Source of the DNA: Myxococcus stipitatus
GTDB taxonomy: Bacteria > Myxococcota > Myxococcia > Myxococcales > Myxococcaceae
Direction of reading: 5' to 3'
NCBI RefSeq assembly: GCF_038561935.1
Contig: NZ_CP102770.1
Span: forward strand, 8,742,001 to 8,806,000
Length of the DNA: 64,000 nucleotides
Below, in pieces: positions 1 through 64,000 of this stretch (positions are counted from its first letter, which is position 1; every line of letters begins with the position of its first letter). Made by a program: the position numbers and the translations under genes. The notes beneath the pieces are model-generated. The model was not told the origin of the DNA and ran no database searches. It saw nothing but the letters and a program-made list of their open reading frames with translations.

Positions 1-326
1 CAGCGGCGCGAGCAGGCGGCGCATCTCGTCCAGGGCCCAGTGCAGATTGATGGCGGTGGGGCGGGTGTCTCCGAGGACGGCGAGCGCCCGCGTCAGCGCC
101 GCATCCGAGGCGTCCTCGCGCAATGCCAGCCAGACACCATGGGCCGCGGTGGCGCCGATGAGCGGGGCGCCTCGGACCTGCATGGCGCGGATGGCGTGTG
201 CGGCTTCGTCGAGCGTGGTGAGGCGGGCGGTGACGAAGGCGTGAGGCAGGCGCGTCTGGTCGATGATGCCCACCGCCTGTCCATCGGGCTCCAGCCAGAG
301 GGTCCGCGTGGGCTTCCCATGGACCT

Positions 327-330
<4 letters not shown>
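1..330 (-). CDS. mtnA: S-methyl-5-thioribose-1-phosphate isomerase MtnA (5' part, cut by window edge)
   Basis: Converts methylthioribose-1-phosphate to methylthioribulose-1-phosphate in cytoplasmic methionine salvage. Reading the minus strand from the ATG at 330 gives 110 residues starting MKVHGKPTRTLWLEPDG, then RLPH (about residues 28-31), which matches the N-terminal pattern of MtnA. The diagnostic motif RGAPLIGATAAHG lies near residues 58-70 (the usual Tyr before the last Gly is His here). The gene continues beyond position 1, so the catalytic Cys and Asp further on cannot be seen. Its ATG overlaps the mtnP stop in an ATGA at 327-330, which suggests translational coupling within an mtnP-mtnA operon. 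The family call is firm from the motif. Confidence 0.9.
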
Positions 331-1211
<881 letters not shown>

Positions 1212-1256
1212 GGCGCGCGAGCCTAGCAGCCTCGCCTCCTCGAAAAGGTCCACGGA

Positions 1257-1284
1257 TTGACACGTGTGTGCGCGGCCACATATT
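1257..1284 (+). promoter_or_regulatory. Vegetative-type promoter ending just before the arsR-like start
   Basis: A perfect -35 TTGACA (1257-1262) is followed after 16 bp by CATATT (1279-1284, 4 of 6 matches to TATAAT). Transcription would begin about 1291-1292, exactly at the ATG of the ArsR-family gene, and no Shine-Dalgarno sequence is visible upstream of that ATG. This suggests a leaderless mRNA. Spacing and -35 are seen directly; the start point is inferred. Confidence 0.5.
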
Positions 1285-1291
1285 GAACCGC

Positions 1292-1663
1292 ATGGTTGAA
1301 CTTCTCGCGACGCGGCTCGACAACACGTTCCACGCCTTGGCGGACCCTACCCGCCGGGCCATGTTGCGAAGCCTGTCCGTCCAGGAGCGCAGTGTCGGGG
1401 AGCTGGCCGCGCCCTTCGAGATGTCGCTGGCGGCGGCGTCCAAGCACATCAAGGTGCTGGAGAAGGCGGGGCTGGTTCGGCGGGAGGTGAAGGGCCGCGT
1501 GCATGTCTGCCGATTGGAGGCGAAGCCCTTGTCGGACGTGCGGGAGTGGCTGCGGTTCTACGAACGATTCTGGGGTGAGCGGGTCGACGCGCTGGAGGCG
1601 CTGCTACGAGCGGATGCGCCCACGCCTCCCGCGGCGCCCCGGGGGAAGGGACGGTCGCGATGA
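1292..1663 (+). CDS. ArsR-family winged-helix regulator
   Basis: A 123-residue DNA-binding repressor of the ArsR/SmtB type. ALADPTRRAMLRSL (about residues 15-28) is the typical ArsR entry helix, followed by SVGELAAPFEMSLAAASKHIKVLEKAGLV, the helix-turn-helix, and the wing RREVKGRVHVCRL. No cysteine metal site (such as ELCVC) is present, so it is the non-metal ArsR subgroup that is commonly paired with an AHSA1/SRPBCC protein. The stop overlaps the next gene's start (ATGA, 1660-1663). The ATG at 1292 was preferred to a GTG at 1268, which lies inside the probable promoter. Autoregulation is likely but not shown. Confidence 0.88.
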   Translation: MVELLATRLDNTFHALADPTRRAMLRSLSVQERSVGELAAPFEMSLAAASKHIKVLEKAGLVRREVKGRVHVCRLEAKPLSDVREWLRFYERFWGERVDALEALLRADAPTPPAAPRGKGRSR

Positions 1664-2208
1664 GTCACGGTGGGGAGGATGGTTTCGGCACGGTGAGCGC
1701 TCCGGAGACGGTGCGCATCGAGCGTGTGCTCCCGGGGCCCGTGGAGCGGGTTTGGGAGTACCTGACGGATTCGGAGAAGCGGGGCCAGTGGCTCGCGGCG
1801 GGGGAGATGGAGTTGCGCGTGGGGGGCCGGGTCGAGCTGCGCTTCTTCCACTCGGGGCTCTCCCATGAGCCCGTGCCCGAGCGCTATGCGGTCATGCGGG
1901 ATGGGCATGTCCATACGGGGCGCGTCACGCGGTGTGAGCCGCCGTTCGTGCTGGCCTACACCTGGGCCGAGCAGACGGGGGCTCCCTCCGAGGTCACGTT
2001 CGAGCTGAGCGCGCGAGGTGAGGAGGTGCTGCTCGTGCTCACGCACCGCAGACTTGTCACGCGTGCGGACCGGGTCAGTGTGGCCAGCGGGTGGGATGCA
2101 CATCTGGGGATACTGGAGGATGTGCTCTCGGGGAGGGCGCCTCGGGGGTTCTGGTCCACGCATGCGCGGCGGGAGGCGGAGTACGAGAAGCGGCTCCCTC
2201 GCGACTGA
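1660..2208 (+). CDS. SRPBCC/AHSA1-family protein
   Basis: 182-residue helix-grip (START-like) protein. Starting near residue 18, ETVRIERVLPGPVERVWEYLTD is the first strand and helix of the AHSA1 (Aha1 C-terminal-like) fold, followed by GQWLAAGEMELRVGGRVEL and, near the end, GWDAHLGILEDVLSG, the usual C-terminal helix (often GWxxHLDxLxxxL). These proteins bind hydrophobic ligands and are usually encoded directly after an ArsR regulator, as here with a 4-bp overlap. The ligand is unknown. A GC-rich inverted repeat spans the stop codon. Confident in fold, not in role. Confidence 0.85.
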   Translation: MSHGGEDGFGTVSAPETVRIERVLPGPVERVWEYLTDSEKRGQWLAAGEMELRVGGRVELRFFHSGLSHEPVPERYAVMRDGHVHTGRVTRCEPPFVLAYTWAEQTGAPSEVTFELSARGEEVLLVLTHRRLVTRADRVSVASGWDAHLGILEDVLSGRAPRGFWSTHARREAEYEKRLPRD

Positions 2209-2217
2209 GGAGGGAGC
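2193..2217 (+). terminator. Inverted repeat over the SRPBCC stop codon
   Basis: GCTCCCTC (2193-2200) pairs perfectly with GAGGGAGC (2210-2217) across a 9-nt loop that contains the stop codon. No T-run follows, so it may be a weak terminator or a 3'-end-stabilising hairpin. Confidence 0.3.
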
Positions 2218-2324
2218 GGGCGCATGGCTTCTCGCATCCCGGGGCGGGCGGCGGCGCTCCCCTGTCGCGCGATGGGAGAAGGCGCACCTTGCCAGAGAGG
2301 GGCAAACGACTCTGGGAGGCCGTC

Positions 2325-2765
2325 ATGAAGGTCGAAGAAATCATGTCCGAGAACCCCGTGACCTGTCTGGTCGACACGGGCATCGAGCAGGCCGCGCGGT
2401 GGATGGTGGAGTGTGACTGCGGGGCCTTGCCCATCATCGATGTGGACAACAGGCCCTTGGGCGTCATCACGGACCGGGACATCACCTGCCGCATCGTCGC
2501 GAAGGGGAAGGACCCGTCCATGAGCAACGTGCGCGATGCGATGTCCGCGCCCGCGGCCACGGTGTACCGGGACACGACGCTGGAAGACTGTCTGGAGCTG
2601 ATGGAGCAGAACCAGGTGCGTCGGATGGTGGTGCTCGACGACGACGGGACGGTCTGCGGAATGGTGGCGCAGGCGGACCTGGTGAAGCAGCTCAGCGCGG
2701 AGGCGACGTCGGAGCTGATGCGGGAGATATCCGTGGATACGGCCGCGCCGTCACAGGTGCACTGA
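2325..2765 (+). CDS. Tandem CBS-domain protein
   Basis: 146-residue stand-alone Bateman module. CBS 1 runs from MKVEEIMSENPVTC to GVITDRDITCRIV (residues 1-60) and CBS 2 from VRDAMSAPAATVYRDTTLED to GMVAQADLVKQL (about 68-125). Both carry the typical G-x-(I/V)-(T/A)-x-x-D strand that contacts adenosine nucleotides. Such proteins sense ATP, AMP or related ligands and modulate partners; no partner is identifiable here. The start at 2325 is preceded by GGGAGG (2314-2319). The earlier in-frame reading (from 2091) overlaps the previous gene and is not supported. Two Cys in the first CBS are unremarkable. Confidence 0.88.
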   Translation: MKVEEIMSENPVTCLVDTGIEQAARWMVECDCGALPIIDVDNRPLGVITDRDITCRIVAKGKDPSMSNVRDAMSAPAATVYRDTTLEDCLELMEQNQVRRMVVLDDDGTVCGMVAQADLVKQLSAEATSELMREISVDTAAPSQVH

Positions 2766-2791
2766 GGGAGGGGGCTCGAGGGCGCGCTGGC

Positions 2792-3043
2792 TCACTCCTC
2801 CGGTGCATCGAAGCGAGTCAGCGCCCATTCGAACCGAGGGAAGCGCGCTGCGAGGTCGAGCAGATGCCCTCGAAACTCCTCCGTCCGGTCGACGGGATCC
2901 AGCATGAGCAGCGGAAGGTATTCGGCGGTATCGAGGACCACAGCGAGCTCATCGCTCTTGCCCTCGTAGGCCATGCTCCTCGCCATGACGAGGACGCCGT
3001 TGAGGGCCTTGAGCGCGCTTCGTTGCCTGGCATCCACAATCAT
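2792..3043 (-). CDS. Small unknown protein downstream of the DUF416 gene
   Basis: 83 residues, acidic, predicted helical (MIVDARQRSALKALNGVLVMARSMA, then EYLPLLMLDP and LDLAARFPRFEWALTRF). I do not recognise a family. A good ribosome site (GGAGG, about 8 nt upstream) supports the ATG at 3043. It follows the DUF416 gene by 35 bp in the same direction and is probably co-transcribed with it. It converges with the CBS gene. No signal peptide, no membrane segment and no cysteines. Confidence 0.6.
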   Translation of the reverse strand: MIVDARQRSALKALNGVLVMARSMAYEGKSDELAVVLDTAEYLPLLMLDPVDRTEEFRGHLLDLAARFPRFEWALTRFDAPEE

Positions 3044-3078
3044 TCGTTGCCTCCGACGACAGACGATGCAACCTCAAC

Positions 3079-3681
3079 TCAGTGTCGGTCGATGTTGCTC
3101 GCTGCCGGGTTCCGCCATTTCCGGGCGAGTACCTCGATGTCGCTGCTGGACAGGGACATCGTCTCCAGCAGGTCGAGGTCCTCTCTCTGGCGCCTGAGTT
3201 CGCGTTGCATCAGCGGGTGCCGGAAGATCTTCTGCTCCAGTTCTGGCTCCTGAGAGTCATAGCGCTCCAGTTCCTGAACGTGCATGTCCACCGTTCCGCA
3301 TGCCAATGACGCTCCATCCACGACCTTCGCGGAATCGTCCTTGAGCAACAACTCCAAGATGGACGCACAGCACACGGCGGCATCAAGCCCCGCCGAAACA
3401 TACGCCGACTGGAAGTCCTCCGTGTCGGGGGTCATGTCCTCGCAATACCCGAGGCATGCTTCGATTTCGCCTCGCTCAACAGCATTGCCGGAGAGCTGTC
3501 TCCAGCCGAGGTCAAGCGCATCGCGAAGAGTTCCTGGATGACCCCAGCCATGGTGACGACTGAATGCGGCGTAGTTCGGGATGAGCCGTTCCGCGCATGA
3601 CAGGAGGAAGGCAAGCCGTGCATGGAGAGAGAGTTGGCCAATCCTCTGAGCGAGGGCATCCGGATTGAAAGGTTGTTCCAT
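3079..3681 (-). CDS. DUF416 family protein (YjaG-like)
   Basis: 200-residue cytoplasmic protein. LSLHARLAFLLSCAERLIPNYAAFSRHHGWG (residues 17-47) matches the DUF416 signature seen in E. coli YjaG, followed by LRDALDLGWRQL and the acidic SEDM/DTEDFQSAYVSAGLDAA region. The function of DUF416 is not established. It lies 19 bp downstream of the alpha/beta hydrolase and 35 bp upstream of a small unknown gene, all on the minus strand. The length fits the family (about 190-200). Confidence 0.8.
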   Translation of the reverse strand: MEQPFNPDALAQRIGQLSLHARLAFLLSCAERLIPNYAAFSRHHGWGHPGTLRDALDLGWRQLSGNAVERGEIEACLGYCEDMTPDTEDFQSAYVSAGLDAAVCCASILELLLKDDSAKVVDGASLACGTVDMHVQELERYDSQEPELEQKIFRHPLMQRELRRQREDLDLLETMSLSSSDIEVLARKWRNPAASNIDRH

Positions 3682-3700
3682 CTGAGTCCCTACCTGAGCC

Positions 3701-4510
3701 CTATGAGCCCGTCAGGGCGAACGCCGCCATGCGGAGGACTCGCTCCAGCCCCGAGCGCTCCAGCACATCGTTGTGCCCTGCCCCGGGCACCGTCTCCACG
3801 ATGGCGCGTGGGAAGCGCGTCCCCAGCTTGCGCCCCAGTTCCACGGGGATGAGCGTGTCTTCCTCGCCGTGGATGATGAGCACCGGCAGGCCGATGTCCG
3901 GCGCCTTCGCGCTCGAATCGAAGCGGTCCCTCACCAGCAACGACGCGGGAAGGAAGGGCAACATTCCCGCCGCCACTTCAGGAATGGAGGTGTACGGCGA
4001 CACCAACATGATGCGCGCGCCATGTCCCCGCCGCGCCATCTCCACCGCCACACCTGTCCCCAGGCTGCGACCGCTGAGCACCGTCAGCTCCGGCGGCACT
4101 CCCTGCGCCCTCAACACCGCGAGCGCCGCCTCCGCGGCTTCGTAGATGCCCTCCTCCGTGGGATGTCCCGGCGACGCGCCGTATCCCGGGTACTCGACGG
4201 CCATGAAGCCCAGCCCGTTCTGGTTCATCACCGCGCCCAGGTCGAGCTGGTTCAACACCTGCTCCGCATTCCCATGGAAGTGCACCACCGTCGGCGCGCC
4301 CTTGGGCCCCGGCAAATGCAACAGGTCCACGAAGGACTCACCCGCCAGCGGCAAGCGGCGGAAGCCCTCCGAGGCGGGCAATTGCACCGGTGCCTTCGGC
4401 GCCGGGTAGAGCAACGAGCGCTGGAACACGAACGCCACCAGGCACAGGCCGAGGTAGGCGATGGCGAAAATGGAGACCAGGAGGGTGAGCATGCGGCGGA
4501 GACGGGGCAT
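3701..4510 (-). CDS. Membrane-anchored alpha/beta hydrolase (BEM46/YfhR-like)
   Basis: 269 residues. An N-terminal membrane segment (residues 7-29) leads into FQRSLLYPAP, typical of BEM46/ABHD13-like hydrolases anchored with the catalytic domain outside the cytoplasmic membrane. The oxyanion strand is VVHFHGNAEQ (75-84), the nucleophile elbow GRSLG gives Ser149, with Asp218 in HGEEDTLIP and His246 in GAGHNDVL, so the triad is complete. Substrate unknown; esterase or peptidase-like activity is likely. It lies 39 bp downstream of the response-regulator gene in the same direction, so it may belong to that transcription unit. Confidence 0.86.
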   Translation of the reverse strand: MPRLRRMLTLLVSIFAIAYLGLCLVAFVFQRSLLYPAPKAPVQLPASEGFRRLPLAGESFVDLLHLPGPKGAPTVVHFHGNAEQVLNQLDLGAVMNQNGLGFMAVEYPGYGASPGHPTEEGIYEAAEAALAVLRAQGVPPELTVLSGRSLGTGVAVEMARRGHGARIMLVSPYTSIPEVAAGMLPFLPASLLVRDRFDSSAKAPDIGLPVLIIHGEEDTLIPVELGRKLGTRFPRAIVETVPGAGHNDVLERSGLERVLRMAAFALTGS

Positions 4511-4549
4511 GGCCCTTCCCAGTCTGCCTCATTCCCACCCCCACGCGCT

Positions 4550-5254
4550 TCAGGGCGACTCAATCTCCATGCGGTAGCCCACGCCGCGCACCGTCTGGAT
4601 GGCGAAACGCGACGCACTCGTCCACCCGAGCTTCTTCTTCAAGCTGGAGACGAAGTTGTCCACCGTGTGCGGGTCCACGACGACATCGCGCCCCCACACC
4701 GCATCCAGGATGTCGTCCCGTCGCAGCACCCGCTCACGCTCGCGCACCAGGAACGCCAGCAGGTCGAACTCCGTGCGCGTCAGCTCCACCTGCGCCCCCT
4801 CGGGCGACTCCACCTTGCGACGGTCCAGGTCCACCCGATAGCCACCGAAGCGCAGCTGCTTCGCAGGAGCACTCGCCCCCGAGCGACGCACCAGCGCCCC
4901 CACCCGCGCGAGCAGCTCACGCAGCCGATAGGGCTTGCCCAGGTAGTCCTGCGCCCCCACCTCGAAGCCGCGCACGATGTCGTCCTCCAGCGTGCGCGCG
5001 GTGAGCATCAGCACCGGCGAGGTATTGCCCTCCTCCCGCAAGGCCTTACACAACGAATAGCCATCCCCATCCGGCAACATGACGTCCAGGAGGATGAGCT
5101 GGAAGGTGCGACCCGAAAGCCGCTCGCGCGCCTCGCGCACCGTGGCGGCCTCTTCCACCGCGTAGCCACCTTGGTGCTCGAGGCTGTCACGCAGCGCGAG
5201 CCGCAGGTTCGGGTCGTCCTCCACGAGAAGAATCGTCGGCTGGGTCGAGGTCAT
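4550..5254 (-). CDS. OmpR/PhoB-family response regulator
   Basis: 234 residues. The receiver domain (residues 6-120) has the acidic pair Glu12-Asp13-Asp14 (VEDDPN), phospho-acceptor Asp57 (LLDVMLPDGDG), Thr85 and Lys107 (GKPYRLREL). The OmpR-type winged helix (about 133-230) has ELTRTEFDLLAFLV, the recognition helix VDPHTVDNFVSSLKKKLG and IQTVRGVGYRM. The ATG at 5254 overlaps the stop of the kinase gene (ATGA), so the pair is translationally coupled. An upstream in-frame start at 5356 would add 34 poorly conserved residues inside the kinase gene. Targets unknown. Confidence 0.95.
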   Translation of the reverse strand: MTSTQPTILLVEDDPNLRLALRDSLEHQGGYAVEEAATVREARERLSGRTFQLILLDVMLPDGDGYSLCKALREEGNTSPVLMLTARTLEDDIVRGFEVGAQDYLGKPYRLRELLARVGALVRRSGASAPAKQLRFGGYRVDLDRRKVESPEGAQVELTRTEFDLLAFLVRERERVLRRDDILDAVWGRDVVVDPHTVDNFVSSLKKKLGWTSASRFAIQTVRGVGYRMEIESP

Positions 5255-7074
5255 GTCGTCGCCGTTGGGGGAAAAGAGAGCTCGAAGGTGGTGCCCTCGG
5301 GACTCGAGGCCACCACACGAAGGTCGCCGCCGTGAAGGCGCATGATACGGCGGCACAACGCCAGGCCCAGACCACTCCCTGGGACTTCACGCCCCTGGCC
5401 CTGCAAGCGCACGAACTCCCCGAAGACGCGCTCCCAGTCCTTCGGGGGGATGCCCACGCCGTTGTCCGAGAAGCGCACCCGCCCACCCGGCAGCGCCTCC
5501 ACGCGCAGGCGCACGGGGTTGCGCGTGTTGTATGCACAGGCGTTGCGCGCGAGGTTGGAGAGCAGCAGGCGCAAGAGGTGGGCATCGGCGCGCAGGGACA
5601 GCTCGCCCACCGCCACCTCCCACTCCACCGGGGCCTTGGACCACCCCTCCAGGTCCCTGCGCAGCAGCGACACCAGCTCCTCCAGCCGCACCGGCTCCAG
5701 CCGAGGCACCCACCGCCCCTTGTCGATGCGGTTGAAGGACAGCAGGTTCTCCACCAGGAAGCCCAGCCCATCCGCCTCGCGGACAATGCGCGACGGATAG
5801 TCCCGCGCGTCCGTGCCCTCCGCGAGCCGCCACTCCAGCGTCTCCGCCAGCAAGCGAATGGACGCGAGCGGCGTGCGCAGCTCGTGCGACACCGTGGCCA
5901 CGAAGTCGCTCTTCAGCTCTAGGAAGCGATACTTGCGATGCTGCGCGAGGAACGCGAGCACGGCGATGCCCAACGCCAACCCCGCGCACACCACCACCAT
6001 GCCCGTCTTCAGTCGGTAGCGTCGCTCCAGCGCCGTCTCCGCCTTCGCCCACTCCGGCGTCACCACCGACAGCGGCAGCGCATCCAGCGAGAGCACGGCC
6101 GCGTCACCCAACAGCCCCACCGTCCCCTCCGCGTCCAGGAGCCCGCGCTCACGCATCTCCTTCGTGAGTGACTCCAGGAGCGCCCCCGAGTCCACCGCCA
6201 CACCCCGTACCTGATTGCCGCCGCGCGGCTCCAGGTACCACCCCGCGCGCACCAGCACCGGACCCGGGAGCATCTCGGGCAGCGGCAGTGGACTCGCGGC
6301 CAGCTCGCGAGCGCGCGACACGAAGTCCTCCACGGGCGCCCCCACCTTCGCGGAGAGCGTCGCCACCCGCTCGAGCAGGAACTGGAAGTCAGCGGGCGTG
6401 AAGCGCGAGCGCCGCGACAACAGCAGGCGCTGGAGTCCATCCAACCGCCCACCCTTCCCGTCCGCCAGGCCATCGCGAACCAGGGCATGCATCAACTGCG
6501 GCACCGGGTCGCCTCGCTCCGCCAGCGCCTCCAGCACCACGAGGAAGCCCGGCACATCCCGCGTGGAAGCCAACACATATTGCGAGCGGTGCTGGAGCAG
6601 CGCCATCAGCGCCACCGTGGACGCACGGCGGTCGCCTCGCGCGAGCGCCGTCTCCACCGCGCGCGTCCGCACGAGCCGCTCCGCCCACGGGTCTTCCTGG
6701 TCGTCCGCCACCTCCGTCCCCGCGCGCAACCGCGCATAGCGCTCGCTGGCGGGAGCCTGCCCCCCTGTGTCATGCAGCGCGAGCCGAGGCAGCACCTGCC
6801 CACCCCGCTCGCGCAGATAGAGCCCCGGAGCCGGAGCCAGCGGGTCCGCGACGGCCGCCTCGAGTGAGGGCTTCGCGGCCTCCAACCTGTCCCGCAGCGA
6901 CTGCGCCAGCGACGCGCGTGCGTACTGCTCCAGCGCCTCGCGACGTGACTCCAGTGAGCGCCGCGCGTCGTCGCGCTCGGTGGCGAAGATGCGATGGAGA
7001 TAGCCCAAGCCCCACGTCAGGCCGACGAGGCCCAGGAGGAGCGCGACCAGCATGGGCAGCAACCGGCGGAGCAT
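5251..7074 (-). CDS. Membrane sensor histidine kinase, partner of the 4550-5254 regulator
   Basis: 607 residues. The N-terminal membrane helix (about 5-26) and second helix (about 357-378) enclose a large extracytoplasmic sensor of about 330 residues that I cannot assign to a family. HisKA follows with SHELRTPLASIRLLAE (His397), then HATPase_c with the N box NLARNACAYNTRNP (507-520), the G1 box DNGVGIP (537-543) and the G2 box GSGLGLALCRR (566-576). It resembles the gliding-associated two-TM kinases of myxobacteria only in general layout. It begins 8 bp after the YfbK-like gene, which encodes a secreted protein, and ends overlapping the regulator. Kinase-before-regulator order is less common than the reverse. 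Confidence 0.93.
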   Translation of the reverse strand: MLRRLLPMLVALLLGLVGLTWGLGYLHRIFATERDDARRSLESRREALEQYARASLAQSLRDRLEAAKPSLEAAVADPLAPAPGLYLRERGGQVLPRLALHDTGGQAPASERYARLRAGTEVADDQEDPWAERLVRTRAVETALARGDRRASTVALMALLQHRSQYVLASTRDVPGFLVVLEALAERGDPVPQLMHALVRDGLADGKGGRLDGLQRLLLSRRSRFTPADFQFLLERVATLSAKVGAPVEDFVSRARELAASPLPLPEMLPGPVLVRAGWYLEPRGGNQVRGVAVDSGALLESLTKEMRERGLLDAEGTVGLLGDAAVLSLDALPLSVVTPEWAKAETALERRYRLKTGMVVVCAGLALGIAVLAFLAQHRKYRFLELKSDFVATVSHELRTPLASIRLLAETLEWRLAEGTDARDYPSRIVREADGLGFLVENLLSFNRIDKGRWVPRLEPVRLEELVSLLRRDLEGWSKAPVEWEVAVGELSLRADAHLLRLLLSNLARNACAYNTRNPVRLRVEALPGGRVRFSDNGVGIPPKDWERVFGEFVRLQGQGREVPGSGLGLALCRRIMRLHGGDLRVVASSPEGTTFELSFPPTATT

Positions 7075-7082
7075 GAGCGCGG

Positions 7083-8498
7083 TTACTTTCCGGGGACGGG
7101 CGCCGCGTCCGGGTCCTGGTTGGACGAGGAACCTTCACGGACCTTGCGATGGTCCAACGTCCCGGCCTTCTTGATGAGCGCGCCCAGCTCCACCACGTCG
7201 GGACGGCTCGTCAGCGGCGCGCCGATGTCCTGCCACAGCGCATGCAACCGCGCCCAGTCGAGAGACTGCGTCCAGTGCGAGCCTCGCAGCTTCTCGGCGA
7301 AGGCCGCGGCCACATAGGCCAGGCGCGTGGCCGGGGCCACTCGCGCGCTCGACGAGCGCAGGGTGCTGGACGGCAGGTACTTGTATGCACGACGCCAACG
7401 CGTGCCCTCGCCCGCCTCGTAGAGGACACGCAGGGTCGCGAAGGAGATGTTGGGGCCAATCAGCTTCACCTCGTAGATGGCGGTCACGGAGGCCCCCGCC
7501 TTCATCGGCACGGGCACCGGCTTCGCGTCGTCATCGCGAGGTTCTGGCGTGGCCGACGTCAGCTCGTACCCCACCAGCCGATAGCGAGCGACCACCTTGC
7601 GGTCGAACTCCAGCTGCACGCCCACGTCACTGAATGACTCGAGGGCCTGCAGGCTCACTCGCACGACGTGGTAGCCCTTGCGGACCGGTGAGGGAAAACC
7701 CTCCACCTGGACCTTGAACGGGCCCACCTCGTCTCCTGGGTCTCCCAGCTCGAAGCTGTTGACGAAGTCCTCCACCCGCACGGACTCCTCGGGTGGCAAC
7801 GTGTCGCGCTCCAGGTAGCCCCGCGCCATCGCGTACGACGCGGTTCGGCCCCACAGCGGATACGTGGAGATGCGCTCCTCCTCCGTGTCGATGGTCGGAT
7901 TGACACCCAGGCCCCGCGTGTCCGCGTCGCGCAGGAGATGGCTCCCCGAAACGCGGAGCTCGAGACTCGCGGGGTTCGTGGGAGGCGACGACTCCTGGGG
8001 GAGCACCCACGGCGGGGCCCGGTCCCGAATGTCTCCCTCCTGCCCCCCGGACCTCCACGCGATGCCATCCGACTCCCACTGCTGCGGCGAAGCCAAGGAT
8101 GACAGTGGCGGGAACGACCGGCGAGGGCGCGACGACGAGCGGCTGAACAGAACGTCGTCATCATCATCCCCGGCGACCAGCTCCACGTTCACCGTCAGCG
8201 CCTGGCCGGCCACCACCCGCACGTCCGCGCGAATGACGGGCAGGAAGCCTTCGTGCGCGAAACGCAGCGTGTAGAGGCCCTCGGGAAGGAGGGTGAGGAT
8301 GTAGTTCCCTTTCGCATCCGTCACCGTGGTGCGCGGAACCGTCAACGCGGGTGACTCGGCGGAGACCTTCACCCGCGCCAGCGGCTCCTTCGTCTGCGCA
8401 TGGACGACAGTGCCCGACAGCGAGCCTTCCAGCGCCCACGCCGAGGAGGCGAAGCACAGGAGGACACCGAGCAGGTAACGCAGGAGAGCAGTCTTCAT
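7083..8498 (-). CDS. Secreted YfbK-like protein lacking the VWA domain, with N-terminal CarboxypepD_reg domain
   Basis: 471 residues with a signal peptide (1-22, cleaving after SSAWA). Residues 25-110 form a carboxypeptidase-regulatory-like beta-sandwich (SGTVVHAQTKEPLARVKV, TDAKGNYILTLLPEGLYTLRF). An acidic Asp run and a disordered linker follow. Residues 205-285 match the N-terminal module of YfbK-type VWA proteins (TEEERISTYPLWGRTASYAMARGYL, LPPEESVRVEDFVNSFEL). Residues 288-365 match the C-terminal DUF3520 module (VQLEFDRKVVARYRLVGYE, AGASVTAIYEVKL). The VWA core with its MIDAS DxSxS, normally between these, is absent: the two modules are joined at about residue 285. It is 8 bp upstream of the sensor kinase gene. 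An upstream in-frame start at 8549 would precede the signal peptide. Confidence 0.8.
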   Translation of the reverse strand: MKTALLRYLLGVLLCFASSAWALEGSLSGTVVHAQTKEPLARVKVSAESPALTVPRTTVTDAKGNYILTLLPEGLYTLRFAHEGFLPVIRADVRVVAGQALTVNVELVAGDDDDDVLFSRSSSRPRRSFPPLSSLASPQQWESDGIAWRSGGQEGDIRDRAPPWVLPQESSPPTNPASLELRVSGSHLLRDADTRGLGVNPTIDTEEERISTYPLWGRTASYAMARGYLERDTLPPEESVRVEDFVNSFELGDPGDEVGPFKVQVEGFPSPVRKGYHVVRVSLQALESFSDVGVQLEFDRKVVARYRLVGYELTSATPEPRDDDAKPVPVPMKAGASVTAIYEVKLIGPNISFATLRVLYEAGEGTRWRRAYKYLPSSTLRSSSARVAPATRLAYVAAAFAEKLRGSHWTQSLDWARLHALWQDIGAPLTSRPDVVELGALIKKAGTLDHRKVREGSSSNQDPDAAPVPGK

Positions 8499-8591
8499 CG
8501 TGAAACCAGCGGCATGGGCACCCGGCGCTCTTCGCCTTGAAGCAGGCACAGCGTGCCGCAGCCGGGGCCTCGCATCATCACGGTTCCGTCA

Positions 8592-9263
8592 TCATGGGGT
8601 CTTCGTCGAGGCGAAGGGCACGTCCAGCACCGGCCGCGTCTTGGCGTCCGGCAGGTCGTAGTGCCACCACTCCATGCGGTTGGGGACGAAGCCCGCCCCC
8701 TCCATCGCCTCGCGGAGAATCTCCCGGTGCTTGCGCGAGGCCTCGGTGCCTCCCGCGTAGCCGTGGTGCGCCTCGGGCGTGAAGGTGTCGAAGGCCGTGG
8801 GCATCTCGACCTCCTTCCCGTCCAGCGTCACCATCGTCAGGTCCACCGCGCCGCCCCGGTTGTGGTTGGAGCCCTTGCGAGGGTCCGCCACGTAGCCGGG
8901 CACGGGCATGATCTTCCACATCTCCCACTGCACCGCGCGCGGGCGATAGCAGTCGTAGACCTTCAGCCGGTAGCCCTGGGGCCGCAGCACGTCGGCCGCC
9001 GCCTTCAGCTTGCTCGCGGACTCCGGCAGCAGCAGGCAGCGCGCGGAGTCGGGATACACCTTCTTCTTCAAGAAGTTGTCCGCCGTCGCGTAGCGGAGGT
9101 CCAGCGCCAGGTCCTGGACCACGGAGGTCGCATCGACCAGCGGCGCGATATCCCCCGCCTTCCGCGCCTTCGCGGGCTTGCTCTTCGCGGTGCTCGGAGC
9201 CTCGGCCAGCGCCGAGGTCCCCAGGCACAGCCCCAGCACCCAGGCCCACCGGCGCGCGCTCAT
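8592..9263 (-). CDS. ddpX: D-alanyl-D-alanine dipeptidase (peptidase M15D, VanX/DdpX-like)
   Basis: 223 residues with a signal peptide (about 1-20), so it acts outside the cytoplasm. It hydrolyses D-Ala-D-Ala-type dipeptides, probably in peptidoglycan turnover. The M15D zinc ligands are His134 and Asp141 ([10 protein letters not shown]) and His201 (EWWHY), with catalytic Glu198 and the transition-state Arg in CYRPRAVQ (Arg108). An exported form resembles E. coli DdpX-like recycling enzymes more than cytoplasmic VanX of resistance clusters. There are no vanHA genes nearby, so glycopeptide resistance is not indicated. The start overlaps the queC stop by 4 bp. Confidence 0.9.
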
Positions 9264-9958
9264 CCTCGAGCCCCCGCCGCGTAGCGCGTCGGGTCCGGGA
9301 CGCCCGCCTCCTCGAAGCCCTTCTTGCGCAGCATGCAGCTGTCGCAGCGTCCACAGGCGCCGCCCTGCTCGTCCGGGTCGTAGCAGGAGTGCGTCATGCC
9401 GTAGTCCACGCCCAGGCGCGTGCCCTCGCGGATGATGTCCGCCTTCGACATCCCCGACAGCGGCGCGTGCACGGTGAAGCGCGCGCCCTCCGCGCCGGCC
9501 TTCGTCGCCAGGTTGGCCATCGCCTCGAACGAGCGGATGAACTCCGGCCGGCAGTCCGGATAGCCGCTGTAGTCCACCGCGTTGACGCCGATGTAGAGGT
9601 CCGTGGCGTCCACCACCTCCGCCAGGCCCAGGGCCAGGGAGAGGAACAGCGCGTTGCGCGCGGGCACGTACGTCACGGGGACGCCGTGGCTCATCTCATC
9701 GGCCGGGCGGTCCTTGGGCACGTCGATGTCCGCGGTGAGCGCCGAGCCGCCAATCTGCCGCAGATCGATGCTCACGACGCGGAAGTCCTTCACGCCCATG
9801 ACCCGCGCGACTTCACGCGCCCGCTCCAGCTCCACCGAGTGACGCTGGCCATAGGAGACCGCCAGGCACACCGGCTCGAAGCCCTGGGCCTTCGCCATGG
9901 CCACACACGTCGTCGAGTCCAGGCCGCCCGAGAACAACACCACTGCTCGCTTCGTCAT
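9260..9958 (-). CDS. queC: 7-cyano-7-deazaguanine synthase QueC
   Basis: 232 residues. ATP-dependent conversion of 7-carboxy-7-deazaguanine to preQ0 in queuosine biosynthesis. The PP-loop SGGLDST (10-16) starts the protein, with [28 protein letters not shown] and [18 protein letters not shown] as in QueC. The C-terminal zinc site is Cys ([12 protein letters not shown]) followed by CGRCDSC. The ATG at 9958 shares one base with the upstream lipoprotein stop (TGATG) and the stop overlaps the dipeptidase start. No queD, queE or queF lies in the window, so the other pathway genes are elsewhere. Confidence 0.96.
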
Positions 9959-10557
9959 CAGTCCCTCCGCACTCCCTGCACCTTGTACGCCGTCTTGCAC
10001 GTGCTGGGAGTACACGTGCAGGGGCCCGGAAGGAAGACGTCCGTCAGCGAGCCACACGCCATGGCCACGTCGTAGCCGTTCTCCGTGGGCCCCGGCGGGC
10101 TGCCGTCCGGCGTGCCTCCGTCGAAGCGCAGGCAATCCCTGTTCAGCTCCCGCGACTGGCTGTCGCTGAAGAGCGTCACCTTGAGCGTCTCTTCAATCTT
10201 CGAGTCCTTGCAGTCGGTGCCGCACGAGGCGCGAGGCGCGGTGGCGCTCAGCGTCGAGTCCACCGTCTGCCCTTCGTACTTCGCGTCCCGGTTGAAGCCC
10301 TGCACGGTGAACCAGCCCACGCCCCCGTCTTCGTTCTTGGAGAACGTGCCCTCGAAGCGGAACACGCCCGCGTCGTCGAGCTGCGCGAACTCCGGCATGG
10401 ACGCATCACAGGTGGTGCCCGCCGGGTCGAGGCGGGCCTCGAACTGGAAGGTGCCCATGAGCTGGTTGCCCGGGTACACGGGGTCCGAGATGCAGGCCAC
10501 CGCCGTCACGACGGCGGCGGCGGGGAGGACAGAGAGGGCGAGGTGCTTCAGGCGCAT
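9958..10557 (-). CDS. Putative lipoprotein upstream of queC
   Basis: 199 residues. A signal sequence ends in a lipobox (VTAVAC, Cys22), giving a mature lipoprotein with several paired Cys (including [17 protein letters not shown]), which suggests disulfides outside the cytoplasm. The family is not recognised. Beta-rich segments such as [11 protein letters not shown] and [23 protein letters not shown] suggest a small beta-sandwich. The stop overlaps the queC start (TGATG), and the gene starts 21 bp downstream of the TPR giant. Confidence 0.7.
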
Positions 10558-10578
10558 ACGGCGCGAAAGGCTACACGG

Positions 10579-13500
10579 CTACCCGGCGCCGAGCACGGAA
10601 AGGGCCACGGCCCGGAAGGCGCCTCCGCGAGCGAGCACCGCGCCCACATCCACCCGCGCCGGGTCACTCCCACGCACCTCGGCGTCCAGCCGCGCCAGGA
10701 CCCGCCCCGCCGCGAGCGACGCGGGCACCGCCTGGAAGGCCGTCACCGCGGCGGTCTCGAACCCGGACACCTCACCAGGACGCGAGAGCTTCACGCCAGA
10801 CTCACCCAGCGCCAGGGCCAGCGCGCACAGGTAGCCCAGCTCCACCGAGCCGAAGCACGAGAGGGCACCGGCCCCCAGCACCAGGTCCTCGGCGCTGGCC
10901 AGGTACGCCTCGACGCCGCCCACGGGGTCCACGTTCACCCGAAGCCCGCTCGCGCCCAACGACGAGAGGAGCGGGCGCAGCGCGGCGAACAGTCGCGGGA
11001 AGCGCTCGGCCGTCACCTGCAGCGCGTTCGCGGGGAGCGGATGGTGGAACCCCCCGGGGACGGGCAGCGGCGAGACGTGCGGCGCCGTCGCCGGCGCCGT
11101 GCTGGACGAGAGCGCGGCGCCCACGCCATCCGCCCGCTCGGCGAACTCCACGCGCCCGAGGAGCCGCAGCGCCTCCGCGAAGAGCGTCCAGCCATCCACG
11201 TCCAACGGTGAAGCGCGCAGCAGCTCCGGCCACACCTTCACGGCGAACGGCGCGCCCTCGGGCACGGGCGAGAGGCGCTCGCAGGACAGGCGGAGTCCCT
11301 CGGGGGACAGGACACCCGCGTCGAAGAGCCGCTCGGCGAGCCTCGCCGCGGGCGACACGAGCTGTGCGTCCAGATAGCCGCGCAGGATGGACTCCAGCAC
11401 CACCGGCTCATCGGTGAGCCGCTCGCGCAGGGCCAGGGCCTCTCCGGTGAGACCGCGCTGCTCCGCCAGCCTCGCGCGGCGGGCCAGGCGCTCCTCGGTC
11501 TCCGGCAAGGCCTCCAGCTGCGCGACGGCGTCGGCCACCTGGCCCAGCGCCTCGTAGGCATCCGCCAGTCGCTCGCGATGGGGCGACGCGGCGTCGGGCC
11601 CCTCCTCCACCGTCAGCCGCTCGGCGAGCGACACGAACTCGGCGGGCTGCCGCAGCTCATCCACCAGCGCCAGCAGGTTGCGCAGCGCCGGCATGCAGGA
11701 GGCGTCGGCGGCCAGCGCGCGCTCGAAGGCCGCACGGGCCTCTTCCGGCTTCTCCACCGGGCTGAGCAGCAGCTCGCCCTGCTCCAGGTGCAGCGTGGCG
11801 AGGACTCGCGAGTCCTCCTCCCCGTCGATGAGGCTCGACAGCGTGCGCACGGCGGCCTCGAAGCGGCCCAGCCCCATTTCCAGGGTGTGGCGCTCGCGCA
11901 GCAGCGACTTGCGGCGCGTGCTCCACCCTTCCGCCGCCATGGCCAGCGCTTCCACGCGCGCCGCGTCCGGCAGAGCCCGGACACGCTGGAGCACGGCCTC
12001 CGCGAGTCCCTCGGGGAGCTTCTCCAGCCCCGGCAGCAGCAGCGTGAGCCGCGCGGCGAAGGAGGCGTCCGAGGACAGCTCGTCCAGGGCACGCAGGCGC
12101 GGGAGCAGCGAGGCGTCCGCGGAGCGAAGCACCTCGTCGCGCAGCGCCACGGCGAACGCCAGGTCACGCGGGGCGGACAGGGCAGCGAGCTCCAGCAAGC
12201 CCTCCGCGTCCCCTTCCGCGCGCAGCCCATCCGCGAGCGCGGAGGCATGGGCGGTGTCCGCGTCCGGGTTGGCCGCCAGCGCCCAAAGCGCCTCGCGAGT
12301 GCGCGCGGCATCTCCGGCCTGCGCGGCCATGGCCAGCGCGTCCGTCAGCTCTCCCGCGGCCATCGCGGGCGCGAAGCCCACCTCGAGCGCCCGCGTGAAG
12401 GCGCCCAGCCGGCCAAAGCGCTCCGCGAGCTCCGAGGGCGGGAGCATGTCCGGCGCCTCGGTGGCGATGCGCTCGATGACCTCCAGCGCGTCGCCGTGGG
12501 CACCCGCCTTCTCCCAGAGGTCGGCCGCCTCCAGCAGCAGCGGCGGACGCTCCTCCGGCGAGGCCAGCCGCGCCGCTTGCAGCAGCGACTGCGCGGCCCG
12601 AGGCGCGTCACCCGACGCACGATACAGATGGGCGACCCGCAGCGAGGCGTCCACATCCGGCTCGGTCGCCGCCGCGGCCTTCGCCGCCTTCAGCGCCTCC
12701 GGCAGACGGCCCGCGCTCTCGAAGTCCCTCGCGGCGGACAGCAGGAGCACCAGCCGCTCACGGCCCGTGCTCAGCTCCGCGCGCGCCACCCGGACCTCGG
12801 CGCGGCGCGCGGGCCCGTCGCTCGACAGCTTCTCCAGCTCCTCGAGCGCGACGGCGTAGCCGGCCCCCGAGGTGCCGCGCTCCACCACCGCCTCCAGCAC
12901 CTCGCGAGCCCGCGAGGACTGGTCCGCCTCGCGCAGCAGCGCGGCCAGCTCCAGCCGCGCCAGGGCCGCCTCGTCCGCGTCCTCCAGACGCGGCACCAAC
13001 TGCTCCAGCGCCTCGCGCAGCCGCGCCGTCTCGTGCCGCTCGCGAAGGCCCGTCACCAGGGCCTTGAGCGCGGTGACGTCCTCGGGCGCGGCCTCCGCCG
13101 CGCGCTGCGTGAGGTCCCAGGCCGCGTCCAGGTCCGCGAGCGACTCGGCGGCCACCGTCGCGGCGGCCAACAGCAGCTCCGCGGCGCGAGAGCCTCCCGC
13201 CGCCTCCGCGCCGGACTCGTACACCGCCAGCAGGTCGCCATGGCGGCCCATCGCACGCAGGCCCGCCACCGCGCGGTCGATGACCGAGGCATCGGCGGGG
13301 CGCAGCTTCGCCAACGGCAAGAGCGCGTCGATGGCGTCCTTCGGGTCGTCGAAGAGGTCCGCCGCGCGGCGGTACAGCACCTCCGCCGTCGCCGAGTCCT
13401 CGGCCCTGCGCGCGAGCTGCAACGAAGCGCGGTACAGGCCCGGCGCGTTGCCCGTGCGCGAGTGGACCTCCGCCAGCAGCGACAGCGCCTCGCGTCCGCG

Positions 13501-16500
13501 CTCGCTGTCCGGCTCCAGCGCCACCACCGACTCGAAGGCGTCCGCCGCGTCGTGGTACGCGTTCGCGCCCAGCGAGGCATGGCCCAGCCGCAGCCACGTG
13601 CGCGCGCGCACGGCCAGGGGCAGCGCGTCTCCACCGGCCGACAGCAGGCGCCGGTCATACGGGCGCGCGGCGGCGGGGCCACCACTCTGTGCGGCCAGCT
13701 CCGCTCGCGCGGACAGCGCCTCCACGTCCTGGCCCGCGTTGGCCAGGTACGCGTCGAAGGCCTCCGCGGCCAGCAGTGCCTCGCCCGCGTCGAGCAGGCG
13801 GGTGGCTCGCTCGCGCCAAAGCGGCAGCGCCTCCTCGAGAGGAAGGGCGGCGGCGCGCTGGGCCAGCAGCTCCGACAAGCGGCGCACGTCTCCGGCCGCG
13901 CGCTCGCGCACGCGCTCGAAGGCCTCCGCGCTCGCGGGGCTCAGCTCGAAGGCGCGGTCCTCGCACAAGAGCGCGCGCTCCCGGGCACCCGCCGCCAGGA
14001 AGGCTCGCGCGGCGGCGAGGTAGCTGGCCGCCGCGTCCGCGTCCTTCTGGCGCTGGGCCCGGCGCAGCATCAGCTCCGCGAGCGACTGCGGGTCCCCCGT
14101 CTGCTCCAGGAAGTCCCGGTGACGGGTGAAGACGGGCTCGCGGAAGGGGTCGGCCTCCAGCAGCACCGCGTCGAACTCGGCGGCGTCCGCGTGCCGCTTC
14201 ACCTCGTGCAGCAGCTCCGCGGCCTGCGCGGTGAGGTCCAGGTCGTCGGGCCGCGCGGAGCGCGCGGCGATGAAGGCCGCGGCGGCCGCGTCCGGACGTC
14301 CCGCCCTGTCGCGATAGAGCACGGCCGCGCGCTGCAGCAGCTCCGCGCGCCGCTCGGTGTCCGCCTCGCTCTCGGCGCACTCCTCGTACCAGGCGGCCAG
14401 CTCCGCGAGACGGCCCTCGCGCTCCAGCAGCCGGGCCAGCAGCGCCTCGGCCTCGTCGAGCGAGCGGTCCTGTCGCAGTGCTCCGCGCAGGAAGCGCTCC
14501 GCCTCCTCCACGTCGGAGAGTACGCCCAGGTGCAGCTTCGCCAGCCGGAGCCGCAGCGAGGCCGCCTCCTTCGCGTCCTCCAGCAGCGGCAGCGCGCGCT
14601 CCAGCCAGAGCGCCTCCGCTTCGGCGTCGTCCCGGCGCTCGGCCAGCGCGGCGCCCAGCCTCGCGGTGCCCAGGTCCGCCGCCAGCGAGAAGGCCCGGTC
14701 CAGCGCGCTCTCCGCCGCGGGCAGGTCCAGCTTCACGTCGCGCAGCAGCTCCGCGCGCCGACGCTCACACGCGGCGGCCTCCGGTGCGCGGCCGCGCGAC
14801 TGCAACAGGTCCCGCGCGTCCGCCAGCGCCCGCAGCGCCTCGTCCGCGCGCCCGGTGTTCTCCGCGAGCCGGGCCTCTTCTTCGTACGCGGCCAGCGCCC
14901 CCGCCACGTCGCCCATCTGGAGGCTCAGCGCGGACACCTGGCGCAGCTCCGTGAGCAGCTCCAGCGAGCGGCCCGTCTCGCGGTAGAGCGCCGCGAGCTG
15001 GAGGCGCAGCGGCAGCGGCGACGACGCCATCTGCGCGGCGCGGGTCAGCAGCGAGGCCGCGACACCCGCGTCGGCGAGCGAGGCGCGCGACTTCTCCGCG
15101 AGCACCACCAGCCGCCGCACCGTGTCGTCGGAAGGCGCCAGCGCCAGCGCGTGGGTGACCCGCACCTCGAACGCGCCGCGCGGGTCGTCCTTCTCCAGCA
15201 GCGCGGAGAGCCGTTGCACGGCGGGCTCGCTCAGCGGACGCTCGACGAGCAGCTTCCGGTACGCGCTCACCGCGCGCTTCGTCTCACCCGCGCTCTCCGC
15301 CAGGTCGCCCAGTCGCAGCCACGTCGACTCGGCCACGTCGGGGGTCGCCGCGAAGTCCACCGTCGCGGCCAGCGTCTCCTGAAGCGGGAGGGCCTCCACC
15401 ACCGCGCCCCGCAGGTAGAGCAGCTCGGCCAGCGAGGCCAGCTCCTCTCCTCGCGCGGGGACCAGGGCGTGCGCCTTGCGCGCCAGCTTCAGCGCGCGGT
15501 CCAGGTCCTGGGCCTCACGCGCGTGCGCCGCGCCCTCACGCAAGAGCGCGGCGGCCTCGGTCGTCCCGGCGCTCTCGGCGGCGGTCTCCAGCAGGGCCGC
15601 GGCCTCACGCAGCTCGCCGCGTCCCGCCACCAGCGACACCAACTGGCGTCGCGCCTGTGCATCGCCCGGGGCGAAGCGCAGAGCCTGCCGCAGCGCCGCC
15701 TCGGCGGGAGCGGGCTGGCCCAGTCGCTCCAGATAGAGCGACGCCAGCTCCGAGTACATCCGCGCGGACTCGGCGGCGCCCGCGTGAGGGGCCTCCGCGG
15801 AGAGCAGCTCCGCCAACGCGCCCCAGTCCTCCAGCGAGCGCAGGGCACGCTGCAAGGACGCGGTGGCCTTCGCATGACGAGGCGCCAGCGCCAGCGCGGC
15901 CTCCAGGCTCTCACGCACCTCCGCGAGCTTCCCGGCCGCCTCCAGCAACGAAGCCCGCGCGAGCAGCGCCTCCACGCGACGAGGCGTGGGCCCCTGGCGC
16001 GAGGCCTCCGCGAGCGCGGCGGCCTCCTCGTCCGGACGCTCATCGCGACGCGCGAGGTCCGCCAGGGCGAAGTACGCATCGCAGCGCTCCGTCTCCGACG
16101 GCTCCAAGGCCACGGCCACGGTCAGCGCCTCGCGCGCCAGCTCCCGCGAGTCCTTCTCCGTCAGCACGCCGGCCAGCGCGAGCAGCCGCTCCCGGGCACG
16201 CGTCGCCAGCCGGGCATCCGCGCTCACCGCGCGACGCCATACTTCCAGCTCCCCCGCGTCGTCCTGCGACTCGCGAGCCAGCTCCGCCAGCGCGAGCAGC
16301 AGCGGCGCCGGACGGCGGGCCAGGCTCGCCGCCTCGGAGAAGTCATCGCGCGCGGCGGGAGTCCGACCGGAGGCGCGATGCAGCACCGCACGACGCGCGA
16401 GCAGCTCCGCGCGGTCCTCCCCCGTCGAGGACGCCACGAGTGCGCCGAGCAACTCCAGACGCTCGGCCTCTTCGTCGGCGGAGCCCGTGCCCGGAGGCGG

Positions 16501-19500
16501 CAGCAGGTCGAGCAGCGCTTGCGCCGCCCAGGTGTCGTGCGGCTCCTCCAGCCTCAAGCTGCGCAGCGAGTCCACCGCCGCGCCCGCGCGGCCGAGGCCC
16601 AGCGACAACTCCGCCAGCTCGCGACGCGCCGCGCGCCGAGGCTCCCCCGACAGCCGGGGCCACAGCTCCACCAGCAGGTCCGCCAGGGCCTCGCGAGCGC
16701 CCGCCTTGCGGTGCAGGTTGGCCAGCTCCACGCGGGCGTCCAGGTCCTCCGGGACGCGGATGCAGTACTCGGCCAGCAGTCGACGCGCGGAGTCCGTCCG
16801 CCCCGCGCGCACGGCGGCGCTCGCGGCCTTGCGAGTCAGCGCCACCCGCTCCGCTTCCCGGGGCGCGTCCGCGTCCACGGGAGGCAGTGCCAGCACCGCT
16901 TCGAAGTCTTCCAGCGCCGCGCGGGCATCGGTCGGCAGGCGCAGCTCACCGCGCCGCTGCCGCGCGGGCGCGAAGGTCGCATCGCGCTCCAGCGACTCGG
17001 CGAGGAACACCTCTTCGCGGCTGGTGCCCGCCGCCAGGAGCGACGCGCGGAAGAGCAGCTTCGCGCCAGCGCGGGCCTCGGGCACGAGCACGGCCCGGCG
17101 CGCGTACAGCCTCGCGGCCTCCAGCTTCTCGCCCCGCTCCAGCTCCAGCTCGGCCAGCGACTCCAGCACCTCGGCGGCCAGCGGCCCCTGAGGACTCGCC
17201 TCCAGCGCCGCCGCCAGCCGCAGCAGCGCGGCGGACTTCTCGCCCCGCTCCAGCAGCGCACGGGCGCTCTGGAGGAACAGGGGCGCGGCCTCCTCGGCGC
17301 GCTCGGCCCCCATGAGCGCCTGCGCGCGGCCCGCCCACAGCTCGGCCAGGGCCTGCGTCTCGCCCGCCTCCGTGTAGAGCGACTCCAGCCGCGCGGCCAG
17401 CGCATCGTCCAGGCGGCGAAGCGGCAGCGCCTGCGCATACGCGGCGATGGCGCCCTCGCGGTCTCCGAGCATCTCGCACGCGCGACCCAACCGGGCGCGC
17501 ACGTCCGCCAGCTTCTCCGGCGCGGCGGTGCGAGGCAGCGTCGACAGCAGCGACTCCAGCGCCTTGCGCGCGTGCTCCGGACGCTCGCAGCGCAGGGACA
17601 GGTCCGCCAGGTCCAGCAGCACCGCGGAGTCAGGCGCCAGTCGCGCCGCCTTCTCCAGCGCCACCAGCGCGTCACCCACCCGGCCCAGGCGGGCCTCCAG
17701 CACTCCCGCCAGCTCACGCAGCGCCGCCGCCGCGAGCCGCTTGTCGCCTTGCGCCTCCGCCACCCGCGCGCGCTCCTCCAGCGCCACGGCGAGCCCCGCC
17801 ATGTCCGCGCGCTTGCGCTGCAGGGCACACAGCTCGCCCAACGCGGGCAGGTCATCCGGCTCCGCGCGCAGCACTTCCTGGAGGGAGTGCACCGCCAGGT
17901 CCAGGTCGAAGGCCAGGTCGCGCGCGGCCACCGCGAGGCGGCGGTACTTCTGCGCGCGCTCCTTCACGTCCTGCGCCAGCCGAGCCAGCGCGGACAGGCA
18001 CCGCGTCAGCAGCGGGCCGTCACGACGGGCCTCGGCCAGGGCGAGGAGGGACTCCAGCGCGGGCCGATGGTCCGCGTCCGCCTCCAGCGCGAGCAGCAAC
18101 AGCCGCTCCGCCTTCTCCGGCTGCTGGAGCCGCCCACGGAACAGCTCTCCCGCCTCCGCCCAGGACGCGGCCCTCTTGGCGGGCTCCTCCTGGAGCGCGG
18201 CGGACTTCTCCAGCGCATCGGCCAGCTCCAGCGCCTTCCCGGTGATGCGGAAGTACGGGACCAGCTCCTCCAACGCCACCGCGTCGCGAGGGTCCAGCGC
18301 CAGCGCGGACTCCAGGTGCTCACGCGCCCGCGCCGGGTCTCCCAACCGCGAGCGGTACAGCCGCGCCAGCGCGTGGTGGCTCGAGTGCGCGGCACGCCGA
18401 ATCCCCTCCGAGCGAGGCGCCGGTCCCGCCAGCTCCAGCGCCTGCTGGTAGCCCGCGAGCGCCTCCTGCAACCGGCCCAGGCCCTCCGCCACGCGAGCGG
18501 CGGCGAACAGCGGCTCGGGCTCGCCCGGCAGGAGCGACACCGCCTCGCGGTAGCGCAGCAGCGCGTTCTCCGCCTGCTTCAGGCCCTCTTCCCACACGCG
18601 GCCGGCCATCAGGTCGGCATGGCCCACCCGGTCCAGCTCGTGCCGGGCCATCGACACTTCGCGCAGGCGGTCCAGCGCCTTCAGCGCGCGAAGGTGCTCA
18701 CCGCCGCGATGGCACAGCTCACCCAGGAGCAGCAGCGCATCCGGCTGGTCCGGGGACAACCGCAGCGCCGCCTCGCAGTGCAGGCGAGCCCCGGCGATGT
18801 CGTCCTCCGTCTGCGCGCACAGCCGCGCCAGATGCACATGTGCATCCGCGGCCTCATGTGGATCTCTCGCGAGTGCCGCGAGCCGACGATAGGCCCGCAC
18901 CGCGCCCGCCCTGTCGCGCGCCTGGTCCGACGCACGCGCCAGCGCCTTCAGCGAAGGCAGGTGGTCCGGCTTCAGGCCGAGCAGCTCATGCAGCGCCTTC
19001 ACCGCCACCTGCGGCGCGGTGTCGCGAGAGCAGCGCGCGGCGGCCTCGGCCGAGAAGAACGCAGCGGCCTCTTCCGACGTGCGACGCGCGAGCGCACACA
19101 GCGCCAGATAGCGCTCCGCGGCGCGGGCTCCTTCACCGCGACGCTCGCGCACCACGGCCTCGCCCCACAGCGCCGCGGGGCTCCTATCGCGCCTGCGCTG
19201 GAGCGTGGCGGCCACATCCAACGCCAGCTCGTGCGCCTGAGGGTCCGCCACCAGCAGCGACAAGAGCCGCTCCGCGGCGAACGGATGCGCGTCCTGCGCG
19301 TCCCCCGCCTGGAGGTACAGCCGCCGGGCCTCGGCCAGTCGCCCCTGCGCGACGAGCGACTCCGCGTCCGCGAAGGCCCGCGCACCCTCCAACGTCAGCA
19401 GCAGCTCCTCGTCCGGCGCCGACGGCGGAGGCAGTCCCCCCGCGGCGAAGCGCAGACGAAGCCCCGTGCTGGAGACCTCCGCGGCGGACAGGCGCGCGGT

Positions 19501-20127
19501 GTCCAGCGACGGCATCTTGTAGCCACGGCTCACCGCCGCGAGCTGACACAGCGCCGGCAGCACGCGCGTGCTGAAGCCCGTGGCGCCGCGTGCCTCCACC
19601 TCCGGAACCAGCGCCAGTGCACCCACCGCGGCGGACAAGAGCCCCGGCACCTGCACCGACGGCGTGGAGGAAAACCCGTAGAGCCGCACGTCGTACAAGT
19701 AGACGGCGAGCTTCTCGCCATCCGCGTCGAAGGCGACCTTGAACGTGAAGGGCGTGCGCTCCGGCGCGGGCAGCCGGCCCTGTCCCTCCAGGTAGCCCGG
19801 GCGGAAGTGCAGTCGCACCTCCTCGAGCCCCGCCAGGCGTCCCGCCAGCTCCGCCACCCGCCGCGTCACCAGGTCCGCGTCGACGGACAGCTCCAGGAAA
19901 CCAAAGTGCAGCTTCTTGCGCTGATAACGCGTAGCCCCGGCACTGACGTTGAAGGGGAAGCTGACGTCCGGAATCTGGAGCGCGAAGTCGGAGATGCGCA
20001 GCCCCGGCATCACCTCCAGCGCGGGGAACCCCACGAAGGCCCTGCGGTCCAGCAGGCGCAGCTCGGGCGCGGCGGCGCGCGCATCGGGCGCCACGGTGGG
20101 CTTGGGGGAGTCACTCTCGTTGGCCAT
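10579..20127 (-). CDS. Giant TPR-repeat protein (3182 residues)
   Basis: No signal peptide or membrane segment is visible, so it is probably cytoplasmic. Residues about 20-240 form a non-TPR, beta-rich N-terminal domain (LRISDFALQIPDVSFPFNVS, ATRYQRKKLHFGFLELSVDADLV, LAVYLYDVRLYGFSSTPSVQ), reminiscent of lipid-binding beta folds but unassigned. From about residue 260 nearly the whole protein is Ala/Leu/Arg/Glu-rich helical pairs with TPR spacing and the W/L-G-Y-A-F-A-P-like positions (for example ALLRYREAVSLLPGEPEPLFAAARVAEGLG). A shorter compact C-terminal domain (about 3000-3182) follows a Pro-rich hinge. TPR arrays scaffold protein complexes. It is transcribed away from the Ser/Thr kinase across a 45-bp gap. 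The long open frame on the opposite strand is a base-composition shadow. Confidence 0.85.
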   Translation of the reverse strand: MANESDSPKPTVAPDARAAAPELRLLDRRAFVGFPALEVMPGLRISDFALQIPDVSFPFNVSAGATRYQRKKLHFGFLELSVDADLVTRRVAELAGRLAGLEEVRLHFRPGYLEGQGRLPAPERTPFTFKVAFDADGEKLAVYLYDVRLYGFSSTPSVQVPGLLSAAVGALALVPEVEARGATGFSTRVLPALCQLAAVSRGYKMPSLDTARLSAAEVSSTGLRLRFAAGGLPPPSAPDEELLLTLEGARAFADAESLVAQGRLAEARRLYLQAGDAQDAHPFAAERLLSLLVADPQAHELALDVAATLQRRRDRSPAALWGEAVVRERRGEGARAAERYLALCALARRTSEEAAAFFSAEAAARCSRDTAPQVAVKALHELLGLKPDHLPSLKALARASDQARDRAGAVRAYRRLAALARDPHEAADAHVHLARLCAQTEDDIAGARLHCEAALRLSPDQPDALLLLGELCHRGGEHLRALKALDRLREVSMARHELDRVGHADLMAGRVWEEGLKQAENALLRYREAVSLLPGEPEPLFAAARVAEGLGRLQEALAGYQQALELAGPAPRSEGIRRAAHSSHHALARLYRSRLGDPARAREHLESALALDPRDAVALEELVPYFRITGKALELADALEKSAALQEEPAKRAASWAEAGELFRGRLQQPEKAERLLLLALEADADHRPALESLLALAEARRDGPLLTRCLSALARLAQDVKERAQKYRRLAVAARDLAFDLDLAVHSLQEVLRAEPDDLPALGELCALQRKRADMAGLAVALEERARVAEAQGDKRLAAAALRELAGVLEARLGRVGDALVALEKAARLAPDSAVLLDLADLSLRCERPEHARKALESLLSTLPRTAAPEKLADVRARLGRACEMLGDREGAIAAYAQALPLRRLDDALAARLESLYTEAGETQALAELWAGRAQALMGAERAEEAAPLFLQSARALLERGEKSAALLRLAAALEASPQGPLAAEVLESLAELELERGEKLEAARLYARRAVLVPEARAGAKLLFRASLLAAGTSREEVFLAESLERDATFAPARQRRGELRLPTDARAALEDFEAVLALPPVDADAPREAERVALTRKAASAAVRAGRTDSARRLLAEYCIRVPEDLDARVELANLHRKAGAREALADLLVELWPRLSGEPRRAARRELAELSLGLGRAGAAVDSLRSLRLEEPHDTWAAQALLDLLPPPGTGSADEEAERLELLGALVASSTGEDRAELLARRAVLHRASGRTPAARDDFSEAASLARRPAPLLLALAELARESQDDAGELEVWRRAVSADARLATRARERLLALAGVLTEKDSRELAREALTVAVALEPSETERCDAYFALADLARRDERPDEEAAALAEASRQGPTPRRVEALLARASLLEAAGKLAEVRESLEAALALAPRHAKATASLQRALRSLEDWGALAELLSAEAPHAGAAESARMYSELASLYLERLGQPAPAEAALRQALRFAPGDAQARRQLVSLVAGRGELREAAALLETAAESAGTTEAAALLREGAAHAREAQDLDRALKLARKAHALVPARGEELASLAELLYLRGAVVEALPLQETLAATVDFAATPDVAESTWLRLGDLAESAGETKRAVSAYRKLLVERPLSEPAVQRLSALLEKDDPRGAFEVRVTHALALAPSDDTVRRLVVLAEKSRASLADAGVAASLLTRAAQMASSPLPLRLQLAALYRETGRSLELLTELRQVSALSLQMGDVAGALAAYEEEARLAENTGRADEALRALADARDLLQSRGRAPEAAACERRRAELLRDVKLDLPAAESALDRAFSLAADLGTARLGAALAERRDDAEAEALWLERALPLLEDAKEAASLRLRLAKLHLGVLSDVEEAERFLRGALRQDRSLDEAEALLARLLEREGRLAELAAWYEECAESEADTERRAELLQRAAVLYRDRAGRPDAAAAAFIAARSARPDDLDLTAQAAELLHEVKRHADAAEFDAVLLEADPFREPVFTRHRDFLEQTGDPQSLAELMLRRAQRQKDADAAASYLAAARAFLAAGARERALLCEDRAFELSPASAEAFERVRERAAGDVRRLSELLAQRAAALPLEEALPLWRERATRLLDAGEALLAAEAFDAYLANAGQDVEALSARAELAAQSGGPAAARPYDRRLLSAGGDALPLAVRARTWLRLGHASLGANAYHDAADAFESVVALEPDSERGREALSLLAEVHSRTGNAPGLYRASLQLARRAEDSATAEVLYRRAADLFDDPKDAIDALLPLAKLRPADASVIDRAVAGLRAMGRHGDLLAVYESGAEAAGGSRAAELLLAAATVAAESLADLDAAWDLTQRAAEAAPEDVTALKALVTGLRERHETARLREALEQLVPRLEDADEAALARLELAALLREADQSSRAREVLEAVVERGTSGAGYAVALEELEKLSSDGPARRAEVRVARAELSTGRERLVLLLSAARDFESAGRLPEALKAAKAAAATEPDVDASLRVAHLYRASGDAPRAAQSLLQAARLASPEERPPLLLEAADLWEKAGAHGDALEVIERIATEAPDMLPPSELAERFGRLGAFTRALEVGFAPAMAAGELTDALAMAAQAGDAARTREALWALAANPDADTAHASALADGLRAEGDAEGLLELAALSAPRDLAFAVALRDEVLRSADASLLPRLRALDELSSDASFAARLTLLLPGLEKLPEGLAEAVLQRVRALPDAARVEALAMAAEGWSTRRKSLLRERHTLEMGLGRFEAAVRTLSSLIDGEEDSRVLATLHLEQGELLLSPVEKPEEARAAFERALAADASCMPALRNLLALVDELRQPAEFVSLAERLTVEEGPDAASPHRERLADAYEALGQVADAVAQLEALPETEERLARRARLAEQRGLTGEALALRERLTDEPVVLESILRGYLDAQLVSPAARLAERLFDAGVLSPEGLRLSCERLSPVPEGAPFAVKVWPELLRASPLDVDGWTLFAEALRLLGRVEFAERADGVGAALSSSTAPATAPHVSPLPVPGGFHHPLPANALQVTAERFPRLFAALRPLLSSLGASGLRVNVDPVGGVEAYLASAEDLVLGAGALSCFGSVELGYLCALALALGESGVKLSRPGEVSGFETAAVTAFQAVPASLAAGRVLARLDAEVRGSDPARVDVGAVLARGGAFRAVALSVLGAG

Positions 20128-20172
20128 CGCGGGAGCCCGGACGCTACCACGGGGTCCAAGCCCCCGAAATTT

Positions 20173-22869
20173 ATGACAATCCCTCGCCCGGACAGCAGGC
20201 GGCGGGGCGGCGAGGCCCCAGGGGGACCCTCAGATGTTCGTCATGCGCGCCGGACGGAGTTCGGACAAGATGCGCCCGGCGTGCTGGCTCCCGACTCTCT
20301 CGTCCTCGACGGTCGCTTCCGGGTCCTCCGTCCGTTGGGCTCGGGCGGCATGGGGGAAGTGTACCTGGGTGAACAGGTCTCCTTGGGCCGCAAGGTGGCC
20401 ATCAAGGTCCTTCACCATGACCTCAACGCCCAGCCCGGCATGGCCGAGCGCTTCAAGCGCGAGGCCCGCCTCCTCTCCGCCGTCGAGCACCCCGCCGTGG
20501 TGCGCATCGTCGACTTCGGAGAGTCCGGCGACCACGCCTGTCTGGTGATGGAGTTCGTGGAGGGCGAGAGCCTCTTCGACGTCCTCGCCCAGGGCCCCAT
20601 GGCCCCGGGGCGCGCGCTGCCGCTGCTGCACCAGCTCGCCGAGGGCCTCGCCGCCATCCACGACAAGGGCATCATCCACCGGGACCTGAAGCCGGAGAAC
20701 GTCTTCATCTCCCCCGGCGCGCGAGGTGAGCAGGCGCGCCTCTTGGACTTCGGCATCGCGCGCCTGGTGGAGCCGGACGCGCAGAGCAACGTCAGCCAGG
20801 TGGGCGTGGTGCTCGGCACGCCGGAGTACCTGTCGCCGGAGCAGGCCGTCGGCGCGAAGGTGGACACGCGCAGCGACCTGTACACCTTCGGCGTGCTGAC
20901 CTACCGCGTGCTCGCGGGCCGCCTCCCCTTCGATGGGCCCCAGGCGCGCCACTTCCTCGCGCAGCATGCCTCGCACGCCCCGCTGCCGCTGGACCGCGCC
21001 GCGCCGTCGCTGTCGCGCTACATCGGCCTGCTGTCGCTGGTGATGCGGCTGCTCGAGAAGAACCCGACGAAGCGGCCGCAGAACGCGCACGAGCTCGCGG
21101 ATGCCCTGGCCGCCGCCCACGCGTCCCTCTCCGTGCTCACCCCGGGCCTGGGCACGCCCGTCTACAGCAGCCCCGTCCCGAGCAACACCACGCCGTCGGG
21201 CACGTCCGTCTTCGGCGCGGGCGGCACGGCCCCCGGCACTCCGAGCCCCAGCGGCACCGCGGTCTTCGGTGGCGCGGATGCGGTGGCGCCCTCGGTGGGC
21301 CCCAGCGGCACCTCCGCCTTCGGCGCCGTGGAGGCGCCGCTGCCCATGCCCCCGCGCGCCAGCCAGGGCACGGCCGCGTTCGGCGTGGAGCCGGTGGCGC
21401 GCTCGAACACGGCCACCTTCGGAACCGCGCGGCCCGCCATCACGGGACCTTCGCTGTCGAGCAGCAACTCGGTGGTGCGACCGCAGAACCTGACGGTGAT
21501 GCTCACCGACATCCAGGGCTTCACCGAGCGCACCAGCCGGCAGACGCACGAAGAGAACGCACGGATGCTGGAGACGCACGACCGGCTCTTGATGCCGCTG
21601 GTGCGAGACCACGAGGGACGTCTCGTGCAGAAGCGCGGAGACGCGCTGCTCGTGGTGTTCCGCTCGCCCACCGCGGGCCTGCTGTGCGGCATGGCCATGC
21701 AGGACCGGCTGTGGCGACACAACCAGACGCTCCCCGAGGAGGAGCGGCTCCACGTGCGCGTGTGCCTGCACGCGGGCGAGGTGCTGCTGACCTCGGACAC
21801 CGTGCTGGGCGAGCCGATGGAAGTGCTCGAGACGGTGGAGCACGTCGCCGCCGCGGGCGAGGTGACCTTCACCGAGGCGGTGAACCTGGCGCGCAACCGC
21901 GCCGAGGCGGACGTGGAGCCGTGTGGCTCCATCACCCTGCCCGCCCGCGAGGAGCAGCTCCAGCTCTACCGCTGCCTCCGCGCGGCGGAGGGCCCGCCCT
22001 TCGGCGGACGCTTCGAGAAGCAGAGCGCCCTCGCGCTGAGCCTGGCCCCCGCGCTGCGCAAGACAGGCGTGGCCCTGGCCTCCTTCAAGGCGGGCCTCCG
22101 CGCCTTCTCGCTGAAGGACGCCCTGCGCTCGGGCCTGTCCCCCGCGAGGCTGAAGCAGGGACTGACGCGGACGGTGGCGTTCGCTCGCGCGAAGCCGCGA
22201 CAGGCCGCGGCGGTGTTCGGAGCCCTGGTCCTCCTGGGCGGCGGCGTGGCGTGGGTCGTGTACCGCAGCAGCCCCGCCGTACACGCCATGTCCCTCCTGG
22301 AGGACGGCCACAAGACCGAGGCGCTCGCGGTGCTCAACGCGACCTCCAACGAGGAGCAGAAGCAGGCCCCCGTGCGGCGCGCGCTGGCGGCCACGCACCA
22401 TGCGCTGGGCAACCACGACAAGGAGCGGGTGCTGCTCGCCACGCTGGACGCGGAGGGCCGCGCGGCGGTGGAGGACTCCGTGCTGGACGGGCTCGCGGAG
22501 GACTTCGGCCGCGGCGACACCGAGGACCTCGCGCGACTGCTGGGCACCTTCCCGAAGGAGCGCATCCGCTCGCACTTCCTGGACCGCGCCGAGGAGGACT
22601 TCTCTCCCACGCAGTGGGGCGCGCTGCGCTACCTGGATGCCATCAAGGCCACCGAGGGAATCGACCTCGTGGTGGCGTACACCCAGGCGCTGGACGGCAA
22701 GGACTGCGGCGTGCGCCGCGTCGCCGCCCGACGCCTGGGACAGCTGGGGAACCTGGACGCCATCCCCGCGCTCGTCCGACTGGCCGAGTCGACCTCCTCC
22801 AAGAGCGGAGACTGTGGCCAGGACGAAGCGAACCGGGCCATCCAGAAGCTCAACAAGAAGGGCGGCTGA
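20173..22869 (+). CDS. Ser/Thr protein kinase fused to a degenerate class III cyclase domain, with one TM helix
   Basis: 898 residues from the ATG at 20173 (a GTG at 20281 is an alternative that keeps the whole kinase). PknB-type kinase, residues 48-315: GSGGMGEVYLG (56-66), Lys78 in VAIKVL, HRDLKPEN (169-176, Asp171), DFG (192-194) and GTPEYLSPEQ, so all catalytic residues are present. A Ser/Thr/Gly/Pro linker (322-436) holds five copies of (S/Q)(G/N)T-x-x-FG. Cyclase homology domain 437-600: both metal Asp are present (Asp446 in LTDIQGFT, Asp490 in KRGDALLVVF), but the Asn and Arg of the VNxAAR motif are replaced (GEPMEVLETVE), so cyclase activity is doubtful. TM 676-697, then a helical, HEAT-like exterior C-terminus. 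Divergent from the TPR giant, whose scaffold could be a partner (inference). Confidence 0.9.
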   Translation: MTIPRPDSRRRGGEAPGGPSDVRHARRTEFGQDAPGVLAPDSLVLDGRFRVLRPLGSGGMGEVYLGEQVSLGRKVAIKVLHHDLNAQPGMAERFKREARLLSAVEHPAVVRIVDFGESGDHACLVMEFVEGESLFDVLAQGPMAPGRALPLLHQLAEGLAAIHDKGIIHRDLKPENVFISPGARGEQARLLDFGIARLVEPDAQSNVSQVGVVLGTPEYLSPEQAVGAKVDTRSDLYTFGVLTYRVLAGRLPFDGPQARHFLAQHASHAPLPLDRAAPSLSRYIGLLSLVMRLLEKNPTKRPQNAHELADALAAAHASLSVLTPGLGTPVYSSPVPSNTTPSGTSVFGAGGTAPGTPSPSGTAVFGGADAVAPSVGPSGTSAFGAVEAPLPMPPRASQGTAAFGVEPVARSNTATFGTARPAITGPSLSSSNSVVRPQNLTVMLTDIQGFTERTSRQTHEENARMLETHDRLLMPLVRDHEGRLVQKRGDALLVVFRSPTAGLLCGMAMQDRLWRHNQTLPEEERLHVRVCLHAGEVLLTSDTVLGEPMEVLETVEHVAAAGEVTFTEAVNLARNRAEADVEPCGSITLPAREEQLQLYRCLRAAEGPPFGGRFEKQSALALSLAPALRKTGVALASFKAGLRAFSLKDALRSGLSPARLKQGLTRTVAFARAKPRQAAAVFGALVLLGGGVAWVVYRSSPAVHAMSLLEDGHKTEALAVLNATSNEEQKQAPVRRALAATHHALGNHDKERVLLATLDAEGRAAVEDSVLDGLAEDFGRGDTEDLARLLGTFPKERIRSHFLDRAEEDFSPTQWGALRYLDAIKATEGIDLVVAYTQALDGKDCGVRRVAARRLGQLGNLDAIPALVRLAESTSSKSGDCGQDEANRAIQKLNKKGG

Positions 22870-22872
22870 GCA

Positions 22873-22896
22873 GCCCGGGGAGACACGCCCCCGGGC
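22873..22896. terminator. Hairpin between convergent genes
   Basis: GCCCGGGG (22873-22880) and CCCCGGGC (22889-22896) are perfectly complementary, with an 8-nt loop, in the 42-bp gap between the kinase gene (plus) and the lipoprotein gene (minus). There is no T-run on either side. It may serve both strands as a terminator. Confidence 0.4.
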
Positions 22897-22911
22897 CCTC
22901 ATCAGCACGCG

Positions 22912-23343
22912 TCAGTCGTCATGCTTCGAGTGGCCGCGCTTCTTGCCTCGGCCGCGCCCGTGACGGTGGTCATCGTCGTCATCGTCCCAGTCGTCGTCAT
23001 GGTCATGGTCCCGACGGGCCTTCACCTTCTCGTCCACGCGGAGCAGGTTGCGCGAGTAGGCGTCGAACTCGAGGTGCAGATGGCCTCGCGCGCCGGGAGC
23101 GAAGGCGAAGAACTTCACCTTCCAGATGTCGCGGCCCGTCTGGTGCGCTTCCTTGAGACGGCACTCATAGCGGCGCGCGCGGCACTCGCCGAAGCCTCGG
23201 TCCACGGCCTCGTTGTAGGACATCGCGGAGGGACGCGGCGGCGGCGGCGGGGGCCCCGGGCGAGGACGAGGTCGCGTATGCACGACACAGCCCGAGGCGA
23301 GCAGCAGGACACCAACGAACAGGGCGATTCGCATGGCCGTCAT
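22912..23343 (-). CDS. Small lipoprotein with Asp/His-rich tail
   Basis: 143 residues. The signal sequence ends with lipobox LLASGC (Cys19), then a Pro/Arg-rich spacer of about 20 residues (RPRPRPGPPPPPPRP), a short globular core (MSYNEAVDRGFGECRARRYECRLKEAHQTG, WKVKFFAFAPGARGHLHLEFDAYSRNLLRVDEKV) and a tail alternating Asp and His/Lys/Arg (residues about 111-143). The Asp/His tail could bind divalent metals, which is inference. Two Cys in the core may pair. No family recognised. The gene converges with the kinase gene. Confidence 0.65.
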   Translation of the reverse strand: MTAMRIALFVGVLLLASGCVVHTRPRPRPGPPPPPPRPSAMSYNEAVDRGFGECRARRYECRLKEAHQTGRDIWKVKFFAFAPGARGHLHLEFDAYSRNLLRVDEKVKARRDHDHDDDWDDDDDDHRHGRGRGKKRGHSKHDD

Positions 23344-23402
23344 GACGCACCAACCGCGTGAAGCTTCAAAGCCACGCGGGGTGCGGGGTGACGACTGGAA
23401 AA

Positions 23403-24398
23403 CTACAGCCCTTCGGGAGAGGCGAAGGCGACGAAGAGCTCGCCGGTGAGGTACGCACGCGAGCGCTTGGTTGCGGGGCGGAGGAAGTCATTCACCACGG
23501 GGCCGCCCTGCGCGAGCTGGTGCTTCTCCGGGTGCGCGAGGTTCATCCGGCTGCGCGCCACGCCCTTGCTGCCCCGGTGGATGAAGGTGACGGTGCCATC
23601 CGAGGCCATCCCCTCCACCACGCCCACGTGGGTCATCCCGTCATTGCGGCGACCGTCGCGGTTGCGGTCATACGTCTCGCGGAAGAAGACGAGGTCGCCG
23701 GGGCGAGGCGCGTTGTGGTGGATGCGTCCGCCCGCCGTCGCGCGGCGGAAGATGGCGGAGACGGCGTTCTCTCCCGCGAGGAAGCCGTGCGCCACCAGGT
23801 CGATGCCCGCGGAGAGATAGGCCAGGCGCACGAAGCCCGAGCAGTCATTCGGCATGCCCCGGCTGAGGCGCGCCAGGTTGCGCTCACCCACCAGCTGCGA
23901 GGAGCGCGACACGATGAGCCGCGCCATCTGCATGGGCGTGCGGTACGCATCCCAGAAGCCATCCGCGTTCGAGCCCGGCGAGACGACGAGCGCGACGGCC
24001 TCCAGCGCCGCGGCGACGACCCCCGTCACCAGGGGCCGGCTCTTCTCTTCCGACACGACGGTGGACACCACCTCGGGCGTCACCACGACGCGCGGGGAGG
24101 ACCCAGCTTCGACCACGGCCTCCGGCTTCGCGGCTGGTGCCACCACCGCCACCGCGGCGACCTCACCCGTGGGCGGAGTCACCACCGCCGAGGGTGCGTC
24201 CACCGCGAGTCCCTCGCCCACCCCTGGAGTCGGTGCGATGGGCTCGGCGGAGCGCACCACCTCGGGAGGTGGAGCCTCCAGCGAGGTCTCCACCGGGTGG
24301 GACTTCACAGTGGCGCAGCCGATGAGGGCACACAGCGGAACGGTGGCGAACAGGTGAAGACGAGACAACCGGCGGCCCTCCAAATATTGGGGCCGCAT
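23403..24398 (-). CDS. NlpC/P60-like cell-wall hydrolase lipoprotein
   Basis: 331 residues. Lipobox ALIGC gives Cys28. Residues 30-140 are a low-complexity Ala/Val/Pro/Glu spacer, the kind that spans the periplasm. The C-terminal domain (about 150-331) has a papain-like NlpC/CHAP pattern: Cys186 in NDCSGFVRLAYL, then GDLVFF, His257 in MTHVGVVEG and His274 in TFIHRGSKG. The insertion DRNRDGRRNDG before the first His resembles a Ca-binding loop. Predicted to cleave peptidoglycan peptides at the envelope. The start at 24398 is the first ATG giving an intact signal sequence. It lies downstream of the large membrane-protein gene on the same strand. Confidence 0.78.
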   Translation of the reverse strand: MRPQYLEGRRLSRLHLFATVPLCALIGCATVKSHPVETSLEAPPPEVVRSAEPIAPTPGVGEGLAVDAPSAVVTPPTGEVAAVAVVAPAAKPEAVVEAGSSPRVVVTPEVVSTVVSEEKSRPLVTGVVAAALEAVALVVSPGSNADGFWDAYRTPMQMARLIVSRSSQLVGERNLARLSRGMPNDCSGFVRLAYLSAGIDLVAHGFLAGENAVSAIFRRATAGGRIHHNAPRPGDLVFFRETYDRNRDGRRNDGMTHVGVVEGMASDGTVTFIHRGSKGVARSRMNLAHPEKHQLAQGGPVVNDFLRPATKRSRAYLTGELFVAFASPEGL

Positions 24399-24439
24399 TC
24401 AATCCCATCTTTTGGGGGCCTCGCCAAGCACTGGAAGCA

Positions 24440-27400
24440 TCAACCCTCCCAGGTGGACAACATCTCTCGCACCCGCGCGTACCTCTGGAGGAGCGCGGCG
24501 CGATGGGCGGTGAACATCACCATCGAGCCGATGACGATGAGCCCCAGCACGAAGAACGAGGCCGCGGCGATGCGATGGTCCCTCATGCCGAAGCGCACGA
24601 GGTTCGCCGCGATGCACGTCACCATGAACGCGGTGCCCAGATACACGTAGGAGCGGATGCGCAGCGCGATGCCGAAGGCCACGCCCACCACGCAGAGCAC
24701 CACGCACAGGAGCATCGCCAGGCTGTCGTTGAACATCAGCGGCTTCCACGCCCCCGCCACGTAGATGAGCGTGACGGCGACCCCGCGCAGCTGCGCGTAC
24801 GCGGCGCTCTCCAGCCCGGTCCGGAACACTCGCAGCAGCGCCAGCAGCGAGAGGCCCGCGGGGATGACATAGAACTGGGGCTCCCCCTCGCCCGTCCCGT
24901 GCCAGACGAGGAGCAGCGCCAGGTTGAAGGCCAGCACCGACGCAATCGAGGCCACGCCCCTGCGGGACGGATGCGACGCCAGCGCGGCGAAGTGCGCGGC
25001 ATGCCCCACCAGCAACGCGGCCACCGTGAGCGGCTCATGCCACGGCGCGGAGAGCAGACCCGCGAGCGGGAAGAGGAACGCGCCCCACAGCGCCGGCCCT
25101 CGGAAGACCGTCAGGCCGGAGCCCTCGCGCTGCACGAGCAGATACAGGCCCGTGAACAGCGCGCCACCAACCAGGGCCGCGAGGGTGTCTCCCGTGCCCG
25201 GCTGCGCGCCCATGCCCAACAGGCGCACGGACAGGTAGCCCAGCGCGAGCACCGCCTGCGACAGGTACGCGGCGATTTCGTCCTGCTCCCGCACCGCGCG
25301 GCGCACCAGCGCAAACAGCAGCACCACGAACGCCGCGCTCACGACGAGCGCCTCGCGCAGCGCATCGGCATGGGCCCCCAGCGCCGACAGGCTCGCGAAG
25401 ACCTCCGCGAGGGCGATGACGGTGAAGCCCAGCCCCACGATTCGGCGCCACTTCACGCTCGCGAGGAACAACGCGAGCGCGGCCAGCACGGCGCTCGCCG
25501 CGCCGAAGTACGGGAGGATGAACGCGGAGCCTCGGCCCGACGAGTACACCGCGCCCAGGTGCATCAGCGCGCCATGCAGCGAGACGAGCGAGGCCAGCCA
25601 GCCCACCACCTCACGCGCGGGCCGCCGCCACACCACCGTCCACGCGGAGCCCAGGCCCAGGAGGAAGCACAGCGGCGTGCCCGCGTGCTCCAGGTCGCGC
25701 AGCGCCGCCAGCGACAGGAGCGCCAGCACCCAGCCGCCGTGATGCAGCGCCGCCCCCACGCGCACGCCTCGCGCATCCAGCGCCATGCCGCCCACGCACA
25801 ACACCAACCCCGCGCCGCTGACGACCACCGGAATCCAGGGCAGCGACACGGTGGCCACCAGCGCCGCCGCGAGCAACCCGGTGGCCACGTTGGCCATCCA
25901 CCGCTCGCGCGCCACCATCAGCATCAGGGACGTCACCAGCGCGCCCATCGCCACGGCGGGCTCGAGCGAGCCGGGACCGGAATCCACCAGCCGCCCCAAC
26001 AGCAGCAGCGCCAGCGTGCCCGCGCCGCCGACCCACAGCGGCTCGCTCCAGGTGCCGTCCAGCCCCGGCGTCAACCTCGAAGCCACCGCGTCCAGCGTGC
26101 GCTGCACCGCGCCCAGCTGGCAGAGCGCCGACAGCACCGCCGCCCCCAGCGCCACGCCGATGAGGGCCAGCCCCGCCTCGGGCCGCCACTCCAGGAACCC
26201 ATGCGTGTCCGTCTGCCCCAGCATCGCGAGCGCGAGCGCCCAGACCGCGGGCACGAACAGCCACCGCCGCGACAGCAGGAACGCGGCCAGGGTCAGCACC
26301 CCCGCGACACCCGCCAGCCTCCAGGGCGACGGCTCGTCCGCCACCGGCAGCACCGCGATGACGAGCGCAGTGAGGACCGCGCCCCACCGGAACCGCACAT
26401 CCGGAGGACTCCGGAAGAAGGCCCACACCGCCGAGGGCACGTGGTGCTCGGCAAGCGCCAGCGCCAGCAGCAGGCCGGTGACGACGGGCCGGGCCTCCGG
26501 AACGAAGAGGAGCAGCAGCGCGGCGCCACACACGCGCAGGCTCGGACGAGGCCCGGGCATCAGCGCCAGCGAACCGGCGAGGACATACAGGACCTCGGGC
26601 GCCACCCACGGCCGCAGCATCACCAAGGGGGTGATGAAGGCGAGGCTGACCTGCATGCCCAGGGACAGCGCGTTGCGGGCCGACACCTCGCGCGAGCGCA
26701 GCAGCAGGGAGCTGAACGCGGGGACGTGCTCGACCGCGCGGGCCACGGCCAGCGCCACCAGCGGGAACACATACAGCCAGGCCGGAGACGCACCGCCGAT
26801 GGCCAGCAGCCCCACGAAGACATAGGGCCCCGAGAGCGCGGCGAGGTACGGCAGGCGGTTGGCGCGCGTCCACAACAGCGGGAGCACCATCGCGCCCGAG
26901 ACCATCCACGCCGGATGCGCGTCGTCCCAGCTCAACACCGAGAGCAGCAGCACCAGGCCCGACGACACGGTGGCCACCCACGCGAAGCGGCGGCCTCCCG
27001 CGCCGATGGCCAGCACCGAGGGAATCTCCTCCGCCACCGCGAGCAGCGCGAACACGGCCGCCAGGCCCAGCAGCGCCACGGGCCCCACCGTGTACAGCCC
27101 CGCCGTCGCATACAGCGCGGACACCGCGAGGCTGAGCCCCGCGGGCAGCGCTCGCGCGGTGAGCAGGACCGCGAGCGCCGAGCCCGCCAGGTACAGGCTC
27201 TCCCACGACGCGGACGTCGCCTTGACGGCCACCAGCGGGAAGACCCAGGTCACCAGGGCCGCGGTGGTGGTGCTCGCGCTGCGCCCCCAGCGCGCCGCCG
27301 CGACGGAGGACCCCAGGCCCCAGAGGATGAACAGCGCCAGGGACATCCCCGGCAGCATCAGCCCTCCCCACTGCACGGAGAGGGACGGAAGGTCGGGGAG

Positions 27401-29941
27401 CAGCGCGAAGGCGGCGAGGACCACGGCCAGCGGCCGGACGCGAGGCAGCAGCCGCGACGCCCACGCGACCGAGGCCGCCGCCAGCAACATCACCATGCCC
27501 AGCCCGCTCACCTGCTCCACGATGCCGACGACGAAGCCGAACAGCGCGAAGAAGAGGGCCGGCAGGCCCAGCTTGCGAAGCAGCGGGGAGCGCTCGCTCG
27601 CGACCGCCAGCCCCAGCGCCACGAGCACCAGCGAGAACACCCCCACCGTCTCCGACGCCTGGAACATCACCTTGGGAACCAGGAGCGCCATCAGCCAGGC
27701 GGCGTAGGCCATGACGCTCTCGTTGCGGAGCGTCCACGCGACGACGAGCGCGCTGGCGCCACACAGCACCATGCCGGGGATGGACATGAAGTTCAGCGTG
27801 GCGCTGAGCCCCGTGAAGAACCCCAGCGAGCCCACCACCAGCGTCACGGGCGCCAGGACCTTCCGCGTCCGCGCGGTGCACACCGTGCAGACGCCCGCGA
27901 GCACGAGCGCCAGCACGCCGGAGATGAGCGCGGACGCCGAACCGAACAGCGCGTTGAGCGCGAGGAGGGGCACCAGGGGCGCGAGGAACGCGCCCACGAG
28001 GGTCAGGTAGAAGCGCTCCACCAGCAGGCCCGCGAACAGGCACACCAGCGACAGGCCCAGCACACACCAGAGCGCCGGGCGCGAGTCCGGCCCCGCCATC
28101 CCGTAGAAGCTGAAGAGGACACCGGCCACGGCCGTGGAGCGGAACAGCACCTCCGCGAACGCGACGTCCCGCGCATCGCTCGTGCGCTCACCGCGCCACA
28201 GCCGCGACACCGCGAACACCACCCCCGCGAGGACGAAGGGCAGCGCCGTCAGCGCGCCATACTGGACCGGCAGCTTGACGTCCGTCGCGTAGCCCATCGC
28301 CGCCTTGAACGAGGCGATGAGCGCCTTCACCGGTCCGGGGACGAGCTGCCCCATGGTGGCATAGGCGAAGTACGAGGCCGCGTAGGCGGGATACACCCAG
28401 GGCAGCCGGTTGAGCGCCCCTCGCGCCAGCGACACCATGGTCCAGGTGATGATGGCGGCGGTGACGAAGAACATCGGCCCGCGCGCGCCCACCGTGGTGA
28501 GCAGGCACATCAACTGGAGCGAGGCCACCCACAGCGCCAGCGGGTCCACCGCCTTCTCCGGCGGCAACGTCCTGAAGCGCAGGGCACAGGCCAGCAGGAA
28601 CGCGACGAGCGGCGCGTAGAGACTCCAGCCCGGCGAAGCCCCCGCTCCCTCGAGTGCCACGTGCAGCCGCACCGCGTACGCCACGAGCAGGTAGAGCGGA
28701 GCCCCCAGCGCGAACACCAGCGTGGTGCCCTCGCGCGGCTCGTCCACGGCCTTCCTCGACAACAGGAAGAAGAGGACACACGGCAGGACGTTGAGCCATG
28801 GCGCGATGTCCCCCAGCTTCACGGCCAGCGGCGCCAGCCCCATCATCAGCGTGGTGGAGATGAGCCCCAGCTGGACGAAGGGCCGCGAGGGCGCATCGAA
28901 CGCCTCCGCGGGCTTGCGCACGAGCCATGCCGCGCCCAGCGCCCACGCGAACAACAGCGGGATTCGCAGCGCCAGTCCCACGCCTTCGAGCAGCGACGCC
29001 TCGCCCAGCCCGATGGGTCCCAGCGCGATGCCCACCAGCGGCGCCGACGCGGAGCCGATGAGGCCCAGGATGTTCCCCGAGTCCCGCAGCGCCTCGCGCT
29101 TCGCGAGGTAGCGCCCCATCAGGGAGAAGCCCGCGGACACGCCCGCCGTCATGCCGAAGACGATGAGCGAGCGCGTGTTCGAGGAGATTCCCGCCCAGCT
29201 CTCGAAGACGAGGTAGAGGGTGCTCGACAGGATGAGGATGGCGCCGATGAACCACCAGAGCGTCTCCGCGAGGAACGGCTTCCACACGCGGCTCCAGGTG
29301 GAGACCTTCTCGACGAGCCGGGCCGTCGCATGGCTCGGCGGAGGCGGGGCCTCGAACAGCGGCTCCAGCGGATTCTCGGGCAGCGGATGCGCCTCGGGCT
29401 CGCGCGCCTCGGACACCGGCTCACGGGCCTCACCCGCGAGGAACATCGCGGCCTCGTGCGCGGCCTCCTCCCGGGACACCACCGAGGCCACCTCGGCGGC
29501 GGCCCCAACCGCCGGAACCTCCGACGCCGCGGCCTGCTCCAGCGGCGTCTCCGCGAGGACCACGGCCGGGTGCTCGTCGGGCAACGCGACCTCTTCCACG
29601 GAGGCCGCGGGCAGCTCCTCGCGCACGACGGCCTCGGGCACCACGGGCGTGGCCTGGGCCACCGCCGCGTGCTCCCAGGGGACCGCGGGCGCGTGACTCT
29701 TCGACTCGGCGAGCACGGAGAGAAGGATTCGCGCCTGGCGCTCGTATCGCTCGGAGAGGAAGCGCCGCACGTGAGGCGGCACCTCGGAGGTCTCCCAGCG
29801 GCTCATCTCGGACAGGAGGAAGTGGACGTGAGCAAGCTCCGTCTCCACCTCCATTCGCGTTCGCGCGGACATCGCCGTGCCGCAGAGTGCACAGTGGCTG
29901 GAAGCCCCCAGGCGCTCCTGCCTGCATTCAGGGCAGTACAT
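24440..29941 (-). CDS. Very large polytopic membrane protein with N-terminal zinc ribbon
   Basis: 1833 residues. Residues 2-22 carry CPEC (3-6) and CALC (18-21), a CxxC...CxxC zinc ribbon, followed by a helical stretch (30-80) and an Ala/Glu/Pro-rich linker to about residue 205. From about 220 to the end almost everything is hydrophobic helices separated by short Arg-rich or Trp-rich loops. I count several dozen likely TM segments, which resembles DUF2339/DUF2157-type proteins in style, but I cannot assign a family. No catalytic motif stands out. The hydrophobic pattern confirms this frame; the long open frame on the plus strand is a His/Arg/Gln-rich shadow. Function unknown. Confidence 0.8.
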   Translation of the reverse strand: MYCPECRQERLGASSHCALCGTAMSARTRMEVETELAHVHFLLSEMSRWETSEVPPHVRRFLSERYERQARILLSVLAESKSHAPAVPWEHAAVAQATPVVPEAVVREELPAASVEEVALPDEHPAVVLAETPLEQAAASEVPAVGAAAEVASVVSREEAAHEAAMFLAGEAREPVSEAREPEAHPLPENPLEPLFEAPPPPSHATARLVEKVSTWSRVWKPFLAETLWWFIGAILILSSTLYLVFESWAGISSNTRSLIVFGMTAGVSAGFSLMGRYLAKREALRDSGNILGLIGSASAPLVGIALGPIGLGEASLLEGVGLALRIPLLFAWALGAAWLVRKPAEAFDAPSRPFVQLGLISTTLMMGLAPLAVKLGDIAPWLNVLPCVLFFLLSRKAVDEPREGTTLVFALGAPLYLLVAYAVRLHVALEGAGASPGWSLYAPLVAFLLACALRFRTLPPEKAVDPLALWVASLQLMCLLTTVGARGPMFFVTAAIITWTMVSLARGALNRLPWVYPAYAASYFAYATMGQLVPGPVKALIASFKAAMGYATDVKLPVQYGALTALPFVLAGVVFAVSRLWRGERTSDARDVAFAEVLFRSTAVAGVLFSFYGMAGPDSRPALWCVLGLSLVCLFAGLLVERFYLTLVGAFLAPLVPLLALNALFGSASALISGVLALVLAGVCTVCTARTRKVLAPVTLVVGSLGFFTGLSATLNFMSIPGMVLCGASALVVAWTLRNESVMAYAAWLMALLVPKVMFQASETVGVFSLVLVALGLAVASERSPLLRKLGLPALFFALFGFVVGIVEQVSGLGMVMLLAAASVAWASRLLPRVRPLAVVLAAFALLPDLPSLSVQWGGLMLPGMSLALFILWGLGSSVAAARWGRSASTTTAALVTWVFPLVAVKATSASWESLYLAGSALAVLLTARALPAGLSLAVSALYATAGLYTVGPVALLGLAAVFALLAVAEEIPSVLAIGAGGRRFAWVATVSSGLVLLLSVLSWDDAHPAWMVSGAMVLPLLWTRANRLPYLAALSGPYVFVGLLAIGGASPAWLYVFPLVALAVARAVEHVPAFSSLLLRSREVSARNALSLGMQVSLAFITPLVMLRPWVAPEVLYVLAGSLALMPGPRPSLRVCGAALLLLFVPEARPVVTGLLLALALAEHHVPSAVWAFFRSPPDVRFRWGAVLTALVIAVLPVADEPSPWRLAGVAGVLTLAAFLLSRRWLFVPAVWALALAMLGQTDTHGFLEWRPEAGLALIGVALGAAVLSALCQLGAVQRTLDAVASRLTPGLDGTWSEPLWVGGAGTLALLLLGRLVDSGPGSLEPAVAMGALVTSLMLMVARERWMANVATGLLAAALVATVSLPWIPVVVSGAGLVLCVGGMALDARGVRVGAALHHGGWVLALLSLAALRDLEHAGTPLCFLLGLGSAWTVVWRRPAREVVGWLASLVSLHGALMHLGAVYSSGRGSAFILPYFGAASAVLAALALFLASVKWRRIVGLGFTVIALAEVFASLSALGAHADALREALVVSAAFVVLLFALVRRAVREQDEIAAYLSQAVLALGYLSVRLLGMGAQPGTGDTLAALVGGALFTGLYLLVQREGSGLTVFRGPALWGAFLFPLAGLLSAPWHEPLTVAALLVGHAAHFAALASHPSRRGVASIASVLAFNLALLLVWHGTGEGEPQFYVIPAGLSLLALLRVFRTGLESAAYAQLRGVAVTLIYVAGAWKPLMFNDSLAMLLCVVLCVVGVAFGIALRIRSYVYLGTAFMVTCIAANLVRFGMRDHRIAAASFFVLGLIVIGSMVMFTAHRAALLQRYARVREMLSTWEG

Positions 29942-30145
29942 GAGTGGCCCCCTCTACAACGGACATGCCACGCAGAATGCCTGGAAGAATCACCGGTTGG
30001 AAATCGGTGACCTTCCCCCCGGCGTGTCGGCCGGGTGGCACCTGTGCAAGGGGGTGCACAACCGCTGCATCACACCCGACGCACCTGTCAGTTCCGCTGG
30101 GCGTGCTGGCCCCCCACCCCTCGTCCATGGAACGGTGCACCTCCC

Positions 30146-30652
30146 ATGAGCAACGAGACCCTGAATCTCCGCCCCATCCAGCCCCAGGACGACGCGGCGG
30201 TGGCCGCCCTCATCCGCACGGTGATGCCGGAGTTTGGCGCCGACGGACCGGGCTTCGCGATTCACGACGCGGAGGTGGCCGCGATGAGCGCCGCGTACGC
30301 CTCTCCCCGTCACGCGTACTTCGTGGTGGAGCGCGCGGGCCGCGTCGTGGGGGGAGGCGGCATCGCACCGCTGCAAGGGGGTGACCCGGGCGTGTGCGAG
30401 CTGCGCAAGATGTACTTCCTCCCCGAGGCCCGAGGCCAGGGAGCGGGCGAACGCCTGCTGCGCCAGTGCCTCGCCTTCGCGCGCGAGGCGGGCTTCCAGC
30501 GCTGCTACCTGGAGACGCTCTCCGCGATGAAGCAGGCGCAGAAGCTCTACCAGCGGCTGGGCTTCGAGCGGCTCTCCGCGCCCCTGGGCAACACGGGGCA
30601 CTTCGGCTGCAATCACTTCTACGCACTCGACCTGACGAAGCCCGCCCCCTGA
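30146..30652 (+). CDS. GNAT-family N-acetyltransferase
   Basis: 168 residues. Standard GNAT layout: NLRPIQPQDDAAVAALIR at the start, GRVVGGGGIAPLQGGDPGVCELRKMYFLPEARGQGAGERLLRQCLAFA (about 66-113), including the acetyl-CoA pyrophosphate loop ARGQGAGERLL (Q/RxxGxG/A), then CYLETLSAMKQAQKLYQRLGF. The C-terminal FGCNHFYALDL is typical of small-molecule GNATs that acetylate amines. Substrate unknown. The ATG at 30146 is preferred to upstream in-frame codons because the upstream 37 codons lack homology-like features. Divergent from the large membrane protein across a 204-bp gap. Confidence 0.88.
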   Translation: MSNETLNLRPIQPQDDAAVAALIRTVMPEFGADGPGFAIHDAEVAAMSAAYASPRHAYFVVERAGRVVGGGGIAPLQGGDPGVCELRKMYFLPEARGQGAGERLLRQCLAFAREAGFQRCYLETLSAMKQAQKLYQRLGFERLSAPLGNTGHFGCNHFYALDLTKPAP

Positions 30653-30743
30653 GGCGTCCCGCTCCCCTGCCCTGCCACCGGGCGCACGCGCCGCACCGGG
30701 CCGACTCCTCTCCAGGCCGCACCTTCCGGAGAGGAGACAGCCC

Positions 30744-31439
30744 ATGGCGGCCGCCGGAACCCTCTCGAGCCACGACGACCAGCGCCCCTTCGACATCGAC
30801 GACGTGCTCGCACGGGTGCGCGAGGCGGTGCGCGACGTCCCGGACGCGGCGATGTTCGCGCTCGCGGAGCAGGGACACGACAGCCTCTTCGAGCAGCTCG
30901 TGGCCTGCGTGCTCTCCATCCGCACGCTCGACGAGGTGAGCCTGCCCGCGTCGCTCGCGCTGCTGCGTCGCGCCTCCACTCCCGACGCGCTTGCCCGCAT
31001 GAGCCCCAGCGACATCGACGCCCTCATCCAGCCCGTGACGTTCCACGAGGCCAAGGCACACCAGCTCCACGCCATTGCCGTGAGGACCCGCGATGAGCTC
31101 GGCGGCGAGCTGCCCTGCGATGCCCAGGTGCTCCAGTCCTTCAAGGGCGTGGGCCCCAAGTGCGCGCACCTGGCGCTGGGCATCGCGTGTGGACACGAGG
31201 TCATCAGCGTGGACATCCACGTGCATCGCGTCACCAACCGCTGGGGCTACGTGAAGACGCGCACGCCCGAGGCCACGCTGGAGGCCCTGGAGGCCCGACT
31301 GCCGCGCCGGTACTGGGTGGAAATCAATCGCCTGCTTGTGCCGTTCGGAAAACACGTCTGCACCGGCTCGCGGCCTCGGTGCTCCACCTGTCCAGTGCTG
31401 AAGCAATGTCGGCAGGTCGGCGTGACGAACCCGCGTTGA
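30744..31439 (+). CDS. nth: Endonuclease III-like DNA glycosylase with 4Fe-4S cluster
   Basis: 231 residues. HhH-GPD base-excision-repair glycosylase/AP lyase. The helix-hairpin-helix is FKGVGPKCAHLALG with Lys139 in the catalytic Lys position, and Asp157 lies in SVDIHVHRVTNRWG. The iron-sulfur loop is Cys206-X6-Cys213-X2-Cys216-X5-Cys222, exactly the EndoIII spacing. The N-terminal 40 residues differ from E. coli Nth, so this may be an Nth paralogue; the symbol is tentative. GAGGAG at 30731-30736 supports the ATG at 30744. Confidence 0.9.
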   Translation: MAAAGTLSSHDDQRPFDIDDVLARVREAVRDVPDAAMFALAEQGHDSLFEQLVACVLSIRTLDEVSLPASLALLRRASTPDALARMSPSDIDALIQPVTFHEAKAHQLHAIAVRTRDELGGELPCDAQVLQSFKGVGPKCAHLALGIACGHEVISVDIHVHRVTNRWGYVKTRTPEATLEALEARLPRRYWVEINRLLVPFGKHVCTGSRPRCSTCPVLKQCRQVGVTNPR

Positions 31440-31517
31440 CGCGGCGCTCTTCCATTGCCGATGGGAGGCGGGCTGGACACACTGGGCCTGTTTCCTCGCA
31501 GCCTGGAGTGCCCACAC

Positions 31518-33860
31518 ATGGTGGAAGAGACCCGTCCAACCGCGAAGGAGCTGCTGTCGCTGCCGCGGCTCGCACCCCTGGTGCCCATGCTGTACGTGGC
31601 CTGGACGGACGGGGAGCTGACGCCCGCGGAGATTCGGATGCTGGGCACCGCGGCGCGCGCGCAGCCGTGGCTGGACCTGCGCTCCACCACCGTGCTCGCG
31701 CGCTGGCTGGACCCCTTGATGCCGCCCGCGCCGCATGAGCTGGCGCTCGTCCGCGACCACATCCGCTCCGCCGCGCGGCGCCTGGCACTCAGCCCCCAGG
31801 AGAGCCTCGCGGAACTGGGCGCGAAGCTGGCCGAGGTCGCCTCCGAAGCACAGGTGCTGCACCCGTCCCTCCCGGAGCTCGTGAGCGCGCTCGCGACGGT
31901 GGAGGCCGCGCTGGGCGTCTCCGGCCGCGAGGCGGTGCGCGCGCTCGTCCCCTCCGCCGCGCACGAGCCCCGGCGCATCGGCCCGAGCGAGCCCACCTCC
32001 TTCGCCCCCGAGGCCCTGCGCGCGGTGCTGGACCGCACGTACCCCGAGGTCCGCTCGAAGGTGCGCGAGTGGCTGGAGGCCCCCGCGTTCCGCTACCCCA
32101 CCGCCCCGCAGGACACGAGCAGGCAGCGCGAGCAGGTGTTCGACTGGATGAAGCAGCTCGCGGACCAGGGCCTGGGCCGCATCGCCTTCCCGGAAGGCAA
32201 CGAGACGGGCGCGGACCTGGGTGCCTTCATCGCCGCGTTCGAGACGCTGGCCTTCTTCGACTTGAGCCTCGTGGTGAAGGTGGGCGTCCACTTCGGCCTG
32301 TTCGGCGCGAGCATCCTGTTCCTCGGCACGGAGCGCCACCACCGCGAGTACCTGCCGAAGGTCGCCTCGCTGGAGCTGCCCGGGTGCTTCGCGATGAGCG
32401 AGCTGGGCCACGGCTCCAACGTGCGCGACGTGCAGACGGTGGCGCGCTACGACGCGGAGGCCGGGAACTTCGTCGTCCACACGCCGTCGGACAGCGCGCG
32501 CAAGGAGTGGATTGGCAACGCGGCGAAGCACGGCCGCATCGCGACGGTGTTCGCGCAACTGGAGGTCGGCGGCAAGGCGCTGGGCGTCCACGCGCTCCTG
32601 GTCCCCCTGCGCGATGAGCAGGGACGCACGCTGCCCGGCGTGCGCATCGAGGACTGCGGCCGGAAGATGGGCCTCAACGGCGTGGACAACGGCCGGCTGT
32701 GGTTCGACCACGTGCGGGTGCCTCGGGAGAACCTGCTGGACCGCTTCGGGCAGGTGAGCGCGCAGGGCGAGTACACCAGCTCCATCCCCAGCGACGGGCG
32801 GCGCTTCTTCACCATGCTGGGCACGCTGGTGGCGGGCCGGGTGAGCGTGGCCTGCGCGTCCCTGAGCGCGGCGAAGAGCGGGCTGACCATCGCGGTGCGC
32901 TACGCGGACACGCGCCGGCAGTTCGGTCCTCCGGGCGCGCCGGAGGTGCGGCTCCTCGACCACCAGACGCATCAGCTCCGGCTCCTCAAGCCGCTGGCGA
33001 AGACGTACGCGCTCGACTTCGCGCTCGAGTACCTGGTGGAGCGCTACGTGAAGCGCACGGAGGAGGACGCCATGGAGGTGGAGGCCCTGGCCGCGGGCCT
33101 CAAGGCGTATGCCTCCTGGAGCGCGACGGCGGTGCTCCAGGAAGCGCGCGAGGCGTGCGGAGGCCAGGGCTACCTGGAGGCGAACCGGCTGCCCGCGCTC
33201 AAGGCGGACACGGACATCTTCTCCACGTTCGAGGGCGACAACACGGTGCTGCTGCAGCTGGTCGCCAAGAGCCTGCTGACGGACTACCGACAGCGCTTCG
33301 AGGATGACCGCGTCTACGCGGTGCTGAAGCTCATCGCGGACAAGGCCGCGGCCATGGCGGACCGCAACCCGTTCGCCGCCCGCCGCACCGACAGCGAGCA
33401 CCTGCGCGATGGCGACTTCCAGCTCCGGCTGCTGCGCTACCGGGAGGAGGACCTGCTGGCCTCGGTGGCGAAGCGGCTGCGCAAGCGGATGGCCGCGGGC
33501 GTGGAGGCCTTCACCGCCTTCAACCAGGTCCAGGCGCACCTGGTCGCGCTGTCCGAGGCGCACGTCGAGCGCGTCGTGCTGGAGCAGTTCCTCCTGGGCG
33601 TGGAGAAGGTCCAGGACGCGGACCTGAAGACGGTGCTGGGCCGCCTGTGCGACCTCTATGGCCTGTCCTGCCTGGAGTCCGGGAGCGGCTGGTTCCAGGA
33701 GCACGGGCTCGTGGAGGCGTCCAAGGCGCTGGCCATCCGCAAGGAGGTCGTGAAGCTCTGCACGGAGCTGCGCCCGGACGCGGTGGCGCTGGTCGACGCG
33801 TTCGGGATTCCCGACACGTGTCTCGCGGCGCCCATCGGCCTGGGCCACCTGTCGCCCTGA
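31518..33860 (+). CDS. Acyl-CoA dehydrogenase/oxidase family protein with N-terminal TerB-like region
   Basis: 780 residues. Residues about 10-105 look like a TerB-type helical domain (LVPMLYVAWTDGELTPAEIRMLG), an unusual N-terminal addition. The remainder follows acyl-CoA oxidase architecture: FAMSELGHGSNVRDVQTVARYD, WIGNAAKHG, then FDHVRVPRENLLDRFG, YADTRRQFGPPGAPEVRLLDHQTHQ and CGGQGYLEANRLPALKADTDIFSTFEGDNTVLLQLVAK, in which the Glu of FEGDN is the expected catalytic base. It probably oxidises acyl-CoA with FAD in beta-oxidation. The ATG at 31518 was chosen because the 21 upstream in-frame residues are not family-like. No other beta-oxidation genes are adjacent. Confidence 0.87.
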   Translation: MVEETRPTAKELLSLPRLAPLVPMLYVAWTDGELTPAEIRMLGTAARAQPWLDLRSTTVLARWLDPLMPPAPHELALVRDHIRSAARRLALSPQESLAELGAKLAEVASEAQVLHPSLPELVSALATVEAALGVSGREAVRALVPSAAHEPRRIGPSEPTSFAPEALRAVLDRTYPEVRSKVREWLEAPAFRYPTAPQDTSRQREQVFDWMKQLADQGLGRIAFPEGNETGADLGAFIAAFETLAFFDLSLVVKVGVHFGLFGASILFLGTERHHREYLPKVASLELPGCFAMSELGHGSNVRDVQTVARYDAEAGNFVVHTPSDSARKEWIGNAAKHGRIATVFAQLEVGGKALGVHALLVPLRDEQGRTLPGVRIEDCGRKMGLNGVDNGRLWFDHVRVPRENLLDRFGQVSAQGEYTSSIPSDGRRFFTMLGTLVAGRVSVACASLSAAKSGLTIAVRYADTRRQFGPPGAPEVRLLDHQTHQLRLLKPLAKTYALDFALEYLVERYVKRTEEDAMEVEALAAGLKAYASWSATAVLQEAREACGGQGYLEANRLPALKADTDIFSTFEGDNTVLLQLVAKSLLTDYRQRFEDDRVYAVLKLIADKAAAMADRNPFAARRTDSEHLRDGDFQLRLLRYREEDLLASVAKRLRKRMAAGVEAFTAFNQVQAHLVALSEAHVERVVLEQFLLGVEKVQDADLKTVLGRLCDLYGLSCLESGSGWFQEHGLVEASKALAIRKEVVKLCTELRPDAVALVDAFGIPDTCLAAPIGLGHLSP

Positions 33861-33870
33861 GTCGCGCGCC

Positions 33871-34500
33871 CTACTGAATCACGGCCGGCGCGCGGAACAC
33901 CTCGCCGTCGCGGCCTTCGACGCGCAAGCTGGCGTCGTCGGCGGGACTCACGCGCAGCTCCACCCGGGGCTGCCCGCGACGGTCCACCAGCAGCAAGCCG
34001 GGCGCGCCATTCTCGTCCGCGCCCAGAATCGCGCGAGGCCGCCCGTCCGCGTCCGCCAGCTCCAGCCGCGAGGAGCCATCCACCTGGAGCCCCACCGCGA
34101 ACAGGTCCACCCCGCCGCGCTTGGACAGCGTCAGCCGGGGGGCCTCGTCCGAGTACACGGTGAGCTCCGCCAGGGACTCGCCCTCGGCCGTCGCGAAGCG
34201 CAGCCGGGGAGAGCCATCCTCCGCCACGCCGAGCAGCGCGCGCGGACGTCCCTCGCCGTCATTCAGCACCAGCCCCGCGCTCCCCGCGTCATCCAGGCCC
34301 AGGAGGGCCCGTTGCTGACCGCGCGCGTCCTGGAGCACCAGTCGCGAGGCCACCAGCTCGCCCCCCACCGCCTCCGGTGAGGTCCGCAGCGCCGCGGCGC
34401 CCAGGCCCAGGCCCGCCAGCGCGAGCGCGGTGAAGGTCAGCCCCTGCATCCGCCGGCAGCGCCGCTCCAGCCGCTCCAGCCGAGTCTCCAGCGAGTCCAT
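33871..34500 (-). CDS. Membrane-anchored repeat protein of unknown function
   Basis: 209 residues. A basic coiled-coil-like N-terminus (LETRLERLERRCRRMQ), one membrane helix (about 20-38), then repeated beta units with the consensus L-x-L-x-D-x-x-G-x-x-R-A-x-L-G-x-x-x-D-G (visible at VLQDARGQQRALLG, VLNDGEGRPRALLG, LELADADGRPRAILG and LLVDRRGQPRVELR). The unit recurs every 20-25 residues and probably forms a stacked beta structure outside the cytoplasm. No enzyme motif. It converges with the acyl-CoA oxidase gene, leaving 10 bp. Confidence 0.7.
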   Translation of the reverse strand: MDSLETRLERLERRCRRMQGLTFTALALAGLGLGAAALRTSPEAVGGELVASRLVLQDARGQQRALLGLDDAGSAGLVLNDGEGRPRALLGVAEDGSPRLRFATAEGESLAELTVYSDEAPRLTLSKRGGVDLFAVGLQVDGSSRLELADADGRPRAILGADENGAPGLLLVDRRGQPRVELRVSPADDASLRVEGRDGEVFRAPAVIQ

Positions 34501-34581
34501 CCCAAGCCTCCTTGCCGTCGTCCGGACCCGAGCACCCGGGCTCGGACGGCGACAAGGTTAGCGGATGCGGGGAGGAGGACA

Positions 34582-35337
34582 TCAAATGTCGACGTCGCCC
34601 GCTTCCGTGAAGGCGTCCTGGCTCGGACGCTGGCTGGAGCGCCCCCGGCCGAAGAGGAAGCCCAGCTTGAACTGGACGAAGCCTCCGTTGAAGCCCGAGG
34701 CCAGCTCCGAGTCCGAGTCCCGCGAGCGGAAGGTGCCGACGACAGGGACGGAGAATCCCACTTCCGGCATCAGCCGGAAGCCCTCGGTGACGCGAAGCGC
34801 ATACCCCACCGAGGTCCCCACGTTCAGCAGGTTGACGGCGGCGCTCTCCCCTCCGCCCCCCGCCCCGATGCGGGTGTAGGACACGCGAGGCCCCAGCACG
34901 AACTCCGAGCCCCCCGACGTCTTGAAGCCCACGAGCAGGGGCACCGCGACATTGACGTAGCTGCCCACCACCGCGTCCTCGTCCGTGCCCACGAACAGGC
35001 CCATCACCGACGGCGCCAGGGAGATGGCCAGGTCGGGGTTGTCGGGATGGGTGAGCAGGAACTTCGACTGGAGTTCCGCGAGCGACGACCCGATGCGCAC
35101 GCCCAGGTCCACGCGGTCCGACACGCCGTAGCGCATCGCAAGGTCGATATGGGGGTAATAGACACCCTCCACGTCCTCTCCGCTGACGACACCCGCCCCA
35201 CCCAGGCCCGGCTCCATGGCGAACTGGAACCTGCCTTGGCCCAGTGTGTCGGCGGTCTGCACGTGACTCACCGAAACACAGCCAGTCCCCCAGAAGCCCA
35301 GACACATCGCGGCAACGAATGCGAGACGCTTCACCAT
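34582..35337 (-). CDS. Outer-membrane beta-barrel-like lipoprotein
   Basis: 251 residues. The signal sequence ends in GTGC (Cys20), a plausible lipobox. The mature part alternates hydrophobic and polar residues with repeated Gly and aromatic residues (MRYGVSDRVDLGVRIG, SYVNVAVPLLVGFKT, EFVLGPRVSYTRIG, LLNVGTSVGYALRVTEG, FRLMPEVGFSVPVVG), typical of short transmembrane strands. It ends with a hydrophobic strand QFKLGFLFG and a soluble tail, so it may not be a classical barrel with a C-terminal Phe. Role unknown. Confidence 0.65.
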   Translation of the reverse strand: MVKRLAFVAAMCLGFWGTGCVSVSHVQTADTLGQGRFQFAMEPGLGGAGVVSGEDVEGVYYPHIDLAMRYGVSDRVDLGVRIGSSLAELQSKFLLTHPDNPDLAISLAPSVMGLFVGTDEDAVVGSYVNVAVPLLVGFKTSGGSEFVLGPRVSYTRIGAGGGGESAAVNLLNVGTSVGYALRVTEGFRLMPEVGFSVPVVGTFRSRDSDSELASGFNGGFVQFKLGFLFGRGRSSQRPSQDAFTEAGDVDI

Positions 35338-35464
35338 CGGGTTCCCCCCTGGAACGTTTGAAACGCTTCGGCGCCGTCTGACGTTGGGTGCTTTTGGATA
35401 TTCACCCGGGACTGGAGTCCCTGGGGTGACAGCGAGTGGGGGCCAGCGAGAGAATGCACGTCAT

Positions 35465-35914
35465 ATGAGACAGCTCGACCAGGAGCGGTTGCTGGGGGCC
35501 TACCGGGCGACGCGGTATGTCATCCGCCCTCACGCCTCCACGGACGGCGTGGAGCAGGTCTTGAGGGTGGGCAGGCTCCACCCCTCGCTCGACGCGGCGC
35601 TGGCGGCGCGCGGCCATCGCGAGTGGGCGTTCCTGACGGCGTGGAATCCTGGCTCGCGCCCTCGGAGCAAGGAAGAGAACCAGCGCGCGCAGGAGCGGCT
35701 GGTCTCCCAGCTCATCGCGGGAGGCTGGGGCGTGGCGCCCGCCATTGGCGAGGCCGAGGACGGAAGCTGGTCCGAGCAGAGCCTCTTCGTCCCGGGTCTG
35801 CCTCGCGCGGACGCGGAGCGCTTCGGCCGCGCGCACGGACAGGTCGCCGTGCTGGTGGGCCGGGTGGGCGGTCCCGCCGAGCTGCTGTTCTGCCAGTACG
35901 ACGCCGCCCCGTGA
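35465..35914 (+). CDS. DUF3293 family protein
   Basis: 149 residues. AFLTAWNPGSRPRSKEENQRAQERLVSQL (about 57-85), WSEQSLFVPGLPRADAERFGRAHGQVAVLVG are the hallmark segments of DUF3293, small soluble proteins with no assigned function. The start at 35465 (MRQLDQERLLGAYRATRYVI) matches the family's N-terminal helix; earlier in-frame codons give sequence unlike it. No signal peptide. Between divergent neighbours, with its own short upstream region (35338-35464). Confidence 0.82.
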   Translation: MRQLDQERLLGAYRATRYVIRPHASTDGVEQVLRVGRLHPSLDAALAARGHREWAFLTAWNPGSRPRSKEENQRAQERLVSQLIAGGWGVAPAIGEAEDGSWSEQSLFVPGLPRADAERFGRAHGQVAVLVGRVGGPAELLFCQYDAAP

Positions 35915-36025
35915 CACCTCCGTGAGACGGCGTCGAGGCAAGCGCTTCACCGGGGTCGCCATGAAGTCACGGTGGGGCCCCTGAAACCGGGTAGGGTGTC
36001 CGCCCTGCACGCAGGAGCCGCATCC

Positions 36026-37825
36026 ATGTCACAGCCCCCCCGTCCGCCGTACCGCCTGAGCGCGCGCCCCAGCGTCTTCCTCCTCGCCGGAGCCTTCATC
36101 ACGGGGGCCGTCCTCTTCGCCCACGGGGGCTGCGGCAGCGAGCCCGGTGACGCGGGGCCGACCGACGCAGGCTCGACGGTGAGCGTGCAGGTGCTCGCGT
36201 TCAATGACTTTCACGGGCAGCTGGAGCCGCCCACCGGGGGCGGAGGCCAGATCCTGACGGGCGTGGAGGACGGCGGGCCCGTGCGAGTGAACGCGGGCGG
36301 CGTGACGTACTTCGCCCGGCACATCGCCCAGCTGCGCGCGACGCAGCCCCACACGGTGGTGGTGGCGGCCGGAGACCTGATTGGCGCCACGCCGATGCTC
36401 TCCGCGCTCTTCCACGACGAGCCCACCATCGAGGCGATGAACCAGATAGGCCTGGACCTGGTCGCGGTGGGCAACCACGAGTTCGACGAGGGCAGCACGG
36501 AGCTGCTGCGCATGCAGTCCGGCGGCTGCCATCCGGTGGATGGCTGCCAGGACGGCGACGCCTTCCCCGGCGCGAGGTTCAAGTACCTGGCGGCCAACGT
36601 GGCCACGGCCGTGGACCGCACGCTGTTCCCCCGCTACGACGTGCGCGAGTTCGAGGGCGTGAAGGTGGCCTTCATCGGCATGACGCTGGAGGGCACACCG
36701 GAGCTCGTCACCCCCACGGGGGTGAAGGGGCTCGTGTTCAAGGACGAGGTGGAGACGGTCAACGCGCTGGTGCCGGAGCTGCGGCGGCAAGGCGTGGAGA
36801 CCCTCATCGTCGTCGTACACGAGGGCGGAGTCCCGGCTCCGGGCTCGCTGGTGAACGAGTGCAAGGGCTCGGGCGCGGACGGCCGCATCTCCGGGGCCAT
36901 CGTCAACATCGCGAAGGACCTGGACGACGCGGTGGACGTCATCGTCAGCGGCCACACGCACCAGGCCTACAACTGCGTCATCGACGGCAAGCTCGTCACC
37001 AGCGCGGCCTCCGTGGGCCGGCTCGTCACCGACATCGACCTGACGTTGAGCAAGGCCACGGGCGACGTGCTGGAGGCGAAGGCGAACAACGTCATCGTCA
37101 CGCGCGACGTGGCGGAGGACAGCGCGGTGAAGGAGCTGGTGGCGAAGTACCAGCAGCGCGCCACGCCGCTCGCCAACCGCGTCGTCGGCTGGGTGTCGCA
37201 GACGCTCAAGACGCCCTTCACCCAGATGGACCCCGCGGGCCAGTCCACGGTGGGCTTCGTCATCGCGGACTCGCAATGGGAGGCCACCCGGGCCGCGAAC
37301 CTGGGCGGCGCCCACGTGGCCTTCATGAACCCGGGCGGCGTGCGCGAGGAGATATCCCGAGACCCCGGCAACCCCGCCGACGTGGGCGAGGTCACCTACG
37401 GCGAGCTCTTCACCACGCAGCCGTTCGGCAACACCCTCGTCACCCTGACGCTCACGGGCGCGCAAATCGAACAGCTCCTGGAGCGGCAGTGGCAGCAGTC
37501 GGGCCCCAACCTCATCACCCGAATCCTCCAGCCGTCGGCGGGCTTCTCGTATGCGTTCAGCGCCTCGGCGCCCCTGGGCAGCCGCGTCGACCCGGCCTCC
37601 ATCCGGCTCAACGGCGTGACGCTGGACCCGGCCGCGCCGTACCGGGTCACCGTCAACAGCTTCCTCGCCAGCGGCGGCGACGGCTTCGACGTGCTGACCC
37701 AGGGCAAGGACCGGCTGGGAGGCGCCGTCGACATCGACGCGCTGGAGGTCTACATGAAGGTCCACAGCAGTCAGGCCACGCCGCTGCCCGCCCCCGCCCT
37801 GGACCGCATCACCCAGCTGCCGTAG
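36026..37825 (+). CDS. Bifunctional metallophosphatase/5'-nucleotidase family lipoprotein
   Basis: 599 residues. A basic N-terminus and hydrophobic stretch (about 18-32) end at GGC, which is a possible lipobox, so the enzyme is exported. The N-terminal calcineurin-like metallophosphatase has VLAFNDFHGQ (two-metal Asp and His), AAGDLIGATPM, GNHEFDEG (the catalytic dyad Asn-His), VVVHEGG and VSGHTHQAYN, all required ligands. The 5'-nucleotidase C-terminal domain includes FMNPGGVRE, TYGELFTTQPFGNTLVTL and SFLASGGDGFDVL. Acts on extracellular nucleotides or related esters. AGGAG at 36013-36017 supports the ATG at 36026. Confidence 0.92.
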   Translation: MSQPPRPPYRLSARPSVFLLAGAFITGAVLFAHGGCGSEPGDAGPTDAGSTVSVQVLAFNDFHGQLEPPTGGGGQILTGVEDGGPVRVNAGGVTYFARHIAQLRATQPHTVVVAAGDLIGATPMLSALFHDEPTIEAMNQIGLDLVAVGNHEFDEGSTELLRMQSGGCHPVDGCQDGDAFPGARFKYLAANVATAVDRTLFPRYDVREFEGVKVAFIGMTLEGTPELVTPTGVKGLVFKDEVETVNALVPELRRQGVETLIVVVHEGGVPAPGSLVNECKGSGADGRISGAIVNIAKDLDDAVDVIVSGHTHQAYNCVIDGKLVTSAASVGRLVTDIDLTLSKATGDVLEAKANNVIVTRDVAEDSAVKELVAKYQQRATPLANRVVGWVSQTLKTPFTQMDPAGQSTVGFVIADSQWEATRAANLGGAHVAFMNPGGVREEISRDPGNPADVGEVTYGELFTTQPFGNTLVTLTLTGAQIEQLLERQWQQSGPNLITRILQPSAGFSYAFSASAPLGSRVDPASIRLNGVTLDPAAPYRVTVNSFLASGGDGFDVLTQGKDRLGGAVDIDALEVYMKVHSSQATPLPAPALDRITQLP

Positions 37826-37834
37826 TCCCTCGGC

Positions 37835-38266
37835 TCAGGGGACGGGCCCGCGCCCCGCACCCCCTCCCGAGGGGGCATCCGCGCCCTGGCCCGGGACGAC
37901 GACCGGGGGCGTGGTGGAGCCCGGGACGATTTCAATCTCCTGGGCCCGCGTCACCTTGCGGGCCAGCTCGTCGAACTCCAGCTCCACGCCCCGGCCGGGC
38001 CGGTCCTTGAGCCCGAAGCGGATGCGCCAGAAGTTGGGGCGGATCTCCACCGCCTCGCCGGACTCGGCCAGCAGCAGGCTGTTGTGGCGCGCGTACTCCT
38101 GCCCCGCCTGGATGACGTCCCGCTCCCCCAGCTCCGCCTGCACGGTGGACGAGGAGGGAGGCTGCGGCGGCCTCCCGGTGGGGCCATTGCCGGCACAGCC
38201 CACGGCGACGAGCAGAGCGGTGGGCAGCAGGAATCGGCGGAGGGGGCACGAGCGGGTCCAGGCCAT
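37835..38266 (-). CDS. Small lipoprotein of unknown function
   Basis: 143 residues from the ATG at 38266. Signal sequence with lipobox VAVGC, then a Pro/Ser spacer and a compact domain (VQAELGERDVIQAGQEYARHNSLLLAESGEAVEIRPNFWRIRFGLKD, GVELEFDELARKVTRAQEIEIVPG) and a Pro/Gly tail. The core resembles the 22912 lipoprotein in size and in its pattern of one beta-rich unit ending in an arginine-rich acidic strand, but I find no family. An alternative start at 38290 adds eight residues. Converges with the 5'-nucleotidase, 9 bp apart. Confidence 0.6.
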   Translation of the reverse strand: MAWTRSCPLRRFLLPTALLVAVGCAGNGPTGRPPQPPSSSTVQAELGERDVIQAGQEYARHNSLLLAESGEAVEIRPNFWRIRFGLKDRPGRGVELEFDELARKVTRAQEIEIVPGSTTPPVVVPGQGADAPSGGGAGRGPVP

Positions 38267-38451
38267 GGGTCCAGTTTGAGCATTGGCCATGCCACCGGGC
38301 ACCCGAGGGAGCGGCCTCCATGACGCGCGAGCCTTGCGCCCGCTCGCCGCCCCGGCGCACGCCCTGCGCGAAGGGGGGCCTGGGAGTCCTCCGAGGAGCA
38401 GGCGGGCGGGAATCCCCGCGCCACAGCCCGCGCACGTCAGGAGGCTTTCGG

Positions 38452-38480
38452 GTCCCCGCTCCGCCATGAGGAGCGGGGAC
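38452..38480 (-). terminator. Strong hairpin downstream of clpP
   Basis: GTCCCCGCTCC (38452-38462) is perfectly complementary to GGAGCGGGGAC (38470-38480), an 11-bp stem with a 7-nt loop, starting 16 bp past the clpP stop. A smaller CCCCT/AGGGG stem lies between. No T-run follows on the minus strand, so it is likely a GC-hairpin terminator or RNA stabiliser. Confidence 0.45.
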
Positions 38481-38495
38481 CTCCCCTGAAAGGGG

Positions 38496-39107
<612 letters not shown>

Positions 39108-39251
39108 GGCGCCCCTACCCTAATCGCCCTCGCGCCCTCGCGCCCGCCCGTTCTTCCCTCACCGTGCGCTGGACCACCTTTGGTGCGGGCCCCGCCCCCC
39201 GGATACCCCCTTGGCGGGCATCCGGACGGCGGGTGTAGGACACCCGGGTGG

Positions 39252-40646
39252 CTACAGGCCGGTCATCTTCTCCGGACGGACCCAGGCGTCGAACTGCTCG
39301 GCGGTGACCAGCCCCAGCGCCACGGCGACTTCCTTGAGCGTCTTGCCCTCCTTGTGCGCCTGCTTCGCGATGCGCGCCGCGTTGTCGTAGCCGATGTGCG
39401 GGTTGAGCGCGGTGACGAGCATCAGGCTGCGCTCCAGGTTCTCCTGGATGCGGGCGTGGTTGGGCTGGATGCCCACCGCGCAGTGGAGCCGGAAGCTGCG
39501 CATGCCGTCCGCCAGGAGCCGGCAGCTCTGCAGCAGGTTGTGGATGATGAGCGGCTTGAAGACGTTGAGCTCGAAGTTGCCGGAGGCGCCCCCCAGCGTC
39601 ACCGCCACGTCGTTGCCCATGACCTGGGCGCTGAGCATGGTGAGCGCCTCGCTCTGCGTGGGGTTCACCTTGCCCGGCATGATGGAGCTGCCCGGCTCGT
39701 TCTCCGGGATGGTGATTTCGCCCAGGCCCGAGCGCGGGCCGGACGACAGCCAGCGGATGTCGTTGGCCACCTTGAACAGCACCGCGGCCAGCCCCTTGAG
39801 CGCGCCGTGGGCCTGGACCTGCGCGTCGTTGGCCGCCAGCGCCTCGAACTTGTTGGGCGCGGTGACGAACGCCAGGCCCGTGAGGCGGGAGATCTCCTTC
39901 GCCACGCGCTCGGCATAGCCCTTGGGCGCGTTCAACCCCGTGCCCACGGCGGTGCCGCCCAGGGCCAGCTCGTGCAGGTGGGGCAGCACCCGCTCCAGGT
40001 GGGAACGCGCCAGGTCCAGCTGCGCCACGTAGCCGCTGAACTCCTGGCCCAGCGTGAGCGGCGTCGCGTCCTGCAGGTGGGTGCGCCCCACCTTCACCAC
40101 GCCCATGAAGTCCCGGGACTTGTCCGCGAACACGTCGCGCAGCGCCTTCAGCTCCGGCAGCACCTGCTCCACGATGGCGGTGGCCGCCGCCACGTTCATC
40201 GCGGTGGGGAAGACGTCGTTGGAGCTCTGCCCCTTGTTGACGTCGTCGTTCGCGTGGACCTTGCGGCCCTCGCCGCGCTCGCCGCCCAGGAGCTCCGACG
40301 CCCGGTTGGCAAGCACCTCGTTGGTGTTCATGTTGGTCTGCGTGCCGCTCCCGGTCTGCCAGACACTCAACGGAAACTCGGCATCGTGCCGGCCGGCGAG
40401 GACCTCGTCCGCGGCCTGGATGATGGCGTCACCCTTGTCCTTCGCCAGGGTGCCGTTCTCCACGTTGACGCGGGCGGCGGCCTTCTTCACCAGCACCAGC
40501 GCGCGGATGAGCGCGGGCGGCATGCGCTCGGTGGAGATGGCGAAGTTCTCCAGGCTGCGCTGCGTCTGGGCACCCCACAGCCGGTCAGCGGGGACCTCGA
40601 TGGGGCCGAAGGTGTCCTTCTCGATGCGAACGTTGCGAGTACTCAC
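39252..40646 (-). CDS. fumC: Fumarate hydratase, class II (FumC)
   Basis: 464 residues. Hydrates fumarate to malate in the TCA cycle as an iron-independent homotetramer. Landmarks: [55 protein letters not shown] (the His-Thr B-site and active-site region) and the signature [11 protein letters not shown] with the catalytic Ser. A GTG at 40646 preceded by AGGAG (about 8 nt) is the likely start; the frame runs further upstream to 40688 but lacks a ribosome site. It lies near aceB-aceA, forming a C4-metabolism neighbourhood. Confidence 0.94.
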
Positions 40647-40746
40647 GCACAAGGCTCCTGGATGAGTGAATCCGAAGAGCCCTCGCATAACAGGCTCGGG
40701 GCGCCGGCACCCGAAAGGCGTCAGCGCCCCGTCACGCCGTGAGCAC

Positions 40747-41100
40747 TCAGACGCGCCGCTCCAGGTGGCGCACGTCCGCGGACTGCCCCAGCCGGGACAG
40801 CCAATCCATCGTGCGCTGGAGCGGGGGGCGCCCCATCGCCGTGGGCGGCGTGAAGGCCCAGAGCATCACGTAGACGAACGGGAGCGTGCCTCCGGTGAAC
40901 ATCGTGCCGACCACCAGCAGCACCCGCACCCACGCCGCGTCGATGCCGAACTCCCGCGCCAACATCGCGCAGACGCCCGTGAGCATCCGCCCGTCCACGC
41001 CCCGGTGCAGTCGCGTCACTCGCGTCCCGCAGTGAGGGCACTTCGAGGCTTCCGCCTTCATCTCCTCCGCGCAACCCGTGCATCGCTTCATCGCGTCCAT
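40747..41100 (-). CDS. PspC-domain protein with zinc ribbon
   Basis: 117 residues. N-terminal Cys pairs CTGC (6-9) and CPHC (about 19-22) form a zinc ribbon, followed by the PspC domain [59 protein letters not shown], which spans about residues 28-90 with one or two membrane helices. PspC domains take part in envelope-stress responses in other bacteria. No pspA/B/F neighbour. The ATG at 41100 is preferred; an in-frame ATG at 41091 also precedes the ribbon. Divergent from aceB. Confidence 0.8.
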
Positions 41101-41205
41101 GCCCTGTCTACGGGCCCCCGCGCCGCCGATTGCACCCGCCCCCTCCACCACCCCCTCCGGGCCAAACCCCCGCCACGTCTACTGATTTACAAATTTAATC
41201 CGGAC

Positions 41206-41217
41206 CCTGTTGACAGG
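41206..41217 (+). promoter_or_regulatory. CCTGT-TG-ACAGG inverted repeat in the aceB leader region
   Basis: A 12-bp inverted repeat with 5-bp arms lies 110 bp upstream of the aceB ATG, overlapping a TTGACA (41210-41215). No convincing -10 box follows at 16-18 bp, so a promoter here is weakly supported; the arms could be an operator half-site pair. The surrounding 40 bp are noticeably AT-rich. Confidence 0.3.
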
Positions 41218-41326
41218 ATTACAGGCAAGCAGGCACAAATTGACCATCACTTCCATTGCACACTCTGAAGATTCATCTTCCGAGCCGTCGAAGCAGATTT
41301 ACAACGCGCCAAGCCAAGGAGTTGAG

Positions 41327-42952
41327 ATGACCTCGGAAGCCCCCCCTTCGAAGAGCCCGGACCTCGGCGCCGGCGTGGCGGTGAAGGGGCCATGGCACCC
41401 CGACTACGGAGAGGTCCTCACCCCGGACGCCCTGGCGTTCGTGGCCCGGCTGGTCCGGGCCTTCGGGGAGCGTCGGGAAGGGCTGCTCGAGCGTCGCAAG
41501 GCCGTGCAGGCGTCCTGGCGCCAGGGCGCGCGCCCCCACTTCCTGCCGGAGACGAAGGCCGTGCGCGAGGGGAGCTGGACGGTGGCTCCGCTGCCGCCGG
41601 ACCTCCAGGACCGTCGGGTGGAGATCACCGGCCCGGTGGACCGGAAGATGATCATCAACGCCCTCAACTCCGGGGCGAACGTCTTCATGGCGGACTTCGA
41701 GGACGCCAACAGCCCCACCTGGGACAACGTCGTCCGGGGCCAGCTCAACCTGCGCGACGCCGTCCGCCGCCGCATCTCCTTCACCGCCGAGGGCGGCAAG
41801 CACTACGCGCTCAACGACAAGCCCGCCGTCCTCTTCGTGCGCCCCCGGGGCTGGCACCTGCCCGAGCGCCACGTCGAAATCGACGGCAAGCCCATCTCCG
41901 GCTCGCTCTTCGACTTCGCCCTGTTCTTCTTCCACAACGCGAAGGAGCAGCTCGCGCGCGGCACGGGCCCCTACTTCTACCTGCCCAAGATGCAGAGCCA
42001 CCTGGAGGCCCGGCTCTGGAACGACGTGTTCGTGCTCGCCCAGGACACGCTCGGCATCCCCCAGGGCACCATCAAGGCCACGGTCCTCATCGAGACGCTC
42101 CCCGCCGCCTTCGAGATGGACGAAATCCTCTACGAGCTGCGCGAGCACTCCGCGGGCCTCAACTGCGGCCGCTGGGACTACATCTTCAGCTTCATCAAGA
42201 CGCTCCAGTCGGACACCAGCGTGGTGCTCCCGGACCGGAGCCAGGTCACCATGGACAAGGCGTTCCTCAACGCCTACTCGCAGCTGCTCATCCAGACCTG
42301 CCACCGCCGCAACGTCCACGCGATGGGCGGCATGGCCGCGTTCATCCCCATCAAGGGCGACGCCGCCGCCAACGAGGCCGTCCTGGAGAAGGTCCGCGCC
42401 GACAAGCTGCGCGAGGTGAAGAACGGCCATGACGGCACCTGGGTCGCCCACCCCGGCCTCGTGTCCCTGGCCCGCGACATCTTCGACGCGAACATGAAGG
42501 GCCCGAACCAGCTCTCCAACAAGCGCGAGGACGTGCGCATCACCGAGGCGGACCTGCTCAAGGTCCCCTCCGGCACGCGCACCGAGGAGGGCCTGCGCCA
42601 CAACCTGCGCGTGGGCATCCAGTACACCGCCGCGTGGCTGGGGGGCCTGGGCTGCGTGCCGCTCTACAACCTGATGGAGGACGCGGCCACCGCGGAAATC
42701 TCCCGCGCCCAGGTGTGGCAGTGGCTGCACCACGGCGCCTCGCTCGAGGACGGCCGGAAGGTGACGCCCGAGCTGTTCCAGTCCCTCCTGCGCGAGGAGA
42801 TGGCCCGCCTGGAGAAGGAAGGCGTCCACGAGAAGTACGGCGCCGCCCACGTCCAGCGCGCTCGCGAGCTCTTCGAGCAGCTGTCCACCTCACCCACCTT
42901 CGAGGACTTCCTCACCCTGCCCGCCTACGAGGCGCTCGACTCCACCCACTGA
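41327..42952 (+). CDS. aceB: Malate synthase A
   Basis: 541 residues. Condenses glyoxylate with acetyl-CoA to malate in the glyoxylate bypass. The family landmarks are [99 protein letters not shown] and the catalytic region [35 protein letters not shown] (41315-41320) supports the ATG at 41327. It is followed after 52 bp by aceA in the same direction, so both are probably one transcription unit induced on acetate or fatty acids (regulation inferred). Confidence 0.96.
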
Positions 42953-43004
42953 ACCACCGCCCACCTTCCAACCCACCTTTCACTGCTTCACCGAGGAGCC
43001 TGCG

Positions 43005-44291
<1,287 letters not shown>

Positions 44292-44318
44292 ACATCCGCC
44301 TTGGCGATGAAGTCCCCT

Positions 44319-44373
44319 GGAGGCCGTGGGAGCGGGCACCCTGCCCGTAAGCCCGCGGCCTCCGGGCGTTTTT
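44319..44373 (+). terminator. Intrinsic terminator after aceA
   Basis: GGAGGCCGTGGG (44319-44330) pairs with CCCGCGGCCTCC (44352-44363) with a single mismatch, then GGGCG and five T (44369-44373). It ends the aceB-aceA unit 27 bp after the stop. Best-formed terminator in the window. Confidence 0.75.
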
Positions 44374-44490
44374 CCGGTGGCGCGCCCTTCGCTGATCCTC
44401 GGACGCAACATTCCGGGGCGTCTGGCGATAATGTGGGCAGACCTTCCGAGACTCGCGCTTCGTGCGTGCTCGGACCGCCACGGAGCAGCC

Positions 44491-44913
44491 ATGAGCCGCA
44501 TCAACCATCTCACGGGTCCTCGGGTCCAGCTCCCGACGCAGCAGGCCGCCGCCGCGTCCTCGAGCGTGGGCTTCGGCTCGCGGCTCCAGCAGCAGAACAG
44601 CATGATGTCCGCCGCCGCCCGTCCGGGGGACCCGCTGATGTCCACGGGGGGCCTGGTGGTTCAGTCGGCGCTGGCCTCGGTGGGAGGCTCCTCGCACAGC
44701 GGCATGCTGAACTCCTATCTCTCGGCCGTGGGCCGTGGCCCCATCACCGCGGAGGGCGGCTCCGTCGCCAGCGCCGGGGCCGCGAAGCCGGGCTCCCAGC
44801 AGGCCGAGGAGCAGAAGGTGATGACGGAGCTGGCGGAGCTGTCCGCCGCGACGCTGAACAACTCCATCTTCCACATGGGCAACCGCATGAAGGTGGACCT
44901 GGAGCGCGAGTAG
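44491..44913 (+). CDS. Small unknown protein after aceA
   Basis: 140 residues from the ATG at 44491 (GGAG at 44482-44485). Polar and Gln/Ser/Ala-rich, with no signal peptide, membrane helix or known motif. A helical C-terminal part (EEQKVMTELAELSAATLNNSIFHMGNRMKVDLERE) could be an interaction region. The longer in-frame reading from 44326 would run through the aceA terminator, so the shorter start is preferred. It is followed by a clean terminator, which supports it as a real transcription unit. Function unknown. Confidence 0.6.
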   Translation: MSRINHLTGPRVQLPTQQAAAASSSVGFGSRLQQQNSMMSAAARPGDPLMSTGGLVVQSALASVGGSSHSGMLNSYLSAVGRGPITAEGGSVASAGAAKPGSQQAEEQKVMTELAELSAATLNNSIFHMGNRMKVDLERE

Positions 44914-44941
44914 TCGCTCGTCCCGGTGGAAGGGATGCAGG

Positions 44942-44964
44942 GGGCCCGTGGACCGGGCCCTTTT
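44942..44964 (+). terminator. Intrinsic terminator downstream of the 44491 gene
   Basis: GGGCCCG (44942-44948) and CGGGCCC (44954-44960) form a perfect 7-bp stem, followed by TTTT. It lies 28 bp past the stop of the 140-residue gene and just before the 3' end of the convergent minus-strand gene. Confidence 0.7.
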
Positions 44965-44968
44965 CATT

Positions 44969-45307
44969 TCAGTTGAGGTACTTCGGGCGGGGCGGGGAGG
45001 CGGGCTGCTGACGCATCATCTCCAGGCCCTGGCGCGTGAGGATGAAGCGCACCACCCCGGAGCCGCGCTCGGTCTCGATTTCCGCTTCGAACGCGGGCCC
45101 GGCGATTCCGCCCAGCGCCACATCCTTGCGCAGGTTGCGCACCTTGCCGCTCAGCATGTCCCCGGCGACCTCCTTCATCCCTTCGCCGCGCTCGTGCAGC
45201 TCGTACGCCGTCTGATGCAGCGTCATGGCGAGCGAGGGGGAGAGCGGCTGGGAGCTGAAGAGGACGGAGATGAGCAGCCAGTAGGGCGGGGTTTCGTCGG
45301 AGGACAT
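44969..45307 (-). CDS. Small unknown protein
   Basis: 112 residues, soluble. A helical N-terminus (LAMTLHQTAYELHERGEGMKEVAGDML) is followed by beta segments (GPAFEAEIETERGSGVVRFILTRQGLEMMRQQP). No recognised family and no signal peptide. The ATG at 45307 is the first in frame. Converges with the 44491 gene, with the terminator in between. Confidence 0.55.
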   Translation of the reverse strand: MSSDETPPYWLLISVLFSSQPLSPSLAMTLHQTAYELHERGEGMKEVAGDMLSGKVRNLRKDVALGGIAGPAFEAEIETERGSGVVRFILTRQGLEMMRQQPASPPRPKYLN

Positions 45308-45319
45308 CGCCCGCCCATC

Positions 45320-46315
45320 CTAAGCGCCTGCACGCTCGCGGGCCCGAGGAAGTGAAGGCCACCTGTCGCGAGGAGGGGGCGTCCTGGAGCGGTCCCGCGC
45401 ACGGCTCGCGAGGGTGTAGCCGAACCACAGGCCATAGGCACAGGCGAGCCAGGCCCCCATCGCGAAGAGGGACCAGGGCACGGAGCCCGTCACCAGACGC
45501 ACGATGACGAAGAGGTCTCCGGCCAGGCCCAGCGCCAGGGTGACGGTGGAGGCCAGGAGCATGCGGCTCGCGAAGGTGTGGAAGCGCTCCGTCTCCTCGC
45601 CGCGCTCGACCATGCGGTGGTAGGCCGGAGGCGCCAGGAGGAGGATGATGCTCGCGGTCATCATCACCAGGGCCGCCAGGTGCATGTATCGCGATGAAGC
45701 GGGCAGCCGTTCGAACGCCGGCATCAGCACCGTGGCGAACTGGAACCCCAGCAGGGCCTGGACGCCCGGCAGGATGACGCGCGTCTCCGTCAGGACATGC
45801 TGGACGCGGTCTTTCAGCTCCGTGCGCCGAGGGGGCTGTGCCTGCCCGTTCATGTCCCTTCTCCCATGCGCGGCGGTTCCGGACCGCCATCGGTGGAACA
45901 GCTCCAGGCCGTAGAGGAAGAAGAGCGCGACGATGCCGGTCCCCACCCCCAGCGCGATTCCCCAGGTCCGCCCCAGCACCTTCTCTCCCGCGACGAAGAG
46001 CAGGATGGCGAGCGCGGTGGCGATGGGCAGCAGCGCGATGCCCAGGAGCCAGGTCGTGAGTCGATGGAGCCTGGGCGTATCCTCGCCCTTCTCCACGATG
46101 CGGTGGAAGTTGCCTGGCGTGATGAGCAGCGTGAGCGCGCCCAGCAACAGGACGAGCTCGAACAGCATCCAGGACTGGGTGCTCTTGGGGAGGGAGGCGT
46201 ATCCCTCCTCGAGAAACATCCGGAAGCCGAAGCCCAGGAGGACCTGGGTCCCCAGCATGAGGATGCGGGTCTCATCGAGGGCCTGCTGAATCTGAAGCGT
46301 CAGCGCGGGCCGCAT
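45320..46315 (-). CDS. Tandem DUF6328 membrane protein
   Basis: 331 residues containing two copies of the DUF6328 type, each about 140 residues with four predicted TM helices. Copy 1 (about 5-150) starts QIQQALDETRILMLGTQVLLGFGFRMFL. Copy 2 (about 165-315) starts RVQHVLTETRVILPGVQALLGFQFATVL, and both share FHRIVEKGEDTPRLH/YHRMVERGEETERFH. DUF6328 has no assigned function. The GGAGGAGG preceding the ATG at 46315 supports this start, which lies inside the 3' end of the iron-permease-family gene (44-bp overlap). It is in the same operon as that gene. Confidence 0.75.
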   Translation of the reverse strand: MRPALTLQIQQALDETRILMLGTQVLLGFGFRMFLEEGYASLPKSTQSWMLFELVLLLGALTLLITPGNFHRIVEKGEDTPRLHRLTTWLLGIALLPIATALAILLFVAGEKVLGRTWGIALGVGTGIVALFFLYGLELFHRWRSGTAAHGRRDMNGQAQPPRRTELKDRVQHVLTETRVILPGVQALLGFQFATVLMPAFERLPASSRYMHLAALVMMTASIILLLAPPAYHRMVERGEETERFHTFASRMLLASTVTLALGLAGDLFVIVRLVTGSVPWSLFAMGAWLACAYGLWFGYTLASRARDRSRTPPPRDRWPSLPRARERAGA

Positions 46316-46706
46316 CGTCGTCCTCCTCCGCGGCGCCTTCACGACGGCCCTTCCAGGTCGCGCGCAGCCGCTGGAACTGCTGCTCGAAGTCCGCCAGCTC
46401 CTCGTCGGTCGCGTCCTCCAGGTCCGCGAAGGTGTTCCGGGCACGGCGCTGGGCCCGGATGAGCTCGTCCAGCTTCAGGTGCAGGGCCTTCGCATCGCGG
46501 TTCTGCGTCGCCTGGATGAGGAACACCATCAGGAACGTGATGATGGTGGTGGCGGTGTTGATGACGAGCTGCCAGCTATCGCTGAACGAGAAGAGCGGCC
46601 CGAGCAGGCACCAGCCCACGATGCCTCCCAGCGCCACGAAGAACGTGACCGGGGAGCCGGCGACCATCGCGACGTGGTGCGCGAATCGGTGGAAGCGCTC
46701 GTGCAT
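46272..46706 (-). CDS. Low-affinity iron permease family (Fet4-like) membrane protein
   Basis: 144 residues. FHRFAHHVAMVAGSPVTFFVALGGIVGWCLLGPLFSFSDSWQLVINTATTIITFLMVFLIQATQNRDAKALHLKLDELI is the conserved bacterial small version of the low-affinity iron permease family (PF04120), with two membrane segments. The C-terminal part is charged (Glu/Asp-rich). Bacterial members are uncharacterised as transporters, so the name reflects family only. Overlaps the DUF6328 gene by 44 bp out of frame. Confidence 0.8.
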   Translation of the reverse strand: MHERFHRFAHHVAMVAGSPVTFFVALGGIVGWCLLGPLFSFSDSWQLVINTATTIITFLMVFLIQATQNRDAKALHLKLDELIRAQRRARNTFADLEDATDEELADFEQQFQRLRATWKGRREGAAEEDDDAARADASDSAGPR

Positions 46707-46821
46707 TCACAAGAGGAGTGACCATCGTCGGAGCCGTTGGCTCGCTCAGGAGCTTCCCCGACGACCTGCCGCGACGAGCGTTCGCCCTCGCGAGACCGGG
46801 GCGGCCCGAAGCGCGGCGAGC

Positions 46822-48111
46822 TCAGCCCGCGCGAGGACGGCGCCGGGACGCGATTCCCTCGGCCAGCGTCACCTGCTGCTTCCAGTGGCCATAGAGCCGT
46901 CCCTGGGAGGCCAGCCGGTCCAGCTTGCGGCGCGTCTCGTCGTCCACCTGACCCGGCGGCGCGTCGCGGAATGGAGTCCCCGGCAGCGGCATGAAGGCGT
47001 GTCCGTGAACACGCGCCCCCAGCTCCGCCAGCCGCTCCATGAGGGCCACGGTGGCCTCCACGTCCGACGCCTCTTCACCGGGCAGACCCAGGATGAAGTC
47101 CACGTTGGGGACGAAGCCGCCCTCCACCGCCAGGCGCGTGGCGCGCACCACCGTCTCCACGTCATGGCCCCGCCGAGTGCTCTGGAGGATGCGCTCGGAG
47201 CCGGACTGTCCGCCGATGATGAGGTTGTCGTTGTGGACGTAGCGCTTGAGGAGCGCGAGTGCCTCGGGCGTGACGTGCTCGGGGCGGACCTCCGAGGGGA
47301 AGGTGCCGTAGTACACGCGCCCATCGGGGGCCATGGCCTCGCTCACCGCGGCGAGGAGCTCTTCCACGGCGGCCAGGTTCATCGTCTCGTCGGCGGTGCC
47401 GTAGGACATGGACGTGGGGGTGATGAAGCGGATGTCCCGACGTCCTGAGCGGCGCAGCTCGCGGGCCCAGTGCGCCACGTTGGCCACGGAGCGATGGCGG
47501 AAGCGCGCCTTGCTCATGAAGGGCGTCTGACAGAACCGGCACGCGTAGATGCAGCCGCGCGTGATTTCGATGGCCCCGAACATCGCGTGCCGCGCGGCGA
47601 AGGGCGGGAAGTCGTCGAGCTTCACGCCCTCTCCCCGGCCGTGCTGGACCAGCTTGCCGTCCTTCAGCCAGGCCACGCCGTGGGTGTCCCGAGGTTCGTC
47701 TCCTCGCTGGACGCGAGCGAGCAGCTCACGCAGGGAGTGCTCGCCCTCGCCAATGGCGATGAGGTCGAAGCCCGCCTGGAGCGTCTGGAGCGGCTCGGCC
47801 GTCGCGTGGACGCCGCCGGCGATGCACAGGACGGAGCGCCCCTCCAGCCGCTCGCGAACCCACGTCAACTCCTCCGCCGAGGCGGCGAAGCTGGCCGAGT
47901 AGAACGACCACGCGGCCACGACGGTGTCGCCCGCGTCGGCGCGCTCCTTCACCGTGGCGAGCAAGGTCTCGCGGTCCCGAGGGAAGAACAGCTTCACCTC
48001 CGCGAGCGTCGGGTCGGACTCGACGGCGCCCGCGAGCACGGTGAAGGCGTACTTGCCTGGGTACTGATAGCTGAGGACCAACGAGACGGGGCGATGCGGC
48101 ACCATGAACAC
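46822..48111 (-). CDS. B12-binding domain/radical SAM protein
   Basis: 429 residues. An N-terminal Rossmann-like cobalamin-binding region (about 10-135) includes VVAAWSFYSASFAASAEELTWVRE and GGVHATAEPLQTLQAGFDLIAIGEGEHSL, typical of class B methyltransferase-like radical SAM proteins. The iron-sulfur motif CxxxCxxC is in RGCIYACRFCQTP (about 185-197), followed by the TIM-barrel with IRFITPTSMSYG and VPNVDFILGLPGEE. The substrate is unknown; it resembles the TIGR04013-type family. Unusually, its neighbours are small membrane proteins, so no pathway can be proposed. Confidence 0.85.
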   Translation of the reverse strand: MFMVPHRPVSLVLSYQYPGKYAFTVLAGAVESDPTLAEVKLFFPRDRETLLATVKERADAGDTVVAAWSFYSASFAASAEELTWVRERLEGRSVLCIAGGVHATAEPLQTLQAGFDLIAIGEGEHSLRELLARVQRGDEPRDTHGVAWLKDGKLVQHGRGEGVKLDDFPPFAARHAMFGAIEITRGCIYACRFCQTPFMSKARFRHRSVANVAHWARELRRSGRRDIRFITPTSMSYGTADETMNLAAVEELLAAVSEAMAPDGRVYYGTFPSEVRPEHVTPEALALLKRYVHNDNLIIGGQSGSERILQSTRRGHDVETVVRATRLAVEGGFVPNVDFILGLPGEEASDVEATVALMERLAELGARVHGHAFMPLPGTPFRDAPPGQVDDETRRKLDRLASQGRLYGHWKQQVTLAEGIASRRRPRAG

Positions 48112-48395
48112 GGGTCATGATGCCACAGGCGCCATCGCGCAAGGCCCGGCTTGAGCGGTCCGGGCAAGCGACGCGGCATGCGCTGGGTGCCAGCGAGCGG
48201 GGGTGACAGACTTACGGGGCCACGGCGAAGCCCCCACCCACTGCACGGAGTAGCAAACCCGGGATGCCGCGCGGCCATCCGTCGTCACGGTGGGTCGACC
48301 TTTCTCCGCAGCGCGACATGGGCAACGGGTGCGGCCCTATCCTCTCATGACGGTCGCCATGCTCCGGCTCGCATGGCAACAGCTCGCGACGTTTC
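48112..48395. other. Gap between radical SAM and decarboxylase genes
   Basis: 284 bases without a supported gene. It lies upstream of the radical SAM gene and downstream of the decarboxylase gene, both on the minus strand, so it should carry the radical SAM promoter. I see no strong palindrome or terminator; short frames here have no family-like content. Confidence 0.5.
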
Positions 48396-49919
48396 TCAGT
48401 CGGCCGATGACGCGAGGAGCTCCCACGCGGCACGCACGTGCCGCTCCTCCGTGGTGGTCGAACCGATGGCCATGCGCAGCACGTAGCGCGGTGGCAGACC
48501 GTCCACCCCCGGCAACACCGTGTGCGAGAGGAAGACCTTGCCGGAAGCGTTCACCCGCTCCATCAGCGCACGGTTCCGTCCATCGGTGTCCGAGGGGGCC
48601 TCCCCAAGGCGAGGCTTCAACCGGAAGCACACCAGCGACAAGGAGCGCGACGCGGACACCTCGAAGCGCTCGTCCGCCGCGACCCAGCGCTCGAAGCACT
48701 CACCCAGCCGCACGTGCTCACGGATGTGCGCGCGCAATCCCTGGGCACCATAGTGGCGCAGCACGAACCACAGCTTGAGCGCGCGGAAGCGTCGCCCCAG
48801 CGGGACCTGCCAGTCGCGATAGTCAATCACCGCTCCGCTCGCGCTCGCCGAGTTGCGCAGGTACTCCGGCGTCACGCTGAGGGCATCGAGCAGCGCCCTC
48901 CGGTCCCGCGTGTAGAAGGCATTGCAGTCGAAGTTGGTGAGCAGCCACTTGTGAGGATTGAAGGAGAGCGAGTCCGCCACCTCCACTCCGTCGAGCAGGC
49001 CCCGATGCTCGGGACACACCAGCGCCGCCCCCGCCCACGCCGAGTCGATGTGCAACCACCCGCCCGCGGCACTCACGCCCGTGCGAGCCAGCACCTCCCC
49101 CACCGCGCGAACCGGGTCCACCGCGCCCGAGGAAGTGCTCCCCACCGTCGCACACACGAAGAAGGGCCGACGACCCGCCGCCAGGTCCTCGCGGATGGCG
49201 GCCTCCAGCACATCAGGCCGCATGGCATAGCGGGCGTCCGTCTCGATGAGCCGCACGTGGGCCTTGTCCTCGGAGCCGTGCGCCACGCCACACAACATCG
49301 CCGCCTTCAGCACGGACGAGTGCGCCTGCGTGGAGGCATAGGCCACCCACTCGGCATCCACGGGAGCGCCGTGATGACGGACACGCTCTCGCGCCGCCAC
49401 CATCGCAACCAGGGTGGCCTCGCTCGCGGTGCCCTGGATGACACATCCCCCCTTGGCCGAGGTGGAACGGAAGTCCTCGGGCAGCCCCGTCAGCTCCGCG
49501 AGCCAATCCAAGACGCGCGTCTCCACCTCCGTCGCGGCGGGACTCGTGGACCAGAGCATGCCCTGCACTCCCAGGCCCGCGGACAAGAGCTCCCCCAGCA
49601 CCGCGGGCCCCGATGCATTCGCAGGGAAGTACGCGAAGAACGACGGCGACTGCCAATGCGTCAGCCCGGGCAGGATGATGTCCTCCAGGTCCTTGAAGAC
49701 GGAGTCCCAGCCGCTCGCGCCGCCCAGTCCCTCCTCGGGAGGGTGCAAGGGAAGCTTCGCCGCGACGTCGCCCGGAGCCACCTGGGAGCGCACGGGGAAG
49801 GACTCCAGTCGCGCCTGATAGTCCGCGACCCAATCCACCATCCGATGCCCCAGCTCGCGGAACTCCTCCGCGCTCAGGTGAGGCACTCCTCCACCACCGT
49901 CGTTCGAGTCATCGCGCAT
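48396..49919 (-). CDS. Pyridoxal-dependent decarboxylase (aromatic-L-amino-acid decarboxylase type)
   Basis: 507 residues, group II PLP decarboxylase. HWQSPSFFAYFPANASGPAVLGE, GCVIQGTASEATLVAMVAARE, YASTQAHSSVLKAAML, VCATVGSTSSGAVDP and LHIDSAWAGAALV, with the PLP lysine Lys324 in SFNPHKWLLTNFDCNAFY. This strongly matches the DOPA/tryptophan decarboxylase family, which makes aromatic amines. The start at 49919 is preceded by GAGGAGGG, whereas the frame extends much further upstream without family-like residues. Substrate among Tyr, Trp, DOPA or Phe cannot be told from the sequence. Confidence 0.9.
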   Translation of the reverse strand: MRDDSNDGGGGVPHLSAEEFRELGHRMVDWVADYQARLESFPVRSQVAPGDVAAKLPLHPPEEGLGGASGWDSVFKDLEDIILPGLTHWQSPSFFAYFPANASGPAVLGELLSAGLGVQGMLWSTSPAATEVETRVLDWLAELTGLPEDFRSTSAKGGCVIQGTASEATLVAMVAARERVRHHGAPVDAEWVAYASTQAHSSVLKAAMLCGVAHGSEDKAHVRLIETDARYAMRPDVLEAAIREDLAAGRRPFFVCATVGSTSSGAVDPVRAVGEVLARTGVSAAGGWLHIDSAWAGAALVCPEHRGLLDGVEVADSLSFNPHKWLLTNFDCNAFYTRDRRALLDALSVTPEYLRNSASASGAVIDYRDWQVPLGRRFRALKLWFVLRHYGAQGLRAHIREHVRLGECFERWVAADERFEVSASRSLSLVCFRLKPRLGEAPSDTDGRNRALMERVNASGKVFLSHTVLPGVDGLPPRYVLRMAIGSTTTEERHVRAAWELLASSAD

Positions 49920-50024
49920 GCATCCCTCCTCGCACGCCCCCTGTGAGGCATCAAGCGACACAATGCCCCGCGCGAGGGGAGCACACTTGGCGAATCCCTC
50001 ACATCCCATGCTTTGCTGGACACC

Positions 50025-51494
50025 ATGACCCCAGACACCCCGAGACGTGCCCCGCTGCTCCGAGGGCTCGGCCTGTACGGCGTGCTCGCCTTCACCTTCA
50101 CCCTGCTGTGCTGGCCGGGTGAGGCCCATGCACAGGCGTGGTCACTGACATGGGAGCAACGCCAGTCATTCCTCCAGCACTACGCGCCCATCATCCTCAA
50201 GCGAGGCAACGGGGACGATGGGAGACACGGCTACGACTGGGTGACAAGCTTCGACTTCGACCAGGACGGCGACTTCTCGAACAACAAGCTCCACTGGAAG
50301 CAGGTTCCCCAGTACGTGGATGGAGCCCGAGCGGGGACAGGTGTGCACGCGGGCTGGCGCATCCGTCCGACGCTCTACACGTCGCTCATCGAGTTCATGG
50401 ACGGAGGGAGCAAGAACCTCGTCCTCATCTACCACGTGTACCACGCGCTCGATAAGAACGCGGCGGGCGACTACCAGCTCCATGATTGGGAGCGCGTGGA
50501 GCTGCTCGTGAAGAACGTGGTGGGCGCACCGGGGAGTGGCGAGTCGGTGGCGCACGCGGTGGTGACACAGCACAAGCGCAACGTCGTCCGCCGGGCGGGA
50601 CATGTGGACCTGAACTTCATGCCGTCGGCCACGGGCAAGCACCTGCTCATCTGGCAGGCGGAGTGGTCCGACAAGCTGGCGGCGGCGCATGGACAGGAGC
50701 TGCGCTTCGTCACGGACACGTACGCCTTCTTCGCGGGGCGGATGGCGAGCGCCGGCAAGGCCGAGGCCGGTGTGAACAACGACGGAGGCCGGAAGAACGT
50801 CCACTACGCCTTCGTGCCCGAGTCCTCCGCTGATGCGGTGACGGCCTTCGGAGCCCAGGCGCTCACGTATGCGACGGCGGATGCGCTCGCGAGCCGCTAC
50901 GACAACGGGAAGACCCTCACCTGGCCCCACGTGAAGCGCGTCACGTACGAACTCCAGGACCTGGCGGACATCCTGCCCACGCACTGGCAAGACGGTGGCT
51001 ACGCGACGCACTGGTTGAGCACCGGACCCATCGACTTCTATCTGGAGAGTCCTCTCGTCAACGAGGCGGGGCAGCCGGAGGTGAGCGCGGGCATGCAGCG
51101 CTTCTTCCCGCAGACGCGCGACATCGAGAACGAGGATGACCGGGAGGGCTACATCTCGAAGAAGTGGTTCGTCGGAACGCACGAGCTGAACGACAGCGCC
51201 TCGGACTTCGGGGGCGGCGGCTCCGATGCCTTTCACGACAACGCCTACGCCAGCACCGTGGCGGACTCCCGAGGGCAGACCCGAGCGAGCGCGAGCGGCC
51301 ATCCGACATCCGCGGGGTCCTTCTGGTGGCAGCACGACTACTTCGTCCACTCGGGGTTCGCGGACTCGACGGACGGCGTGGAGCAAGGGTTCTGGCTGCC
51401 CGGGCCCTGGTACCTGCCGGAGAACGGCGGCTTCGACGGGCGATGGACTCAGCTCTTCGAGGACCGGCCCGGAGTGGAGTCCGGCGCGAGGTAG
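50025..51494 (+). CDS. Secreted protein of unknown function
   Basis: 489 residues with a signal peptide (about 1-33, cleaving near AHAQA). It begins LTWEQRQSFLQHYAPIILKRGNGDDGRHGYDWVTSFDFDQDGDFSNNK, a pattern with a Ca-like DxDxDGD loop. Further segments such as LVLIYHVYHALDKNAAGDYQLHDWERVELLV and FFPQTRDIENEDD suggest a secreted, Asp/His/Trp-rich catalytic or binding domain. I do not recognise a family and propose no activity. It is divergent from the decarboxylase (105 bp) and converges with the sigma-54 activator. Confidence 0.7.
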   Translation: MTPDTPRRAPLLRGLGLYGVLAFTFTLLCWPGEAHAQAWSLTWEQRQSFLQHYAPIILKRGNGDDGRHGYDWVTSFDFDQDGDFSNNKLHWKQVPQYVDGARAGTGVHAGWRIRPTLYTSLIEFMDGGSKNLVLIYHVYHALDKNAAGDYQLHDWERVELLVKNVVGAPGSGESVAHAVVTQHKRNVVRRAGHVDLNFMPSATGKHLLIWQAEWSDKLAAAHGQELRFVTDTYAFFAGRMASAGKAEAGVNNDGGRKNVHYAFVPESSADAVTAFGAQALTYATADALASRYDNGKTLTWPHVKRVTYELQDLADILPTHWQDGGYATHWLSTGPIDFYLESPLVNEAGQPEVSAGMQRFFPQTRDIENEDDREGYISKKWFVGTHELNDSASDFGGGGSDAFHDNAYASTVADSRGQTRASASGHPTSAGSFWWQHDYFVHSGFADSTDGVEQGFWLPGPWYLPENGGFDGRWTQLFEDRPGVESGAR

Positions 51495-51609
51495 GCGGCG
51501 GCTCCGGGGTTGAGCGAGCAGCGCTGGCGAGGTGGAGCAGGCCCGCGCTTCACGACGACATGTGCCGCGAGGCACTCGTGCCCCTGCTCCTGTCACGAGA
51601 TTCCGTGGT

Positions 51610-51625
51610 CCACGAAAACTCGTGG
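51610..51625. promoter_or_regulatory. Second copy of the 16-bp palindrome CCACGAAAACTCGTGG
   Basis: Identical to the copy at 53271-53286. It lies in the 148-bp gap between the 3' ends of the secreted-protein gene and the sigma-54 activator gene, 17 bp past the activator's stop. A third half-site CGTGG (51604-51608) adjoins it. No -24/-12 promoter is visible nearby, so its target is unclear. Confidence 0.6.
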
Positions 51626-51642
51626 TTCGAGGCGAAGGGCCC

Positions 51643-53238
51643 TCAGCGGACCTTGATGCCCAGGGCCTTGAGCCGAGAGGCGAGCGTCGTCGGAGCCAAT
51701 CCCAGCAGCTCGGCGGCGCCGCCGGGGCCGTACACCTTGCCGCCCGCGGCGGCGAGGGCCGCCTTCAGGTTCTCCTTCTCCCGACGGCGCCACTCCTTCT
51801 CGGTGATGAACGTGGACGAGGCCCCGGACTCCCGAGGCCGGGCATCCCGCCCCGCGGGCCCACGAGCGTCCGGCAAGGCCAGCTCCAGCCGGAGCCGTCC
51901 GCCACGGGAGAGGATGACGGCGCGCTCCAGGACGTTCTCCAGCTCGCGGACGTTGCCCGGCCAGTCGTAGCGCTGGAGGGCCTGCACCTGGGCCTGGGTC
52001 ATCCTGGGAGGCGAGAGGTTGAGCTTCGCGCAGACGCGCCCGAGCAGGTGCTGCGCGAGCAGCGGGACGTCCTCGAGGCGGTCGCGCAGGGGCGGGACCT
52101 CGATGGGGAAGACGCTGAGCCGGTAGAAGAGGTCCTCGCGGAAGCGGCCCTCGGCCACCTCGGTCTTCAGGTCCCGGTTGGTGGCCGCGACGATGCGCAC
52201 GTCCACGCGGCGGGTGACGTCCTCGCCCACGCGCTCGAAGGCGCCCTCCTGGAGGACTCGGAGCAGCTTGCCTTGGAGTTCGAGGGGTATCTCCCCCACT
52301 TCGTCGAGGAAGAGCGTCCCGCCATCGGCGGCCTGGAAGCGCCCCGCGCGGTCCTTGAGGGCCCCGGTGAAGGCGCCTCGCACGTGGCCGAAGAACTCGC
52401 TCTCGAAGAGCTCGCGGGGGATGGAGGCGCAGTTGACGCGGATGAGCGGGCGGTCACGCCGAGGACTCTGGTCATGGAGGGCCCGAGCAATGAGCTCCTT
52501 ACCCACCCCCGACTCCCCGAGCACCAGGACGCTGGCGGAGGTCTCCGCCACGGGCTGGAGCTGCTGGAGGACGCGCCGGAGGGACTCGCTCCGGCCCACG
52601 ATTTCGCCGAACGAGAGCGCGTCCTTCACCTCTTCGCGCAGGTAGTCCCGCTCCAGCTCGAGCTGGGCACGCAAGCGGGCCACCTCCTCGAAGGCGCGAG
52701 CGTTGGTGAGGGCCACCGCGGCATGGTCGGCGAAGGTGCGCAGCCACGAGAACTCGGTGCGTCCCAGCTTGCGCCGGCTGAACACCGCCAGGACGCCGAG
52801 GACTTCGCCCCGGAAGATGAGCGGCTGGGCCGCGAAGCTGAGGATGCCCTCGCGCACCGCCCAGTCGCGGCGGACGAGCCAGTCCTCATCCTTGCCCGTC
52901 CACTGGAGGAGCACGGGCTCGCCAGTGGCCCCCACATGCCCCACCTTGCGGATGCCGAGGGGGAAGCGCCGGAAGGCGCCGCCCAGTCCGGTCCAGACCT
53001 CCTCGCTCTTCCGAGAGCTGCCCGCGCTGGCCGCCAGGTGCAGGCAGCGTGACGTATCCGGGCACTCGGTGCGCAGGGGGCAGGTGCCGCAGATGTCGCC
53101 GGGGGCGATGAGCCAGATGCGAGCGAGCGCCACATCCGGCTGCGCCGCGAGCCCTTGAGCGATGCGCGCGAGCAGCAGGTCCACCGAGCGGACCTGCGCC
53201 ATGGCCAGGGAGATGGACTGGAGCGCATCGGCGTACAT
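51643..53238 (-). CDS. Sigma-54-dependent transcriptional activator (GAF-AAA+-Fis)
   Basis: 531 residues. An N-terminal GAF-type sensor (about 10-185) contains a Cys cluster, Cys50-X2-Cys53-X5-Cys59-X5-Cys65, that could hold an iron-sulfur cluster or metal. AAA+ domain: [15 protein letters not shown], Walker A GESGVGKE (241-248), the sigma-54 contact loop GAFTGA (288-293), Walker [10 protein letters not shown] and the sensor [21 protein letters not shown] Fis-type HTH ends the protein ([21 protein letters not shown]). It sits divergent from the DUF1348 gene, with a perfect 16-bp palindrome between them and a second copy past its 3' end. Likely binds these sites and activates the DUF1348 promoter; autoregulation is possible since the upstream site is 33 bp from its start. 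Confidence 0.93.
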
Positions 53239-53270
53239 GGCGCATCCCTACCCCGTCCGAGGTCCACTGA

Positions 53271-53286
53271 CCACGAAAACTCGTGG
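53271..53286. promoter_or_regulatory. Palindromic upstream activating site CCACGAAAACTCGTGG
   Basis: Arms CCACGA and TCGTGG are perfect, with a 4-nt AAAC centre (extendable one base each side). It lies between the activator gene (33 bp upstream of its start) and the DUF1348 gene, centred about 88 bp upstream of the predicted start point of the -24/-12 promoter, a classic enhancer distance. The identical copy at 51610-51625 strengthens it as a specific binding site, most simply of the adjacent activator. Confidence 0.7.
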
Positions 53287-53340
53287 TGCCTTGAAGTCCA
53301 AGAGGGCCCGCGCCCCGAGGGACGGCCCACGAAGCCCCAT

Positions 53341-53356
53341 GGGCACGACCCATGCA
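53341..53356 (+). promoter_or_regulatory. Sigma-54 (-24/-12) promoter for the DUF1348 gene
   Basis: GGGCACG (53341-53347) and ATGCA (53352-53356) match the sigma-54 consensus TGGCACG-N4-TTGCW, with the invariant GG (53342-53343) and GC (53354-53355) separated by exactly 10 bp. Transcription would start near 53367, about 40 bp before the ATG at 53408. Positioned correctly behind the palindrome. Confidence 0.65.
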
Positions 53357-53407
53357 AACCCAGTGAAGGAACCTGGGAGCCCCCTCCCGCCACGACAGGA
53401 GCAGGAC

Positions 53408-53818
53408 ATGTCCGTTTCACTTCGCCCGCCGTTCACGCTGGAGACCGCCCGCGCCAAGGTCCAGGCCGCCGAGGACGCCTGGAACAGCAGGGACCCGGAG
53501 CGGGTGGCCCGCGCCTACTCGGAGGACTCGGAGTGGCGCAACCGCACGGAGTTCTTCCGAGGACGGGAGGCCATCCGGAACTTCCTGCGCGGCAAGTGGG
53601 AGCGGGAGCTGGACTACCGGCTGATGAAGGAGCTGTGGGCCTTCACGGAGAACCGCATCTCGGTGCGGTTCGAGTACGAGTGGCACGACGCCAAGGGGCA
53701 GTGGTTCCGCACCCACGGCAACGAGCACTGGGAGTTCAACGACGAGGGCCTCATGCGCCGCCGCGACATGAGCGCCAACGACATTCCCATCGCGGAGAGC
53801 GAGCGCCGCCTTCGCTGA
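53408..53818 (+). CDS. DUF1348 (NTF2/SnoaL-like) protein
   Basis: 136 residues. [50 protein letters not shown], then [70 protein letters not shown]: the DUF1348 family, with the cone-shaped NTF2-like fold. No catalytic role is established; such folds bind small hydrophobic ligands. AGGAG (53397-53401) supports the ATG. Driven by a -24/-12 promoter with an upstream palindrome, so probably the direct target of the divergent sigma-54 activator. Confidence 0.88.
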
Positions 53819-53850
53819 GGCACATGCGAAGGCAGCTCTCGCGGGACCGA

Positions 53851-53901
53851 CAGGGGCACGGCCCTGGGACATCGACGGCGCGGGTGGCCGTGATGCCCCT
53901 G
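53851..53901. terminator. Imperfect hairpin in a convergent gap
   Basis: CAGGGGCACGGCC (53851-53863) is complementary to GGCCGTG-AT-GCCCCTG (53886-53901) apart from a 3-nt bulge. It lies between the DUF1348 gene (plus) and the DUF1254 gene (minus). No T-run; probably a shared terminator. Confidence 0.35.
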
Positions 53902-53914
53902 GAGAGTGCTCAGG

Positions 53915-55267
53915 TCAGGCCTTCTCCACGGAGGCGTCACCCGCGCGCACCATCGGGGCGGGGCTCCAATCACCCTCGTAGGCCTCGGTCTCGGGGACGT
54001 AGAGCCGCATGACCGCGTAGAACGGGGCAGCGGGGGCTGGCAACCAGTTGGGAATGAGCGCCTCGGGCGGCTGCGCGTTCTGGAGGTAGATGGTCAGGGA
54101 GCCGTCATCCCCATACACAAACTTGTCCTCCATCGAGGTATTCACCAGATATCGCCCGAGGGAGTTCTCGACCAGCAGCTGGGTCTTGGCGTCATACATC
54201 GTGATGGACCAGAACGCCTTGGCCGGCGGCAGCTCGGGCAGGGTAATGGTGTATCGAGACGTCGCGCCATCCGGAATCTGGTCATCCGAATCCGCGCTGT
54301 AGAACGGATAGATGGCCTCCTGCTTGGAGTTTCCGTAGATGCCGACCTTCGCCCCGGTGAAGCGATACAGGTAATTGTTGTTGAGGTACTCGCGTGACCC
54401 GAAGAAGTCGCTTGATTTCACTTCTCCCGCCGCGATCTTCTTGTTGAGTGCCTCGAACTCCGCCCACGCGTCGGCGATGCCTCCCTCGAAGGCCGCCAGC
54501 ATCTCGGGGCTCAAGTCCTTCGTATTGAACGGGAGGCCCGGGCCCACGCCAATGCGCGAGAAGCGCTCCATCAACCCCACCTCGGTCGGATTGACGGGAC
54601 AGAACTGGAGCATGAAGTTGATGATGCCGAAGACCGCCGGCGTCTTGCCCCCGTCCGCACCAACGGGCGTCGGCCAGCTGATGTCCGGAGGCTTCGGCGA
54701 CTCCGAGGACCCAAGGAACTGGCTCAGGGTCTGGACCTTGTACTGACTCTGGATGGCCTTCACCGCGTCGATGTCATCGGGCTCGAAGAGCTGCGTCCGC
54801 CCAATCAGCAGGGCGAGGTCGCTCTCGCAGTAGCAGATGCCATCGAACCGGGACCTGTCCCCACCCTCCCACGAGGGCCCCGCCAGCAGGAAGTTCCCTC
54901 CGCCGTTACCGGTCGCCCGGGTGCCGATGTAGCTGAAGTTGAACGTGTAGAGGTCGATACACTGAAACGAGAAATAGCGATTCTCCGGCACCATGGCCGG
55001 CACGCTGATCACGAGCGGCTCCGCGCGGAGGTCCACCGTGATGAATGAATAGGGGGTGTCCGAGTTCGGCGTCACGATGGCCGTATCGGCCGGAGTGAAC
55101 ACCTTCGGGTCATTGAAAATCTGATTGATGGGTGCCTTGTAGTTAGGGTTCCCCAGGTCGATGGAGTAGGCAAAGATGGTGTTGTAGTTCTCCGAGAGAG
55201 GCCAGCCATACAGGTAGGCATCTTTGACAATGACACGCGCTTCGGCGGGACTGACCGTGATAGACAT
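53915..55267 (-). CDS. DUF1254/DUF1214 domain protein
   Basis: 450 residues from the ATG at 55267 (AGGAG 5 nt upstream). The N-terminal DUF1254 has VKDAYLYGWPLSENYNTIFAYS, DTAIVTPNSDTPYSFITVDLRAEPLVISVP and YFSFQCIDLYTFNFSYIGTR. The C-terminal DUF1214 has PAKAFWSITMYDAKTQLLVENSLGRYLVNT, GSLTIYLQNAQP and NWLPAPAAPFYAVMRLYVPE. The pair is a widespread exported or cytoplasmic family without known activity; no signal peptide is visible here. The upstream region to 55480 is AT-richer than its surroundings, with a possible -10 GATAAT at 55314-55319 (minus strand). Confidence 0.87.
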   Translation of the reverse strand: MSITVSPAEARVIVKDAYLYGWPLSENYNTIFAYSIDLGNPNYKAPINQIFNDPKVFTPADTAIVTPNSDTPYSFITVDLRAEPLVISVPAMVPENRYFSFQCIDLYTFNFSYIGTRATGNGGGNFLLAGPSWEGGDRSRFDGICYCESDLALLIGRTQLFEPDDIDAVKAIQSQYKVQTLSQFLGSSESPKPPDISWPTPVGADGGKTPAVFGIINFMLQFCPVNPTEVGLMERFSRIGVGPGLPFNTKDLSPEMLAAFEGGIADAWAEFEALNKKIAAGEVKSSDFFGSREYLNNNYLYRFTGAKVGIYGNSKQEAIYPFYSADSDDQIPDGATSRYTITLPELPPAKAFWSITMYDAKTQLLVENSLGRYLVNTSMEDKFVYGDDGSLTIYLQNAQPPEALIPNWLPAPAAPFYAVMRLYVPETEAYEGDWSPAPMVRAGDASVEKA

Positions 55268-55561
55268 ACTGCTCCTGGCTGGAGATGCTCGCGACGATAG
55301 GAAATATGCCCCGATTATCGCAAGCTGTGTTCTCTCTCCAAAACACGTTCGGCCAGAAATAATTGGTGACGCAATGAGTTTGGAGTTGCGTTCTACCCCA
55401 ACGACTTCATTCACAGCCCATCCACACTGATAAACGTCCACCCTTGACTGAGATTGATTTCTCAAGAGTGGATTAGTTCATCGACTTGCTTCTGAGCACC
55501 CCCCTTAGTTCGAGGCAATTGGCCCAAAGGCCTATAGGAGTACCGAGCGTCGCCCGCTGTG
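55268..55561. other. AT-richer gap upstream of the DUF1254 gene
   Basis: 294 bases. It contains the DUF1254 promoter region (candidate -10 GATAAT on the minus strand at 55314-55319, with only a weak -35) and the 3' flank of the immunity-like gene. No supported gene or long palindrome. The lower G+C marks the edge of the T6SS cargo region. Confidence 0.4.
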
Positions 55562-56401
55562 TCAGGGAACCCACCGGCCGAAGAAGTACTTGCGCCCCGG
55601 AACGAACCTCGCCGCTTCATCTGACGACAAGAACTCTTCCAAGACGGCGGCGGCGGTGAGCGGCTGGAACCGGCCATCCTTGAAGAAGCTCGAGCAGTTG
55701 ATACCAGTAGAAGCCTCGAACCGGCGTCTCAAGAGCCATTGACTGGCCTCCTCGAAATGGCTGGAACCGAGGTTCTCAAGCAGCAAGCGAGCGATGTCGG
55801 GGACATGCGACACGCGGCCCATGAACACGTGGGCCTGCTCCGACCCCAGTCCCTGGGAGAGCTCCAGCACGCGGCCCATGACCTGCGCCTTGTACGCCGG
55901 AAACGCTTCATCCGTGGATGGATACTCAGCGATAGGCCCCCACCTCTCCTCCAGCATCAAAGAGAGGTGAAGCGGAAAGATTCGCGAGTCCGGCACACCC
56001 ATGTTCCATTCAAGGAGACGCAGAACCTCTGGGACGAAAAGCAACTGCCCATGAACCGCGAGGGAATTGCTCAAGTCGAGCGCGGTGTCTCCGCCAACTG
56101 GGTCGAAGTTCGCGAAGCGGGTCCTCAAATGCGCCACCCACTTCTGGATGGCTTCGGTTGACCCGGCATCGCCCAGGAGCCTGCAGCAGGCGTCTCGAAG
56201 CAACCGATTCTCGGTGCTGAAGTAGACCTCCAACAGCCCCGTCGTATCCTGGAAGTTGCCCTGCACCGCCTGATCCAGGATATACGCCCACTGTTGCCAT
56301 GGACCGGGCGCGGACTTGAGTGCGTCACGCTCGAAGAAGTATCCGTCTCGCTTCCAGTCAAGCCGAATGCCATTCATCGATCGTACTCCGCGCTCGTTCA
56401 T
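55562..56401 (-). CDS. Candidate immunity protein for the adjacent T6SS effector
   Basis: 279 residues, no signal peptide. Helical repeats of HEAT-like spacing (LLEVYFSTENRLLRDACCRLLGDAGSTEAIQKWVAHL, then ALDLSNSLAVHGQLLFVPEVLRLLEWNM) and an Imm47-like feel in LHLSLMLEERWGPIAEYPSTDEAFPAYKAQVMGRVLELSQ, though the family is not certain. The ATG at 56401 overlaps the toxin stop (ATGA), the usual coupling of toxin and immunity. Cytoplasmic placement fits immunity against a nuclease. The other in-frame start at 56377 is possible. An immunity role is inferred from position only. Confidence 0.65.
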   Translation of the reverse strand: MNERGVRSMNGIRLDWKRDGYFFERDALKSAPGPWQQWAYILDQAVQGNFQDTTGLLEVYFSTENRLLRDACCRLLGDAGSTEAIQKWVAHLRTRFANFDPVGGDTALDLSNSLAVHGQLLFVPEVLRLLEWNMGVPDSRIFPLHLSLMLEERWGPIAEYPSTDEAFPAYKAQVMGRVLELSQGLGSEQAHVFMGRVSHVPDIARLLLENLGSSHFEEASQWLLRRRFEASTGINCSSFFKDGRFQPLTAAAVLEEFLSSDEAARFVPGRKYFFGRWVP

Positions 56402-57450
56402 TGCCACTTGCTCGTGAACAGGTCATCAATGCCCTGACAATGAGCGCAGAGTTCGCTCTGCGGCTGGAGGTTGCCTGGATTCGTCGGGCACCCTCCCGCC
56501 TCCTTGGGCACGAGGTGGTTGATTCGACTCTGCTTGTTGGCTTGCGTCAATGCGGCTTTCGCCTCGGCATCACTCGCGAAACTCCCTCCCGCCTGCTCAC
56601 GGAGACGCGCCATGGCCGACTCGGGCGTCAAGAGTTGCCGCCCACTCACCGATTCCCAGTGGTCCCGATAGTTGCTTCGCTCTTCGTCCCATGCCGCGAT
56701 GATCTTCTTGGTTCGCTCTGAATCATGCGCTCGGAACACATCGCAGGGGGGCTCGGGGAACACCCTATTTCCAGGTGCGCAAGTACACTGTGCAGCCTTC
56801 TGCGCGCGAACGGCAGCGAACTCTCGAGAGCGCTTCTCGCCTCGGTCGGAGAGCTTGCCCTTGAACTTGGCTTTATTGGAAGGATGCGGCTCGTTGAGCT
56901 TGTAGAAGTCATCGAAGCTCTGTGCCTCATCACCTTCCTTGAACGCAGCAGGGCACGTCTCCGAGCCACAGCACGGGCACTTGTTCTCGGCGATTCGATC
57001 CAACGCGAGCTGAACCATCGCCTCCATGTTCGGCAGAGGGGGCGTGCTCCCTGGGTAGCTCGCATGATTGCTGGTGGTGAGGTCCAGGTGCCGGCAGACG
57101 TTCTTGCCCTCCATCACGACGTCCATTGAGTGTGCCTGGAAGTACGTCTTGCCCGTGATGGTGTGAGTCAAGGCGCTGCCGCCGAAGTTGCGGGTCGCGG
57201 CCTCATCTCCCAATGGGGACGTCTGGTAGTAGCTCTTGCCCTTGAGTGCGACCGGCTTGCCACCCACGGTCACGCTGCTGCTCCCCTTCTTCAAATCCTT
57301 CGCGAAGGAGGTGTTCGGATAAGGAATCGGAACCGGGCCCGCTGGAGGAGGCGGCGGACTCAGGCAGACGTCGGGGAAAGCGGCCATGACCTTGGCATCA
57401 CCTGCCTGGTGCGCCACCTCCATGCCATTCGCGAAGACTTTCTTGCCCAC
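56398..57450 (-). CDS. DUF4150 PAAR-like T6SS effector with a C-terminal HNH-like nuclease domain
   Basis: 350 residues from a GTG at 57450 (AGGGGG upstream). Residues 1-132 are DUF4150, the PAAR-like spike-tip fold: MGKKVFANGMEVAHQAGD, FPDVCLSPPPPPAGPVPIPYPNTSFAKD, YYQTSPLGDEAATRN, ITGKTYFQAHSMDVVMEGKNV and HLDLTTSNHAS. A Cys-rich stretch (CPCCGSETC, about 158-166) follows. The C-terminal 45 residues carry His312 and Asn327 (within NHLVPKEAGG and GNLQP) and His337 between Cys335 and Cys338, an HNH-like arrangement, so a DNase toxin is likely. It would be loaded by the upstream DUF2169 adaptor. The downstream gene overlaps by 4 bp and is its probable immunity protein. Confidence 0.8.
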   Translation of the reverse strand: MGKKVFANGMEVAHQAGDAKVMAAFPDVCLSPPPPPAGPVPIPYPNTSFAKDLKKGSSSVTVGGKPVALKGKSYYQTSPLGDEAATRNFGGSALTHTITGKTYFQAHSMDVVMEGKNVCRHLDLTTSNHASYPGSTPPLPNMEAMVQLALDRIAENKCPCCGSETCPAAFKEGDEAQSFDDFYKLNEPHPSNKAKFKGKLSDRGEKRSREFAAVRAQKAAQCTCAPGNRVFPEPPCDVFRAHDSERTKKIIAAWDEERSNYRDHWESVSGRQLLTPESAMARLREQAGGSFASDAEAKAALTQANKQSRINHLVPKEAGGCPTNPGNLQPQSELCAHCQGIDDLFTSKWQ

Positions 57451-57458
57451 AAAGCCCC

Positions 57459-58481
57459 CTACACCCCGGATTCTAGAACCACGGCGGCACGGCCGCCTTG
57501 AGCGTTGCCAGCGAACCCCATGGCACGCTGTCCCGGAGCATAGCGGCGCGCCCATGCCGCGATGGCCCAGAGGACTCCGCAAAGCCCAGACGCCGCGCCG
57601 GTATCTCCCAGCGACTCCGCGCACAACCAAAGGGGGAACTCGCTCTTGCGCTGCCGCAACAGCCTGGAGACGAGTAGCGCCTGTTCCTTGAAGTAGAAGC
57701 TCTCGCCTGCCGCATCGGAGATGCGAAAAGCAATGTCATGAAGCCCAAGCCCGGCCTCCTCCAAGGCCGCTCGCGCGGAAGCCACAATTCCATCGGCCCG
57801 CAGCGGCACGTCATTCTCCAAGGAAGCGGACTCGCTTGCGAACCCCAGCCCGCGAACCGTGGCGAGCCCCTGCTCTTGCCGTGAGAGCAACAGGCAAGCG
57901 GCGGCCTCCCCCGGAATGATTCCATCCGAGTTGCCCTCAACGAGCAACCGCCCCCGCTCAGACAGACCGAGCAGCGTGCGCGCGCACAACATCGACTCCG
58001 CGGCCGCGACCACGCATGTCGGAAACTCGCGCTGGAGCAGCAATCTTCGGCCAGCGGCAAGAGCGGCGAACCCTCCATAGGAGCCCTCGGTGAAGATGCG
58101 CACCCACTCGGGACGAAGGGACACCTTCAGGCGTGCCCCAAGCGCTCGCACGAGCTGTTCGCTGGAGCTGGGGGTCGCCGTCGCCCCGGAAGGCAGCGCG
58201 AAAAAGAACGGGAGCTGCTCGAAGGCCTTGGTGCCGATCTGCTCCAGAATCTCCTGAAGGGCGTGGGTCAAGAAGTAGAGCCAACGCTCCATCGGAGATG
58301 ACCTGACTTCGAGGACATCGCGCAGGTACGAAGCCACGATTTCGCGACCTCGATTGTCGAAGTAGGGCGAAACGTGTTTGCGGTTGATGCCGGCACGGAG
58401 CGCGGCACAAGCAGGTGCCCAGCGAAGCCCCACCGGGCACGACATTCCCACTGCCCGAACGAATACGGGGGCCCCGCTCAT
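57459..58481 (-). CDS. Ketosynthase-like protein without the catalytic cysteine
   Basis: 340 residues with the thiolase-fold pattern of beta-ketoacyl synthases (VRAVGMSCPVGLRWAPACAALRAGI, GYLGG-like EGSYGGFAALAAGRRLLLQREFPTCVVAAAESMLCARTLLG, GIIPGEAAACLLLSRQE, IAFRISDAAGESFYFKEQAL and a C-terminal LCAESLGDTGAASGLCGVLWAIAAW with the usual glycines). The position of the active-site Cys in DTACSS is occupied by AAESML, so condensing activity is not expected. Ketosynthase-like proteins recur between DUF2169 and DUF4150 genes in T6SS cargo loci, where their role is unknown. The start overlaps the DUF2169 stop by 4 bp, and the toxin begins 8 bp later. Confidence 0.75.
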   Translation of the reverse strand: MSGAPVFVRAVGMSCPVGLRWAPACAALRAGINRKHVSPYFDNRGREIVASYLRDVLEVRSSPMERWLYFLTHALQEILEQIGTKAFEQLPFFFALPSGATATPSSSEQLVRALGARLKVSLRPEWVRIFTEGSYGGFAALAAGRRLLLQREFPTCVVAAAESMLCARTLLGLSERGRLLVEGNSDGIIPGEAAACLLLSRQEQGLATVRGLGFASESASLENDVPLRADGIVASARAALEEAGLGLHDIAFRISDAAGESFYFKEQALLVSRLLRQRKSEFPLWLCAESLGDTGAASGLCGVLWAIAAWARRYAPGQRAMGFAGNAQGGRAAVVLESGV

Positions 58482-59593
58482 CGCCTTGAACCTCGGGAGT
58501 CACGGAGCCAGCGAACAGCGTCCCTGAGTCCGCGGAATAGGGGCTTTCCATTCCGGTAACCGATGATCTGCCCCCGCTCGGTGCGCGGTGGCTCCCCGAT
58601 GGATATCTCCCGGAGCGAGTTGAGCTTTTTCCCCAGAGCGATGCGCGCGCGCCACACGAGTACCGCACGAGCCAGATGCGGCTCGAGAGTCACTGTATCG
58701 AGCACACCTTCCTGCTCGACCTCGCGATCCGCAAAGTGGAACCTGACGGGTACACGCAACGATGGGATGACGAATGGGACGACAGGCGTGGCGGCCATGT
58801 TCACACACCGGAGCTGCTCGCCCCCACGGAAGAGAGGAAACTGCTGATCCCCTGCGACGGACTGGAAGTATCTTGAATCGAAGTCCTCGGGAAGAAAGGG
58901 CGCCCGTTCATCACGCCAACGCGTGTCATAGGTCCCCGCATAGGCAACGCGTTGAGTCCAGGCCCTCCCGATATGTCCGACGCCCATCGGCTCTGGCCGG
59001 TCACGAGGCGAGAGGATCCGCTGCGCCGGATGCTCGAGATTCGGAAGTGGGGTCCCTTCGATTTGAGCTGTGCTGCGATGCGGATGGAATCCGACCCCTA
59101 CCAGGTTCCGCCGCTCCACGGAGGCTCGCCCTGGACCACGGCTCTCATCCTGTCCTCCAAATGCCCGCTCGTACACCAGCGGCATCTCGGTAAAGGGCAC
59201 GGGCTCCGAAGGGAACATGCGGCCCAGTGAGCGCAGCCAACGTCTTTCACCGAGCACCAGAAGGGCTTTTCTTCGCTTCTGGACTTCAAGGCCGACGGAC
59301 AACTGCGTCACGGGGCGCCCTGAGGGAGAGACCGCCTTGCCGACGACAACCACGTCGGTGAACGGCTTCTCCATGGCGAAGTCACATTCGTAGCGGATGC
59401 TCGTCGTCGCCGGCTCTCCGTAATGCTCGTCGGTCGCAAGAGGCGGTTGCTGCTCGGCAGTGAGCGACAGCTCTCCTCGCTCATTCGCCTCGAATGTCCC
59501 CTTCACCACGACGATGCAGTAGTCGCGCGCATCCTTGCCAGAGGCGACCGAGAGACCTGCCTGCATCCCAGTCGAGTTGAACGAGATCTGCAT
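58478..59593 (-). CDS. DUF2169 family T6SS adaptor
   Basis: 371 residues. DYCIVVVKGTFEANERGELSLTAEQQPPLATDEHYGEPATTSIRYECDFAMEKPFTDVVVVGKAVSPSGRPVTQLSVGLEVQKR and FTEMPLVYERAFGG match DUF2169, which in T6SS loci functions as a chaperone or adaptor that helps load PAAR-like effectors onto VgrG. First gene of a four-gene operon: this adaptor, the ketosynthase-like protein, the DUF4150-toxin and the immunity-like protein. Coupled to the second gene (TCAT overlap at 58478-58481). G+C is visibly lower than in the 30-54 kb region, suggesting recent acquisition. Confidence 0.85.
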   Translation of the reverse strand: MQISFNSTGMQAGLSVASGKDARDYCIVVVKGTFEANERGELSLTAEQQPPLATDEHYGEPATTSIRYECDFAMEKPFTDVVVVGKAVSPSGRPVTQLSVGLEVQKRRKALLVLGERRWLRSLGRMFPSEPVPFTEMPLVYERAFGGQDESRGPGRASVERRNLVGVGFHPHRSTAQIEGTPLPNLEHPAQRILSPRDRPEPMGVGHIGRAWTQRVAYAGTYDTRWRDERAPFLPEDFDSRYFQSVAGDQQFPLFRGGEQLRCVNMAATPVVPFVIPSLRVPVRFHFADREVEQEGVLDTVTLEPHLARAVLVWRARIALGKKLNSLREISIGEPPRTERGQIIGYRNGKPLFRGLRDAVRWLRDSRGSRR

Positions 59594-59845
59594 GACCCGG
59601 AGTCCTGCCCCTGAGGTATCACAGAACGCGATGAGCCCCTTTCGACAGACATCACCGCCACCTGGAATGTCGACGGGGTGTCCAATAGTGGAAAGACGTC
59701 AAGGGCTTGGAGTGAGGAGGGGTCTCGTGACTGCGCTGGCCCCGCTCCTTCGATGTCCGTGGAGGCAACTCATGCCCGGTCAAGGCAATCACTGAATGGA
59801 CTGCCGCAAGTACTCACGGTGGGGTCTTCTCGTGAAGACCTCGAT
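59594..59845. other. Promoter region of the T6SS cargo operon
   Basis: 252 bases between the DUF2169 start (minus) and the marR 3' end (minus). It should contain the operon promoter; candidate TTGAC elements exist but no convincing -10 pairs with them. It also holds the 18-bp hairpin at 59823-59840. No supported gene. Confidence 0.4.
59823..59840 (-). terminator. Hairpin after the marR-like gene
   Basis: GGTCTTC (59823-59829) and GAAGACC (59834-59840) form a perfect 7-bp stem with a 4-nt loop, six bases past the stop of the MarR-family gene (59846). No T-run follows; terminator-like. Confidence 0.4.
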
Positions 59846-60310
59846 TCAAGCCTCAAGAGCGGCGGCGGCATCCTTCTCCAGTGCCTCGCGCACCACGCCG
59901 AGCGCCTCCACCGCGGCGCGCAGCGCGGTCACCGGCACACGCCCTCCGAGCTGATTGGCCCAGGCCATCTGGCGTGCCTCCACCTCTCGTAGCCGTTCGC
60001 GCCCCTTGGGCGTCATCACGATGAGCTTCGCGCGGCGATGGTGCGGGTTCTCCTGGTACTCGATGAGCCCATCCGCCTCGAGCGCGTCGGCCGTCTGCTG
60101 CACGCTCTGCCGCGTCAGTCCCACCGTCCGGGCCACGTTCGCCACCGGCGCGGGCTCGTGGTCCACCACCCCCAACACCTGCCACCGCGCACTCGTGAGC
60201 CCCGACGGCTCCGCGAGCCGCTCGCCCGCCGCGAGGACCAACCCGTTGTTCCGGAAGATTTCGACCACCAGGTCCGTGAAGGCCGCCCCGGCCGACGTGT
60301 ATTTCGCCAT
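59846..60310 (-). CDS. MarR-family transcriptional regulator
   Basis: 154 residues from the ATG at 60310. Winged-helix layout: GLTSARWQVLGVVDHEPAPVANVARTVGLTRQSVQQTADALEADGLIEYQENPHHRRAKLIVMTPKGRERLREVE, in which RQSVQQTADALEADGLI is the recognition helix and HHRRAKLIVMT the wing. The in-frame frame up to 60376 crosses the operator and is not a better start. Probably a repressor of itself and of the divergent tlpA-like gene through the palindromes at 60322-60345. The ligand is unknown. Confidence 0.87.
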   Translation of the reverse strand: MAKYTSAGAAFTDLVVEIFRNNGLVLAAGERLAEPSGLTSARWQVLGVVDHEPAPVANVARTVGLTRQSVQQTADALEADGLIEYQENPHHRRAKLIVMTPKGRERLREVEARQMAWANQLGGRVPVTALRAAVEALGVVREALEKDAAAALEA

Positions 60311-60321
60311 GGACAGAAAAC

Positions 60322-60345
60322 TGTCATCATGACAATTCATTGTCA
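60322..60345. promoter_or_regulatory. Two overlapping palindromes, probable MarR operator
   Basis: TGTCATCATGACA (60322-60334, 6-bp arms, one central base) and TGACAATTCATTGTCA (60330-60345, 7-bp arms) share five bases. They sit 12 bp upstream of the marR ATG and 70 bp upstream of the tlpA-like gene; a TTGACA (complement of 60341-60346) overlaps the second. Position and symmetry fit a MarR dimer site controlling both genes. Confidence 0.65.
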
Positions 60346-60414
60346 ATTCACGGCCTGCACTGCCCAACGCGAACAACTCGCGGTAGACAGTGAAGCACCT
60401 GCCCCGACGAGGAC

Positions 60415-60927
60415 ATGACCCGACCGCGCCCCCGAAACCTTGGACTCAGCACAGGCGCCCTGCTGCTCCTGGTCTTCGTCGCGGGCTGCCGGACCGAGTC
60501 CACGCCGAGCTACATCCGCCTCTCGGGAGCAGCCCCCTCGCTGAAGAACGCGCCCACCTCGCGCGCCGTGCTCGTGACCTTCTGGGCCACCTGGTGTCCC
60601 CCCTGTCGCAAGGAGACGCCTTCGCTCGTGGAGCTGGCCCAGGAGCCTCCCGAAGGACTCAGCGTCATGGTCTTCAGCCATGACTCGGACATGGCGGCCG
60701 TGGAGAAGTTCCTGAGCGGTCCCCCCGTCCCCGCCCTCCACCTGCGCCTGGACGAGGACCTCGCGGCGGCCCGAGCATTCGGCGTCGAGACCCTCCCCAC
60801 GGCCATCCTCGTCGTCGACGGCCAGCAGGTCGCTCGCTTCTCCGGGTCCAAGGACTGGAGCTCACGCTCCATGCGCCGCCTGCTGGAGAAGTTGAGCCGC
60901 CCCGCCGAGTCCGGGCCCGCGCCTTGA
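60415..60927 (+). CDS. TlpA-like thioredoxin lipoprotein
   Basis: 170 residues. Lipobox FVAGC (Cys25). Thioredoxin-fold redox motif WCPPC (about 61-65) in VTFWATWCPPCRKETPSLVELA and a cis-Pro loop ETLPTAILVVDG. Acts as a periplasmic thiol reductase, possibly keeping metal-site cysteines of the following Cys-rich proteins reduced (inference). Divergent from marR; followed after 34 bp by a Cys-rich exported protein on the same strand, so the cluster may be one regulated unit. Confidence 0.85.
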   Translation: MTRPRPRNLGLSTGALLLLVFVAGCRTESTPSYIRLSGAAPSLKNAPTSRAVLVTFWATWCPPCRKETPSLVELAQEPPEGLSVMVFSHDSDMAAVEKFLSGPPVPALHLRLDEDLAAARAFGVETLPTAILVVDGQQVARFSGSKDWSSRSMRRLLEKLSRPAESGPAP

Positions 60928-60961
60928 CGCGCCGTCGCGCCGCCAAGTAAGCCCTGGGGTC

Positions 60962-61270
60962 GTGCAGCCCCTTCTGCGCATCCTCGCCCTCTTCCTCGTG
61001 CTGATGACCGGAGGTGTCTTCCAGACCCTCGCGTTCGCCAGCCAGGAGACCGAGCCTTGCGCGGACGAAGAAGAGGCCGGGCAGCCCTGCGAGGACTGCG
61101 CGTCCGCCTGCGTGCTGTGCCTCTGCTGCCCCCTGCGAGCCGCCGCCCCGAGCCTTCCGGAAGTGGATGTGTCCCTCCCCACTCCGCGACATGAGCCGGC
61201 GCCGGCTCGGCCCCCCGCGCTGGCCTTGTCCGGCGTGAGCGCGGACATCTTCCAACCTCCGAAAGCCTGA
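60962..61270 (+). CDS. Cys-rich exported protein of the metal-efflux locus
   Basis: 102 residues starting at a GTG (60962). A signal peptide (about 1-26) is followed by a Cys cluster: PC, PCEDCASACVLCLCCP, seven Cys within about 25 residues, then a Pro/Ala-rich tail. Similar small Cys-rich proteins precede CusCBA/Czc-type efflux genes. Metal binding is likely from the cysteine density, but the family is not certain. It lies 34 bp after the TlpA-like gene and 156 bp before the next gene. Confidence 0.65.
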   Translation: MQPLLRILALFLVLMTGGVFQTLAFASQETEPCADEEEAGQPCEDCASACVLCLCCPLRAAAPSLPEVDVSLPTPRHEPAPARPPALALSGVSADIFQPPKA

Positions 61271-61426
61271 GCCCGCCCTTCACGGGAGACGTGTGTCCAG
61301 CGCCCGCCCCCATGGGCCGCTGACACACGCGCCCCTTCGTGCCCCCAACCCTCCCTCGCGCATGTCGCGCGGGGACTGCACCGCCGACGATGGCCTCTCG
61401 GGGCCTTCGCAGCCGGAGTTCCATCC

Positions 61427-61696
61427 ATGCGTTCACTGCGTTCGCTGTCCGTGGTCGTGTCCCTCGTCCTCGCCCTCCCCGCTCTCGCCGAGGAGCCCCC
61501 GCGCCAGCAGCCTCCCAAGGCCGAGGCCGAGAAGCCCAAGTGCGAGCACGGCGTGCAGAAGACCCTCTGCACGCGCTGCAACCCGAAGCTCGCGGCCGTG
61601 TTCAAGGCCAAGGGCGACTGGTGTGCCGAGCACGAGCGACCTGAGTCCCAGTGCTCCCTCTGCCATCCCGACCTGGCCCAGAAGGGAGTGAAGTAG
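61427..61696 (+). CDS. Small exported Cys/His-repeat protein
   Basis: 89 residues with a signal peptide (about 1-21, cleaving after ALA). Two copies of a C-x(2-3)-H-x4-Q/E-x2-C-x2-C-(N/H)-P motif: CEHGVQKTLCTRCNPKL and CAEHERPESQCSLCHPDL, separated by AAVFKAKGDW. The same repeats occur four times in the N-terminus of the next protein. The stop TAG (61694-61696) is directly followed by the ATG of the RND adaptor. Likely a periplasmic metal-binding partner of the pump; function inferred from repeats and context. Confidence 0.75.
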   Translation: MRSLRSLSVVVSLVLALPALAEEPPRQQPPKAEAEKPKCEHGVQKTLCTRCNPKLAAVFKAKGDWCAEHERPESQCSLCHPDLAQKGVK

Positions 61697-63262
61697 ATGG
61701 GCACCCGCATCGGCCCCCTGGCGATGGTGGCCCTGCTCCTTTGGGGCATGGCCTCCTGCTCGAAGGACACGCGGCCCGGCGGCGCGGAGAAGTCCGCCAT
61801 GGCCTTGGCCGATGCGGGTCCCCCCGCCGCGATGGACACCCAGTCTGTCGCCCTGTGCGAACACCGGGTGCCCGCGGAGCTGTGCACGCGGTGCAATCCC
61901 GACCTCGTCGACGTCTTCAAATCGCAGGACGACTGGTGCGACGCCCACGGCGTCCCCGAGTCACAGTGTTTCCAATGCAACCCGAACCTCACCTTCACCC
62001 GTGAGGACACCCCACCCAAGGACTGGTGCAAGGAGCACGCGGTCCCCGAGTCCATGTGCACGAAATGCCATCCGGCCCTTGTCGCGAAGTTCATCGCGGC
62101 CGGTGACTACTGCCGCGAACACGGCTTGCCCGAGTCCGTCTGCCCCTCCTGTCATCCGGAGCGGGTGACGGCGGCGGGAGCCCAGCCGCCTGTCTTTCCC
62201 GAGCCAGGGACGCGCGTCCGCCTCGCGTCATCCGAGACGGTCCAAGAGGCCGGCATCCAGACGCGTCGGGCGCGCAAGGTCCCCTTCGCGCGGACGTTGG
62301 ACGTCGTCGGGCAGCTCGACTTCAACCAGAACCGGCTGGCGCAGCTGTCCGTGCGCAGCGAGGCGCTGGTGGTGGAGGTCCGCGTCGATGTCGGCGACGA
62401 GGTGAAGACGGGCCAACCGCTCGTGCTCGTGGCCTCTGGCAGCGTCGGCGCGGACCAAGGGCGGCTCACCTCGGCGCAAGCTCGGTTGGGATTGGCCCGC
62501 GCGGCGCTCGAGCGAGAGCAGAAGCTCGCCGCGAGTGGCATCACGGCGCGAAAGGATGTCGAAGCGGCGCAAGCGGAGGTCTCCTCCGCGGAGGCCGAAC
62601 GCGACGCGGCCCGCGCGGCCCTCTCCGCCGCAGGCGCACCGACGAATGGGCAGCAGGGTACCTATGCGCTGTCAGCGCCCTTCGCGGGCACGGTGGTCGC
62701 TCGCGATGCGCTCGCGGGGCGGCATGCCTCGGCGGGACAGCCGCTCATCCAGGTCGCGGACCTGAGCACCCTGTGGGCCCAGCTGGAGATACCCGAGGCA
62801 GACGCGGCCCAGGTGCGCGCGGGCCAGCGCGTCACCCTCACCTTCGACACGCTGCCCGGGCAGCCGCATGTGGCGACACTCACGCGCGTCGGCGCCTCCG
62901 TGGACCCGGCCTCGCGCACCGTTCGGGCTCGGGTGGAGTTGCCGAATCCGGACGGAGCCCTGAAGGCCGGGCTCTTCCTGCGAGCGAAGGTGGAGGTGGC
63001 CGCCGAGCACGCCGCGGTGATGGTTCCGCATCAGGCCATCCAGCGCGCCGAGGGCAGGACGCTCGTCTTCGTGAAGAAGCAGGAGGGACTCTACGAGCCC
63101 GTCGCGGTGAAGCTGGGCGCGGGGACTCGGGAAGAGGTCGAGGTCCTCGAGGGGCTCGCGGCGGGCACGGAGGTCGTCACCACGGGAGCCTTCCTGCTCA
63201 AGACGGAGATTCTCAAGGAGTCCATCGGCGCGGGCTGCTGTGAGACCGGGGAGAGCCGGTAA
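61697..63262 (+). CDS. RND efflux periplasmic adaptor (CusB/CzcB type) with N-terminal Cys/His repeats
   Basis: 521 residues, lipobox ASC (Cys21). Residues about 52-150 hold four Cys/His repeats: CEHRVPAELCTRCNPDL, CDAHGVPESQCFQCNPNL, CKEHAVPESMCTKCHPAL and CREHGLPESVCPSCHPER. The membrane-fusion part follows: VRSEALVVEVRVDVGDEVKTGQPLVLV (barrel-sandwich), the alpha-hairpin AQARLGLARAALEREQKLAASGITARKDVEAAQAEVSSAEAERD, and beta-barrel and membrane-proximal segments including APFAGTVVARDALAGRHASAGQPLIQV. Bridges the inner-membrane pump and outer-membrane channel in metal efflux. The ATG directly abuts the preceding stop, and the pump gene starts 5 bp after its end. Confidence 0.92.
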   Translation: MGTRIGPLAMVALLLWGMASCSKDTRPGGAEKSAMALADAGPPAAMDTQSVALCEHRVPAELCTRCNPDLVDVFKSQDDWCDAHGVPESQCFQCNPNLTFTREDTPPKDWCKEHAVPESMCTKCHPALVAKFIAAGDYCREHGLPESVCPSCHPERVTAAGAQPPVFPEPGTRVRLASSETVQEAGIQTRRARKVPFARTLDVVGQLDFNQNRLAQLSVRSEALVVEVRVDVGDEVKTGQPLVLVASGSVGADQGRLTSAQARLGLARAALEREQKLAASGITARKDVEAAQAEVSSAEAERDAARAALSAAGAPTNGQQGTYALSAPFAGTVVARDALAGRHASAGQPLIQVADLSTLWAQLEIPEADAAQVRAGQRVTLTFDTLPGQPHVATLTRVGASVDPASRTVRARVELPNPDGALKAGLFLRAKVEVAAEHAAVMVPHQAIQRAEGRTLVFVKKQEGLYEPVAVKLGAGTREEVEVLEGLAAGTEVVTTGAFLLKTEILKESIGAGCCETGESR

Positions 63263-63267
63263 CCGTC

Positions 63268-64000
63268 ATGCTGACTCGGCTCATTGATTGGTCCTTGTCA
63301 CACCGCTGGGCCGTGCTGCTGGGCACGGCGGCGCTGGTCGTCTCCGGGCTGCTCGCCTTCCGAGTCCTGCCCATCGACGCCATCCCGGACACCACTCCCG
63401 TGCAGGTGCAGGTGAACACGGTGGCGCCCGCGCTCACGCCCACCGAGGTGGAGCGGCAGCTCACCATCCCCATCGAGCAGGCACTCTCGGGGCTGCCTCG
63501 CGTCAGCGAGCTGCGCTCCATCTCCAAGTTCGGCCTGTCCCAAGTCACGCTCCAGTTCAGCGACGGCGTGGACCTGTGGTTCGCGAGGCAGCAGGTGTCC
63601 GAGCGACTGAGCCGAATCCAGACGCCCACCGGCATCGAGCCTCCCTCGCTGGGGCCCGTGGCCACGGGCCTGGGCGAGGTGTTCCACTACCTGGTCAAGA
63701 GCCGCACGCGGAGCCTGGAGGAGCTGCGCACCCTGCACGACGGGGTCATCGCGCCCCAGCTCCGCGCGGTGCCTGGGGTGGCGGAGGTGAATGCCTGGGG
63801 TGGCGAGGAGAAGCAGTGGCACGTCATCGTCGACCCTCGACGGCTTCAGCAGTTCAGCCTCGACCTGGGTGATGTCTACCGAGCCCTGGAGGAGAACAAC
63901 GCCAACGTCGGCGGTGGCGTGGTCGAGCGCGCCGGAGCCTCGAGCCTGGTGCTCGGCGTGGGAGTGCTCGATGGAGGCAAGTCCATCGAGGACGTGGTCG
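63268..64000 (+). CDS. CusA/CzcA-type RND metal-efflux pump (5' part, cut by window edge)
   Basis: Begins MLTRLIDWSLSHRWAVLLGTAALVV (first membrane helix) then FRVLPIDAIPDTTPVQVQVNTVAPALTPTEVERQLTIPIEQALSGLPRVSELRSISKFGLSQVTLQFSDGVDLWFARQQVSERL, the hallmark N-terminus of heavy-metal RND pumps. The first 244 residues are present; the metal-relay residues of the later helices lie outside the window. Five bp after the adaptor gene, so one transcription unit. The exported metal (Cu/Ag or Co/Zn/Cd) cannot be settled from this part. Confidence 0.93.
   Translation, partial: MLTRLIDWSLSHRWAVLLGTAALVVSGLLAFRVLPIDAIPDTTPVQVQVNTVAPALTPTEVERQLTIPIEQALSGLPRVSELRSISKFGLSQVTLQFSDGVDLWFARQQVSERLSRIQTPTGIEPPSLGPVATGLGEVFHYLVKSRTRSLEELRTLHDGVIAPQLRAVPGVAEVNAWGGEEKQWHVIVDPRRLQQFSLDLGDVYRALEENNANVGGGVVERAGASSLVLGVGVLDGGKSIEDVV

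Follow-up and report, generated by a model that had tools for sequence, protein, structure and literature searches.

The question raised by this locus of Myxococcus stipitatus is what a single protein of 3182 amino acids, most of it a TPR solenoid, does in the cell, and how it relates to the genes that surround it. The window analyzed here is a stretch of 64,000 nucleotides, and all the coordinates refer to positions within it. The initial annotation had proposed one large gene beginning 45 bp from a divergent kinase, and both points hold: a single open reading frame at 10,579–20,127 (minus strand) encodes the 3182 residues from an ATG, and the gap between this frame and the kinase ATG at 20,173 is 45 bp, a gap that the end coordinate of 20,172 given in that annotation counts in. 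The gene is supported by its orthologues and by purifying selection on its frame, with dN/dS of 0.05–0.14 in residues 20–833 and of 0.23–0.38 in the remaining array. A long open reading frame on the plus strand (11,578–22,869), which continues into the kinase frame, was rejected as the real gene here; opposite the giant, it amounts to a GC-rich shadow. Judged by its sequence, the protein has no signal peptide and would be cytosolic. A role as a defense gene was also rejected, given that PADLOC returned no match for the giant or for the adjoining lipoprotein-like gene, while the divergent kinase matches kinase models broadly.

The giant is widespread rather than local. Of 195 Myxococcota genomes, 139 have a single copy of its N-terminal domain, in most cases within a giant frame, and the protein is retained in reduced genomes of 2.1–2.7 Mb. 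A scan of the GTDB contigs with the order-level alignment (A1), the wider N-terminal one (A3) being too heterogeneous for this purpose, returned 63 loci, whose names are myxobacterial, "Deltaproteobacteria", or "Proteobacteria", with the exception of one apparently mislabelled record. Counts for the full-length protein and for the C-terminus exclude one locus with a frame broken at 2233 aa (L040), one at a contig end (L065), and shorter or open frames. No description of this giant single-copy protein was found in the literature searched. Its role looks basic to myxobacteria.

The solenoid spans residues 233 to ~3006 (11,110–19,431, minus strand), and is recognized by both Pfam and a repeat HMM. 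Above the Pfam cut-offs, the giant has TPR-type matches only, save one ARM-repeat model. Dozens of TPR-like repeats had been claimed; a single-repeat HMM built here scored 19 clear TPRs in residues 324–2808 (shuffled proteins gave a mean of ~0.1 each), and, to judge from its length, the solenoid would have room for ~80 repeats. The strongest constraint in the whole protein, as seen in the identity profile and in dN/dS, falls on the N-terminal domain and on the first TPR block (residues 233–833; 17,629–19,431, minus strand), which is the most conserved part of the solenoid.

The N-terminal head (residues ~20–232; 19,432–20,070, minus strand) had been described as an unassigned, non-TPR domain, and this description was borne out: both of the motifs quoted for it fall within residues 1–232, and no Pfam family reaches the threshold. 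Structure prediction, which had been suggested for this region, produced an AlphaFold model (pLDDT 85) that is closest to the TULIP lipid-binding fold, although the support from sequence is weak. In the structural comparison, which bears on the TULIP hallmark of a curved, antiparallel sheet around a helix, the best matches were CETP (Z 6.2 over 137 residues, 3.8 Å), BPI (6.0), SPLUNC1 (5.2), and LBP (5.2), values of 5–6 that lie below the Z of 8 under which the tool advises caution, and which may reflect only a common arrangement of elements. All five of the chains with a Z of at least 5 are TULIPs, as are those at ranks 8 and 10. In the DSSP assignment, a strand (74–83) and a helix (84–97) are followed by four strands, a second helix (157–170), and two late strands (211–218 and 222–229), an arrangement that fits the TULIP core plus the -1/+1/+2 strands, one ahead of the core and two behind it, as outlined in PMC6791001, in order only and not in geometry.

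A Foldseek search of the head ranked START proteins first, yet with E values of at least 0.1, and the head profile recovered nothing relevant from the PDB sequences. The Pfam LmeA model matched one of 30 members of the head family, weakly (E 0.0029), and none of the 29 members of the broader head set; the match was absent from 25 re-scanned members, and thus belongs to one of the other five. The same model gave no match above the cut-off in 58 genomes of the phylum, where three sub-threshold matches were seen, and none in a Rhodococcus plasmid. Assignment of the head to the DUF4403-type TULIPs by sequence was rejected, with an hhalign probability of 0.2% against the DUF4403 profile. The head may be some other curved domain of sheet and helix that binds protein rather than lipid, which would make the giant a pure protein–protein scaffold. 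The Z of only ~6, the Foldseek values, and the lack of a robust sequence match to the TULIP families all favor this alternative, but it is somewhat unlikely, given that the highest-ranking chains are so consistently TULIPs and that the order of the elements fits. The predicted head appears to resemble the tubular lipid-binding proteins of the TULIP superfamily best (CETP, BPI, LBP, SPLUNC1, and P47, and the bacterial YceB, DUF4403, DUF2140, and LmeA/DUF2993), whose fold and order of elements its model probably shares. It differs from them in its weak sequence link, its probable cytosolic location, and its junction with a giant solenoid. The bacterial TULIPs treated in PMC6791001 are described as anchored or secreted, and a cytosolic head would be unusual by comparison.

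The last ~160 residues of the giant form a separate domain, which was invisible to the initial annotation. This domain (residues ~3024–3182; 10,582–11,058, minus strand; AlphaFold pLDDT 96.8) is predicted to have the fold of the M48 peptidases (BepA, Ste24, and HtpX) and the minigluzincins. The model matches BepA with a Z of 8.9 over 136 residues, 3c37 with 7.7, and ZMPSTE24 with 6.3, and hhalign gave 64–68% against the M48 profile, compared with 0.1–0.9% for unrelated profiles with the same queries; the domain of the giant's own family, without the deeper relatives, reached only 5%. The combined C-terminal profile was built without locus L116, and the non-family profile without L113 and L116. 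Against the PDB sequences, the tail profile recovered five designed proteins, over the TPR part of the tail, and one weak match. While the M48 peptidases have the HExxH zinc motif, it is missing from the last 330 residues of all 42 closed giants, and the aligned position reads LALAL; the domain is a pseudo-M48 peptidase. BepA also bears TPRs.

This domain provides a link to a known giant. GltI (AgmK, MXAN_4863), of the Agl-Glt gliding machinery, is likewise a giant TPR solenoid with no obvious signal peptide, it is likewise found throughout the phylum, and its tail is, by profile comparison, homologous to the C-terminus of the giant studied here. Compared with the C-terminal domains of the deeper giant family, the GltI tail gave an HMM E value of 1e-15 and an hhalign probability of 96.5%, against at most 0.2% in five shuffles; compared with the genus- and family-level giant tails alone, it gave only 0.001 and 0.3%. 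The GltI tail by itself has no match to M48. Of 20 GltI-tail loci, the 10 bearing the anchor motif used for excision were profiled. Among the 141 genomes scored (five of 146 are omitted, being unnamed in the search output), 104 have both the giant and a GltI-type tail, 15 have neither, and 17 and five are discordant, counts that ignore phylogeny. The giant is not gltI itself: the genome has a separate gltI locus, at a distance of 1.9 Mb, and the giant is not sited between gltG/gltH and gltJ. GltI, for its part, has 4091 aa, adjoins GltG- and GltJ-like genes, and, unlike the giant, lacks an N-terminal TULIP-like domain.

The divergent gene (20,173–22,869, plus strand) encodes a Ser/Thr kinase of 898 aa, with a cyclase-like domain and a HEAT-like C-terminus. 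The initial annotation had linked the giant to kinase signaling, with co-conservation of the two genes as a check, and the pairing is indeed a feature of the genus, where the kinase adjoins the giant in 24 of 25 genomes (the 25th is split across contig ends), but it is lineage-restricted. Of the 33 wider loci fetched, 13 have the two genes in direct divergence, and several other genera of the family are represented among these. In the deeper loci, those of Anaeromyxobacter and of the reduced genomes among them, the giant persists but the kinase is not its neighbor, which indicates that the giant predates the pairing. The giant might be mainly a platform or substrate for this kinase, whose HRD and DFG motifs look intact; such a role is unlikely, however, considering its persistence without this neighbor, the divergent rather than co-directional arrangement, and the finding of only partial kinase-domain matches (38–48% identity) in the relatives searched beyond the genus.

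Older neighbors of the giant than the kinase lie on its other side. A small lipoprotein-like gene (199 aa; 9958–10,557, minus strand) lies directly downstream. Of 32 order-level loci, 31 have it next to the giant; its HMM was trained on 17 of these, which leaves 14 independent recoveries. It is followed by queC (9260–9958, minus strand), whose start codon overlaps the lipoprotein stop codon, and which lies downstream of the giant in 31 of the 33 fetched loci. This linkage might place the giant in queuosine or tRNA metabolism, an extremely improbable role for a protein that has no enzyme-like domain, and whose linkage to queC was, among the loci inspected, confined to the order. Other neighbors hint that the giant could be a scaffold accessory to a secretion or pilus apparatus of the Tad/Flp type. 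Seven loci of one deep lineage have a gene for a type II/IV secretion ATPase upstream of the giant (with Pfam on one), and in another lineage (L107) the upstream genes encode CpaB, two T2SSF proteins, and an FHA protein. No such genes were seen at the remaining loci inspected, the relatives of L107 among them, and the ATPase of the first lineage is ~2 kb away, with an opposite-strand gene that may intervene in several loci, all of which makes such a role quite unlikely.

The preferred reading, with a probability of about one in two, is that the giant is a cytosolic scaffold of the GltI class with a TULIP-like head, which would organize or tether a machine of the cell envelope at the membrane; the very large scaffold envisaged at the outset fits the evidence. 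Most likely, the head would take up a hydrophobic ligand, such as a lipid, or dock on the cytoplasmic face of the inner membrane, while the first ~18 TPRs, to judge from their constraint, may hold a conserved partner, and the dead-protease end may bind a partner without cutting it. The kinase would be a later, lineage-specific regulator. A bolder and improbable version would make the giant the core scaffold of a second envelope machine, one that is spread throughout the phylum and related to the gliding apparatus, in which a cytosolic TULIP reads or moves inner-membrane lipids, and is coupled to the machine through the solenoid and the dead-protease cap. The cytosolic TPR effectors of MglA, SgmX and Bd2492, can be likened to the scaffold of the preferred reading, as adaptors that bind a polarity switch in the service of an envelope machine, although they are far smaller (353–1060 aa).

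Overall, the analysis defines a giant single-copy protein that much of a phylum has in common, its reduced genomes included. The dead-protease domain that they have in common ties it to GltI, a poorly understood giant of the gliding machinery, and its head suggests that bacteria have TULIP-like domains inside the cytosol. Myxococcus xanthus is a genetically tractable model in which the spread of the giant, its tie to GltI, and its cytosolic TULIP-like head would be directly testable.

The giant TPR protein of 3182 residues is encoded by a single open reading frame on the minus strand (10579-20127) of a Myxococcus-like genome of 10.17 Mb, and 45 bp separate its start from the divergent Ser/Thr kinase gene (898 residues; 20173-22869, plus strand). 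The Pfam matches of the giant above the cut-offs are to TPR models and to one ARM-repeat model, and no NCBIfam model matches above its cut-offs. Inspection of the N-terminus by eye revealed no apparent signal peptide, and the protein is therefore treated as cytosolic. An ATG-initiated frame of 3763 residues (11578-22869, plus strand) covers most of the giant gene on the opposite strand and shares the reading frame of the kinase; its portion over the giant was rejected as a shadow frame, which a gene caller could fuse to the kinase.

The first 261 residues of the giant have matches in 30 of 41 near relatives and in 111 of the 145 genomes of the order, and a profile of the N-terminal head (residues ~20-232) has hits in 139 of the 195 phylum genomes (118/149 among the better assemblies), with one match per positive genome, save for a single genome with two. 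At the loci read, the complete frames longer than 2400 residues range from 2673 to 4852 residues, and the longest open frame recovered by the phylum profile search has 5795. Shorter frames occur at a few loci (e.g., L040, L051, L052, and L118), through either frameshift or real shortening, and frames of ~2970-2995 residues are kept in three genomes of only 2.1-2.7 Mb. The named GTDB contigs that carry the giant in the contig scan belong to Myxococcus, Pyxidicoccus, Corallococcus, Archangium, Hyalangium, Citreicoccus, Anaeromyxobacter, and unclassified relatives. One record, BNCN01000012.1 (locus L123), is titled Comamonas sp. KCTC 72670; the N-terminal domain of its giant is 93% identical to that of Myxococcus, and the label looks wrong.

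The model of the head has a mean pLDDT of 85, and Foldseek alone returned no significant structural match for it. On re-alignment with VIA-align, only five chains reached Z 5, all of them TULIPs, that is, CETP (6.2), BPI (6.0 and 5.3), SPLUNC1 (5.2), and LBP (5.2), with the clostridial P47, another TULIP, at ranks 8 and 10. The modeled order of elements (strand, helix, four strands, helix, and two late strands) fits the description of bacterial TULIPs in an excerpt of PMC6791001, in which the core has one strand before it and two after. The LmeA profile matches weakly, with one of 30 head members at E 0.0029 and none of the 29 members of a broader head set, and DUF4403 does not match the head. 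Based on the model, the head appears TULIP-like, without being called a TULIP, and its support from the sequence is weak.

The solenoid (residues 233 to ~3006) is unevenly constrained. Among 20 Myxococcaceae orthologues, residues 233-533 are conserved as much as the N-terminal domain, or more at longer distance; in the relative L046, these residues retain 81% identity, versus 65% in the N-terminal domain and 35-56% in the later parts of the array. The dN/dS ratio is 0.05-0.14 for residues 20-833, and 0.23-0.38 for the remaining array. Given this conservation and low dN/dS, the first TPRs probably hold a specific conserved partner.

The C-terminal domain (residues ~3024-3182) is modeled with a pLDDT of 96.8. 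Apart from hits to the TPR part of the model, the closest structures are BepA (Z 8.9 and 7.7) and the M48-type peptidase 3c37 (7.7), followed by ZMPSTE24 (6.3) and HtpX (5.6). A profile of the C-termini of the phylum aligns with the M48 peptidases of the same genomes at 64% (E 7e-5, 177 columns), with all the unrelated profiles tried with the same query remaining below 1%. In this alignment, LALAL stands opposite the HExxH region, and HExxH is found in none of the 42 closed giants. The C-terminal domain of the giant is a pseudo-peptidase.

This domain is common to GltI (AgmK), the TPR giant of the Agl-Glt gliding machinery. In the same genome, gltI was located through its neighbors ~1.9 Mb from the window gene, as a 4091-residue TPR giant with an FHA/myxo_SS_tail gene on one side and a zinc-ribbon/myxo_SS_tail gene on the other, the same arrangement as in the G1 cluster in the excerpted text of PMC3169522. 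The GltI tail matches the C-termini of the deeper family (HMM E 1e-15; hhalign 96.5% over 246 columns, with five shuffles giving 0.2% or less), and matches the Myxococcaceae tails alone only weakly (HMM E 0.001). The two giants differ in the head, given that no TULIP-like N-terminal match was found in GltI. Tails of the GltI type were found in 121 of 146 genomes of the phylum; many belong to frames of ~4100 residues and others to frames of ~1700-2200 residues, the latter forming a third set bearing this domain. In the 141 genomes scored, head and GltI tail occur together in 104, and both are absent from 15, with the tail alone in 17 and the head alone in five (Fisher p 7e-8, with the genomes counted as independent and phylogeny uncorrected). 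Genomes of the phylum thus encode several giants that share one type of cap; the form with the TULIP-like head is encoded by the window gene.

The kinase lies beside the giant in 24 of 25 genomes of the same genus, the 25th locus being split between contigs, and is directly divergent from it in 13 of the 33 wider loci fetched. The kinase also has a cyclase-like domain of class III, together with HEAT-like repeats; by eye, the metal aspartates of the cyclase-like domain are kept, and the usual asparagine-arginine motif seems altered. Downstream of the giant, on the minus strand, are a lipoprotein-like gene (199 residues; 9958-10557), queC, and a gene of the D-Ala-D-Ala dipeptidase family. Among 32 loci of the order at which the frame is closed, 31 have the lipoprotein gene next after the giant, in some cases with an overlap at the stop codon of the giant; none of 13 loci outside the order has it there. 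queC is nearby in 31 of the 33 fetched loci. Inspection of loci outside the order turned up no neighbor shared by the different lineages. Secretion or pilus parts lie upstream of the giant in two deep lineages. At L102-L106, L110, and L111, a conserved type II/IV secretion ATPase, a small membrane protein, and an F5/8 type C-like protein are encoded 1-4 kb upstream (Pfam assignments from L105 only), and at L107 (13176-19421, minus strand), genes for CpaB, two T2SSF proteins, an FHA protein, and a GH57 glycosidase are directly upstream and co-directional. Elsewhere in the window, an 1833-residue frame (24443-29941, minus strand) has a zinc-ribbon-like N-terminus, an apparent membrane segment, and a coding-like GC3 of 0.94, and matches no Pfam family at 1e-5; an 1835-residue frame on the opposite strand resembles its shadow.

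The titles, abstracts, and passages of open-licence papers yielded no literature on this giant, its TULIP-like domain, or the pseudo-peptidase end on GltI. The simplest interpretation is that the giant would be a cytosolic GltI-class scaffold docked at the membrane, in which the head would bind lipid or membrane, the long solenoid would act as an adaptor, with its first part as the key binding surface, and the protease-like cap would be non-cutting. The kinase is outside this ancient unit, and may regulate the giant in Myxococcus and close genera.
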